The notes below the pieces were generated by a model, which worked only from the letters and a program-made list of their open reading frames with translations, ran no database searches and was not told the DNA's origin. Position numbers and translations under genes: made by a program. A stretch of 64,000 nucleotides of DNA, from positions 1-64,000 of the forward strand of contig JACATO010000921.1 of NCBI GenBank assembly GCA_018389105.1, written 5' to 3'. Positions 1 to 64,000 of this stretch are shown piece after piece (the stretch's first letter is position 1; every line of letters starts with the position of its first letter). The DNA comes from Nautilus pompilius. Its lineage: Eukaryota > Mollusca > Cephalopoda > Nautilida > Nautilidae.

Positions 1-2471
1 TTCATCTAATAAATAAGAATAATGTTAACCCTTGTGATAAGCCTCAATTAGAAATTGATGCTGGAAATATTCTTCTGTTGAAATTCCTAATAGTAGAGAT
101 GATATATCGAATATATACATCATTTCCTTCTAGATATTTTTTATTAGAATGAAAAACAAAATTGATTCTCGTATATTAAGAATTTCTATCAAAAAACATT
201 GATTCATTACAAATGGTTAACTTATCATGTACATCTTTGACGATATCTGGAAGAACTGTTGATAGACATGACTTGCCAGATTTGAGATTTATCAAAAATT
301 ATAAATATTTCATTGTTTATATATTTAATTATTACAACGGTTATTTCTTTGAAGATATTAATTATTTTATATTTATAAATTTTCAAATTGTAATAATATT
401 AATATATTTTTTATTCTATCTGGAATCCATTAAATAGAGTGGAGTATCCAGGATCTCTTTGTTCTATTTCCTTCTATTCTCTTCTACACTAAAATAATTA
501 GTAATTATTTATCATAAGATTTTGTGAGCAAATTCAATATTTCTCTTTGGTTGCTTTGAAAGAATTTGACCTTTTTACATATAAGAAGGAAAAAGACTCT
601 ATAACCTATTCTAGATGATTTATTAAAAAATAATCGATGATTTTAGGAGTGGGAGAAGTGATACTATTTGTGTGGTAAATAGATTAAAAGGCAGTGACAT
701 TTTTATTGTGCAGAAGTGCTTATCTTTTCAAAACTAATAAATTGATCAACCGATATCTGGCATAGAATCCTCATCAAAATATAAGAAAGGAAGTAAAAAG
801 AAAATAAATTAACATATTTGAAGATAAATATATTAATTACAGTTGTTTCAAGAACTGTATTCATCAATAAAAACATTATTTTTATTAAAAATGCAACAAG
901 TTATGTACAGACTAATAATGCATTTCTTGAACAATATTCACATGATCAATTCAATTAATTGAGTCGTAGAATTTGATATTCAAGTTAAATCATTCATATC
1001 ATAAAGCAAAGACCTTTTAAAAATTAAAGATAAAATTTTATTAATTAATATTCAAATATTAATTTGTATATTAATAAAATGCCGCAGGAAATCTTGGTTC
1101 TTGAAATGCTTCAAAATGCTAGTGGAGATAAGAAATGAAATATTAATAAGTTTGCTAATTTTGATAAGATAAAATCAACATGCATTACAAGGTAAAACAT
1201 TAGTTGTATTAAAATAGTGTATTTCAAATTAGGATACTGTCATTATCTCAAATCAAAGATTGAAGAATGAATGTTAAACATTCATTTTAAAATTACCTTG
1301 TTATATTTTGTAGTAAAAAAGTAATGCTATATATCATCATTATTTTAATTTCAATGATCATGTTTTTATATAAATTGTTTGCAATCACATTTTAACTTGT
1401 TAAAAACATAAAACTAACAAATAATTCTATTAGAATAATATGTTGAAAGCATTGTATGAAGAAAATCTTATTACTGTCCATTTATCATTCTCATTAAAAT
1501 TTAATTTTACCATAGTAACACACATTACAAGTTTAGTCGATGAATCATTTAGCTGACTATTCTGAGAACAAACACTATTTAAACTTACAGCATTGAGTTT
1601 CAAAGTATACCATAAAGATATTTAATTATTTAGCAAAAAATAACCACTGTTACTTGTATAATATCTAAACAGTTTTCCTTTAATGACATCTTTGCAATTA
1701 TATATCTATATATGTTCATTATATATAATTCACCTATTTAAAGTAAATTTTTCCCATCGAATGAAGATCTTTAGATTGGTTTAATAAAATTAAGAGACAC
1801 CATTTAGAGGGGCCTACATCAATCGTAATGTATTACGAATTTGAATGTTTGATAATTATCACTATTATTTGTCTTTGCATTATATTTAATAATACAGAAT
1901 GCAAATTTGTTATAAGATAACAAGAAAGTATAATATTTATGTAAATTTGATAGATGTATTTCATAATTTATGCAGATAACTAGGGGCCAAAGTAATATAA
2001 TTAATGGTGATCTTAGATTTGGAAGATACTAATAACATCCCTATAGCAATCAAATGTATATTCATAAGATTCATAAAATGAATGTTTATCACCACAATTA
2101 GCTATTCATGTATGAGTTGTCACAGTAAATATTTCTTGATTTGATATTTGAATACTTTTACTTAAATTAATTATAAGAGTAAATAATATCTATTTAAATA
2201 TATATATTAACAACCACGTGAAATCTTTATTTTTATGTATCTAAAACCATAGAGCATAGATTGACATTACTTGTTAAAACTAAAATATTGTCAAGAAAGT
2301 CTATTCATCCTTTACATCACATTACTCTTCATTAAATATCCACTGTGTAATGACACACAAAGGCAATTAATGATCAGAAAGAAATAAACAACATGGAATA
2401 AATATCAACATATTTTTATTAACAGATTAATAACTAGAGTTGTCTTATCAAATGATAAAAACATTTTATAT
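1..2471. repeat. M array unit 1
   Basis: This is the leftmost visible unit. Its first ~1435 bases are nearly identical to 7444-8880, while its second part is a different variant, so the similarity between units changes partway along. The donor-like site present in the other units is damaged here: near 438 it reads TAGAGTGGAGTATCC, where unit 4 has TAGAGAGTGAGTATCC. The palindrome lies at 1266-1286 and the TAGAGGGGCC block at 1805. An acceptor-like TTTATGCAG ends at 1975. Confidence 0.9.
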
Positions 2472-4930
2472 TTCATCTATATAAATAAGAATAGTGTTAA
2501 TCCTTGTGATAAGCCGCAATTAGAAATTGATGCTGGAAATATTCTGCTGTTGAAATTCCTAACAGTAGAGATGATATATCGATTATATACATCCTTTCCT
2601 TCTAGATATTTTTTGACAGAATGAAAAACAAAATTGATTTTTGTAAATTAAGAATTTCAATCAAAATACACTGATTCATTACAAATGGCTAACTTATGAT
2701 GTCCAGTCTTTGCCGATATCTGCAGACCTTGTGATAAACATGACTTACCAGATTTGAGATTTATCAAAAAATATAAATATTGCAGTTTATACATATTTAA
2801 TAATTATTACTGTTATTTCAATGATGCTATTAATTTTTATATATTTTAAATATTTCAAAATGTAATAATATTAACAAAATTTTTTTTATTGTATCTGGAT
2901 CCTATTAAACAGGGAGTGAGTATCTAGGATCAGTTTGTTCTATATCTCTCTATACTCTTCTACGCTAAAATGGCTAGTAATTATTAACCATAAGATTTTG
3001 TGTCAAAATTCAATATTTCTCTCGTATTACTTTGAAAGAATTTGATCTTTTTGCATATAAGAAAAAAATATTATATAACCCATACCAGATGATTTTATAA
3101 AAATTGATTTGATCATTTGATGAGTGGGAGAGGTGATACTATTTCGTTTAGCAAATAGCTTTAAAGGCAGTGACATTTTTTATTGTGTGCAGAAGGGCTT
3201 ATCTTTTGAAAAGTAATAAATTGCTCAATCGATATCTGGCATAGAATCGTCATGAAATATACAGAGGAAGAGTAAAGTAACATATTTTAAGATAAATAGA
3301 TTTTAAAATCCTTTCATGAACTGTATTCAAATCAAAATGAATTCATCAATAAAAACATTATTTTTATTAAAAATGCAACAAGTTAGATAAAGACAAATAA
3401 AGAATTTCTTGAACAATATTCACATGATCATTTCAATTAATTGCATCGATGAATTTGATATTCAAGTTAAATCATCATTCATATCATAAAGCAAAGACCT
3501 TTTAAAAATTAAAGATAAAATTTGATAATTATTATTCAAATACTAATTTGTATATTAATAAAATGCAGCAGGAAATCTTGGTACCAGAAAGGCTTCAAAA
3601 TGCTAGAGGAGATAAGAAATGAAATATTAACAAGATTGCTAATTTTGATCAGATAAAAGCAACATTTGTTACATGGTAAAACATTAGTTGTATTAAAATA
3701 GTGTATTTTAAATTAAGATACTGTTATTATCTCAAATCAGAGATTGAAGAATGAATGTTAAACATTCATTTTAAAATTACCTTGTTATATTTTATAGTAA
3801 AAAAGTAATGCTATATATCATCATTAATTTAATTTCAATGATCATGTTTTTATGTGAATTTTTGCAATCACATTTTAACTAGTTAAAAACATAAAACTAA
3901 CCAATAATTCTATTAGAATAGTATGTTGTAACCATTGTAAAAGGTTCTCACTAAAAATTCATTTTACCATAGTAGCGCACCTTACAAGCTTAGTCGATGA
4001 ATCATTTAGCCGACTATTGTGATGAAAACATTAATTTATCTTACTGCTTTGAGTGAGTTTCAAAGCATACCATAAAGATATTTAATTATTTAACACAAAA
4101 TAAACCAGATACTTGCATAATATCTAAACAGTTTTCCTTTAATAACATTTGCAATTATATATCTATATATGTTCTATATATTAATTCACCTATTTAAAGT
4201 AAATATTTTCCATCGAATAAAGATCTATTGATTGGTTTAATCAAATTAAGAGACACCATTTAGAGGGGCCTACATCAATCGTAATATATTAGGAAGTTAA
4301 ATGTTTGTTAATTAACACTATTATTGGTCTTTGCCTTATATTAAATATTAAGGAATGCAAAGTTGTTATAAGATAAACAAGAAAGTATAATATTTATGTA
4401 AATTTGATAGATGTATTTTATATTTTATGCAGACAACTAGGGGCCAAAGTAATATAATTAATGGTGATCTTAGATTTGGAAGATACTAATAACATCCCTA
4501 TTGCAATCAAATGTATATTCATAAGATTCATAAAATGAATGTTTATCATCCACAATTAGCTATTCATGTATGAGTTGTCACAGTAAATATTTCTTGATTT
4601 GATATTTTGAATACTTTTACTTAAATTAATTATAAGAGTAAATAATATCTATTTAAATATATATTAACAACCACATGAAATCTTTATTTTTATGTATCTA
4701 AAACCATAGAGCATAGATTGACATTACTTGTTAAAACTAAAATACTGTCAAGAAAGTCTATTCATATTTTACGTCACATTACTGTTCATTAATATATGCA
4801 CTATATAATGACACACATAGGCGATTAATGATCAGAAAGAAATAAACAACATGGAATAAATATTCACATATATTTGTTAACAGATCAATAACTAGAGTTG
4901 TCTTATCAAACGATACAAATCATTTAATAT
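2472..4930. repeat. M array unit 2
   Basis: This full unit aligns along its whole length with units 1 and 3, with scattered substitutions and small indels, and is closer to unit 3 than to the first half of unit 1. Donor-like GTGAGT is at 2916-2921, the palindrome at 3750-3770, the TAGAGGGGCC block at 4261, and acceptor-like TTTTATGCAG ends at 4432. Confidence 0.9.
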
Positions 4931-7443
4931 TTTATCTATACAAATAAGAATAGTGTTAATCCTAGTGCTAAGCTGCAAAATTAGAAATTGATACTGTTAA
5001 TACTCTGCTGTTAAAATTCCTAACAGTAAAGATAATATATCAATTATATGCATCATTTCCTTCCAGATATTTTTTGACAGAATGAAAAACAAAATTGATT
5101 TTAGTAAATTAAGAATTTCTATCAAAATACACTGATTCATTACAAATGGCTAACTTATGATGCAAAGTCTTTTCCTATATCTGGTAGACCTTGTGATGAA
5201 TATGATTTAATAGATTTGAGATTTATCAAAAAATATAAATATTGCAGTATCTACATATTTAATAATTATATCTGTTATTTCAATGATGCCATTAATTATT
5301 ATATAGTTTAAATTTTTCAAAATGTAATAATATGAATATAATTTTTTTATTGTGTCTGGATCCTATTAAACAGGGAGTGAGTATCTAGGATCTCTTTGTT
5401 CTATATCTTTCTAGTCTCTTCTACACTAAAATGGCTAGTAATTATTAACCATCAGATTTTGTGTTCAAATTCAATATTTCTCCCTAGTTACATTGAAATA
5501 ATTTGAAATTTTTACTTATAAGAAGGAAAAATATTATATAACATATACCAGATGATTTTATAAAAATTGATTGATCATATTATGAATTGGAGAGGTGATA
5601 CTATTTCGTTTAGCAGATAGATATAAAGGCAGTGACATTTTTATTGTCCAGAAGGGCTTATCTTTTCAAAACTAATAAATTGCTCAACCGATATCTGGCA
5701 TAGAATCCTCATGAAAATATAACATAGGAAATAAAAAGAAAATAAAGTGACATATTAGAAGATAAATAGATTAATTACAATTGTTTCAAAAAACTGTATT
5801 CAAATGATAATGAATTCAACAATAAAAAACATTATTTTTATTAAAAATGCAACAAGTTATGTACAGACGAATAAAGCATTTCTTGAACAATATTTACATG
5901 ATCATTTCAATTAATAGCATCGATGAATTTGATATTCCAGTTAAATCATTTATATTCTAAAGCAAAGACCTTTTAAAAATTAAAGATAAAATTGGTTAAT
6001 TATTATTCAAATATTAATTTGTATATTAATAAAATTCCGCAGGAAATCTTGGTTCCTGAAATGCTTCAATATGCTAGAGTAGTAAGGAAATGAAATATTA
6101 ACAAGTTTGCTAATTTTGATAAGATAAAATCAACATTTGTTATAAGATAAAACATTAATTGTATTAAAATAGTGTATTATAAATTAAGATACTGTCATTA
6201 TCTCAAATCAGAGATTGAAGAATGAATGTTAAACATTCATTTCAAAATTACTTTGTTAAATTCTATAGTAAAAAGTAATACTATATATATCATCATTAGT
6301 TTAATTTCAATGATCATGTTTTTATGTAAATTGTTTGCAATCACATTTTAACGTTGAAAAACAAACTAACCAATAATTCTATTAGAATAATATGTTGTAA
6401 GTATTGTAAAAAGAGAATCTTATTACTGTCCATTTATCATTCTCACTAAAAATTAATTTTACCGTAGTAAAACACATTACAAACTTAATCGATGAATCAT
6501 TTAGCTGACTATTCTGAGAACAACATTAATTTATCTTACAGCTTTGACTGAGTTTCAAAGCATACCATAAAGATATTTAATTATTTAGCAAAAAATAACC
6601 AAAGATACTTGCATAATATCTAAATAGTTTTCCTTTAATAACATCTTTGCAATTATATATCTATATGTGTTCATTATATATAATTCACCTATTTAAAGTA
6701 AATTTTTTCCCATCGAATGAAGATCTATAGATTGGTTTAATCAAATTAAGAGGCACCATTTAGAGGGGCCTATATCAATCGTAATGTATTACGAGTTGAA
6801 TGTTTGTTAATTAACACTATTATTTGTCTTTGCATTATATTTAATAATACAGAATGCAAATTTGTTATAAGATAAAAAGAAAGTATAATATTTATGTAAA
6901 TTTGATAGATGTATTTCATAATTTATGCAGAACAACTAGGGGCTAAATAATATAATTAATGGTGATGTTAGATTTGGAAGATACTAATAACATCCCTATA
7001 GAAATCAAATGTATATTCATAAGATTCATAATATGAAAGTCTACCATTCACAATTCGGGTTGTATTATTAGCTATTCATGTATGATTTGTCACTGTAAAT
7101 ATTTCTTGATTTGATTTTTTGAATACTTTTATTTAAATTAATTATAAGAGTAAATAATATCTATTTAAATATATATATATATATATATATATATTAACAA
7201 CCACATGAAATCTTTATTTTTATGTATGGAAAACCATATAGCATAGATTGACCTTGTTTGTGAAAACTAAAATATTGTCATAAAATTCTGTTCATCCTTT
7301 ACATGATACTACTGTTCATAAAATATCCACTATGCAATTAATGATCAGAAAGAAATAAACAACATGGATTAAATATCAACATATTTTTATTAACAGATCG
7401 ATAACTAGAGTTGTCTTATCAAATGATAAAAAACATTTTCTAT
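4931..7443. repeat. M array unit 3
   Basis: This full unit has donor-like GTGAGT at 5377-5382, the palindrome at 6221-6241, TAGAGGGGCC at 6761, and acceptor-like TTTATGCAG ending at 6930. It is slightly longer than its neighbours, partly because of an expanded AT dinucleotide run at 7169-7194. Confidence 0.9.
7169..7194. repeat. (AT)n microsatellite
   Basis: An uninterrupted AT dinucleotide run of about 13 repeats sits where units 1 and 2 have a much shorter ATATAT stretch, so it expanded after the units separated. Confidence 0.9.
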
Positions 7444-9179
7444 TTCATCTATATAAATAAGAATAATGTTAACCCTTGTGATAAGCCTCAATTAGAAATT
7501 GATGCTGGAAATATTCTTCTGTTGAAATTCCTAATAGTAGAGATGATATATCGAATATATACATCATTTCCTTCTAGATATTTTTTATTAGAATGAAAAA
7601 CAAAATTGATTCTCGTATATTAAGAATTTCTATCAAAAAACATTGATTCATTACAAATGGTTAACTTATCATGTACATCTTTGACGATATCTGGAAGAAC
7701 TGTTGATAGACATGACTTGCCAGATTTGAGATTTATCAAAAATTATAAATATTTCATTGTTTATATATTTAATTATTACAACGGTTATTTCTTTGAAGAT
7801 ATTAATTATTTTATATTTATAAATTTTCAAATTGTAATAATATTAATATATTTTTTATTCTATCTGGAATCCATTAAATAGAGAGTGAGTATCCAGGATC
7901 TCTTTGTTCTATTTCCTTCTATTCTCTTCTACACTAAAATAATTAGTAATTATTTATCATAAGATTTTGTGAGCAAATTCAATATTTCTCTTTGGTTGCT
8001 TTGAAAGAATTTGACCTTTTTACATAGAAGAAGGAAAAAGACTCTATAACCTATTCTAGATGATTTATTAAAAAATAATCGATGATTTTAGGAGTGGGAG
8101 AAGTGATACTATTTTGTGTGGTAAATAGATAAATAGAAAAGGCAGTGACATTTTTATTGTGCAGAAGTGCTTATCTTTTCAAAACTAATAAATTGATCAA
8201 CCGATATCTGGCATAGAATCCTCATCAAAATATAAGAAAGGAAGTAAAAAGAAAATAAATTAACATATTTGAAGATAAATATATTAATTACAGTTGTTTC
8301 AAGAACTGTATTCATCAATAAAAACATTATTTTTATTAAAAATGCAACAAGTTATGTACAGACTAATAATGCATTTCTTGAACAATATTCACATGATCAA
8401 TTCAATTAATTGAGTCGTAGAATTTGATATTCAAGTTAAATCATTCATATCATAAAGCAAAGACCTTTTAAAAATTAAAGATAAAATTTGTTAATTAATA
8501 TTCAAATATTAATTTGTATATTAATAAAATGCCGCAGGAAATCTTGGTTCTTGAAATGCTTCAAAATGCTAGTGGAGATAAGAAATGAAATATTAATAAG
8601 TTTGCTAATTTTGATAAGATAAAATCAACATGCATTACAAGGTAAAACATTAGTTGTATTAAAATAGTGTATTTCAAATTAGGATACTGTCATTATCTCA
8701 AATCAAAGATTGAAGAATGAATGTTAAACATTCATTTTAAAATTACCTTGTTATATTTTGTAGTAAAAAAGTAATGCTATATATCATCATTATTTTAATT
8801 TCAATGATCATGTTTTTATATAAATTGTTTGCAATCACATTTTAACTTGTTAAAAACATAAAACTAACCAATAATTCTATTAGAATAATATGTTGTAAGT
8901 ATTGTAAAAAGAGAATCTTATTACTGTCCATTTATCATTCTGACTAAAAATTAATTTTACCGTAGTGGAACACATTACAAACTTAATCGATGAATAATTT
9001 AGCTGACTATTCTGAGAACGAACATTAATTTATCTTACAGCTTTGACTGAGTTTCAAAGCATATCATAAAGATATTTAATTATTTAGCAAAAAATAACCA
9101 CAGATACTTGCATAATATCTAAACAGTTTTCCTTTAATGACATCTTTGCAATTATATATCTATATATGTTCATTATATA
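7444..9179. repeat. M array unit 4, chimeric and truncated
   Basis: The first ~1.44 kb matches unit 1 almost base for base, including an identical 74-codon frame exactly 7444 bases away. From about 8890 onward the sequence instead matches unit 3 (for example TAAGTATTGTAAAAAGAGAA and the TTATCTTACAGC block). The unit stops at 9179, within a TATATA stretch, before its last ~700 bases. Donor-like GTGAGT is at 7885-7890 and the palindrome at 8716-8736. Confidence 0.88.
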
Positions 9180-9370
9180 AAAGATAAAATTTGTTAATCA
9201 TTTATATTTTATTATTCTAATATTAATTTGTTTATGGATAAAATGCACAAGGAAATCATGGTTCCTTAAATGCTTGAAAACGCTAGACGAGATAAGAAAT
9301 GAAATATTAACAAGTTTGCTAATTTTGATAAGATAAAATCAATAAATTGTTACAAGGTAAAACATTAGTT
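9180..9370. repeat. M array unit 5 stub (array edge)
   Basis: At 9180 the sequence jumps to AAGATAAAATTTGTTAAT, a position that lies internally in the monomer (compare 8478). It then follows the monomer to the AAAACATTAGT block near 9365, after which similarity stops. The jump would correspond to loss of roughly 1.75 kb between two adjacent units, with short TATAAA-like sequence at the joint. Confidence 0.85.
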
Positions 9371-11952
9371 TATGAAAATTTTGACACTGTAAGCCAAGAT
9401 TACAGATAAAGGAAATATACTACATCATAAATTGAAGATTAACAAAAAATTTTTCCTGGTTCTTCAAAAAGTACTGTTGATTCTAAGAACAAAATGTTAT
9501 TTTAAACCATACTTGAATGCTTCTAATAAAGTTAATATTTTTCCCATGAAATTACTTTTGATATTTTTCTACTTATAGAAGCAACCCAGAAATCATTTTA
9601 TTACAAGTTTCTTCATTATAACTATACATGTTTGTGTGGAATAAATATATTTGGATATCCTTAATTAGTAATTGCTGACAAGAATTATATAATAGCAAAA
9701 TAGTGTGAAATGTGTAATACAATCTGAGGTAATAACTGATAGAAAATGATGTATATATATTTCATGATATCTGTTACATAAAATGAAATATTTTTATCGT
9801 TTTTTAAATGTTAATTATCAATCCTTAAACTTGTCCCTTTTCTTAATATAGATTGCATCTAGCAATATTCTTTAATATTTACACAATGAATTATTTATCT
9901 GACTCTTTCTGGATCCAAATAGGTAGCTATTAATTATCTACGATTTATCCATTTTCCCCCTTTTGTATGTACATTAATTGTTCTATAAATCAATTTACTA
10001 TACGTATTTCCCTTTAGGATCAGAAATTTTCAACATTATATGAAATTATTATAGTCATCCTTAATTTAAAATGATGATAGGAAATTTATTATTACTGTTT
10101 ATTTTTTACCTGCTGTTATTCCTCTTTTATTTCTTAAACGTTTTCCTGCAAATTGGTGACTTCTGATTTTTTTTTTTGCCCTCTAGTTGTTTTATTTGTT
10201 TAATGATTATTTTTCCCTATATTTCTGAGAAATTCAATACGAAGATCATAGATTGTCCAAAATGTGTAACACATACCTTTAACCATGCAAATATAATTAA
10301 TTATACATATATGTTTTCCAATTTGAAACAATTTTAAACGTTTTATACTATCCTATATCTAGTATATGGCTTCCCAGTGAAACCATACTGTAATATATAA
10401 CAATTGAATGAAAATATAATCCGTCATTTTATTTACTTATATGTTCTACATTTATGAAGTATCATAATATATCAACAAAAATAATTTTAACTCATTGTTG
10501 TTTTAAAGTACAGTAATGTAATAATAAAAGCTCCTCTTTTCATTACTTCTGCAGGAAACATTATTCAAGAACAATTATCACTAATTATTTAAAAATATTA
10601 TACTAAATTTTCTTACATGTTGTTTTAAGAATTGCATGTTGAAACACGCTGTTGTTTGATCAATATATGCAAAACTAGTGATAGCTGCCATCGGCTTTAC
10701 ATTGTTACAATATCCTTTTGCTAATATAAATTAAAACTGTCCCTAATAATTACATATTTAGCTAATTATTCACTCACATTATGTGCACTAAACTGAAACA
10801 CAATGAAAATGCTATAAATATACAATTCAGATTAATATATATCGGTTACTCTACTATAAATTAAAGTATTACTGGCAATAATATCAAACCTGATTTAGAA
10901 TTTGACTGTATTTCCCTTGGGAACAAAGTTATACAAATGGAAAAAAAATCTATTTAATTTGTTCCACAAACATTTGGATGATTTACTGGTGATAAAATTT
11001 TGAATTGAGGAATGTTATGGGTGGTATATTTGGCACATACACCGTACCAAATCTTTAGACGGCTATTCTGTTGTCAGTTTAGAATTAACTTCATATTGAT
11101 GTTGCATAATCTATGTTTTGAATAGTTTCTTTAAAATACCAATAACTTATTTGAAGATTATAATTATTATTTATTTCTGCTCAGTTATGAAAATTACTTT
11201 AATGAATCAACTTTAAATATTAGTTCAAAAGTAGATATCATCTTCATTATATTTTAGAATTTCAGAAAAATTAAACAGTTTCTATGAAAATAAATCAATC
11301 TCTAAATATACATTTAACCCCACTTATCTTAATAATTTACTTATTTCATTCCATTCATTTAAGTATTCTCTATAGCGCAAACATATTACAATTGGAAACA
11401 TTTTATTTACAGCTTTGCAAATTCCAGCACATTTGCTTTTATATATATAACAAATAAAAGATGTTTACAATTCATGCTCAAAACTTGGCAATATGCCAGA
11501 AAAAACGCTTAAATTCCATCTTTGAATACTTCCAATTCATTTATATATTATATGATTGATAGTATTTCCAATAAAACATCATGTATATGCATGCAGAATG
11601 AAATATATTTCATATTTTGGTTTGGTCAATTAGCAACACAATTATCATGTTGAAAAGGTCAGTGCAGTAGAAACAGGAACACGACAACTTTACATTGTTA
11701 TCCAAATGTAGGCAGATTATTTGAACTGTATGAAGCAGCAACCGAAAATTTCAAGCTTAATCTTCAAACATAGCTATGGATCATCATATTACATTTTCTT
11801 TATTCAGTGAACTAGTACAGGAAAATAACAATTATAAATAATTATAATTAAATTTTGATATGAATTCTACCTTTCAGCTCAAAGTTAAATTTTGTTTCAA
11901 CTTATCTGGTAAATATGGCGCTGAAACCAGATAAATAGTTTTTATATAATCA

Positions 11953-11986
<34 letters not shown>

Positions 11987-12009
11987 CTATATATATATCT
12001 GTTTCAAAA
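9371..12009. repeat. Diverged repeat block A, left part
   Basis: No gene is visible. From about 10100 the sequence is an old paralogue of 42120-44136, sharing for example AATGTGTAAC followed by CATATAACCAT-like sequence (10261 and 42241) and GTTTGATCAATAT (near 10655 and 42803). From 11020 it also matches 33120 onward (GGGTGGTATATTT). A TTTCTGGATCCAAATAGGTAG stretch near 9907 resembles the donor-like motif of the M monomer in degraded form. 9371-10100 shows nothing recognisable. Confidence 0.7.
11952..11998. repeat. (AC)n(AT)n compound microsatellite
   Basis: About twelve AC repeats run into interrupted AT repeats. The paralogous position near 44113 has only a short AACATATATATCC stretch, so the expansion is specific to this copy. 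Confidence 0.9.
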
Positions 12010-15000
12010 CAGACATTTTATTTTAAAAACAAACTGAATGAGCATTAAGTTTGTGCTATTGATAGATTTCTAAACATTCTACATGGTGTACACTTAAGTT
12101 TATCTTCAACATATGAGCTATCTTATTGGTAAAATTTATGTTTTTTTATTGCGGTGAAAGGCAAAGCTGATTTTAGTTCAAGATCACTCTTGTTCACAAG
12201 AGATCAAAACTTTCTGTTGAGTGCTTTTTGATGACCTTCCAGGCCAACTGTTACAGAATTGAAATCTGTGGTAACTTTGTTGTTGAATGTGTTTTGTAAA
12301 ATCTTAACCTTTAAACTTGGACTTTGTTGACTTTAATGGCCAGAATCTGGTACTCTTTGATCCTGCCTTTGAAAGTGAGGTATCAATATTATAATTTCCA
12401 ACTGATCGCTTGCCTATTTTCAATGAGTGCAGTGAACTAACTGTTGTCTATAAAGCTTTGAAATGCGGTGCTAGCTGGCCTCAAAACGGTCTTAAAATCC
12501 AACATGCGTTAGTGAAAAGTTGTCCAGATTGTATTCAAATTATTTATATCACATTATATTTAGTGAATATCTACACGTAGGTATTGACATTCTTTTATTT
12601 TAATCAAGATTAAGGAAATTAAGTAAATTCTGTAATGAAGATGAATTACTGCACTTGCATTAACCTAACAGAGCAGCAGTTGTTTTTTTGAAATCACAGA
12701 AAAATCTAAAGAGATGAATGATACTCCTTAGACTGCTATTATTTCTCTCGTGATATTGACGTTATTCATTAAGGTTTGTATAGTACAAGGCAATGAACAA
12801 TAATCATTAGTAAATATTAATTTCTCCTACAGTTTATATTACTAGTTAATTAGTGAAGACAGCAGCGAAGAATTACAGAATAGCAGAAAACATAATGGAA
12901 AAAAATTATACAACTATTTTTATCCTGTTTGCGGAAAACCATAATAATTTACAAATGTTAATATCTCATGATAGGCATGAGGGTATTTGAATATTTCAAC
13001 ATTTTTTTTTAAATTTCAGGATTATAAGTGTTTGTTTGTATTTGTATACTTTTAATTAATTAGAATACTTAAATTTATTTGTAATAACTATTTCACATTC
13101 TATTTGGATGCAATTTAATAGTGGGTAAGTATCTACATTTCCACCTTTTCTACTCTGTTCACCATTAAATATGTAAGGTATTATAAGATTTTCAAATGAT
13201 AAGCAGCATTTCCTTCAAAATATTTCTCAAATTATAGCATTATTTTCATTTAAAAATGCATCCTAAAGGTATGATCTTTTGAATATATGTAGGATATATT
13301 AACAATAATATGTAATGAATTTAAGGGCAGCTCATCCATTCCATCACAACAGTTGCAAATAAAATTTGTTGCTATTAGTTTGATAAAAATGTTACTCTAA
13401 TAAATACAGTGTTTCTTTCAACCTCTGAAATTTATATAGATAAACTCAGTTTACCTGAAAGAGATATGCAGAAAAACGACAAACTGTTTTTAAAAAATGT
13501 GGAATAATAGATCTAGAATATGTCACAACAATCATTCTGTTGCTAAAACAGAAAAAAAAAATTAGATTACAATATATTTACAATAATTACTATATAATTA
13601 ATCATTTCTATGATCTGGTTTCAAATAATTATTATATCTAAATAATTTAATGTAATAAATAATGAAAAATTTTGTCACAACAATTCAGAAAAGGTATACG
13701 TCACATTACAAGTTCATAAATGTTTCCATCCATATAATGACACTCATAACGTTAAAGTGTTAAGAAGGATATCAATTACATCACATGAAGATGAGCTTCA
13801 TTTTTTGTTTGTTCTAAAACGGGAGTTTGTTTCATGCAAGGGCAACAGGACTCATTTTTTTGCAAGGCAATGGGAATAAAGTTACTCCTGGTGTAGACCT
13901 GATGTATGTTTAATTTAGGAATTTACAGCTGCTATAATTCTTATAATTAAAATTGAAGTATTATTAAATATTAATCTTTTTTCTACACATTCCTCTATGG
14001 AATTAAGGTACAAAATATCTTTTCCTAAATTTATCTTTGCTTGAAACATCCACAAAATGTCAGGATACATAGAACAAAACATTTAATACAATCTATGCCC
14101 CTTACACTGACAGAAACAAGATGGGCATATCACTGTATAAAAGAGATTCATCAACAAAATTAATTGTTTTAGTATCTGTCTTTAATTAAAGATCAAGTTA
14201 TTTCCAAGATATCTTTTATTATATATAGTTTTTTATTTAACAACATATTTCAACATTAAAACAGGGTTATATATATTTTATTTTCTATCTTGATCCATTA
14301 TACAGTGAATGACTATCTAGCATGATTTTATTTTATCCTCTCCATTCACGGGAACATTAAGCTTTTTATTACGTATTTACTGTTTCTTTGAATATTTGGT
14401 CAGCAATTTTTTATATATTCCTTGAAATCTCGTATTGCTTTATATTTACAAAGTATCCTGAAAACATCAACCGTATTTCATAAATTTATTATATACTTTT
14501 ATCAGGAAGGAATGACAAATACTTCTCTCATTTAGCTCATATATTTCAATTCTAACATGGTTTTGATTGGCGCAGAAAAGCTAATAATGTTAAATATTTC
14601 CACTAATAAGTGTAACAACACCCTCTTTTTATGCTTAGATGCAATATGACTTTAATAATCATTATAGAAGAAACAACATTTCTGCTCAAAAATTAGACCA
14701 ATATCAGATGTATTACCAGAAAAATCTGAAATGTAATCAAATCTATATTTATGATGTGCTTGATCTAACTCAATTAAATAATTTTTTTTATAAAATAATA
14801 TATATTTTTTACTAATATGTGGACAACATCTTTATTTTTATCTCCTAAGAACAGTCTGTGGTAAATAAAACTGGTAGAAGAAACGAAAATAAAATTTCAA
14901 AATCTGGTATGGAATCACTTTGGAAATGTTGCAGACAAAATAATAATACTTTTGGATAAATAGACTATATTGAGAGCATTTCGTGTTCGAATGATGGAAC

Positions 15001-18000
15001 TGATTGTTCATGTGTTAGTGAAATAAATTCAAATGTTGTATAATATTACGTTTTAATGTTGTGATTTATCGGAGAGTTAAAATTTCTTTTTGATCACGAA
15101 GCATAAACATTTATTTAAATGAATGATACATTATTTTCGTTATTATTTATGTAAAATGGTTTCTTTATTTTGAATTTATATGAACAAATGCGCAATGAAC
15201 TCTTTTTATCATGTTTTGCATGACGCATAGAAAAGCTATGAAATGAAATGGTAACAGCTTTCCTATTTTTTTAAGATGAACCATTAATTGTTATGAGAAA
15301 AAAACATTAGAGAAAGTAAAACCAGTGTATTTATTTATTTATTTATTTATGTAGATACTTTATACTATTTCTAAGATCAAACAGTGAAGAACGATTTTTA
15401 AATATTTCATTTCAAAGTAACTTGTTTTCTTCTATGAGTAGAAGAGCGCTACTAATATACATATAACAAATTCGTTTAATTTCAATGATTAGTTTTATCA
15501 AAATGTTTTACTTTCACATTAGTGACAAATTAAAAAACATAAAATTAAACAATTTATTCTATTAGATTAGTTCTTGGCAGAATTTGTTACTAAGTGAAAA
15601 CATTGGAAAACTATAAAACATTGGAGAAGATTAGAAATTAAAAAAAAAACTAACACTGAATAGATTTTCAATATTTTTTTTACTGAATTTGTTATATTTG
15701 TTTTAAGCATTAAGAATTTTAAAGATAAATTTTGCTGGATCAATTTCTGCCAACCTTTGATGGCTTCAATCATGTTGACTGTAATACGATAAAATTAACT
15801 TTTCTCTAAGTGTGCACAAGTTAACCAATGAGGCACTCATATATTGCATACAAAATCGAAACTCAAAAAAAGACCCATACATTTTAAATTTTATATCAAT
15901 ATATATGTCACTTTTCATTCTATAAATAAACCATTACTAATGTTAAAAATCATTTGATTAAAATCAGTTTATACCAAATGTGCTACAATTTCTTTAACAA
16001 TTTTTTTTAAAAAGCTAAACAACAATATTTTGATCGATATTTAATTGTATAATTTGATAACCAGTAATATTAAAATTTTTTGGTTAAATTATCACAATCC
16101 CAACCTTTTATTGCTATTTAGAACATATATTTAGCTGAATCGTAAAATCACATATCTACTATTCCTGGAGAAAATGCTTGAAATATATGTGGTGTTATAT
16201 ACATTCCAGTTAGATTTTTAATAATGAGGTTAACTTAAGTAAAGACATGAAGAGGTAATTATTAATACATGTTTACAATAAAGCTTGATAGACAGTGTTT
16301 CATCTACTTGTTTAAGAATGTATATTCATCTTTATTTATCAACCTGTATAATCATACATCAGTTTGTATATTATTATCACTATGTATAAAAACATTCTCT
16401 TAAACTTAATTATCATTTTATCGCAATATTTCTGTTTTTGTAAACGAGCATTGACAACAGGGTTTACATAGCTTAAATTGATAGTAATTGAAAAGATTTG
16501 CTATATTTTTATAAAATAATAATTAAATTTATTTTCAAATACTTCATATAACCTGACATTGATGGCAGCATTTAAACTGTAAATTACTACATTTATTGCT
16601 CAATTTTTTTTGAAATTTTGTTTATATCTTCTCACTATTATCTATTCATGAAAGTTAGTTTGACTCTATGAAACAAAATATTTTAAGATTCTTGCTGAAA
16701 TTTCCTCCATTGATTTTTGTATTATTATTTATTTACACAACGGTTTAATATACAACAAATTTTAATTATATATATTTTTCCAATTTGATTCTAATTCTGA
16801 CATACATGTCGAATTTCCAATCGAAGATATAACGTGTTCCATTTATGTTTCTTTCTATATTTTGACTGATTCATTTTGACTATCGTAATATTAAGTTTCT
16901 GTTTTTCTGTTTGTTGATGTTTAATAAATATATAAATGTGCAATTTAAACGAATGCAATTAGTTTAACATTTCATGACATCTTAAGAGAAATTATATCTT
17001 TCTCAACTATAGCGTAAGAAGTAAAAGCCTTTTCCCTCCGGTATCGTAGAGTTTTTCGCAAAAATATACTCAAATTATGTTTTATAAACATGTGCATGTA
17101 GGTAGTGGCATTAGAAGAAGAATGTGATTACTTTGTTTTTACCTAAAGGCAGCAGTTGTTCTATGAACCACAAAGAAAGTTTAAAGCTGGCAAATGCTAC
17201 TCTTTTAGAAATATTGCTTGTGGTAAAACATCATTCGGAAGTTTAATATTGTTGGGTTTACAGGCTTCCTTAATAACTGGCACTAAATAATATCCTCTTG
17301 TGAATATTTGTTTTTACCTACATTTTATAGAATATAATTTAAATTACTATCTAATTAGAAAATACAACTCCTAACAATTTCAAATTAGCATTATACCTAG
17401 GGGCCGTGTATCATTTATCATGATAATCAGAATATATTTGATTATTTCAGTATTTTTTAAAACAGTAAGACAGGATTGTAAGAGCTTTTTATCAATTGCA
17501 TACTATTCATTTAATTGAATACGAAAGCTAACCAAACTGTACTAATTATACTTTATTATAACTGGATGAAATTTATAGTGAGGTAAGTACCTGCCATTTG
17601 TCATTTCTCCTCTCGGTGTATTCACCATTGAACTAGATTTTTTCTAATAAATGTTTACGCTTTACTAACGTTTTACAGAAAATGTTATTGAAATTGTTAC
17701 ATTAATCTTGTGCTGATAAAATACCTATTTTGTTTGAATGTTGTTCATTAAGTTAATGTTGGAATGAAAATGGCTGGAATGTGTTTCCATCTATTAATAA
17801 CCTGGTAAAAACAAATATTTTTCTGCTCTGAACACAACAGTTAAACATTAATTTCAGCAGTTTTAACGGATATTATTTTAGAATATTTTATACCAATTCT
17901 GACATTCATGTTAAGTCTCTACTTATTTTCAATAGAAGAAGGAATAGTTTTCATTTATATCTTTTTTATATTTCTAATATATTCCTCATACTGTTTAATC

Positions 18001-21000
18001 TATTTTTCGTCGAAGTTTAACAAATGGATAAATTGGTTTATATGTCTATGAATAGTTACTTTAGAATTTAATTACTTTAATTGGAAATTATATCATACTT
18101 TACCGAATAAAATCTTCAGACGAAAAAATGTTTTCCTTCAGTGTTAACTAGAATTTTCTAAAAAAAATTTCAAAACATTTGCCTTTCATTATATTTCATG
18201 TTGTACATATGTACTGAAACTCACAGATGTCAAGCAAGATGAAAGAAATAAACAAAATAATATTAAGAAGATGAGCATAATTACTCTGTTTGCACTTCAC
18301 CCAACAAAGTATTTATCATTTATGTACTACAACCAAATTTTGAACTAGAATTGTGTAAGCTATAGAGAAACTATGTCAATAGTTGGAAGACCTAATAATG
18401 GCAAAATTTTACATCACATGAGAGTCATTAACGCATTTAATTATTACAACAAATTTTTGAAAATTTAATGTCATTTCTAAAAACATTATTAAAATAATAA
18501 TTTCCATATATATTAGTTATTTACGAGATGTTTGCTTTCCTTAATAATACATTCTACAATTTGAACAATTTATAGTAAAAGTGAATAATCTAGCTTTGAA
18601 TATTATTAGTATGCATTTCTAAAGTATATATTCATGAGTATCATTTACATGATTAGAGTCAGTACTTTAATCATATTAGAAAATATATATATACTGGTTT
18701 TATCAATTGAATAAATCATCAGGATTTAAACAAAATAATAACTTTCTCTATATTATTTAAGAAAATCTTTCAATAGCTCCATTATTTAAAAAAACTATCA
18801 TTTAATAAAAACAATCATCCTTTATTTCTATATTTTCTCAGCGATGGCCACAATTTTTGCATTTCCTTATATAGTACAATGAGAAAATAATGCTTCACTT
18901 TATGCTTAAGCTTTCTATACCCATTAATAATTTCTAAATATTATCCTTTTAAATACTTAGATTTATGTGTCACAATTTTATAATTTTTAGAGTATTTTCC
19001 AAATCATGCATTTACATGTTACTTTTATGCAAGAATACGTAAATGTAATATTATGCTTTTTCTGCAAATTCAGTTGGAGTTCAGTAGACAGAAATAAATA
19101 ATGTCCTGATGCTGTGTAACTTGTGACTGTGATAGCAGATGAGATTTGCATATACTCTAGGTAGCTATTTATACCAATATAATTATCATGAAATTTATTT
19201 TGGATTCTAATACGATTCCTGGCATTTCTATCAAAACAACATTCTTTCCAAATGATAAAAATGCTTTCTGCTTTTATGCATATATCTGATTCATTTTAAA
19301 ACATGAACACTACAATGTTTAATATCTGATTGCCAAAATTCATAGAGAATGCTATATTTTTAAGGAAAATTCCTGACAACGCATGTTCTTATTAGCTGAT
19401 GTTATAATTATATAAACACTAAAAACCTTTTCACTGATTGAAACTGAAGATTTCTATCAAACGTTCTCAAAATGTTTACGTAGTATTTAATTATATTAAG
19501 GTTTTCAGGTATGTAATGTTACTGATGAATGATATACAAACTATAGGACATTAACAAAATTATCAATAGGTGATGAGAAATATTATTCTCTTGATTTACT
19601 TTCCAAATTAATTGTTTGATCGTACAACAATAACGGCATTTTACTCGTGTCACCATGCTCCTCAATAAATCTGTTTTATTTTAAAATTTTCTGAGATGTA
19701 GTTATCTGTGTAGCAGCAATATGAAGAAAATGCAGCTATGGAGAGAAGGAAAACAAGATTTCTCATCATACAGCAGATTTTAATAACGATGTTTTCTTTC
19801 ATAAAATGGAATGTTTTAATGCCTAGTGCATGTTAATTGGTACATCTATGAAACCTCGAAGGTTCAGCCGGAAGTAGATTTTAGATAATGAAGTAATGAT
19901 GTGGAGACTTCCTATTACTGTCTGTGAGCAATTATTTCGTAAATATGAATATTACCTTAACTTTTATATATACATATTTGTAACAAAATGATTGTTACCA
20001 TTTTATTTTTCTAAATTACTGATGATAAGTCTGCACATGGTGAATGTTTTACATTCTAGTGAAGAAAACAAACTCAAAATACATGACTAATTAAGTCACA
20101 CTAATTGGCATGTATTACATAAAATTAGTGACTTAAATGATTTCGATCATTTTTCATTTTTAAAAATTAAAGAACACATACACAATTATATAATTTATAT
20201 TAATCAAAACAAAATTATCCCTTTATACCTTAATATGTTACAATTCTGTATGTGGAATAATTTATAGAGTGATTCAATTTTAATCATTTTGTTCACAGTT
20301 AAATTTTTGCAATTTTGAAAAAAAAATGACTATTTCCATATTAAATTGAGATTGTAGGCTTGTAGCATGACATATATGGTTGATAAATAGGGATTATAAA
20401 ATTAGTTACATATCAGATATAATGAAAATTATCTAGTCATCTCAGCACCTGTTTTTCATTAAATCCAACACTGTTAGGTTAATTTTGTAATTGCTTAAAT
20501 TATATTCAACAACATTGCTTCAATTCAATATCAAATAACTTCTAATACACCTTTTATTAATTTTTTTCTGTGATCCTTAATTTATACTAACAGTGTTTTT
20601 ACTCTCTGTTTGCTATAAGCATTTTGAGCATCTTACTAATTCTTGAGTATTTATCAATGATGTTTGGCATGATTACAATTAATACTGCACAATTTTAGAA
20701 AAATCATTAACTCAATTTAGCAAAAAACCAGCTTGAATTTAAACATGAATGTGTACTATTGTGCCTTGATGAATTTCAAAAATTGATTTCTTTGTATATT
20801 ATCCATGAAATATCAACAAATATTATTCATCGTCATACCAACTCAATGTGTTAAAAAAAGTAGAAATATTTATATCTTTTGTTGTTATGATGTCTTTTCA
20901 GAATAAATAAAGAACAGACCATTTTGAAATGATTTTGGACACATGACCGGATGGTTGTTACTATTCTGCATTAATATATAATCAGTATCAATTTGATGTA

Positions 21001-22566
21001 TCTTAGATTTCTCATTAAACAATCTAAAGGATATATTTAAATATAAATGACCAATTTCATTTTGATCTTAATGATCTTTTCTATGAAACAGGTCAGCGGT
21101 AAATATTTATTATTCATTTTTATGTCTGTATTTCCAATTGATTGCTGAATAAACCTTCAAAGCATGAGTATTTGTTTCTTCTTATGTATTTCAGTATATT
21201 AGACAAATTTGTTGATACTGAAGCACTCTTATAATAAATGAACTTGATATACCTTGGAACTCATTCTAGACCACATTTTATTTCCTTAATTATCATTCAT
21301 GGTTTTGTTTATCTTACCCAGATGAGGAAGTTCTACTTTTATTGAATTGATAAATTTAGAACAAAAGATGAATGTAAAAAAAAAAAAAATTAAATAATAC
21401 AATTCAGAAGAATTAATCATAAAATTGATGTAACCACTGAGTTGTAAAGGCCTGCTCTTTGGAATTGCTCTCCTTTTCATGAACGAGGTAAAGATCGTTA
21501 CTTTCAACAAACCATACGATCTTGTTATTGATAATTTAGAAAATTGTTTGTATTGCACAACTAAATAGTTTAACCAAAGAAATATTTGTATCAAATTTAT
21601 GTACATACTCGTAAATGTGTCACATCTCACCTGCATGAAGTAAAAACTAGTTAAAAGAACAAATTTTCAAGGAAGATCTCAGAGTTATTCGAAACATTAT
21701 CAGTTCTCTGACGGCGTTTCCATAAGAGAATGCTGAAGCAGCTTGTTGAGAAGCATTAGTTTCTTTTTGATAATTTAATTTTAATCAACCATTCTTCCAC
21801 TAAAGACACAGATGTACCAAGTTTATTTATTAATGTTTGTGTGATCTGATCAATATATTTCCTAACTTCTGTAAATTGTACAGCATAAGGGACACTCCAA
21901 ACAAATGTTTTTGACAACATTAATAAAATATTCATGCTAAAGAGAACAAATGTAATTAACGTTTGCACCAGGTTATTATTTGCCAGCTGAAAAATGCGAT
22001 TTTGGGCCGACAACTACATAAAATTTGTACCCCATTTCTGTACTTGCACATAGTGCAATTTTAGGTTTAGACATTTTTATATTTTATTTATATTTTAGAA
22101 AAACTGATTTTCTGCACAGAATTATTCTGTTCATGCATCTATGCAGGGCAATTTATGGTCAGTGGCAAGATGATAGAAGAAACCAAATTATGGCATTTTG
22201 GAGCATTAGCCATTTAGGTATAAATGTTTAAGAGATACACAATATTAAAATAAATAATAGATGTTTTGTTTTGCTTAAGTTTATACAACATCTTGAATTC
22301 TTCATTGGTTAACTTCTATAGCGTTAACATATTCCATTGGTAATCAGTAATAGTAAGTGTTCAGTATCTTTATGATTAATACATGAAAAAGTAACTTGAA
22401 AAAATAAATATATATATAAACAATATTTGATGTTATCTATACACATATTTTTTGGTTTGTTATTGGCAAGGAAAAATAGAAAATGGTTTGAAAGTAGATA
22501 TTTGTATTGTATATCAATCAGCGGTTGCTACTGCTGACTACAGCATGAAGGTGTATCTAAATGAGT
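12010..22566. repeat. 10.6-kb duplicated segment, copy 1
   Basis: This segment is repeated in the same orientation at 44137-54805. Identity is graded over the first ~200 bases, then nearly complete to about 17560. It drops clearly between about 17560 and 19370, with many substitutions and a ~230-base indel, and becomes nearly complete again from 19370 to 22566. Inside are old copies of the M landmarks: donor-like GTAAGT at 13125-13130 and 17583-17588, a broken donor near 14305, and the GAAATGAAATGGTAAC block near 15240. Apart from a possible minus-strand exon at 21756-21986 I see no gene. Confidence 0.92.
21756..21986 (-). CDS. Possible terminal exon, hydrophobic protein (copy 1)
   Basis: On the minus strand, TTTTTCAG at 21987-21994 looks like a 3' splice site. 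It is followed by an open frame of about 76 codons to a TAA at 21756-21758. The frame starts LANNNLVQTL, has a hydrophobic stretch around TFVLFSMNILLMLS that could span a membrane, then SVPYAVQFTEVRKYIDQ and a basic end KIKLSKRN. An in-frame upstream extension exists but has no ATG. The product is not recognised. An identical reading frame lies at 54006-54236, and a decayed homologue at 59556-59756 keeps an AG at the splice position but has indels. No upstream exons were found. Chance openness is possible, and the perfect match between the two copies may only reflect recent duplication. Confidence 0.25.
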   Translation of the reverse strand: MANNNLVQTLITFVLFSMNILLMLSKTFVWSVPYAVQFTEVRKYIDQITQTLINKLGTSVSLVEEWLIKIKLSKRN

Positions 22567-24151
22567 AACTAATTAGTGATTTTTCCAAATGAAGTGTGCT
22601 ACGGAACAAATATTATTTTTACATAAAATATATTGAAATGTCTTTTTTAAAATTGAAAAAATAAATATTGGCAAATAGTTTAAAATTAAATATAAAGAAG
22701 GACATGGAATAATTAATAAATTTATTTAGATTTATATTTACAAAAATGTTGAAACACAATTTGTCATTTAACCCTATTGCTTTTGAAAATAATGACCATT
22801 TTATGCTCATTTTCTTAAGAATATTTATTTCATTCTTTAATAGAAGAGGAAAGAGACAATATTTATTTATTTGAAAGGTTGACCTACAATCAAAACAGTT
22901 AGAAAATAATTTGGAAACCAATATCCTTCTGCATTCATTAGATTCCAAGCAAAAACAAATTTAGTTGCTTTAGTAAAATACATCAAATAATTTTAAAAGT
23001 TACATTAAAGAAGAATAGGGAAAATTGTTTGAAATATTTAAAACTAATATTCGAAAAAAATATTGTATTTTGAAAAATGTAAATACCATAAAACAAAACA
23101 GAAAAGCCAATAATCTTACTGATATTTGTAATATTAAAATTTTACTGACCAACATCACTAATTAAATGAAACGTTAATTGCTTGTAATTTAATATTATAA
23201 TCCAAATTTCATTTAGGAACCATGTCTGAAAATTTAAAAAAGCATATTTGATAAATTTAATATGATTAATATTTATCAGAAAATGATAAATCAATAGTTC
23301 CCCAAAAAATTTATTCAAACAATTTCATGAATGGGTTTCAAGAAATGCAGCTTTAATTGTGGAACATTTTATTCAGAATTTGGACAATTAAACACTTACC
23401 TATTACGATCCTTTAATAACTAACATCATTTGTTAACTCATCTATTAGAATATTTTAATGTTGAAAACTTAATTATCCTTCTGAACAATTCTAAATTAAT
23501 CTTCGAATATAATTACCCATATTTCTATGTCAGATTTATTGGTTGCGGAAATACATTTTCTCTCCACCTTCAATATTTCATGATTATTTGAATCAACTCT
23601 TTATTACAAATAATCAGGTAAACGATGATATTTTCATTATGAAAACTGGAAATAATGTTTAAACAAAACCTTTCTAAATTGTATTTCTGTAGGATTAATA
23701 TTTTACTGGAAAAATAATATTAAATGAAATAAATGTTTCTTAATAATATCCTGTAATTAATATTAAAATATAATAATAGAATAACATGTGGAAGCTACTT
23801 CAGAATAAGAAACAAATATTTAAAGAAATATTCGAAATACATAAAACAAAATATTCTGCAGCTAAATTTAATTTAGTAAATGATATTAATTTTATGAATG
23901 TTCACCAAGTTTTTCTCATTTTTACGACTATACTTCAAGCTGTGATTGCTAAATAAACAAACTTCGAAATCTTACCTGCCAGGCAATAACCGAGACCTAA
24001 GCCGACTTTTGAAACTGTATTAAAATATCTTAACTATAGAAAGCTGTAAATCGGAATCGATAACACATATCTGAATTTGCTGCATAGGTAGCAAAATCAT
24101 CTGGAAGTTGAGAAAATGTTAATTTTGTAAATTTATGCAGCATTTTAGAGA
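22567..24151. repeat. S repeat block 1, ~1.65-kb monomer
   Basis: No gene is visible. Landmarks recur elsewhere in the same order: GGACATGGAAT near 22700 (compare 55724 and, more weakly, 25690 and 63940), CAATCAAAACAGTTAGAAAA near 22890 (55907), GGTTGCGGAAATACA near 23540 (55014, 61563), and ATTGCTAAATAAACA near 23946 (63517). After removing the inserted elements, the spacing from 22720 to 25700 and from 60750 to 63950 is about 1.65 kb in each case, so this is a tandem repeat distinct from M. Confidence 0.8.
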
Positions 24152-24350
24152 TTACACTGGTCAACACAATTTTTCCTGACTTATATCTGAGACTTGTTTC
24201 TGACTGATTTGGGGCTGCTGAACTCAAATATCACATTCGTTATTGCCTACCACATCAAGTTTTTGCACTACAGTATGTATACCCCCATTTTTTATCAATT
24301 GCCATAGAAAAGTACCCGATTACAATGATTTCCACAATCACCTCAATCCT

Positions 24351-24578
24351 ATTCTTATCATTTTATTTAGAATACCATCCAAAAAAACAATATCATGAAT
24401 CAATTTTGAGATTAACAAATACATTGGTTAACTATGACATATTGGGTCAAAATATTGAAATAGAAAAATATAAATCAATGCTAGAATTGAATGAATTTTA
24501 GTCAAAAATGGGCACAAACTAATCCAGAATATTCTTATCATTTCATTTAGAATACCGTACAAACAAAACAATGACAGA
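24351..24578. repeat. Internal direct repeat of the CACTGG element
   Basis: About 45 bases beginning ATTCTTATCATTT (24351) recur at 24531 with several changes, 180 bases apart. They lie between the left inverted repeat and the 3' end of the broken gene. Subterminal repeats of this kind are common in DNA transposons and may bind transposase. Confidence 0.7.
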
Positions 24579-24642
24579 CATGGGTTTATTTACATTAACT
24601 GATATCAGTAAATGACACATTCTTCCTTCATGGATTAAATTT

Positions 24643-25400
24643 TCATTTGTAGACTTTTCTGGAATGCGTCATTTCCAGACAGTCTCTTTTAATACTCAAA
24701 CAGTAGTCAGTTATCATGTGAGTATCCTCCCTTCCTTGGTATCACTCCTTCTTAGCTTGCATATCTTGATGGATCCTTTCACCTTGCTCATCACTTATGC
24801 CACCTAGATTTTCAGGATATTTATCAAGATGACTGTTGAGGAAATGAACCTTTATTTATGCTCATGTTGAAACCCAGACGATGAAAATTCTTAAGCAATG
24901 TTTGAATAAGATCTTTGAAATTTTCAACTTTTTTGTTTTCCAGGAAATTGTTCACAACAGCCACAAAATAATTCCATGCTCTTTTCTCCATATCATTCAT
25001 GGAGCTTGTGAAATGTTGATCTCTCATCAGTTTTCTGATTTGTGGTCCATCAAACACACCAGCTTTTATTTTTTCATAATTGAGGCTAGGAAATGTTGTG
25101 CCTATGTACTTGAAACAGTCACTTTCTATGGTCAGAGCTTTAACATACTGCTTCGTTAGACCCAGTTTGATGTGGAGAGGAGGAAAGATGATTTTTACCT
25201 GATCTACTAGTGGTTGGTTTTTGATATTTGGTTCCCCGACATTTAAGCATGTTCTCACCAGCCAGTTCTTCTAAGTCCAATGCTTGTCCTTAGTTCTACT
25301 ATCCCATAGGCACAAGAAACATGGTTATTTTGTGTATCCTCCTTGTTAACTATTTTAAGATCCTGTAGAACAAAAACTTGAACAAATGCAAAATGCCGTA
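24643..25400 (-). pseudogene. Broken transposon-borne gene, CFLCLWDSR family
   Basis: Read on the minus strand from about 25400, this is the C-terminal half of a multicopy animal protein family that I recognise by motif but whose function I do not know. In order: DLKIVN; GGYTK, a stop, then CFLCLWDSRTKDKHW; after a frameshift, the open stretch 25258-24824 with PLVDQVKIIFPPLHIKLGL, YEKIKAGVFDGPQIRKLMRD and NFHRLGFNMSI; after another frameshift, HLDKYPENLGGISDEQGER; and finally DYCLSIKRDCLE with a TGA at 24643-24645. The block expected between DLKIVN and GGYTK is deleted, and the N-terminal part is absent. It lies entirely inside the CACTGG-ended element, so it is most simply a remnant of that element's own protein. 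Confidence 0.8.
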
Positions 25401-25489
25401 GAACAAAAACTTGTAGGCAAACACTGATTTTATTTTTGAAATCAGTACCCCAAAATTAGTTAAAAACAAGAAAATGTTGGCCAGTGTTA

Positions 25490-25850
25490 TTATTGATGAA
25501 ATATGTAATATTAACATTCAAATAAAGTTATTAATTTTATTTTCAAAAAACGAAATAAATTATAAATATCCTGTAATTAATAATTTTCCAGATGGGAATC
25601 GTTACTGAACAAATTTATATCTTATTTAAGATATATTCATTTTTACTACTGAAAGTTGAATATTGGAATGTTATGTGGAAATTTTGTTTGAAAAAAGACA
25701 ATGAAATATGTAACAAGTTAATTTACATCAACATTTACAAAAAATGTGAAAGCATAAATCAGTTATTCCATCATATTTATTTTTTCAATCTTTACGATAT
25801 TTTACTCAGTTTTTTAAAATTGTTTTAAACCTTTAATTGGATAGTAAAAG
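25490..25850. repeat. S repeat continuation after the CACTGG element
   Basis: Sequence from 25487 to about 25790 aligns with 63720-64000, for example TAATATTAACATTCAAATAA followed by GTTATTAATTTTATTTT, TTTCCAGATG, and the CATCAACATTTACAA block. No gene is visible. Confidence 0.75.
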
Positions 25851-28590
25851 GTCTATTAATATTTATATAGTATTAATATTGTATAATTAAATGGATACTA
25901 TCTTATTAACCAGCCCTGGCAGCAATAATTTTGAAATACTTTTCTTTGTATGCTGAATGACATTTTTGCTTTTGAAAAAATTCTATCGTCCTTAATTAAA
26001 TAAACTACAATATTGATTTTAAATTTTAAAAATTTGTTTGAATGTATATTACAATAATAAAAAATTCTTCACAAATCTTCCTTACAGTCAAACAAAAAAT
26101 GTCACAAATTATTTCAAATTTTAAAATCTGCATAATACCATCTGAGAAAGAAGAGGGAAAAAATTCTTTACATTTATCTTGGATATCTGGTGTACCATTT
26201 TAATATTTTCTTCCTTCTATATGAAGAAAACCTTTTTCCAGTGATCATTTAAGCCAAATATCTAATGGTTTACTGGATTCCACTTATTCTAATTCTGCTG
26301 TTTAAGCATATGATCCCCCATGAACCAAATTTGATTGCTAATGATGGAAATGTGGTGTACAGTAAAAATTGATTTATTTAACCTATAGGTCAACAGAGAA
26401 ACCCTGAAATGAAGTCTCGTTACTGAAAAATTAAAAATTACCCGGTTTTCATTTTCATATAAAGATCAATAAAATCAGTACCCAATTTTTTTGAAAGTAT
26501 ATATGTATATTCTGGTTAATATTTATTGGAAATGCAGTTTAAAATTATAATATATATTCCACAGAGGTAATAAACAGGTAGAATAAGAGATTTAACAACT
26601 TATGCTCTGCATTTAATTCATTTTCATAATACAATCTGTACTTAAATGGATTTTATTTTTGAACATTGTTCTTAAATTTAGTGTTTGCTTTTTTACATTT
26701 TAAATAGTGTAATTGAAATTTGATATTTTGACCTGCTATTTTAAGGTTTTGTTGATGTCTTTGCTGAGTTTCAAATTGTGGCACATTAATATTTCTTTCA
26801 AGTAACAAACGTTGGGAAGTATGGCAACAATCTTCTTGTCTTTCTCAGCCTGTTACCTTTTTACTAAAATTAATGTAGTGAGTAGAAACTAGTATTAAGG
26901 AAACATAAAAGCCATTAAAATCCTCATTGAAAAGATACAAACCACAGAAAATTGGCAGCTATGTGATGGTCAAAATAATAAGGATGTAACTTTGTGGTTA
27001 CATTTAGAAATGTCTTGAATATCAAAATGGAAGATTAGTGATCAATCGGCTGAAATAATCATATATCACCAATATGTTTAATTTTACTAAAATAGATCTG
27101 AAATTTTGTTTTATTTAAGAACTTTGCGTATGTTATATATATTCAACTGTAAGCAACAATTATTACATTAAAATCGCATTATCATTTTATAGAAAAACCA
27201 CTAAGTATTTTTATAATTTATTTATTCTAAGAATTTTTATCTGTGTTCATTGATCACCAATTGTTAATTCAATAAATTGTTTGGTAAAGTATTGACAAGT
27301 AGATTTATCAAGCTGACATCCAGATTCTGTTTCTCGTTTGAAAACACTCAACTAAAGAATCATATGCAACATATGACATTATTGTTTGTTGAATAGTGTA
27401 AATTAGAGCCACATTGGTTATCTCTAGAATATCTATACATTATGTTTCTTATGTACATAAATTTTATAAACATTTCTTTCTTTTGTTATGAAATTACTAT
27501 ACTGAATTAATCATGGATGGCATCGAAAGATATTCAATTGGTTGTTGTTTTAAAATTGAAATATTGTGGTGGTCGTTTATTTCAGATAGATTTAAGCTGA
27601 AGAATTAGAAGACAGAACTGAATCAGGCTGACCAACAGCACACTGTTCATCTAACGGAAATGGCCAAGCATGGACAGTTCACATGCAGAAATATTTTAGA
27701 AATATCTGTGGATATATTGAGTAATGCAGACATACTACATGGTAGCTAACTGAAAAGGGTTCTATAGAAATGTCACAACTTAAAATAAAAAATTTGAAAA
27801 GATTTTTCAATTACCAAATACGCAAAATAGTAAATCATGCAACATGCCGCTGAATACAATGCATAGCACATAATCAAAAGGAAGAGACGTCTGTTGCAGT
27901 TAAAAAAAATAAACTTATAGAACACAGCAAAAGCTGTAGTAAATAAATAACAGCACAGATATCCCATGACGATCATTGATTATCTAGCTGGAATCATATA
28001 ACAAAAATACAGAAGCTGATTTGAGTGAATTACAATCTTACTGAGTTGTAGCACATATTGGATTTGTGATGCTACTCGATCTCTTGAATCCTAACTATTT
28101 TATACCGCACACCTTAACAGATTAAATGAAACAGCGACCTCAAATCTGTACAATGTTATCTTGCAAAAATTTCAAAAAATGTTACTGTAATAAATGACAA
28201 GTACAAAGACAAAGACAATCCAATGGCCAGCTAGTAATGATGCTACACTATTTATTAGTGTAACCCTCATTCACTAATACCAAATTTTGAAAGTTCACTT
28301 TCAAACCTATATGTAGTTGTAATTCTAAAATCACATTCATCTGATCACTTAACTCAGAAAATTTGACCACTGAATGAGGCGTATTTCGTTCTTAAGGATA
28401 ACGCTTCCAACGTATTTTTATCAAAAATAAAACGGACTGCCATTAAATGCTTCATGAAAAGAGGATTCTACAGGATGTCTCTGCCTATTTTATAATTCAT
28501 ATTACATGTGAAGACAAACAACAAATAAAATCCTGTCACAGCATAGCATAAGCATAACATAATATTCAAAATTTAACCCTATGTCAATAG
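25851..28590. other. Apparently single-copy, no supported gene
   Basis: I find no repeat partner and no recognisable gene. One short stretch deserves note: after TTTATTTCAG ending at 27583, a frame from 27609 to 27749 (47 codons plus stop) contains LTEMAKHGQFTCRNILEIS and has a more protein-like composition than its surroundings. It is too short to call and a stop (TAG, 27606) precedes it. Confidence 0.5.
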
Positions 28591-29091
28591 ATGTTAGGTG
28601 AAAGAGTACTTTCCTTTGTAACCCTCTCAAGGAAATCAAAACTATCTTTCTATATTATGCAACAAAATCTGCAAAAATTCCATCAAATTTTGCTCTGTAA
28701 ATTCTTGCTGGTTGATACCACTATTATTACTTTTGAAATGGTGTTAACAGAAGGTATTTTGACAACAGTGGAACATGTTATAGCAAATGTGCAAAAGTTG
28801 AATTTTGTTTCCAAATGCTTAAACTATTGATTAATAGAAGAAATACAAATTGTTGTTACAGAAAAGAAGATCATGAAATATCTTTATTATCCAGGAATGT
28901 TGAAATTTTATAGTAAAAATGAATATGCTGAGTCACGAACTGCATTAAAGGGAGTATTTCTTTTCATGTTCACGCTTTTAAATTGTTACATACAGGAGCC
29001 AGGACGCTGTGTTATGTTAAGAATTTTTCAGAAAGAATGCCCACCTAAACAGTTTTGCACTAAGTTGTATAACTATGTAAACAGTAACTGA
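28591..29091 (+). pseudogene. 167-codon frame with one internal stop
   Basis: One reading frame runs from an ATG at 28591 to a TGA at 29089-29091, interrupted only by a TGA at 28828-28830. In DNA this AT-rich, stops should appear about every dozen codons, so the openness is unusual. The first part contains KSKLSFYIMQQNLQKF and VLTEGILTTVEHVIANVQ; the second contains KFYSKNEYAESRTALKG, QEPGRCVMLRIFQKECPPKQ and four cysteines. I recognise no family. It could be a decayed intronless gene or retrocopy, an unrecognised transposon fragment, or an exon pair read across an intron. I see no splice signals that remove the stop and no poly(A) tail. Confidence 0.3.
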
Positions 29092-31435
29092 GTCAAGGAG
29101 AAAATGCCTTCGGGATTTAGAATTTTTAAGCTTCTTTTACTTCAAGTGAGATTAAGGATCCTGATCCTGTATTAAAGTAGAAAAATTAAATTATTCAAAA
29201 ATAAGATTAAAGTAAAAAATTAAAAATACAAAATGGCAGAAAAAAGAAATAAAATATTCAAACAATTTATTTATAGGTGAATTTACAGTAAATTCCTTAG
29301 CATTAGGCAATCAGATTTAATTTTTAAATTTTTGCCAGATGCTGCTCATTTTACCGAGAAGATTATGTTTCTCACTTTGATTGCGCACTTAATGTGCAAC
29401 AAATTTCTTACTTGTTTAGTAATAAACTGGATAACAGCTGTCGTTAGTACCTGTGTAATAAAGATTTTTGCTCACAGTTGTTCAGGAAAATTTTGTAATC
29501 AATAAATACTTATTTGAGGATGATAACTCCTAAGCAAAGACTTTTCAGCTTCGTCCAATACACTTAATAAGTTGTATAAAATAATTAATAAGAATATTGA
29601 AGTTTAAATATTAAAAAATAGTTAAATAAATACAATATATCAATTTTGCACACTGTGGATTCTCTTATTTCTTCAATATTAAAATTTTACTGGACAATTT
29701 TAATTATTAGATTAGTTAAATACATCTTAAACTGTGACTTTAAAAGTAACCATAAAAGCAAAAAAAATGTTACCATTTGGAAAATATTCACAAAATAATT
29801 AAAACTAAACATTTATTAAATAAAGATTTGGAACAAAGGAAAAACTACTAGTTAGATAAGGAATTAATTTAGCTGATTTAGAAATATACTTCAAATAGGG
29901 ATCAGATTCGGAAAATGGCTAAATTTTCGTTCTTGATTGCGTAGACGATTAACACATCCAGTTAATTTGATAACATATCATATAGATATTCTTGTCATAA
30001 CTTTTAAGATGTGCACAAATCAAGCATGTTTTAAAAAATTCAAATTAATTTATATACTTTAGAATGCATGGGCAATTATGTTAAAATTTAATTTTTAATT
30101 TATTAAGAACAGAAATACAGATTTCCACTATGTTTAATAATTATGAATATTTTGTCAAAAACTATTCATATCTAACTAGAATCTTGACAATATTTTTGAA
30201 ATAATGCATCATTTGGAGACTTTTATTTTTCTTAATAGATAACATTATTCAATCTCATTTAAAATCATGGTTTATGAATATGTATAAGAAAGCTGGTGAA
30301 ATCTGTTGTATTTAATTTAATGTTAGATATGAGATATTTTTTTGCTGATACACTTTCATAATATTTCTTGATAAATTATTTACTTTAATGATAATTAATA
30401 GGTAAATCTTTTCACGTCTCATTGATCTTCCAGAAAATATTTAATATTAAATGGCTGAAAAATAACTAGAGATTTATAAACTTTATCTTATTCTTAAATA
30501 CGTCGGAGAAAACAGAAATGCAGTCTCTCTGTTTAGTTGAGAAATATTCTGTCATATGCTCAGTAATAAAGGGAAATTTCAAAAATAGGTTGTGTCTATC
30601 AGCTTCTATTTCATTAAAAAGAATAAAAATATTTTGGTTATTTATAACATTATAAACAAATATTTGTAATGGTGGAATTTTGGAATAGTTATTTTGTGTA
30701 AGTAGTCACAATTGTCTCATACTTAAGTGTTTATATTATATTTCACAATTCTCGCCTTAATGTATTTCAATAAAATACTTTTAAATAGAAAAGTTTTGTG
30801 TTGAAATTTCTCTTATCTGAAACTGACCATTTTAGCAAGTTTTTCAGTCTTGTTTTCCATTATATATTAAATTAATTAATTAGGCATTTGTTTTAATTAA
30901 TGTTTCTTTGATGAAGGAGAGCAGTGATTGAATTCAGGAAGATTACCTTTGAAAAGATATTCAAAATGACAGTTTAAAATTAAAATTTGAATGAAAGAAT
31001 AAAACAATATGTTAAATAATCACATTAATGTAGTTTCTCTCGAATAAAGTTTCATATTTATTAAAATTACTATATTTTACATTCATATATCTCGCCTGGC
31101 CTTTTCTTTACATTGAACATCAAAAGTAATCTGTCTAACATTTAGTGCTTGTGTAAAAAATTTCTTTCTAATCCGAGATTGATATCTTCTGGATGTCATC
31201 AATTCGAGATGTTCATGTACAATTTCTTTTTGATATAAGGACTTTTTAGTTAATGATTTGAGATATAATTTAAAATATTTATTAAATATTGTGTTTTTAC
31301 TGGAAGTTTATATTCAAAATTATACCTCAAGTTTAAACTTTAATAATATGAGAGCATTTTAATAGCTTTTCTTTTGTCGAAATATTTATTATTTTGGTAT
31401 TTTGTTGATATTTCATCTTTTAAATAAATTTTAAA
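29092..31435. repeat. Weak S-like traces, no gene
   Basis: Short stretches recall S landmarks, such as AATATTAAAATTTTACTGGAC near 29680 (compare 23132 and 61150). The similarity is too faint to define units. No coding sequence is visible. Confidence 0.35.
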
Positions 31436-31827
31436 ATGTTATTCCTGAGCTGTGAAGTTGAATATTTTAGCTATGTATCTTTAATATTTACTGACAATAT
31501 TTTAATTAATTTTTTGTATTATCGCAAAGATGGAACTTGTGAACTAATCAAAAGAGGAACAATATGGTTTCAGAAATATCTCTTCTCAACTGTTTTCCGT
31601 TTGCATTTCAAAAGATAGGCGGTAATCAACATGAGATAACAGATTAAATGACATCAGATATTGAATGATGGTAAGCTGTAATTTAATATCCCGTCCATCA
31701 AAGAAATGCAGTACATCTGTTGCCTGATTTATAGGTAATCGATTCTATGAAAGAATTTCTATTTTGCTTAATATTATATATTCTTGTGTTTCTTCTACTG
31801 CACACTTTGATCTGCCAGAAAGATAGA

Positions 31828-32413
31828 ATGAAGTTTTCTCTATTAATTTCAGCTTTGATGCTCAGTATTTTAATCATCACTTGTTCAGGTAAACATTTTC
31901 GTCTTATACTTTTGTTTAAAATATTTATGTCTTGTGCAGCTGGTGTCCAGAGTGGCTAATTGTTTTATGAAACGCTAACAAATATGTTATTTTCATATCG
32001 TTTTTAATAACTGAGTTACAGCCTCAAACATTTATCTTAACATTGCCTTTTCTATCTATCATATTAAAAGATATGTAAAGATCTCTTGAATTTGGAGTGT
32101 AATCATAAATACCTCTTTTCGTCTGATGTTGGCGATCTGTGAAAGGTCAGATCGTTTAAAGATTTGCTATGATTTTATATCCTTCATGTTATCTGCACTT
32201 TTAGTTTGCTGGTAGTTCATAATGTTCCATTATCTTGTATATCTGATGACAGTTCTAATATTTCATTTGCTGGTGCAAAACACATCATTCATGACTCGCA
32301 CACTTTCTAAAGCATACAAAATTAACCACACATTTCGACCTTTTTGTACATATAAAAATTATGAAGCAATTCCATGTGGTAATCCTGGCTATGCACAGTA
32401 TGAACAAAAGTAG
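31828..32413 (+). CDS. Candidate two-exon gene for a small secreted peptide
   Basis: Exon 1 would start at ATG 31828 and encode a classical signal peptide: Lys at residue 2, a hydrophobic core LLISALMLSILII, then TCS. It runs into a strong donor, TCAG followed by GTAAAC, at 31889 in phase 1. The frame opens further upstream at ATG 31747 with another hydrophobic stretch, so the start is uncertain. Downstream, two acceptors restore the frame: GATGACAG ending at 32252 and TTTCTAAAG ending at 32312. Both lead into a frame ending at TAG 32411-32413 that encodes a short polar peptide with two cysteines nine residues apart (around RPFCTYKN and IPCGNPG). The intron would be 364 or 424 bases. No family is recognised; it could be a neuropeptide-like, antimicrobial or other secreted peptide, or chance. 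Confidence 0.3.
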
Positions 32414-33110
32414 GTGGGCTTAAATGAAGAAAAGAATTTATATTGCATTTGATGAGTGATACAGTTTGTCTGTTTATTTAGCAACATTCTCTTTATATAT
32501 TACGTTTTTATTTATCATCAAGATTCTTATCAAGGTTACTTATAACTGAATAAAAATTTCAGATGAAGGAGATGGAAAGTAAATTGTTTATGTTGAAATA
32601 TGAAAGTAAAACCAAAACAATTAAATCGATTGAACAACTTATAGATTTAATATCAAGGTTCTAATAAGTAATTAAATGAATACATAAGTTAAACAAATTG
32701 TTGTAGTCATAAATGTCTTATACTTCATACATACATTCATTTGTTTCTTTAAAAAGTATTTTCAAAACATTGTCCTTGTTATCGTCTACTCTAAACTTCA
32801 AACACTCCCATATTGCCAAAAATCCATTGAAGTTTAGTATGTGTAAACATTGACATTTATGAGGACAAGTAGTTAACCTATTCACCTCCGTGTTGTCAAT
32901 ATAATAATATTTTACATTATTTTAGTGTTTTAGATTATTAATAAATTTTTACTCAATTTTTATTTTGTTGTATATACATATTTTTTCCTATCTCCTTACC
33001 TGACAAATTTAAACTTAGTATAGCTGCATGTTTCTTCATTTACTTCTCTAGTTAATTTTCTCTTGTTGTATCACTTGTCACGTTCAGCACTATATTCTAT
33101 CTTTTTCACA
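32414..33110. other. No feature seen
   Basis: This is AT-rich sequence without recognisable genes, repeats or transposon ends. It separates the single-copy interval from repeat block B. Confidence 0.5.
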
Positions 33111-35105
33111 CTTACACCGTTATGGGTGGTATATTTAGAACATTTATCAAAGCAACTCTTTAAATCGCATGTCTGTTTATGCTGAAGAATAAATTTAAAA
33201 TTGATTCTGCGTGATCTATATTTTGAATAGTTTCATTAAAATAGCACTGACGTATTTGAAGATTTTCAATGGTGATAATTGTTAATTATTTTTGATCATT
33301 TATAAAAATTATGTTAATGAATCAAGTTTAAATACTGGTTTAAAAGTAGATATTCATCTTCAATATTTATAGACTGTAAGAATCTAAATAAACATCTAAT
33401 CTATATTATCATTATTAATTTCCATCTTTCATTCCCTTTGCATAAAATGTTTTTAATTCAAGCTCAAAACTTGACAATCTGCCAGGAAAAACGTTTAAAT
33501 TTCATCTTTGAATACTTTCAATTCAGTTACATATTATATGATTTGTTAATATTTCCCATAACACATGTTATGCATTTATTTGCATGTAGCGTTGAATATT
33601 TTTTCATATTTTGATTTGGTCAATTAGCAATGCAATTATCATTTGGGAAATGTTAGTGAAACATGAACACGAAAACGTTAACTTTATATTGTTATACAAA
33701 TTTAGATGATTATATGAACTGTATGAAATAGCAACTGAAAAATTCAAGCTAAATGTTCAAATATATAGGTATGGATTATTATAATACATTGTATTCAATC
33801 AACAAAATAATGTAGTAAAATAACAATTCTAAATCATTATGCATTTGATAGAATTTTGCTATAAGTTATAACTACACTAAAGGGAATTTTTACTTCTAGA
33901 TATCATGGAAACCTTGAAATGCATGGGATAAATGACTATTATAAAATAAGGGTTTATATCCATCTGAAAAACAGACATTTTTTGTTTAAACTTACATAAA
34001 TTGAATGATCGATAAATTTATCATAATAATATATTTCTTGACATTCTAAACTGTACACATAAATTTAACAGCTTTGCATAATGGCCACTTTATGTACAAT
34101 GTTCTAGTCTTCCTTTCGATCATAAACAAGAGAGATATTTGTTTGGGCTACATCTTTATTATATGATATCAAAACCTGCGGTTGATTGTTTTTAGTTGAC
34201 CTTCCATGTTGACTGTTAAAAAATTGAAATCTATGGTTACTCTTGAATTTGATGATTACCATGGAGCTGTTGAAAATCTGTTCTCTGTAAGTTGACCTTT
34301 GTTGGCTTCAGAGGCCTCGATCTGGTACCCTTGGATCCTGTCTTTGTACCTGAGATATCTTCATTATAATTTTCAGCTGCATGCTCGCCTTTTTTGAATG
34401 AGCGCAGTGAACTAAGTGTTATCTATAAAACTTTTGAAACGTGGCATTAGCTGGTTTCGAAATGGGTTTCGTGTCCAACATGCTGTAGCGTGAAACCTTG
34501 CCACGATTCTGAATTCAATATATTTACATCACGTTATATTTCATAAATATGTACATGAAGGTATTGATATTCTTACGTGTTAAGCAAAGTAAAGAGATTT
34601 TTTAAATAATGCAATGAAGAAGAATTACCCTACTTGCATTAAACTTAAAAATGCAGCTGTTGTATTATGAATTCACAGAAAACATTTATGTAGGTGTATC
34701 ATACTCCTTTGAGTACTGATACTTTCTCTGTGAATCCTGAATCAAATTTTAAATATTTGCGTTTCATATTAAAGTATCTCCACTTACTTGCAGTGTAATA
34801 TAATTATTTCTATATGTTTATTTTCTGACATGTTGTATTACTATTTAGTTAGTGAACTCAGCTGCAGGATTTCCAGAATAGCAAAAAATTTGGAGGAATT
34901 TACACTATTTGATGAAAACCATAAAGCTCAAATATTAATATCTCTTTATAATCGTGAATGTATTTCATTATTTCACATATTTTAAAGTTAAACTCAACAT
35001 TATAAAGCTTTATATTTGTTGTACACTTTTCATTTATTGGAATACTTCGACTAATAAAATTCCAATAACTGTTTTATATTTTAACTGGATGCAATTTCGT
35101 AGTTG
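33111..35105. repeat. Diverged repeat block B, left part
   Basis: This is an old paralogue of 11020-13124 and 43180-45257. Shared marks include GGGTGGTATATTT at 33125, the GAACTGTATGAA stretch near 33716, AACAGACATTTT near 33970, GAAATCTRTGGTTAC near 34226, and GAATGAGCGCAGTGAACTAA near 34397. The many indels show it is much older than the 12010/44137 duplication. No gene is visible. Confidence 0.75.
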
Positions 35106-38100
35106 GTAAGTATCTGTAATTTCATTTGTTTATTAATAGAAGAATTTTTCGTCAAACCATTATTTCATTTGGTTGAATAGAAAAGGATAAGCAGTTAAAA
35201 ATAAAAGCAAAATTCTTTTGTAATTTTGGAACACAATATAATTTATCAGTAAAATAAGGATAATGTACTATTAATTAAACACTTGACTTTGTCTCTACCT
35301 GAAGTTTTATTTATTTTTCCTGTTATATATAACTCAAACTGAAATAAATGGATCTTTTTTAATTTTTGAATGTTGTTAATTTTACTAATATGCCTTATGA
35401 ATTTAGGTTCTTTAGAATCAAAGAAAGAACATTTGATTTTCATGCTTCTGTTTCTAATTCTAACTATTTAGTGTTTCAATTGAACTGGTCTTTATATTCT
35501 TTTTCATATCATGCTGCCTTCTGAGTAATTATAAAGTGTAATTACAAATGGCTGAAGGCAATTTATATATATATTAATAACCAAATGAGAATGAACATTT
35601 ACCTCTAAATCAAAGTGTAATAAACCAAAATGCTTTCACTTCTTACAAGTGATGATTCTCACAATTGCTCAGATAAGCTATACCTCACATTACACGTTCC
35701 TTAATGTATCTACGCATGTAAAGACATTCATAACCACATAGTTGAAAGGGTAAAAAAAAAACCACATTACACATGGATGGACATAAATGATTTGGTAGTT
35801 CGAAGGCAGGAGGTATTTCATCCAATAACAATAGCACTTTTTTACTCATGCAAATTAGAATAATATTACTCATAGTTTAGACTGGATGCAAGTTAAACTA
35901 TAGAAATGTACATTTTAAAATATTACCCAAAATATGAAATATTAGCAAATATTCAGCTTTTTTGTGACAATTTTTGGAAATAAGTTACAAAACAGGTTTT
36001 CCTAAATTTACTTTTGCTTCCAACATGCAATAAATTGCAGCTAACGAAATACAGATTATTAAATATAATCAATGCCACTAATATACACAAAATTATGAAA
36101 ATAGCTCATTGCATATGACATCCATATAGAAATTCACTTGTTTCAGTTACTTCAATAATAGGTTAAGTTATTAGTTAGATGTCATAAATTAATGTTCACT
36201 TTACATTTATTAAAATTTTCCAACATTAACACAGCAATATATTCGCTCTTATTCTATCTGGATCAAATTAAACAGAAAGTGAGTATCTAGCAGATTTTTA
36301 TTTTATACTCTTTAAATTCACATGTACATTAAAGTTTTTATTAACAATTTAGTGTCTTTGAAACTTTGATCATTGATTTCTTGATATATTCTTAAAAAAT
36401 ATTGTATTCACATTGTATTTACAAAATATCATCCAACATTTATCAGCAAAATTTAATAAATCTAAAATAACCTTTTATCAAGAATGAAGAAATATTATTT
36501 TTCATTGACCACATAAATTTAAAAGTTTTGATGATTTTGATTGGCGCAGTACAGCTAATTATTTTTTGCACATTTTAGACTAACTAGTGTAACAACACCT
36601 CTGTTTTAAACCTAGATTTAATCTGACATAAATAATGATGGTAAAACAAAGAAAGTCACAGCCCAAAATTTTGACAAATATCAAACTATATAATTTCCTC
36701 AAACATTACACACAATGGTAAACTTATTTTAATAAAATAAAAAATATATTTAACAGCCATGGATTATATTAAAATGATTGAATTTTAAAAAACTAAAATT
36801 ATTTTTAATAATAAATGAAACGCATCATTATTTAGTTTCACTCCCAAGAAACATTATTACATAAATAAAACTCGAAGAAGAAACAAAATTACAGCACGAA
36901 AAAATATTATTCCAATATCAAGTATGGAATCACTCCGCAATAATATTTCAGATTAATATACTCTATTGGAAACTTTTCACAAACTATATTCAATGGATAA
37001 TTTCAAATTTGATATAAAACCTGATTAATCAAATAAATTAAGAGTATGCAAATATTTTGTTTTACTATTGCTGTTATAACATATTTTAAACTTAATGATA
37101 CATTATTTCCCTTTTATTTATCTAATTTGATTTTTATGTGAATGAATGAGCTGAGAAATCTTTTAAATCACATTTTTCGAGATGCATAGAATAGCTATGA
37201 AATGAAATGGTAACAGATTTGCTACCTTTTATAAGATCAATCACTAATTGTTATAAGATAAAACAACAGATGTATTAAAACTAGTGTATTCATTTAATGA
37301 GGAACATTCTCAGATCAGACGTTGAAGGATGATGCTTCAATAATTAATTTCAAAGTAACTTCGTTTTTATGGGAAGAACACTAATTATATATGTAATCAT
37401 TTATTTAATTTAATGATTAGTTTATTATCATAATTGTTCGCTTTAATTTTAGTAACTAATTAAAAACAAATATAACCAAATTATTCTATTAGATGAATAT
37501 TTAACAGACTTTGTAACAAACAGAATCTGATTATTGTACTTTTATATTTACTCTCGCAGAATTAAGTGTGCCACAATAGCACGCATTACAAGCAGAATCC
37601 TTAATTCACTTTTGTAACATCACTGAGCACTCAGATTAATTTCAATTTGTGTCTTGCATGTTTCTGTGACCTGTGAATTTCTTTGAATAACTTTAAGATA
37701 CTTAATGATTAAATACAAAAAAATAAGTAATACTTGTTTAATATTTCAATTGTTTTCTTTCACTTATATATTTTCAATTGATATCAATGACATAAGAAAC
37801 TCTGTTACAGTTGCAATATTTTAATAACTTTAATCTTTGTTTATTAATATAAGAAATTTTCCTTGAAGCAATTGCTAATTTTATAGCATATAAAGTTGAT
37901 GGATGTGAAACAAGCAAATAAAATGTTTCTGCAAATTTGAAAGATTTAATTTATATAACAAGAAAGAATTGAAAATATAATTTGATTGCTATAATTTGGT
38001 TCTGATTCTTCTTAAAATCTTATAATTTATCCAGGTAACTATGAGCAACATAAATATATTATTTATAATACTTGACTAACATGATGCTAATACCATTCTT

Positions 38101-40000
38101 TTTGCTGTCATACAAATGTTATTAACAATCAAAGAATGAACGTTTAACATTCATGCTTTGGTGTAATTTTAGCTGGTTCAAGTTTCAGTCTTAGGAATCA
38201 GTATATATTTTTTGCATTGTTTTATTGATCATATATAATTTAAATTTCAATTAACAGTAAACTTTATATATATAAGCTCTTGGCTACATTATTTCTACCG
38301 AAAGTAAAATCATAATAGCCAAGATTGAATTTAATTAGTACAGCTAAAATTTTGTCAAAAATGTTAAGGCGTGGTTTACGATACATTGCAATTCATTGAC
38401 GTACCGAATGAATGTAATGACACATAACAAATCAGAGATATGGAAGAAGTTACCTATACAATATCAATACAAACAAGATTATTTATTAATAGATTTAAAA
38501 CTAAAGTTGATTTATCAATCGGCAAAAACAATATTTATTTCATCTATACAAATATGAATAGTGTTACTCCTTTTGCGAAGTCAGAATTAAATTTTGATGC
38601 TGGAAATATTTGGCTCTAAAAATTCCTAGCAGTAAAGATGATATAAGAAATACATTCATCATTTTCTTCTAGACATAATTTTAAGAAATGATAAACAAAA
38701 TGTTTTCTTAAGTATACCATTTCAATCAGAATAAATTGATTTCTTACACACCTGGCAAAAAATATTACGTACAATCTTTGCTGAAACTGGAAGGCACAGA
38801 TATGAAATTTATCAAGAAATTTAATTCTTTTAATATATATCTTTAATTAATTACAGTTTTTGTAGACGTCATTAATTATGATATATTTTCCATTTTTCAA
38901 AATTTTATAATATTAATAATACAATACATTTTTGGATTCTATCATGATCCATTTAAACAGAAAGTGAGTATCTGGTTCTTCTTTATTCTATATTCATTCC
39001 ATTCTCTTTTGCAATAAATTTTAGAAATTATTAATGGCTATTTTTCGTGACCAACATCTGATATTTCTAGAAAGTTTCAAAGAATTTGACATGTACTTTT
39101 ATGAAAAGAATGGAAAAATATTATATTACCTATAATTGCTGTTTTTCTTAAAATTAATTGATCATTTTATCATAGGAAGAAAATGATACTTTTTAGTTTA
39201 GCAAATAAATTTAAACAAAACAATGTTTTTGATTTTTACAGTAAAGGTTTTCTGTGGTTCAGATTAATTTTACTAATAAGTAATATGTGACTTTGATTTC
39301 ATTTTGATATTCATGAAACAGTTTGACCGATATCTGGTAAAGAATTCCAATGCAAATATTATAGAGAATGTGAAAAAAATGTAATATATTGTAAGATAAA
39401 TAGAATATTTTAAATTGTATCAAGGACTATATTCATATAATAATTTAATTTTCAATAAATAACATTATTTTTGGTAATAAATGCAAAAAGATATATATAT
39501 ATATAAAGGGTTTCATGAATAATATTAACATGATTTCAATTAAATGCAGTGTTGAAATTTATATTCAAGTCAAATGTTCATTTATATCATAGAGCATAGA
39601 AGTTTTCAAAATTTATGTTAATTTCGATATCTTATATTTTAATTACTTTTCATTAATTTGTATTATTTTTATGAATGAAATGAAAATCTTGTTTATTAAC
39701 ATTCTTCAAAACGTTATAATAGTTATGAGTTGTGAAGGAAATAGATTTGCTAAATTTGATGCATTGAATCTTTAATTGACATAACATATAACAGGAGTAC
39801 TGGAAAGGTTATATTTTGCTAATTAATATTCTAATCTTGTTTTTATTTTAGATATTTGAAAGAAAATATATTAATATTAAATTTCAAATATATTAAACTT
39901 TTTGTTTACTTTTATGCAGTATAAATTATTACTGGTGTAGATAAACGTTTGGTTAATTTAAACTATAAGTTCCTAGCATATCTTTGCATTAAGTAAAATA
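35106..40000. repeat. Degraded M monomers in block B
   Basis: Donor-like sites GTAAGT at 35106, GTGAGT at 36279 and GTGAGT at 38964 mark successive M-type monomers. The 36279-38964 interval (~2.69 kb) keeps the M order: TATGGAATCACTC (36925), GAAATGAAATGGTAACA (37198), the ATAGCACGCATTACAAG block (37576), an acceptor-like TTTATCCAG ending at 38034, and TTTCATCTATACAAATATG near 38536. Array units at 1-9370 share the same order, so they derive from one ancestor. No gene is visible. Confidence 0.8.
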
Positions 40001-40506
40001 AAGAGATATAATTGTTTAGATTAAATTTTCTCACAATTTGTAACCAAATTGTAATTACTGTGCTCTTGAAAATACTTTCCAATATTTAGAGTGCATGAGT
40101 AGCTGAATCTTTATATGACATATCCGTCATTACTGTAAACAAAATTTTAATTTTACTTGATTTTTTCTTTGCTTAGAATTCTTCTTTAAACATATTAGCA
40201 TGTTTTATTCTTTATTCTAAATAACTACAAATAATTGTTTAATATTTCCCAAAGCGAAACAATATAGTATAGCTCGCAGTCACATAGCTATGCTTGTACA
40301 ATAAAAGTGGACATTTCTCTTCATTGGAAATTTTGTAAAAAATGTAACTTAGTTTTGAACACATTACATGTTTCTGACTATTGTTTTAATTTAACTATTT
40401 GTATTAGATTTAAACAATTTTTTATAATGCACGCATATCTGTCAAATATGAATTACACGTCAATCAATTTTAATTTGGCAATATTATCATTAAAGAGGAT
40501 TCCACA

Positions 40507-40930
40507 CAGGGGCGTAGCTAGCGTTTGTGCCGCCCGGGGCAGTCGTAGAATTTGCCGCCCTCTAAATAACGTAGAATTTCAAAACCTCCAAAAAATTCAT
40601 TTTTTATTTATTTATTTATTGAAAAAAGTACTATTAGAAAATAAAAATTATCAAATATATAATGAGAAAATATTGATATTCAATTCAAAATTAATTAGAA
40701 GTGACTCACTTCAAGTGAGCAAATTTCTTTTACAGCAAATTTTAGAAAAACTTTCTTCCATTCAAAAAACCACCATTAAAAATTGAACGAAAAATTCAGG
40801 AAAAAAATAATATCTGGAAAAATAGAACGAAAAAATACATTATATATGTAACATACTGTTCTGAACTAAATTTGACAACCAAAAAATGCCGCCCCCCAAA
40901 ACGTGCCGCCCCCCATTAGCTACGCCCCTG
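40507..40930. mobile_element. hAT-like non-autonomous element (MITE)
   Basis: This 424-bp element has perfect 14-bp terminal inverted repeats CAGGGGCGTAGCTA, flanked by an 8-bp direct duplication ATTCCACA at 40499-40506 and 40931-40938. Just inside both ends are GC-rich GCCGCCC stretches that contrast with the AT-rich centre. An 8-bp duplication with CAGGG-type ends is typical of hAT elements. A frame crosses the element but shows no transposase motifs, so mobilisation would need a transposase supplied elsewhere. Confidence 0.92.
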
Positions 40931-40938
40931 ATTCCACA

Positions 40939-42119
40939 TAAATATAAATATACAGCATTTAATCACAATTTGTCAAGTATACTTCTAATACAAAAATATT
41001 TCCCATGATTGTTAAATGGTTATTGATTATCCTCTCTAGCTACCTGACATTCACAAAATATACATAATCTTGATATTTAAATTAGTGTTCATTTCTAGTG
41101 TCAAGATATGTATCAAATCCTTTTGTATTCAAAGAAGAATGTCTGACATTGATGGGTTTTTATTACCTTTCTTTCAGAATCTGTACTTCATACAATTAAG
41201 GCATTGCATTATGTAAAGATAAGAATCATCTTTACTCCAATAATTTCATCATACCTTTTGTTCTAGATTTTTTTAACTTTTGTAATCGTTCCACCAAAAC
41301 ATCTCACTTTTTATATACACTTGTAATTAGTACAAATTTTCCCTTTTTCTTTGAATATATGTTAAAATTTTAATTTAAATTCTCCCTTTATTCTGGCTCT
41401 ATACTGTTAAAAGAAGTATATTTACACCTGTTTATCATGTAATTTAAAATATATATGACTACTCCTATACACCATACACTGCCTTACCTTTCATATGATC
41501 ATCTCCATTCATTATACTGAACAAGAACATACACCTTCCATATGAACTCGTCTATATTATGTTTTTTGCCAAAATTCAAATGATATCCAGATGGCATAAA
41601 ACCAATTATACCTTTTCAAAATAATTTGAATTATATTTGTACCTCACAAACTAAGAACACACCTTTACAAACTTCAGAAACAAACACTACAAGAAACTCT
41701 TCAAATTTCACTTGAAGCTAATCTTTTTACACATTTTCAACCTATTTCAGTCATTCTCAAATAGAATTAAAAGTCATTTGTATCTACTTAAAACCCCCCA
41801 AAATACATTGAAAAACTTGGCCATAAAATATTCTACAGCATCATATATATACACACAGACACACAAAGAATCTCTCAAAATGACCTTCCTATGATACAGA
41901 CATAACTTCCGAACCTAAAATAGATTTATCGAAAGTAAGCTGCGAACTTACTGTTACGGTTTTATTTGTCCATATTATTTTCAAAATTATTAACCTATTT
42001 AACAAAATTATCATAACAGACTCGTGGCAGCGATATGTTATTAAAACACCCTTTTACTATTTTCACTAACCTTTTCATTATTTTTTCTTGATATAAAAAT
42101 GTTTCCTGTTAAATTACTT
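40939..42119. other. No supported gene; pyrimidine-rich plus strand
   Basis: I find no recognisable gene and no clear repeat partner. The plus strand from about 41440 to 41900 is relatively rich in C and T. 40001-40498, left of the MITE, also shows nothing. Confidence 0.45.
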
Positions 42120-44136
42120 GAATTTATTTACTAAATATTGTGGAATTTTCTCCCCTTTTTCAAGAACCGGTTGCCCATTTTTCAAAACTAATATTTTTCC
42201 TTATGTAAGCAACATATTATGAACTTCTTCGATTCTTTCAAATGTGTAACTCATATCTATAACCATCCAAATATAATTATTTATACATACGTAGTTCTCT
42301 CCAAATATTTGCCCAAATTTAATCCTGTGCTAAGATTTTCATTTTCAACTCCATTAAAATTCCTACAAGAAATCTTTGTCAGGATTAACCAACATGGGCA
42401 TGATTCAAATCTTTTATCTTCCTAAAGGCAAGACACCTAGAAATTTGTTTTCCATTAAAGATGAAACAAACCACAAATTTATCATTTCAAAAAGATTTTA
42501 ATATTTATGCTCATTTAAATCCAGTATCTAATGAAAGGCCTGCCAGTATAATCATATTACTATAGATAATAACAGAAAGAATATTGAAGCTGCCATTTTA
42601 TTTGCAAACGTATTGTACTTTGTATACATTGCATAATATATAGACAAAAGATAATTTTATTATTTTTGTTTAGAAATATAGAATAACATCTTCAAAAATA
42701 CCGAAAAGAAAACACTTAATATAAAATTAGACCTGATTATTTTATAATAAAATTTTTCTTACAATTTGTGTTTTATGTAAAGTATGTTGAAAAATTCAGT
42801 CGTTTGATCAATATTTGCAGTCCCAGAGATATCTGCCGAGTTTGAATCGATAAAATAATTTTTTACTAAAATAAAATAAACAGTGCTTAATAATTATATA
42901 ATCTGCTAATTAGTCACTCCCATTTTGTACACTAAACTGAAACACAACAAAAAAGGTATGAAGATAGAATTTTAGATTAATATATATGCTAGGTACCTTT
43001 CTATAAAGCGAGGCATTGATGGTAATCAATTTAAAAGCTGATACAAAAATTGCTAGTATTTCCCTTTGTAACAAATTTATTAAAATGAAAAAGAAACAAA
43101 ACAATTTGACCCACAAATGTTTGGATGATTTACTGGCCAAAATTTTCATTTTGTGGTTTCGTTATCATACTATGAACATTAAGAGTGGTCTATTTAGCAC
43201 ACATATCAAACCCAACGTTTTAATCACTTGTCTGTCCTCACTGCAGAATTAGCTTCAAATTGTTGTTGTGTAATCTGGGTGTTGGTTATCTTCATTAAAA
43301 TACTATTAACATGTTTGAAGATTTTTATAGATAATAAATAATACTTATTTGTTATCGGTTATAATAGTTTACTTAATTAATCATGTTTAACTATTACTTG
43401 AAAAGTAAATATTCACCATCTTTATTTATAAACTTTCAGAAAAATTCAACAGTTTGTTTGTGAAACTGACTGCATAAATATATATACATTTAATCTGCAT
43501 TAGCATTAATAATTGAAATATTTTATTCTAATTAAACAAGTAATCTCCAAATTGAAATGCTTTTTATTTCAGGCATTGCCAACGTTTTGAACTTCCTTAT
43601 TATGTATAGAGAACAAAATATTTTTTTCAATTCATACTCATTATTTGACTTTGTGAAGCAGAATAACGTCTGATTTCATCTTTGAATACCTCCAATTTCA
43701 TTCACATATTTTATGATTGGTAATATTTCCCATAATAGATTTCATTCCTTTGCACATAGCAACAATTTTTTTACATTTTTGGTTCGATCAATTAGCAATT
43801 CAAATTACATTTAGAGATGGTCAGTGCAGTATCAGTACAAAAACATTAACCTTACATTGTTATCCAAATATAGGCAGATTATTTGAACTGTATGAAGCAC
43901 AACAGTAAAATTTCAAGCTTAATCTTCTACTATTGCAGTGGATTATCATATTACATTTTATTCATTCAACAAAACAGTACAGGAAGATAACATTTATAAA
44001 TCATTATATTATTAAATTTTATATGAATTCTAGCCTGCAGCTCAAGGTTGAATTATTTTCCACCTATCTAGTGAAGATGGTGCTGAAACCAGATAAATGG
44101 CTTTTATATAATCAACATATATATCCATTAGAAAAA
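42120..44136. repeat. Diverged repeat block C, left part
   Basis: This is an old paralogue of 10100-12009. It contains a frame from 43717 to 44262 with a single stop (TAA 43906-43908), which includes RLFELYEAQQ before the stop and VLKPDKWLLYNQ after it. The paralogues at 11690 and 33700 carry extra stops and frameshifts in the same region. This may be chance or the residue of an old coding segment. Confidence 0.7.
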
Positions 44137-47100
44137 CAGACATTTTATTTGTTTAAAAACACACTGAATGAGCATCAAGTTTGTGCTATTGATAGATTTC
44201 TGAACATTCTACATGGTGTACACTTCAGTTTATCTTCAACATATGAGCTATCTTATTGGTAAAATTTATGTTTTTTTATTGTGGTGAAAAGCAAAGCTGA
44301 TTTTAGTTCAAGATCACTCTTGTTCACAAGAGATCAAAACTTGCTGTTGAGTGCTTTTTGATGACCTTCCAGGCCAACTGTTACAGAATTGAAATCTGTG
44401 GTAACTTTGTTGTTGAATGTGTTTTGTAAAATCTTAACCTTTAAACTTGGACTTTGTTGACTTTAATGGCCAGAATCTGGTACTCTTTGATCCTGCCTTT
44501 GAAAGTGAGGTATCAATATTATAATTTCCAACTGATCGCTTGCCTATTTTCAATGAGTGCAGTGAACTAACTGTTGTCTATAAAGCTTTTGAAATGCGGT
44601 GCTAGCTGGCCTCAAAACGGTCTTAAAATCCAACATGCGTTAGTATGAAAAGTTGTCCAGATTGTATTCAAATTATTTATATCACATTATATTTAGTGAA
44701 TATCTACACGTAGGTATTGACATTCTTTTATTTTAATCAAGATTATGGAAATTAAGTAAATTCTGTAATGAAGATGAATTACTGCACTTGCATTAACCTA
44801 ACAGAGCAGCAGTTGTTTTTTTGAAATCACAGAAAAATCTAAAGAGATGAATGATACTCCTTAGACTGCTATTATTTCTCTCGTGATATTGACGTTATTC
44901 ATTAAGGTTTGTATAGTACATGGCAATGAACAATAATCATTAGTAAATATTAATTTCTCCTACAGTTTATATTACTAGTTAATTAGTGAAGACAGCAGCG
45001 AAGAATTACAGAATAGCAGAAAACATAATGGAAAAAAATTATACAACTATTTTTATCCTGTTTGCGGAAAACCATAATAATTTACAAATGTTAATATCTC
45101 ATGATAGGCATGAGGGTATTTGAATATTTCAACATTTTTTAAAAAATTTCAGGATTATAAGTGTTTGTTTGTATTTGTATACTTTTAATTAATTAGAATA
45201 CTTAAATTTATTTGTAATAACTATTTCACATTCTATTTGGATGCAATTTAATAGTGGGTAAGTATCTATCATTTCCACCTTTTCTACTCTGTTCACCATT
45301 AAATATGTAAGGTATTATAAGATTTTCAAATGATAAGCAGCATTTCCTTCAAAATATTTCTCAAATTATAGCATTATTTTCATTTAAAATGCATCCTAAA
45401 GGTATGATCTTTTGAATATATGTAGGATATATTAACAATAATATGTAATGAATTTAAGGGCAGCTCATCCATTCCATCACAACAGTTGCAAATAAAATTT
45501 GTTGCTATTAGTTTGATAAAATGTTACTCTAATAAATACAGTGTTTCTTTCAACCTCTGAAATTTATATAGATAAACTCAGTTTACCTGAAAGAGATATG
45601 CAGAAAAACGACAAACTGTTTTTAAAAAATGTGGAATAATAGATCTAGAATATGTCACAACAATCATTCTGTTGCTAAAACAGAAAAAAAAATTAGATTA
45701 CAATATATTTACAATAATTACTATATAATTAATCATTTCTATGATCTGGTTTCAAATAATTATTATATCTAAATAATTTAATGTAATAAATAATGAAAAA
45801 TTTTGTCACAACAATTCAGAAAAGGTATACGTCACATTACAAGTTCATAAATGTTTCCATCCATATAATGACACTCATAACGTTAAAGTGTTAAGAAGGA
45901 TATCAATTACATCACATGAAGATGAGCTTCATTTTTTTGTTTGTTCTAAAACGGGAGTTGTTTCATGCAAGGGCAACAGGACTCATTTTTTGCAAGGCAA
46001 TTGGAATAAAGTTACTCCTGGTGTAGACCTGATGTATGTTTAATTTAGGAATTTACAGCTGCTATAATTCTTATAATTAAAATTGAAGTATTATTAAATA
46101 TTAATCTTTTTTCTACACATTCCTCTATGGAATTAAGGTACAAAATATCTTTTCCTAAATTTATCTTTGCTTGAAACATCCACAAAATGTCAGGATACAT
46201 AGAACAAAACATTTAATACAATCTATGCCCCTTACTGACAGAAACAAGATGGGCATATCACTGTATAAAAGAGATTCATCAACAAAATTAATTGTTTTAG
46301 TATCTGTCTTTAATTAAAGATCAAGTTATTTCCAAGATATCTTTATTATTATATAGTTTTTATTTAACAACATATTTCAACATTAAAACAGGGTTATATA
46401 TATTTTATTTTTCTATCTTGATCCAATTATACAGTGAATGACTATCTAGCATGATTTGATTTTATCCTCTCCATTCACGGGAACATTAAGCTTTTTATTA
46501 CGTATTTACTGTTTCTTTGAATATTTGGTCAGCAATTTTTTATATATTCCTTGAAATCTCGTATTGCTTTATATTTACAAAGTATCCTGAAAACATCAAC
46601 CGTATTTCATAAATTTATTATATACTTTTATCAGGAAGGAATGACAAATACTTCTTCATTTAGCTCATATATTTCAATTCTAACATGGTTTTGATTGGCG
46701 CAGAAAAGCTAATAATTGTTTAAATATTTCCACTAATAAGTGTAACAACACCCTCTTTTTATGCTTAGATGCAATATGACTTTAATAATCATTATAGAAG
46801 AAACAACATTTCTGCTCAAAAATTAGACCAATATCAGATGTATTACCAGAAAAATCTGAAATGTAATCAAATCTATATTTATGATGTGCTTGATCTAAAC
46901 TCAAATAATTTATTTTTTATAAAAATAACTATTTTTTACTAATATGTGGAACAACATCTTTATTTTTATCTCCTAAGAACAGTCTGTGGTAAATAAAACT
47001 GGTAGAAGAAACGAAAATAAAATTTCAAAATCTGGTATGGAATCACTTTGGAAATGTTGCAGACAAAATAATAATACTTTTGGATAAATAGACTATATTG

Positions 47101-50100
47101 AGAGCATTTCGTGTTCGAATGATGGAACTGATTGTTCATGTGTTAGTGAAATAAATTCAAATGTTGTATAATATTACGTTTTAATGTTGCGATTTATCGG
47201 AGAGTTAAAATTTCTTTTTGATCACGAAGCATAAACATTTATTTAAATGAATGATACATTATTTTCGTTATTATTTATGTAAAATGGTTTCTTTATTTTG
47301 AATTTATGTGAACAAATGCGCAATGAACTCTTTTTATCATGTTTTGCATGACGCATAGAAAAGCTATGAAATGAAATGGTAACAGCTTTCCTATTTTTTT
47401 AAGATGAACCATTAATTGTTATGAGAAAAAACATTAGAGAAAGTAAAACCAGTGTATTTATTTATTTATTTATTTATGTAGATACTTTATACTATTTCTA
47501 AGATCAAACAGTGAAGAACGATTTTTAAATATTTCATTTCAAAGTAACTTGTTTTCTTCTATGAGTAGAAGAGCACTACTAATATACATATAACAAATTC
47601 GTTTAATTTCAATGATTAGTTTTATCAAAATGTTTTACTTTCACATTAGTGACAAATTAAAAAACATAAAATTAAACAATTTATTCTATTAGATTAGTTC
47701 TTGGCAGAATTTGTTACTAAGTGAAAACATTGGAGAAGATTAGAAATTTTAAAAAAAATTAACACTGAATAGATTTTCAATATTTTTTTTACTGAATTTG
47801 TTATATTTGTTTTAAGCATTAAGAATTTTAAAGATAAATTTTGCTGGATCAATTTCTGCCAAACCTTTGATGGCTTCAATCATGTTGACTGTAATACGAT
47901 AAAATTAACTTTTCTCTAAGTGTGCACAAGTTAACCAATGAGGCACTCATATATTGCATACAAAATCGAAACTCAAAAAAAGACCCATACATTTTAAATT
48001 TTATATCAATATATATGTCACTTTTCATTCTATAAATAAACCATTACTAATGTTAAAAATCATTTGATTAAAATCAGTTTATACCAAATGTGCTACAATT
48101 TCTTTAACAATTTTTTTTAAAAAAGCTAAACAACAATATTTTGATCGATATTTAATTGTATAATTTGATAACCAGTAATATTAAAATTTTTTGGTTAAAT
48201 TATCACAATCCCAACCTTTTATTGCTATTTAGAACATATATTTAGCTGAATCGTAAAATCACATATCTACTATTCCTGGAGAAAATGCTTGAAATATATG
48301 TGGTGTTATATACATTCCAGTTAGATTTTTAATAATGAGGTTAACTTAAGTAAAGACATGAAGAGGTAATTATTAATACATGTTTACAATAAAGCTTGAT
48401 AGACAGTGTTTCATCTACTTGTTTAAGAATGTATATTCATCTTTATTTATCAACCTGTATAATCATACATCAGTTTGTATATTATTATCACTATGTATAA
48501 AAACATTCTCTTAAACTTAATTATCATTTTATCGCAATATTTCTGTTTTTGTAAACGAGCATTGACAACAGGGTTTACATAGCTTAAATTGATAGTAATT
48601 GAAAAGATTTGCTATATTTTTATAAAATAATAATTAAATTTATTTTCAAATACTTCATATAACCTGACATTGATGGCAGCATTTAAACTGTAAATTACTA
48701 CATTTATATTGCTCAAATTTTTTTTGAAATTTTGTTTATATCTTCTCACTATTATCTATATTCATGAAAGTTAGTTTGACTCTATGAAACAAAATATTTT
48801 AAGATTCTTGCTGAAATTTCCTCCATTGATTTTTGTATTATTATTTATTTACACAACAGTCTAATATACAACAAATTTTAATTATATATATTTTTCCAAT
48901 TTGATTCTAATTCTGACATACATGTCGAATTTCCAATCGAAGATATAACGTGTTCCATTTATGTTTCTTTCTATATTTTGACTGATTCATTTTGACTATC
49001 GTAATATTAAGTTTCTGTTTTTCTGTTTGTTGATGTTTAATAAATATATAAATGTGCAATTTAAACGAATGCAATTAGTTTAACATTTCACGACGTCTTA
49101 AGAGAAATTATATCTTTTCTCAACTATAGCGTAAGAAGTAAAAGCCTTTTCCCTCCGGTATCGTAGAGTTTTTCGCAAAAATATACTCAAATTATGTTTT
49201 ATAAACATGTGCATGTAGGTAGTGGCATTAGAAGAAGAATGTGATTACTTTGTTTTTACCTAATAAGGCAGCAGTTGCTCTATGAAACCACAAAGAAAGT
49301 TTAAAGCTGGCAAATGCTACTCTTTTAGAAATATTGCTTGTGGTAAAACATCATTCGGAAGTTTAATATTGTTGGGTTTACAGGCTTCCTTAATAACTGG
49401 CACTAAATAATATCCTCTTGTGAATATTTGTTTTTACCTACATTTTATATAGAATATAATTAATAAATTACTATCTAATTAGAAAATACAACTCCTAACA
49501 ATTTCAAATTAGCATTATACCTAGGGGCCGTGTATCATTTATCATGATAATCAGAATATATTTGATTATTTCAGTATTTTTTAAAACAGTAAGACAGGAT
49601 TGTAAGAGCTTTTTATCAATTGCATACTATTCATTTAATTGAATACGAAAGCTAACCAAACTGTACTAATTATACTTTATTATAACTGGATGACATTTTT
49701 AGTGGGTAAGTACCTGCCATTTGTCATTTCTCTTCTCGGTGTATTCACCATTGAACAAGATTTTTTCTAATAAATGTTTATGCTTAACCAATGTTTTACA
49801 GAAAATTTTATTGAAATTGTTACATTAATATTTTGCTGATAACCTGATGCAAACAAATATTTTTCTGCTCCAAAAAAAAAACAGTTAAACATTAATTTCA
49901 GCAGTCTTAAAGAATATTATTTAGAATATTTTATACCAATTCTGATATTCATGTTGAGTCTGTACTTATTTTCAATAGAAGGAATAGCTTTCATTTATAT
50001 ATTTTTTTATAATTCTAAATTATTCCTCATACTGTTTTTTTTTCTATTTTTTGTTGAAGTTTAATAAATGGATTAATTGGTTTCTATGTCTGCAATAGTT

Positions 50101-53100
50101 ACTTTAGAATTTAATTGCTTTTATTGGAAATTATATCATACTTTACTGAATAAAATCTTCAGAAGAAAAAAAAACGTTTTCCTTCAGTGTTAACTACAAT
50201 TTTCTAAAAATATTTCAAAACATTTACCTTCCTTTATATTACATATGTGTGTACATACGTATTGGAAATAATAGATGCCAAGCAAGATGAAATAAATAAA
50301 ATAATATTAAGATGAGCATAATTACTCTGTTTGCACTTCACCCAAAAATGTATTTAGCATTTATGTACTACAAACAAATTTTGAACCACTCGCCTACTAC
50401 CTTTTTCAATAGTCCTACTTGTGTGATGAAATCTGATTGGCATTTTAAATGTTTCAAAATTTTCTGCTTTCACAAACGTTTATGGATATTTATTTTGTAC
50501 TAATGTTTATATACAACCAAGATGTATTAATTACATTTAAAATTTGAATCTATTTAATCAATGATGTTGGTTCCCGATAAAGTAAACACAATGGCAGCAA
50601 ACAGAATGGTGTAAATTATACAGAAACTATGGTAATAGTTGGGAGAGCAAATAATGGCCAAATTTTACAAAACATGAGAGTCATTAACATATTTAATTAT
50701 TACAGCAAGTTTTGAAAATTTAATGTTGTTTCTAGAAAGATTATTAAAAGAATAATTTTCGTATGTTTTAGTCATTTACATTATGTTTGCTTTCCTTACT
50801 AATAAATTTTGCTATTTGAACAATTTATAGTAAAAGTGAATAATCTGGCTTTGAATATTATTAGTAAGCATTTCTTAAGTATCAGTTTACATGATTAGAG
50901 TCAATACTTTGAGCATATTCTAAAAATATATACTAGTTTATCAATTGAATAAAGCATCTGGATTTAAACTAAATAACAACTTTCTCTATATTAATATTTA
51001 GAAAATCTTTGAATAGCTCCATTATTAAAAAACTATCACTTAATGAAAACAAACATCCGTTATTTCTATATTTTCTCAACAATGGCCACAATTTTTGCAT
51101 TTCCTTATATAGTACAATGAGAAAATAGCACTTCACTATGCTTAAGCTTTCTGTACCCATAATTAACTTCTAAATACTATCCTTTTAAATACCTGAACTC
51201 AGGCTACACAATTTTATAATTTTTAAAGCATTTTCTAAATCATGTATTTACATGTTAGTTTTACACAAGGTTACATAAATGTAATATTATTCATTTTCTG
51301 CAAATTCAGTTGCACTTCACCAGACAGAAATTAAAAAAATGTTCTGATGCTGTGTAACGTTTGATTGTGGTAGCAGCTGAGGTTTGTATATACTCTAGGT
51401 AGCTAATTCTACCAATATAAATTCTTTATCGTTAAATTTATTTTGAATTCTAATACGATTCCTCATCTGTCAAAACTACATTCTTTCCAAATGATGAAAA
51501 ATGTTTTTTGCTTTTATGCTCCTTTCTTTATATGTATCTAATTCATTTTGAAACATGAACACTACAATGTTTGATATCGGATTGCTGAATTTCATAGAGA
51601 ATGCTATATTTTTTAGGAAAATTCCTGACAACGCCTGTTCTTATTAGCTGATGTTATAATTATATAAACACTAAAAACCTTTTCACTGATTGAAACTGAA
51701 GATTTCTATCAAACGTTCTCAAAATGTTTACGTAGTATTTAATTATATTAAGGTTTTCAGGTATGTAATGTTACTGATGAATGATATACAAACTATAGGA
51801 CATTAACAAAATTATCAATAGGTGATGAGAAATATTATTCTCTTGATTTACCTTCCAAATTAATTGTTTGATCGTACAACAATAATGGCATTTTACTCCT
51901 GTCACCATGCTCCTCAATAAATCTGTTTTATTTTAAAATTTTCTGAGATGTAGTTATCTGTGTAGCAGCAATATGAAGAAAATGCAGCTATGGAGAGAAG
52001 GAAAACAAGATTTCTCATCATACAGCAGATTTTAATAACGATGTTTTCTTTCATAAAATGGAATGTTTTAATGCCTAGTGCATGTTAATTGGTACATCTA
52101 TGAAACCTCGAAGGTTCAGCCGGAAATAGATTTTAGATAATGAAGTAATGATGTGGAGACTTCCTATTACTGTCTGTGAGCAATTATTTCGTAAATATGA
52201 ATATTACCTTAACTTTTATATATACATATTTGTAACAAAATGATTGTTACCATTTTATTTTTCTAAATTACTGATGATAAGTCTGCACATGGTGAATGTT
52301 TTACATTCTAGCGAAGAAAACAAACTCAAAATACATGACTAATTAAGTCACACTAATTGGCATGTATTACATAAAATTAGTGACTTAAATGATTTCGATC
52401 ATTTTATCATTTTTAAAAATTAAAGAACACATATACAATTATATAATTTATATTAATCAAAACAAAATTATCCATTTATACCTTAATATGTTACAATTCT
52501 GTATGTGGAATAATTTATAGAGTGATTCAATTTTAATCATTTTGTTCACAGTTAAATTTTTGCAATTTTGAAAAAAAAATGACTATTTCCATATTAAATT
52601 GAGATTGTAGGCTTGTAGCATGACATATATGGTTGATAAATAGGGATTATAAAATTAGTTACATATCAGATATAATGAAAATTATCTAGTCATCTCAGCA
52701 CCTGTTTTTCATTAAATCCAACACTGTTAGGTTAATTTTGTAATTGCTTAAATTATATTCAACAACATTGCTTCAATTCAATATCAAATAACTTCTAATA
52801 CACCTTTTATTAATTTTTTTCTGTGATCCTTAATTTATACTAACAGTGTTTTTACTCTCTGTTTGCTATAAGCATTTTGAGCATCTTACTAATTCTTGAG
52901 TATTTATCAATGATGTTTGGCATGATTACAATTAATACTGCACAATTTTAGAAAAATCATTAACTCAATTTAGCAAAAAACCAGCTTGAATTTAAACATG
53001 AATGTGTACTATTGTGCCTTGATGAATTTCAAAAATTGATTTCTTTGTATATTATCCATGAAATATCAACAAATATTATTCATCGTCATACCAACTCAAT

Positions 53101-54805
53101 GTGTTAAAAAAGTAGAAATATTTATATCTTTTGTTGTTATGATGTCTTTTCAGAATAAATAAAGAACAGACCATTTTGAAATGATTTTGGACACATGACC
53201 GGATGGTTGTTACTATTCTGCATTAATATATAATCAGTATCAATTTGATGTATCTTAGATTTCTCATTAAACAATCTAAAGGATATATTTAAATATAAAT
53301 GACCAATTTCATTTTGATCTTAATGATCTTTTCTATGAAACAGGTCAGCGGTAAATATTTATTCATTTTTATGTCTGTATTTCCAATTGATTGCTGAATA
53401 AACCTTCAAAGCATGAGTATTTGTTTCTTCTTATGTATTTCAGTATATTAGACAAATTTGTTGATACTGAAGCACTCTTATAATAAATGAACTTGATATA
53501 CCTTGGAACTCATTCTAGACCACATTTTATTTCCTTAATTATCATTCATGGTTTTGTTTATCTTACCCAGATGAGGAAGTTCTACTTTTATTGAATTGAT
53601 AAATTAGAACAAAAGATGAATGTAAAAAAAAAAAAAAATTAAATAATACAATTCAGAAGAATTAATCATAAAATTGATGTAACCACTGAGTTGTAAAGGC
53701 CTGCTCTTTGGCATTGCTCTCCTTTTCATGAACGAGGTAAAGATCGTTACTTTCAACAAACCATACGATCTTGTTATTGATAATTTAGAAAAATTGTTTG
53801 TATTGCACAACTAAATAGTTTAACCAAAGAAATATTTGTATCAAATTTATGTACATACTCGTAAATGTGTCACATCTCACCTGCATGAAGTAAAAACTAG
53901 TTAAAAGAACAAATTTTCAAGGAAGATCTCAGAGTTATTCGAAACATTATCAGATCTCTGACGGCGTTTCCATAAGAGAATGCTGAAGCAGCTTGTTGAG
54001 AAGCATTAGTTTCTTTTTGATAATTTAATTTTAATCAACCATTCTTCCACTAAAGACACAGATGTACCAAGTTTATTTATTAATGTTTGTGTGATCTGAT
54101 CAATATATTTCCTAACTTCTGTAAATTGTACAGCATAAGGGACACTCCAAACAAATGTTTTTGACAACATTAATAAAATATTCATGCTAAAGAGAACAAA
54201 TGTAATTAACGTTTGCACCAGGTTATTATTTGCCAGCTGAAAAATGCGATTTTGGGCCGACAACTACATAAAATTTGTACCCCATTTCTGTACTTGCACA
54301 TAGTGCAATTTTAGGTTTAGACATTTTTATATTTTATTTATATTTTAGAAAAACTGATTTTCTGCACAGAATTATTCTGTTCATGCATCTATGCAGGGCA
54401 ATTTATGGTCAGTGGCAAGATGATAGAAGAAACCAAATTATGGCATTTTGGAGCATTAGCCATTTAGGTATAAATGTTTAAGAGATACACAATATTAAAA
54501 TAAATAATAGATGTTTTGTTTTGCTTAAGTTTATACAACATCTTTAATTCTTCATTGGTTAACTTCTATAGCGTTAACATATTCCATTGGTAATCAGTAA
54601 TAGTAAGTGTTCAGTATTTTTACATGAAAAATTAACTTGAAAAATAAATATATATATGAGCAATATTTGATGTTATCTATACACATATTTTTGGTTTGTT
54701 ATTGGCAAGGAAAAATAGAAAATGGTTTGAAAGTAGATATTTGTATTGTATATCAATCAGCGGTTGCTACTGCTGACTACAGGATGAAGGTGTATCTAAA
54801 TGAGT
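44137..54805. repeat. 10.6-kb duplicated segment, copy 2
   Basis: This is the partner of 12010-22566 in direct orientation. The offset grows from about 32,127 at the left to 32,239 at the right, the net result of small indels and a ~230-base segment at 50386-50610 that copy 1 lacks. Near-identical tracts are about 44345-49690 and 51610-54805; the tract between them is clearly more diverged. Donor-like GTAAGT lies at 45258-45263 and 49706-49711. Apart from the possible minus-strand exon, no gene is visible. Confidence 0.92.
54006..54236 (-). CDS. Possible terminal exon, hydrophobic protein (copy 2)
   Basis: The reading frame is identical to that at 21756-21986, including the TTTTTCAG acceptor-like site just upstream and the TAA stop at 54006-54008. 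About 76 codons encode one hydrophobic segment and a polar, basic C-terminus. Because the surrounding DNA is also nearly identical, the match does not by itself show selection. The protein is not recognised, and no upstream exon or promoter was found. Confidence 0.25.
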   Translation of the reverse strand: MANNNLVQTLITFVLFSMNILLMLSKTFVWSVPYAVQFTEVRKYIDQITQTLINKLGTSVSLVEEWLIKIKLSKRN

Positions 54806-55927
54806 GGCTTAATTAAACCGAAATCTGAGGTTGTCATAAGAAAAGTTGTATTAGTAAAAGATAGATAAAACATATATTTAATCTTTGCAACAGTGTAAGG
54901 AAATATGGAAAGAGTCAATACAAAAGTAGCAGCAATTGATAACGTGATAAAGAAAAAAATATGTTTAATCTTAGAGGATTCTATAAGGCTCAATGGTTGT
55001 GGAAATACAGTTTTTATAAACCTTCAGGATATCATGATTATTTGATTCAATTATTTATTTAAAATATTCAGGAAAACGATATTATTTCATGAAGAAAACC
55101 TGAAATATATTATAACAAAATTTTACTAAATAGCATTTTCTAATATATTAATACATTACTGGTAAAATTTATTTTACAATTAATAAATATTAGAAATCTG
55201 TCCTCGTATTAATATTAAAAAGCAAATATTACAATATAATCTATAAAATACTTCATTAAAAAAGGATGTATAACAAATTTATTTAAAACCTATTCAAAGA
55301 AATTCTCCCAGGGAAGATTATTTATTCAACCATATTGATTTCCCGAATATTCAATGGTTTTAATAATTCTTTCAAAAAAGATTATTCTTCAAAGGATGAT
55401 TGCAAAATAAAAATGCCACAATGCCTTACCAGGCAGGTATTAAACGAGATCTATGTCGTAATTTAATGCGTAAACTTGGAATCACTTTAAGGTAAAATCA
55501 TCAAACATATTGCTGACTTTGTGTATGTAACAAAAACATCTGGATCCATGAAAAACATTCATTTTGTAGAATATTACAGGATTTTAAAAAATGTTATGCT
55601 TGAATTATATTTTTCACTTTTAGATGAAAGTAAATTTAATTGTACATTAAATATATTGAACTGACTTTTTAACATTGAAGAAATAAGTAGTGGAAAACCA
55701 TTTAAAATGAAAAATAAAGGACATGGAATTAGTAATAAACTTATTTAGATGTCTATTTACCAAAATGTTGAAACAATTCATAATTTAACCCTATTGATTT
55801 TGGCCATGTTCATCATTTTATGTTCAGTTTTCTAATAATATTTGTTTCATTCTTTGATAGAACAGGAAAAGGGAAACATTCATTTATTAGGCAGGTTGAT
55901 ATACAATCAAAACAGTTAGAAAATAAT
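54806..55927. repeat. S repeat block 2, first part
   Basis: 54806-55010 is unlike the paralogue after the duplication breakpoint. From GGTTGTGGAAATACAG (55014) the S monomer resumes, with TCATGATTATTTGATTCAA (55052, an empty site for the Tc1 element), AAAATGCCACAATGCCTTACC (55410), AAAGGACATGG (55718), and CAATCAAAACAGTTAGAAAA (55907). At about 55928 it is interrupted by a mariner remnant. Confidence 0.75.
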
Positions 55928-56489
55928 TTCTGAAGTGTCACTACTTGATCATGATGATGAGCAGTGTAGTGGAGCAGGATTGAACCCTTACGTTTTACCA
56001 ATGCCAGCTATCATTGGGACAGTTTCTGATGAACACCGTTTAATTAACGATAGTACTTTTCAGCTCCGATGTTTTTGGTTTCTTATGACGAGCGAAGAGA
56101 AGATCTCCAATCGACAATTTTGTTGTTGTTCATTCAACTCGTGAGGCACCTGCTTGTCAAGATTTTTCACCTTTCCAATTGCATCAAGATACCGGAAAAC
56201 AATTCCAGTGCATACGTCAAACTCTACAGCAATTTCTCACTGTTTTTCTTGAATCAGCTTTAGGTGAGGCTTTCAGATGGTCTTCATCACAGCTGGAAGG
56301 ACATCAGCTATATTCCTCATCTTCAAGGTTCACATCTCCTGATCGAAAATTTGCAAATCATCGTTGCACTGTGCGCTCATTTGCTGTGTCATCGCCCCAT
56401 GCCTGCTTAATGCTACGAGTTGCCTCACTCGCTTTGCAGCCTGGTTTGAACTCGTGGAGCAAAATGGCACGAAAATCTTTTCTATCCAC
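55928..56489 (-). pseudogene. Mariner (DD34D, irritans-like) transposase relic
   Basis: On the minus strand from about 56489 the start DRKDFRAILLHEF is followed by GCKASEATRSIKQAWGDDT, ANERTVQR, FRSGDVNLEDEE, TVREIAVEF, YLDAIGKVKNLDKQVPHELN and SSLVIRNQKHRS. These are the helix-turn-helix and linker parts of a mariner transposase. The sequence then jumps to AEKYYR, VHQKL and LVKRKGSILLHYTAHHHDQ, so the central block with the first catalytic aspartate (the CDEKW region) is deleted. The frame also has several stops. It ends at 55928 against S-repeat sequence, before the third catalytic residue. No terminal inverted repeats were found. It is a dead copy, older than the element at 57170. Confidence 0.88.
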
Positions 56490-57167
56490 GCTTCACTCAG
56501 AACCTTGAAGCAAATATCAATTTTATGATTTTTAAAAGAGTAGGTTTTGTGGTGTAATGTATTCTAGAGCACACGCTATAAAACGATACATAGCTTATCT
56601 ATATACACCTTCACAAGCAGGTAAAAAATGAGCCCGAAATTAACAATGTAAAAATTGATAGAACGTTTGTAAGGACCTAATACCTTAGAGTTACGTTTCA
56701 TCAAAAATAAAATGACAAGTCTGAAGAATATATCTGAATTATTGTATTTTTTGTTTTATATTAATATTGAAAAATCTAGTGTTATGGAGTGAGGTTATGT
56801 TTACATGCCTGCAAAGAGCTATTTTTAAATACACACTCCATTCATAAAATTAGTTATATATACATCATTTAAAATTGATATCAAATTTTTCCTCTATGCG
56901 TATTAGATTAACAATAACAAGTGCTGATAAATTAAGAGTGGGAATCAGTTTTCAATTAAAAAAGAAATGGCAGATAAATTAAAGACTAGTCGTTACATCA
57001 AATATGGGTCATCAGTATATTCAGTGACATGTATGTTTGTTTTTAGATAAAGATTTATTAAACTTTGTTTGTAATTATATAATTTAAAATTATACAACTT
57101 GATTTCTAATTTCAATTTTAATATATATTCCTGATTGAAATCTTGATAAAATCTTAAAGTTGGTACA
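56490..57167. other. No supported gene
   Basis: I see nothing recognisable. The first part may include the untranslated 5' portion of the mariner relic, but no terminal repeat is evident. Confidence 0.45.
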
Positions 57168-57169
57168 TA

Positions 57170-57281
57170 CAGGGTGCGGCAAAATGATCTGACACATTTG
57201 TATTTTTAATAAAAGCCAAAGAGAGTAAAGAACGAAAAATTTGTTTTTATTTTCGAAATGTACATAGAATGCCATTTTGTT
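57170..57281 (+). repeat. Left terminal inverted repeat of the DD41D element
   Basis: This 112-bp repeat starts CAGGGTGCGGCAAAATGATC and pairs with 58415-58526, with a single G/T difference (CCAAAGAGAG against CCAAATAGAG). Confidence 0.95.
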
Positions 57282-57332
57282 CCAATTGATGCATTGTTGA
57301 CATTTTGTTTCATTTCATTTTCAGTTGCCGAC

Positions 57333-58414
57333 ATGAATTGTATGGGTGAACATCGCACTTTCATCGTGGAAACCTTTATCAAAAACAACGAATCCGTAAT
57401 TGCAACACAAAGAGCATTCCGTGTACACTTCAGGCTTGGTAGACATGATCCTGTACCTACTCGAAACGCGATTTTGTTATGGGTTACCAACTTTAGAGCT
57501 AGTGGATCAGCATTGAAACGAAAATCAACCGGCCGACCTCGGACTGCCAGAACTCCGGAAAATGTGGCAGCGGTAAGAGGTTCAGTTCAACAGTCTTCAC
57601 GACGTTCAGCACGGAAACACGCCGCTGCTCTTAGCCTTTCCGATAGAAGTTTGCGAAGAATTCTTCACATGGAACTGCAAATACATCCGTACGAAATGAT
57701 GTTGGCACAACAACTCAGCGAAAGAGACTTTAAACTCGCAGAGCATCGTGTTTGGAAATTCAACAACATGTCCCCCGTGCAGCTGTTGTGTTGTTCAGTG
57801 ACGAGGCGCATTTTCACCTGTGTGGCAGCGTGAATAAGCAAAACTTACGATACTGGGCCGAGAACAACCCTCGTGAGTTGCACCAACGCCCTTTGCATTG
57901 TCCTCGGGTAACCATATGGTGTGTGGTAGCAGAATTTGGCATTTGGGGTCCTTACTTCTTCGAAGAAGACGATGTTACAGTGACTGTGAACTCTGATCGA
58001 TATTGTGTGATGCTAGAGACTTTTCTGAAACGCAAATTGAATGAACTTGACGATAAGGACAATGTTTGGTTTCAACAGGATGGGGCAACAGCCCACACTT
58101 CTCGACGTGCGATGGGAATTTTGAGGGAGATGTTCCCCGGTCATTTGATTTCATTGCGTGGTGACATCGGTTGGCCCGCCCGATCACCTGATTTGAACCC
58201 GTGTGATTTTTTTCTGTGGGGATATCTGAAATCAAAGGTATACACTCATCGCCCTCGATCTATTGAGCGATTAAAAGATGTCATTCGCCAAGAAATTGCT
58301 GCCATTCCACATGAAATGACCTGCCGGGTTATGGACAACTTTCATGAACGCCTTCGACAGTGTGTGGACAATAACGGTACCCACTTGAGTGATTTAATTT
58401 TCAAAAAAAAATGA
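57333..58414 (+). pseudogene. DD41D transposase, disrupted by one frameshift
   Basis: The frame opens at ATG 57333 (MNCMGEHRTF) with an N-terminal helix-turn-helix region (ATQRAFRVHF, PTRNAILLWVTNF) and a GRPRTARTPENVAAVRGSV linker, then continues through RRSARKHAAALSLSDRSLRRI. Near 57731-57750 the reading shifts: the second frame carries LEIQQHVPRAAVVLFSDEAHF with the first catalytic Asp, WFQQDGATAH with the second, and RSPDLNPCDFFLWGYL with the third, 41 residues after the second. It stops at TGA 58412-58414. Total length would be about 360 residues, normal for the group, so one missing base explains the break. An in-frame ATG at 57258 lies within the terminal repeat and is a less likely start. 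The enzyme cuts and pastes the element at TA sites in the nucleus. Confidence 0.93.
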
Positions 58415-58526
58415 AACAAAATGGCATTCTATGTACATTTCGAAAATAAAAACAAATTTTTCGTTCTTTACTCTATTTGGCTTTTATTAAAAATACAAAT
58501 GTGTCAGATCATTTTGCCGCACCCTG
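58415..58526 (-). repeat. Right terminal inverted repeat of the DD41D element
   Basis: This is the inverted partner of 57170-57281, ending GCCGCACCCTG against the TA duplication. Confidence 0.95.
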
Positions 58527-58528
58527 TA

Positions 58529-59160
58529 TATGTGATTTACTTATTCTTAGATTATCCGTTCTTATGTACCCTGACGAATATTTAGCAATTATTTACTATC
58601 AATAGTTCAAAACATTATAAGCAATGCAATGTTTGACTGTACGATTATAATAATGAGTTGGAGCCATTAATCTTAATAAATATGTTATATACATAAAGGA
58701 TAATACTTCCTCTTTAATCTTTTGAAATTAAAAGGAATGTTGGATCATCGGGCTATACAACATTGTATGATTAAGTTAATTAAATTAACTACTTTATACT
58801 TATCTAGAGTTAATAAACAGTATGACAAAGTTGGATATGCCAAATAAAAAAACCTTTTTTATAAATAATGTCTTAAAGTTAAAATAAATTAAAGCTAACA
58901 TCAAGTGCATAATTAACTAAATTATTTCTATATTTTTATTTGTTTCAATTTAAGTATCTTAGGTATTTTTTATTTCCTCCAAGAAATTGAAATTTCAAAA
59001 AAAATATTTTGTAGAAAAGCTTTTCAGAAAAAAATGTTTAAACATTTATTTAAAACTGAGTTTTTTGTATTTTACACATTATAATAAAATCTATTAAGTG
59101 AGTTGAAGAAACTCAAATACTTTAATTTTTTAAGATTATCATTACTCTCCTTCTGTTAGT
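58529..59160. other. No supported gene
   Basis: This is AT-rich sequence right of the DD41D element. I found no repeat partner and no empty-site paralogue for that insertion. Confidence 0.45.
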
Positions 59161-60290
59161 TCAAAAATAAGTTATACAGACCTGATAAAATAATTATAAT
59201 TCTGAAGGATTAGTTTTAAAATTTGTGTAAGTATTAAGTTGTAGATTACTGCTATTTTGTATTGATTTTCTTTTCATGAATGATTAAAAGTGAGTTACTG
59301 TCAACATACGAGATGATCTTTTTACTCTTAATTTAAAATTGTTAGTATTGCTGATATATTAATGCAAACGTTTACCTAAAAGAAATAATTGTATCAAGGT
59401 TATGTACATGAAGATGTCACAGTTTATCTGCATAAAATAAAATCGAGTTCCAAAAGCAACCAAAGTATCAAAGAATATCATTTCTATATGCAAAACACTA
59501 TGAATTCTGTGGGGGTCTTTACATAAGAGAAAGGTAAAGCACCATGTTGATAAGCATTAGTTTGAAAATTTACTTTTAGTATGTCTACTGCTAACCTCTC
59601 GGAAATATAATGTTTATGTTCAATATATTTTCTAGCTTTTCGAAATTGTACAGAACAAAGAACATTAAAATCTGAGGTTTTTGATAACTTTAATAAAATT
59701 GTTATGCTAAGCAGATAAAAATATAGTTAATTTTCACCAGGTTATTATTCGCTAGCTATAAAATGCGATCTGCGCGCCGACAAGTACATAAAACTTGCAC
59801 TCCATTTGTCTACCTACACAGAGTGAAATTCTACAACAAATGGAGCTACATTAAGTTACACTGTTTTATATTTTAGGAAATCTGATTTTCTGTGCATAAT
59901 TATTCATGCATCTATGCAAGCCAGTTTATGGTCAGTATCAAGATTCCTGAAGAAACTGAATTATGGCAATTTGGATTCTTAACCATTTAGATAAAAATGT
60001 ATAGACCGTTTTTATATTAACTTCATACAACAGTTTGAATTTTATACTGGTTAACATCACCAACATCAAAATATTCCACTGGAAAAACAGTAATATTAAA
60101 TGTTCAGTATCTTTATGATTAATACTTGTAAAATAACATTAAAAAGGAAGTGTATATATATTCAATTTTTAATTTTATCTATACACATCTTTCTAGTTTG
60201 CTTTTGGCAAGGAACAACAAAAAATGTTTTAACATTAGACATTTGTATTACATATCAAACAGCCGCAACTGTTCAAAGATTTAAATAATT
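59161..60290. repeat. Old third copy of the 21.4-22.5 kb region
   Basis: This aligns with 21390-22530 and 53630-54770 at much lower identity. Shared marks include TTTTCATGAA (59271), ATTATGTACAT-like sequence (59400), the CACCAGGTTATTATT block (59736), GCGCCGACAAGTACATAAAA (59774), CATGCATCTATGCA (59907), CATTTAGATAAAAATGTATA (59984) and TTTTGGCAAGGAA (60203). It shows what the region looks like without recent homogenisation. Confidence 0.85.
59556..59756 (-). pseudogene. Decayed homologue of the possible terminal exon
   Basis: This is the minus-strand counterpart of 21756-21986. It keeps an AG (TTTTATAG) at the acceptor position and the AATAATAACCTGGTG beginning, but internal indels and stops remove the frame. 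If the intact copies code for protein, this copy has lost that role. Confidence 0.5.
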
Positions 60291-61607
60291 TTTTAAAGGT
60301 TATTCTTCAAAGAGTGATTGTGAAATAAAAATGCCACAATGTTTAACTAGCAGATAATAAACCATAACTAAGACGCAATTTAATACGTATATTTATAATC
60401 TTCACAAATAAACCTGTAAAGTTAGATTTTAAAATATATTTCTGAAGTCGTTGCGTGCATAGCAAAAATATCTGCTGCCAGTCAAAAACATTAATTTTAG
60501 AGAATTTTGAAAATTTTTATGGTTCAAAGATATAACATTATCATTTGAATATAAGTATTATTTTCACTTTGAAAAATTACAATAAATTTTAAAATGATCA
60601 TAAACTAATTGTGATTCTTTCAGAGGAAAAAAACACCACGTAAAAAATTTAAATTTTAATAAAATATATTAAAATGACCTTTTTAATATTGAAAAAAAAA
60701 TAAATAATGGTAAATCATTTAAAAATAAAAAATAGAGAGAAAATCTATAAGTGATATATTTATTTAATTTGTATTTACAAAGTATTGAAACAATTCAAGT
60801 CATTCAATCTATTCATTTTGCCAATGTTTACCATTTCATGCTCAGGTTTTAAGAATATTTGATTTAGTCTTTAATAACTAGGAAAACGTCTACACTTATT
60901 TATTTGACAGGTTGAACTTTTTAAGAAACAGTTTTGAAAAATAATTTGGTAATTAATATCCTTCTGTACTTGTTAGGTTCTCATGAAAAAACAAGTTTAT
61001 ATATTCTAATAACATATAACACTAATTTTTTATTCAAGAACTATCCAGTATATTGTGTTTGAAATATTAAAACTAATACTCGAATAAATGATGTTATATT
61101 GAAAACTGAAAATGCCATTAAAAAACAGAAATGCCATTAATTTTACCCATATTTGTAATATTAAAACATTACTGACTACATCACTTATAAAATGAAATGA
61201 ATATTGTTTTTAAATTAATATTATGATCTCATTATCATTTAGAAAAAATATCTGAAATTATAAATAGACATTTTATAAATTTATTTTGATTAGTATTTAA
61301 AACAAAAATGATTAATCCATAGATGCCCGAAAAATTCATTCAATAAATTCCATGAATGGGTTTCAGGCAAAGCAGCTTTTATTGAAGAAAAACATACTCC
61401 AAATTTTGAGAATTAGTGATTAACCTATTATGATCATCAAATAAATTGCATCATTTATTAACTAATCTGTTAGAATATTTACATGTTGAAGAATTAATTA
61501 TCTTTCTGAACTATTCGAAATTAACATTCAAAAATAATTACCAATATTTCTGTCAGATTTACTGGTTGTGGATATACATTTTCTCTCCACCTTCAAGATG
61601 TCATGAT
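60291..61607. repeat. S repeat block 2, second part
   Basis: S landmarks occur in order: GAAATAAAAATGCCACAATG (60325), CCATGTTTACC-like sequence (60820), AATATTAAAACATTACTGAC (61156), and GGTTGTGGATATACATTTTC (61564), followed by CTCTCCACCTTCAAGATG, which closely matches 23557. The Tc1 element then interrupts at 61608. No gene is visible. Confidence 0.75.
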
Positions 61608-61609
61608 TA

Positions 61610-61811
61610 CAGGTACATCGCAAAAAATTAGAATATCATGGAAGAGTTCATTTTTTTCTGTAATTTATTTAAAACAGTGAAACTTTCATATATTCTAGAT
61701 TCATTACACATAAAGTGAAATATTTCAAACCTTTTTTGTTTTAATTTTGATGATTATGGCTTGCAGCTCATAAAAATCAAAAATCAACTATCTCAAAATA
61801 TTAGAATATTT
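61610..61811 (+). repeat. Left inverted repeat of the Tc1-like element
   Basis: The outer motif AAAAAATTAGAATATC lies at 61622 and the inner motif AAAATATTAGAATATT near 61796. It pairs with 62957-63160 with many differences, so the element is not freshly inserted. Confidence 0.88.
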
Positions 61812-61882
61812 AATAAGATCAATAAAAAAGGATTTATAATATAGAAATGTTGAACTTCTGAAAAGTATGTTCATTTATGCAC

Positions 61883-62874
61883 TCAATACTTGGTTGGGGC
61901 TCCTTTTGCATGAATCACTGCATCAATGCAGCATGGCATGGAGGCGATCAACCTGTGGCAATGATGAGGTGTTATGGAAGCCCAGGTTGCTTTGACAGCG
62001 GCCTTCAGCTTGTCTGTATTGTTGGGTCTGGTGTCTCTCAACTTCCTCTTGACAATACCCCATAGATTCTCTATGAGGTTCAGGTCAGTCGACTTGGCTG
62101 GCCAATCAAGCATGGTAATATCATGGTCAGCAAACCAGTTATTAGTAGTATTGGCACTGTGGGCAGGTGCCAAGTCCTGCTGGAAAAGGAAAGCAGCATC
62201 TCCATAAAGCTTGTCAGCAGACGGAAGCATGAAGTGCTCTAAAATCTCCTGGTAGACAGCTGAGTTGACATTGGACTTAATAAAACACAGTGGACCAATA
62301 CCAGCAGATGATATGGCACCCAAAATCATCACTGGTTGTGGAAACTTCACACTGGACTTCAAGCAACTTGGATTCTGTGCCTCTCCACTCTTCCTTCAGA
62401 CTGTGGAACCTTGATTTCCAAATGAAATGCAAAATTTACTTTCATCTCAAAAGAGGACTTTGGACCACTGAACAATGGTCCAGTTCTTTCTCTCCTTAGC
62501 CCAGGTACGATGCTCCTGATGTTGTCTTTGGTTCAGGAGTGGCTTGACACTAGGAATGCGACACTTGTAGCCCATTTCCTGGACACGTCTGTGCGTGGTG
62601 GCTCTTTATGCACTGACTCCAGCTTCAGTCCACTCCTTGTGAAGCTTTCCCAAGTTCTTGAATCGGCTTTGCTTGACAATCCTCTCAAGGCTGCAGTCAT
62701 CCCTCTTGCTTGTGCACCTTTTCCTACCACACTTTTCCCTTCCAGTCAACTTTCTGTGAATATGCTTTGATACAGCACTCTGCGAACAGCCAGCCCTTTC
62801 AACAATGACCTTCTGTGGCTTAGGGTGTCAATGAGTGTTTTCTGGACAACTGTCAAGTCAGCAGTCTTCCCCAT
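61883..62874 (-). pseudogene. Tc1-like transposase, broken
   Basis: It reads from ATG 62874-62872 (MGKTADLTVVQKTLIDTL) to TGA 61885-61883. After a small deletion and frame change near the start come KVIVERAGCSQSAVSKHI (helix-turn-helix), GRKRCTSKRD (basic linker), SLERIVKQSRFKNLGKLHKE and RVQEMGYKCRIPSVKPLL. The catalytic core keeps DESKF after an in-frame stop, QQDLAPAH, and STDLNLIENLW, with 34 residues between the second Asp and the Glu. Three nonsense codons are visible: after GVSA, before DESKF and before RKSGEA. The last 159 codons are open. About 330 codons fits the family. The wording closely resembles Tc1 transposases abundant in teleost fish, from my memory of that family. Confidence 0.92.
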
Positions 62875-62956
62875 GATTATGGTTGTGTGTACTGAACCAG
62901 TCTGAGAGATTCATGGTATTTATACTGCATGGATAGTGATTTACTCAAACTCAAAA

Positions 62957-63160
62957 TGGAATATTCTAATATTTTGAGATATGTTTTTTTTCTATTTTTT
63001 GAGCTGTAGGCCGTAATTATCAAAATGAAAATTAAAAAATGCTGGAAACATTTTAGTTTACATGTAATGAGTCTAGAATGTATACAATTTTCACTTTCTG
63101 AAATAACTGACAAAAAATATTGAACTAACACAATATTCTAATTTTTTTTAGATACACCTA
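62957..63160 (-). repeat. Right inverted repeat of the Tc1-like element
   Basis: The inner motif GGAATATTCTAATATTTTGA lies at 62959 and the outer motif CAATATTCTAATTTTT near 63131, ending GATACACCTA before the TA duplication. Confidence 0.88.
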
Positions 63161-63162
63161 TA

Positions 63163-64000
63163 TATGGTTTTGGTATTTATTGCAAATATTCAGGTAAATG
63201 ATGATATTTTTATTATGTAAACTGAAAATATCTTTTAACAAAAACCTTTGCAAATCAAGTTTTTCTAGTATTGACACTTTACTAGAAAAATAATATTCAA
63301 TGTAATGACTCTTTTGAAATATTTCCTGAAATAAAATATTGAAAAAAAATAAAAGATTATATAGAAGCTTTATCACAATAACAATAAAAATTTTCATAAA
63401 TATTTGAATTCTATGAGCATAATATTCTCCAGATCAATTAAATTTAATAAATGATATTAATTTAGTAAATTTTCACTAGGTTTTTCTCATTTTATAATTA
63501 TCCTTCAAATGGTAATTGCTAAATAAACAGGCTTCGAATTATTATCTGGAAGGTAATAAAAAGAGATCTAACCAGACTTTAATAAGTATTAAAATATATT
63601 AATTATAGAAAGCTGTAAAATGCAATTGAAAATAAGTTTGTGAATTCCATGTGTACTTTGAAAAAAAAATCTGGCGGTTGTCAAAAAAGTTAATTTTGTA
63701 AAATTATACAGATTCATTATTATTGTTGAAATCTGTAATATTAACATTCAAATAAAAGTTATTAATTTTATTTTGAAAAATCAAAATAAATTTTAAAATC
63801 ACCTCAAGTTAATGATTTTCCAGATGAGAAAAGTTACACAAATGTATGTTTTATAAGGTACTTCAAAATATGTTATTTCTAATGCTGAAAACTGTATATT
63901 GGAATGTCATCTGAAAATTGCGTTAGAAGAAGGAAAATTAAACATGGAACAAATTTATTTGCATCAACATTTACAATATATGTTAGAACATAAATCATGT
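63163..64000. repeat. S repeat block 2, third part
   Basis: The S monomer resumes exactly after the Tc1 element with CAAATATTCAGGTAAATGATG (compare CAAATAATCAGGTAAACGATG at 23608). It continues through ATTGCTAAATAAACAGGC (63517) and GAAAGCTGTAAA (63608, compare 24038), then TTATTATTGTTGAAATCTG (63718), the empty-site counterpart of the CACTGG element. No gene is visible. Confidence 0.8.

Follow-up and report, generated by a model that had tools for sequence, protein, structure and literature searches.

A decayed DNA transposon copy, probably of the Chapaev3 type, in a contig of Nautilus pompilius

Closest described transposons and recombinases

Chapaev3 transposons, reportedly described by Kapitonov and Jurka in 2008, are distant relatives of the RAG1 antibody-gene recombinase. 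Elements of the Transib/RAG1 kind produce 5-bp target-site duplications, as opposed to the 3-bp duplication at the locus analyzed here, and the duplications of PIF/Harbinger elements show a preference for TWA. The available parts of PMC4079192 give CAC and GTG as the termini of Chapaev elements and C(2)C, LH and H(4)H as the motif order of their transposases. Furthermore, Chapaev3 elements are characterized there by 3-bp TWA duplications with insertion between A and T. Those with coding exons measure 807-2455 bp in the available part of Table 1 of that paper, and deletion derivatives are described. An N-terminal zinc domain, termed Chapa, is a Chapaev3 feature according to the available part of PMC4411706. 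For the CMCT assemblage, the accessible part of PMC12730594 reports transposases in which C(2)C and H(3-4)H lie between the second D and E. According to this source, the ends are mostly CA..TG and the duplications 2-5 bp long, and some EnSpm elements combine CAC..GTG ends with 3-bp duplications. RAG1 itself carries D708, C727/C730, H937/H942 and E962 in this order (PMC4914335, part available).

The window, i.e., the whole stretch of DNA analyzed, comprises 64,000 nucleotides of N. pompilius contig JACATO010000921.1. Within it, an insert of 1332 bp (24155-25486), bearing a gene remnant on the minus strand, is probably a dead, internally deleted copy of a cut-and-paste DNA transposon of the Chapaev3 type (CMC clade), at a probability of roughly 0.78; this assignment is based on ends, target site and motifs rather than on an alignment with a Chapaev3 transposase or a tree. 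The insert resembles Chapaev3 elements (Merrow, Garfield, Conan), as presented in the available parts of PMC4079192, in its CAC..GTG ends, its TWA duplication between A and T, its C(2)C, LH and H(4)H motifs and its size class, and internal-deletion derivatives are likewise found among them. It differs from them by the absence of the N-terminal half of the gene and by its decay.

The insert, its ends and the unoccupied site

The following features delimit the insert and its target site.

24155..25486, minus strand: whole insert, probably a defective Chapaev3-like element (inverted ends, TTA repeat, paralogous empty site)
24152..24154, no strand: target-site duplication TTA, preceded by A (empty-site alignment)
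24155..24166, plus strand: terminal inverted repeat CACTGGTCAACA, on the 3' side of the gene
24193..24271, plus strand: diverged subterminal inverted repeat, partner of 25398-25470 (71% over 79 columns)
25398..25470, minus strand: diverged subterminal inverted repeat, partner of 24193-24271 (71% over 79 columns)
25475..25486, minus strand: terminal inverted repeat CACTGGCCAACA, on the 5' side of the gene
25487..25489, no strand: target-site duplication TTA, followed by T (empty-site alignment)
63426..63997, plus strand: paralogous repeat unit with unoccupied target site, junction at about 63711-63717

The terminal inverted repeats match at 11 of 12 bases and start with the CAC..GTG termini given for Chapaev in the accessible parts of PMC4079192. 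TTA is present on both flanks as a 3-bp target-site duplication. The insertion site has the layout A-TTA-CAC...GTG-TTA-T and thus shows the TWA duplication with 5' A and 3' T known from Chapaev3, a target preference read here from one site of one copy.

Exact matches to the 12-base end pattern of the preliminary description occur twice in the window, once per strand. With up to two mismatches, eight occurrences were counted versus 4.31 expected, and 10 of 100 shuffles reached at least eight; at this tolerance the pattern is at chance level in the window. Moreover, 26 pairs of sites in the window match inversely at 11/12 bases or more, lie 1-2 kb apart (outer distance) and are flanked by a 3-bp repeat; these are the insert's own ends, its own subterminal repeat and 24 others. 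AT bases strongly predominate in the window, with a GC content of 0.23-0.375 per 2-kb block. Because of this composition and the 24 other pairs, inverted ends plus a 3-bp repeat are, taken alone, weak evidence. A scan for AT[AT]A-CAC...GTG-T[AT]AT pairs whose duplications are equal and which are separated by 80-4000 bp covered 9 left and 18 right sites at a cut-off of 6; it returned the insert's pair with 11/12 matches and two others with 6/12. Diverged inverted similarity follows inward of the 12-bp ends (71% over 79 columns). A global alignment of the two 125-bp ends, the terminal 12 bp among them, had a score that was also reached by 8 of 5000 randomly chosen places with this geometry. GC content is 0.34 in the insert and 0.247 and 0.24 in the 1-kb flanks.

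Decisive evidence for an insertion is provided by the empty site. When the flanks are joined and one TTA is left out, they align to 63426-63997 without a gap at the insertion point, and this alignment is part of a match that extends over 841 columns at 75.6%. Weaker paralogs at 60270-60694 and 55380-55644 also align across the insertion point and lack the insert. The insert sits in a repeat of which diverged copies occur near 55.0-55.9 kb and 60.3-64.0 kb. An exact empty site had been claimed beforehand; continuity at the insertion point was borne out, and exactness has to be qualified, given that the best paralog (63426-63997) shows a 5-base gap whose right edge is 5 bases to the left of the point, with a 1-base gap slightly further left, and that the point falls in a short TTA run. 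Because of this run, the length of the duplication rests on the empty-site alignment. A second copy of the insert was not found within the window.

Further repeats were recorded in the window. A Tc1/mariner-like element at 57167-58529 is bounded by 121-bp inverted arms (98% complementary) and holds two overlapping open reading frames in different frames; one has a DUF4817 helix-turn-helix, and in the other a DDE_3 match falls short of Pfam's cut-off. Another, more diverged Tc1/mariner-like element at 61732-63038, which has 79-bp inverted arms that are 81% complementary and a minus-strand DDE_3 match at 61883-62362, sits between two parts of the repeat that supplies the empty site. Positions 1-9182 comprise four tandem units, each about 2.48 kb long, that are 86-97% alike; a diverged relative (66-70%) is located at 37176-39760. 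A large duplication links 10350-22575 to 42519-54815, about 32.1-32.3 kb apart and 86-95% identical in three listed pieces. An open frame of 159 codons at 40307-40786 (plus strand), which had no Pfam match up to E 0.01, lies where the GC skew is strong (-0.263 in the block 40001-42000), near a short tandem array (40879-40915).

The protein remnant and its comparison with RAG1

The gene remnant is composed of the following elements, listed in its own reading direction.

25348..25413, no strand: tandem pair of 33-bp copies (79%), at the expected start of the missing 5' half of the gene
25348..25362, minus strand: DLKIV, candidate second catalytic D (putative role), in a frame other than that of the following part
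25328..25345, minus strand: QGGYTK
25295..25321, minus strand: CFLCLWDSR, C(2)C motif
24824..25258, minus strand: longest open stretch of the remnant, 144 codons
25157..25183, minus strand: PPLHIKLGL, LH motif
24823..24849, minus strand: VHFLNSHLD, H(4)H motif, in a frame other than that of the LH block
24763..24792, minus strand: DEQGERIHQD, candidate catalytic E
24646..24711, minus strand: C-terminal remnant TDYCLSIKRD...HSRKVYK

On the minus strand, DLKIV, QGGYTK, CFLCLWDSR, PPLHIKLGL, VHFLNSHLD and DEQGERIHQD thus follow each other, and the C-terminal part extends to 24646. The remnant spans more than one reading frame, contains stops and lacks its N-terminal half. Between DLKIV and the end of the insert only the end region of about 124 bp remains, which includes the tandem pair of 33-bp copies, and the missing 5' half of the gene was probably lost by internal deletion. 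The Chapa domain and the first catalytic D would fall in this deleted half. Past the 3' end of the remnant, the insert also contains a 55-bp direct repeat (24333-24387 and 24513-24567, 78%, 180 bp apart).

C(2)C, LH and H(4)H are present in this order, followed by E, and are split over two reading frames. CFLC fits C(2)C, PPLH fits LH, HFLNSH fits H(4)H and DEQGE fits the final E, which may be either E of DEQGE. Of the catalytic triad, a candidate second D (in DLKIV) and the E are visible, the first D being expected in the deleted half. When loose spacings were allowed, the motif order arose in 4 of 200,000 shuffled versions of the 192-residue read-through, and none of 1338 blocks taken at 95-residue intervals from the six frames of the window contained it; the spacing limits of this control were chosen after the sequence had been seen, and none of the blocks need contain the remnant, its two parts being in different frames.

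Spacings between the motifs amount to 46, 108 and 17 residues (14 if the first E is taken) in the remnant versus 65, 142 and 20 in RAG1, where LH was placed at H795 of the piece used. The RAG1 pieces were typed and agree with PDB records except at 3 of 126 and 0 of 53 positions. The best local alignment between the N block and RAG1 is the LH region, with a score reached in 22 of 2000 shuffles, and the score of the C block was reached in 1219 of 2000 and is no better than chance. The motif pattern therefore fits, whereas RAG1 and the remnant share weak overall sequence similarity or none. Transib/RAG1 proteins are alike in motif order and in similar spacing; as differences, RAG1 has CTLCD(A/T)TR in place of CFLCLWDSR and longer spacings, and no significant overall sequence match to the remnant was obtained. 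A transposase residue pattern of the CMC/RAG1 type in the remnant is supported.

Searches of Pfam and NCBIfam with the decayed remnant yielded no family; one Pfam match at E 0.17 was rejected. The C block had no PDB match up to E 10, and the five PDB matches of the middle block, with E-values between 0.017 and 0.055, are to designed proteins and to serine palmitoyltransferase and represent unrelated folds. For the 144-aa open stretch, the predicted fold had a mean pLDDT of 44.4, too poor to be used. A 118-aa piece gave 18 pattern matches and no confirmed relatives in viral contigs, and tblastn of this piece returned no matches in phages and none in plasmids. DNA patterns of the peptide motifs hit 0, 3 and 0 stretches in viral contigs and 0 and 2 in prokaryote genome contigs. 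Five retrieved loci (L001-L005) showed best tblastn E-values of 0.15 to 4.5 over 8-26 residues and were regarded as chance. The viral, prokaryote, phage and plasmid DNA searched yielded no confirmed relative of the remnant.

Assignment of the element and its meaning

Other classifications have to be weighed against Chapaev3. Membership in the wider CMC/CMCT group, as an EnSpm/CACTA element or as a lineage of its own, would account for ends, duplication and motifs, since the accessible part of PMC12730594 lists for EnSpm/CACTA, Mirage, Plavaka and ESTA mostly CA..TG ends, short duplications and the C(2)C and H(3-4)H motifs between the second D and E, and since CAC..GTG ends with 3-bp duplications occur in some EnSpm elements. 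The A-TWA-T target, reported for Chapaev3 in the available parts of PMC4079192 and found at the insert's one site, points away from this group, and we consider such a placement unlikely. Equally doubtful is a related proposal for the protein family, according to which it forms its own lineage within or beside CMCT that resembles Chapaev3 in ends and target and is distinct from it in sequence. Its members would then have passed for host genes in animal gene sets until now, and the domain libraries scanned would lack a model for them.

The remnant might also derive from a host gene or retrocopy that was captured by a transposon mobilized by another protein. A single broken copy in the window and the failure of any Pfam model to detect it would agree with a capture; as the remnant occupies much of the element and its motif order is that of a transposase kind fitting the ends, this origin is very improbable. 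The 3-bp TWA duplication found at the insert is a feature of PIF/Harbinger elements as well. Canonical Harbinger elements make 3-bp duplications (PMC12730594, part available). No Pfam transposase model, be it for the IS5-type DDE enzyme expected in PIF/Harbinger or for another kind, matched the remnant, though the copy is decayed, and its motifs are of the CMC kind. To our knowledge, CAC..GTG ends together with a C(2)C-LH-H(4)H protein are not typical of Harbinger. An assignment to PIF/Harbinger by duplication alone was therefore set aside in view of ends and motifs, and its chance of being correct is minimal.

The Chapaev3 reading also bears on the claims of the preliminary description. The ends, the TTA repeat and the CFLCLWDSR, PPLHIKLGL and DEQGER motifs were all confirmed in place, and its proposal to assign the protein to a DNA transposon bounded by these ends gains support from the location of the remnant inside the insert and from its CMC/RAG1-type residue pattern. 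Its further suspicion that the link between ends and protein is undescribed is probably wrong, the combination being reported for Chapaev3 in the accessible parts of PMC4079192. Novelty is low because the combination of ends, target and motifs matches Chapaev3 as already described. In the literature searched, the peptide strings were not found linked to the name Chapaev3, papers seldom printing such strings; 'Chapaev' together with 'CACTGG' had no match, CACTGGCCAACA appeared in one unrelated plant paper only, and a PANTHER number for the protein family had no match.

Based on the Chapaev3 assignment, an intact element would encode a RAG1-type transposase, zinc-bearing and RNase-H-like. This enzyme would attach to the inverted ends and subterminal repeats, excise the element and join it to an A-TWA-T target, where a 3-bp staggered cut would give rise to the TTA duplication. 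The present copy inserted into one unit of the local repeat; its gene, whose N-terminal half was probably removed by deletion, has decayed by stops and frame changes. Since the gene is broken and its N-terminal half is missing, the copy is presumably unable to make transposase and could be moved, if at all, only by enzyme from another copy.

The significance of the finding lies mostly in annotation. Animal gene models with motifs of the CFLCLWDSR/PPLH/DEQGE type presumably make up an 'uncharacterised' family, which may be widespread and multicopy. If this family is Chapaev3, which is the likely name for what had been thought uncharacterised, such gene models would be transposase copies, and the motif equivalence would offer a simple rule for naming them.
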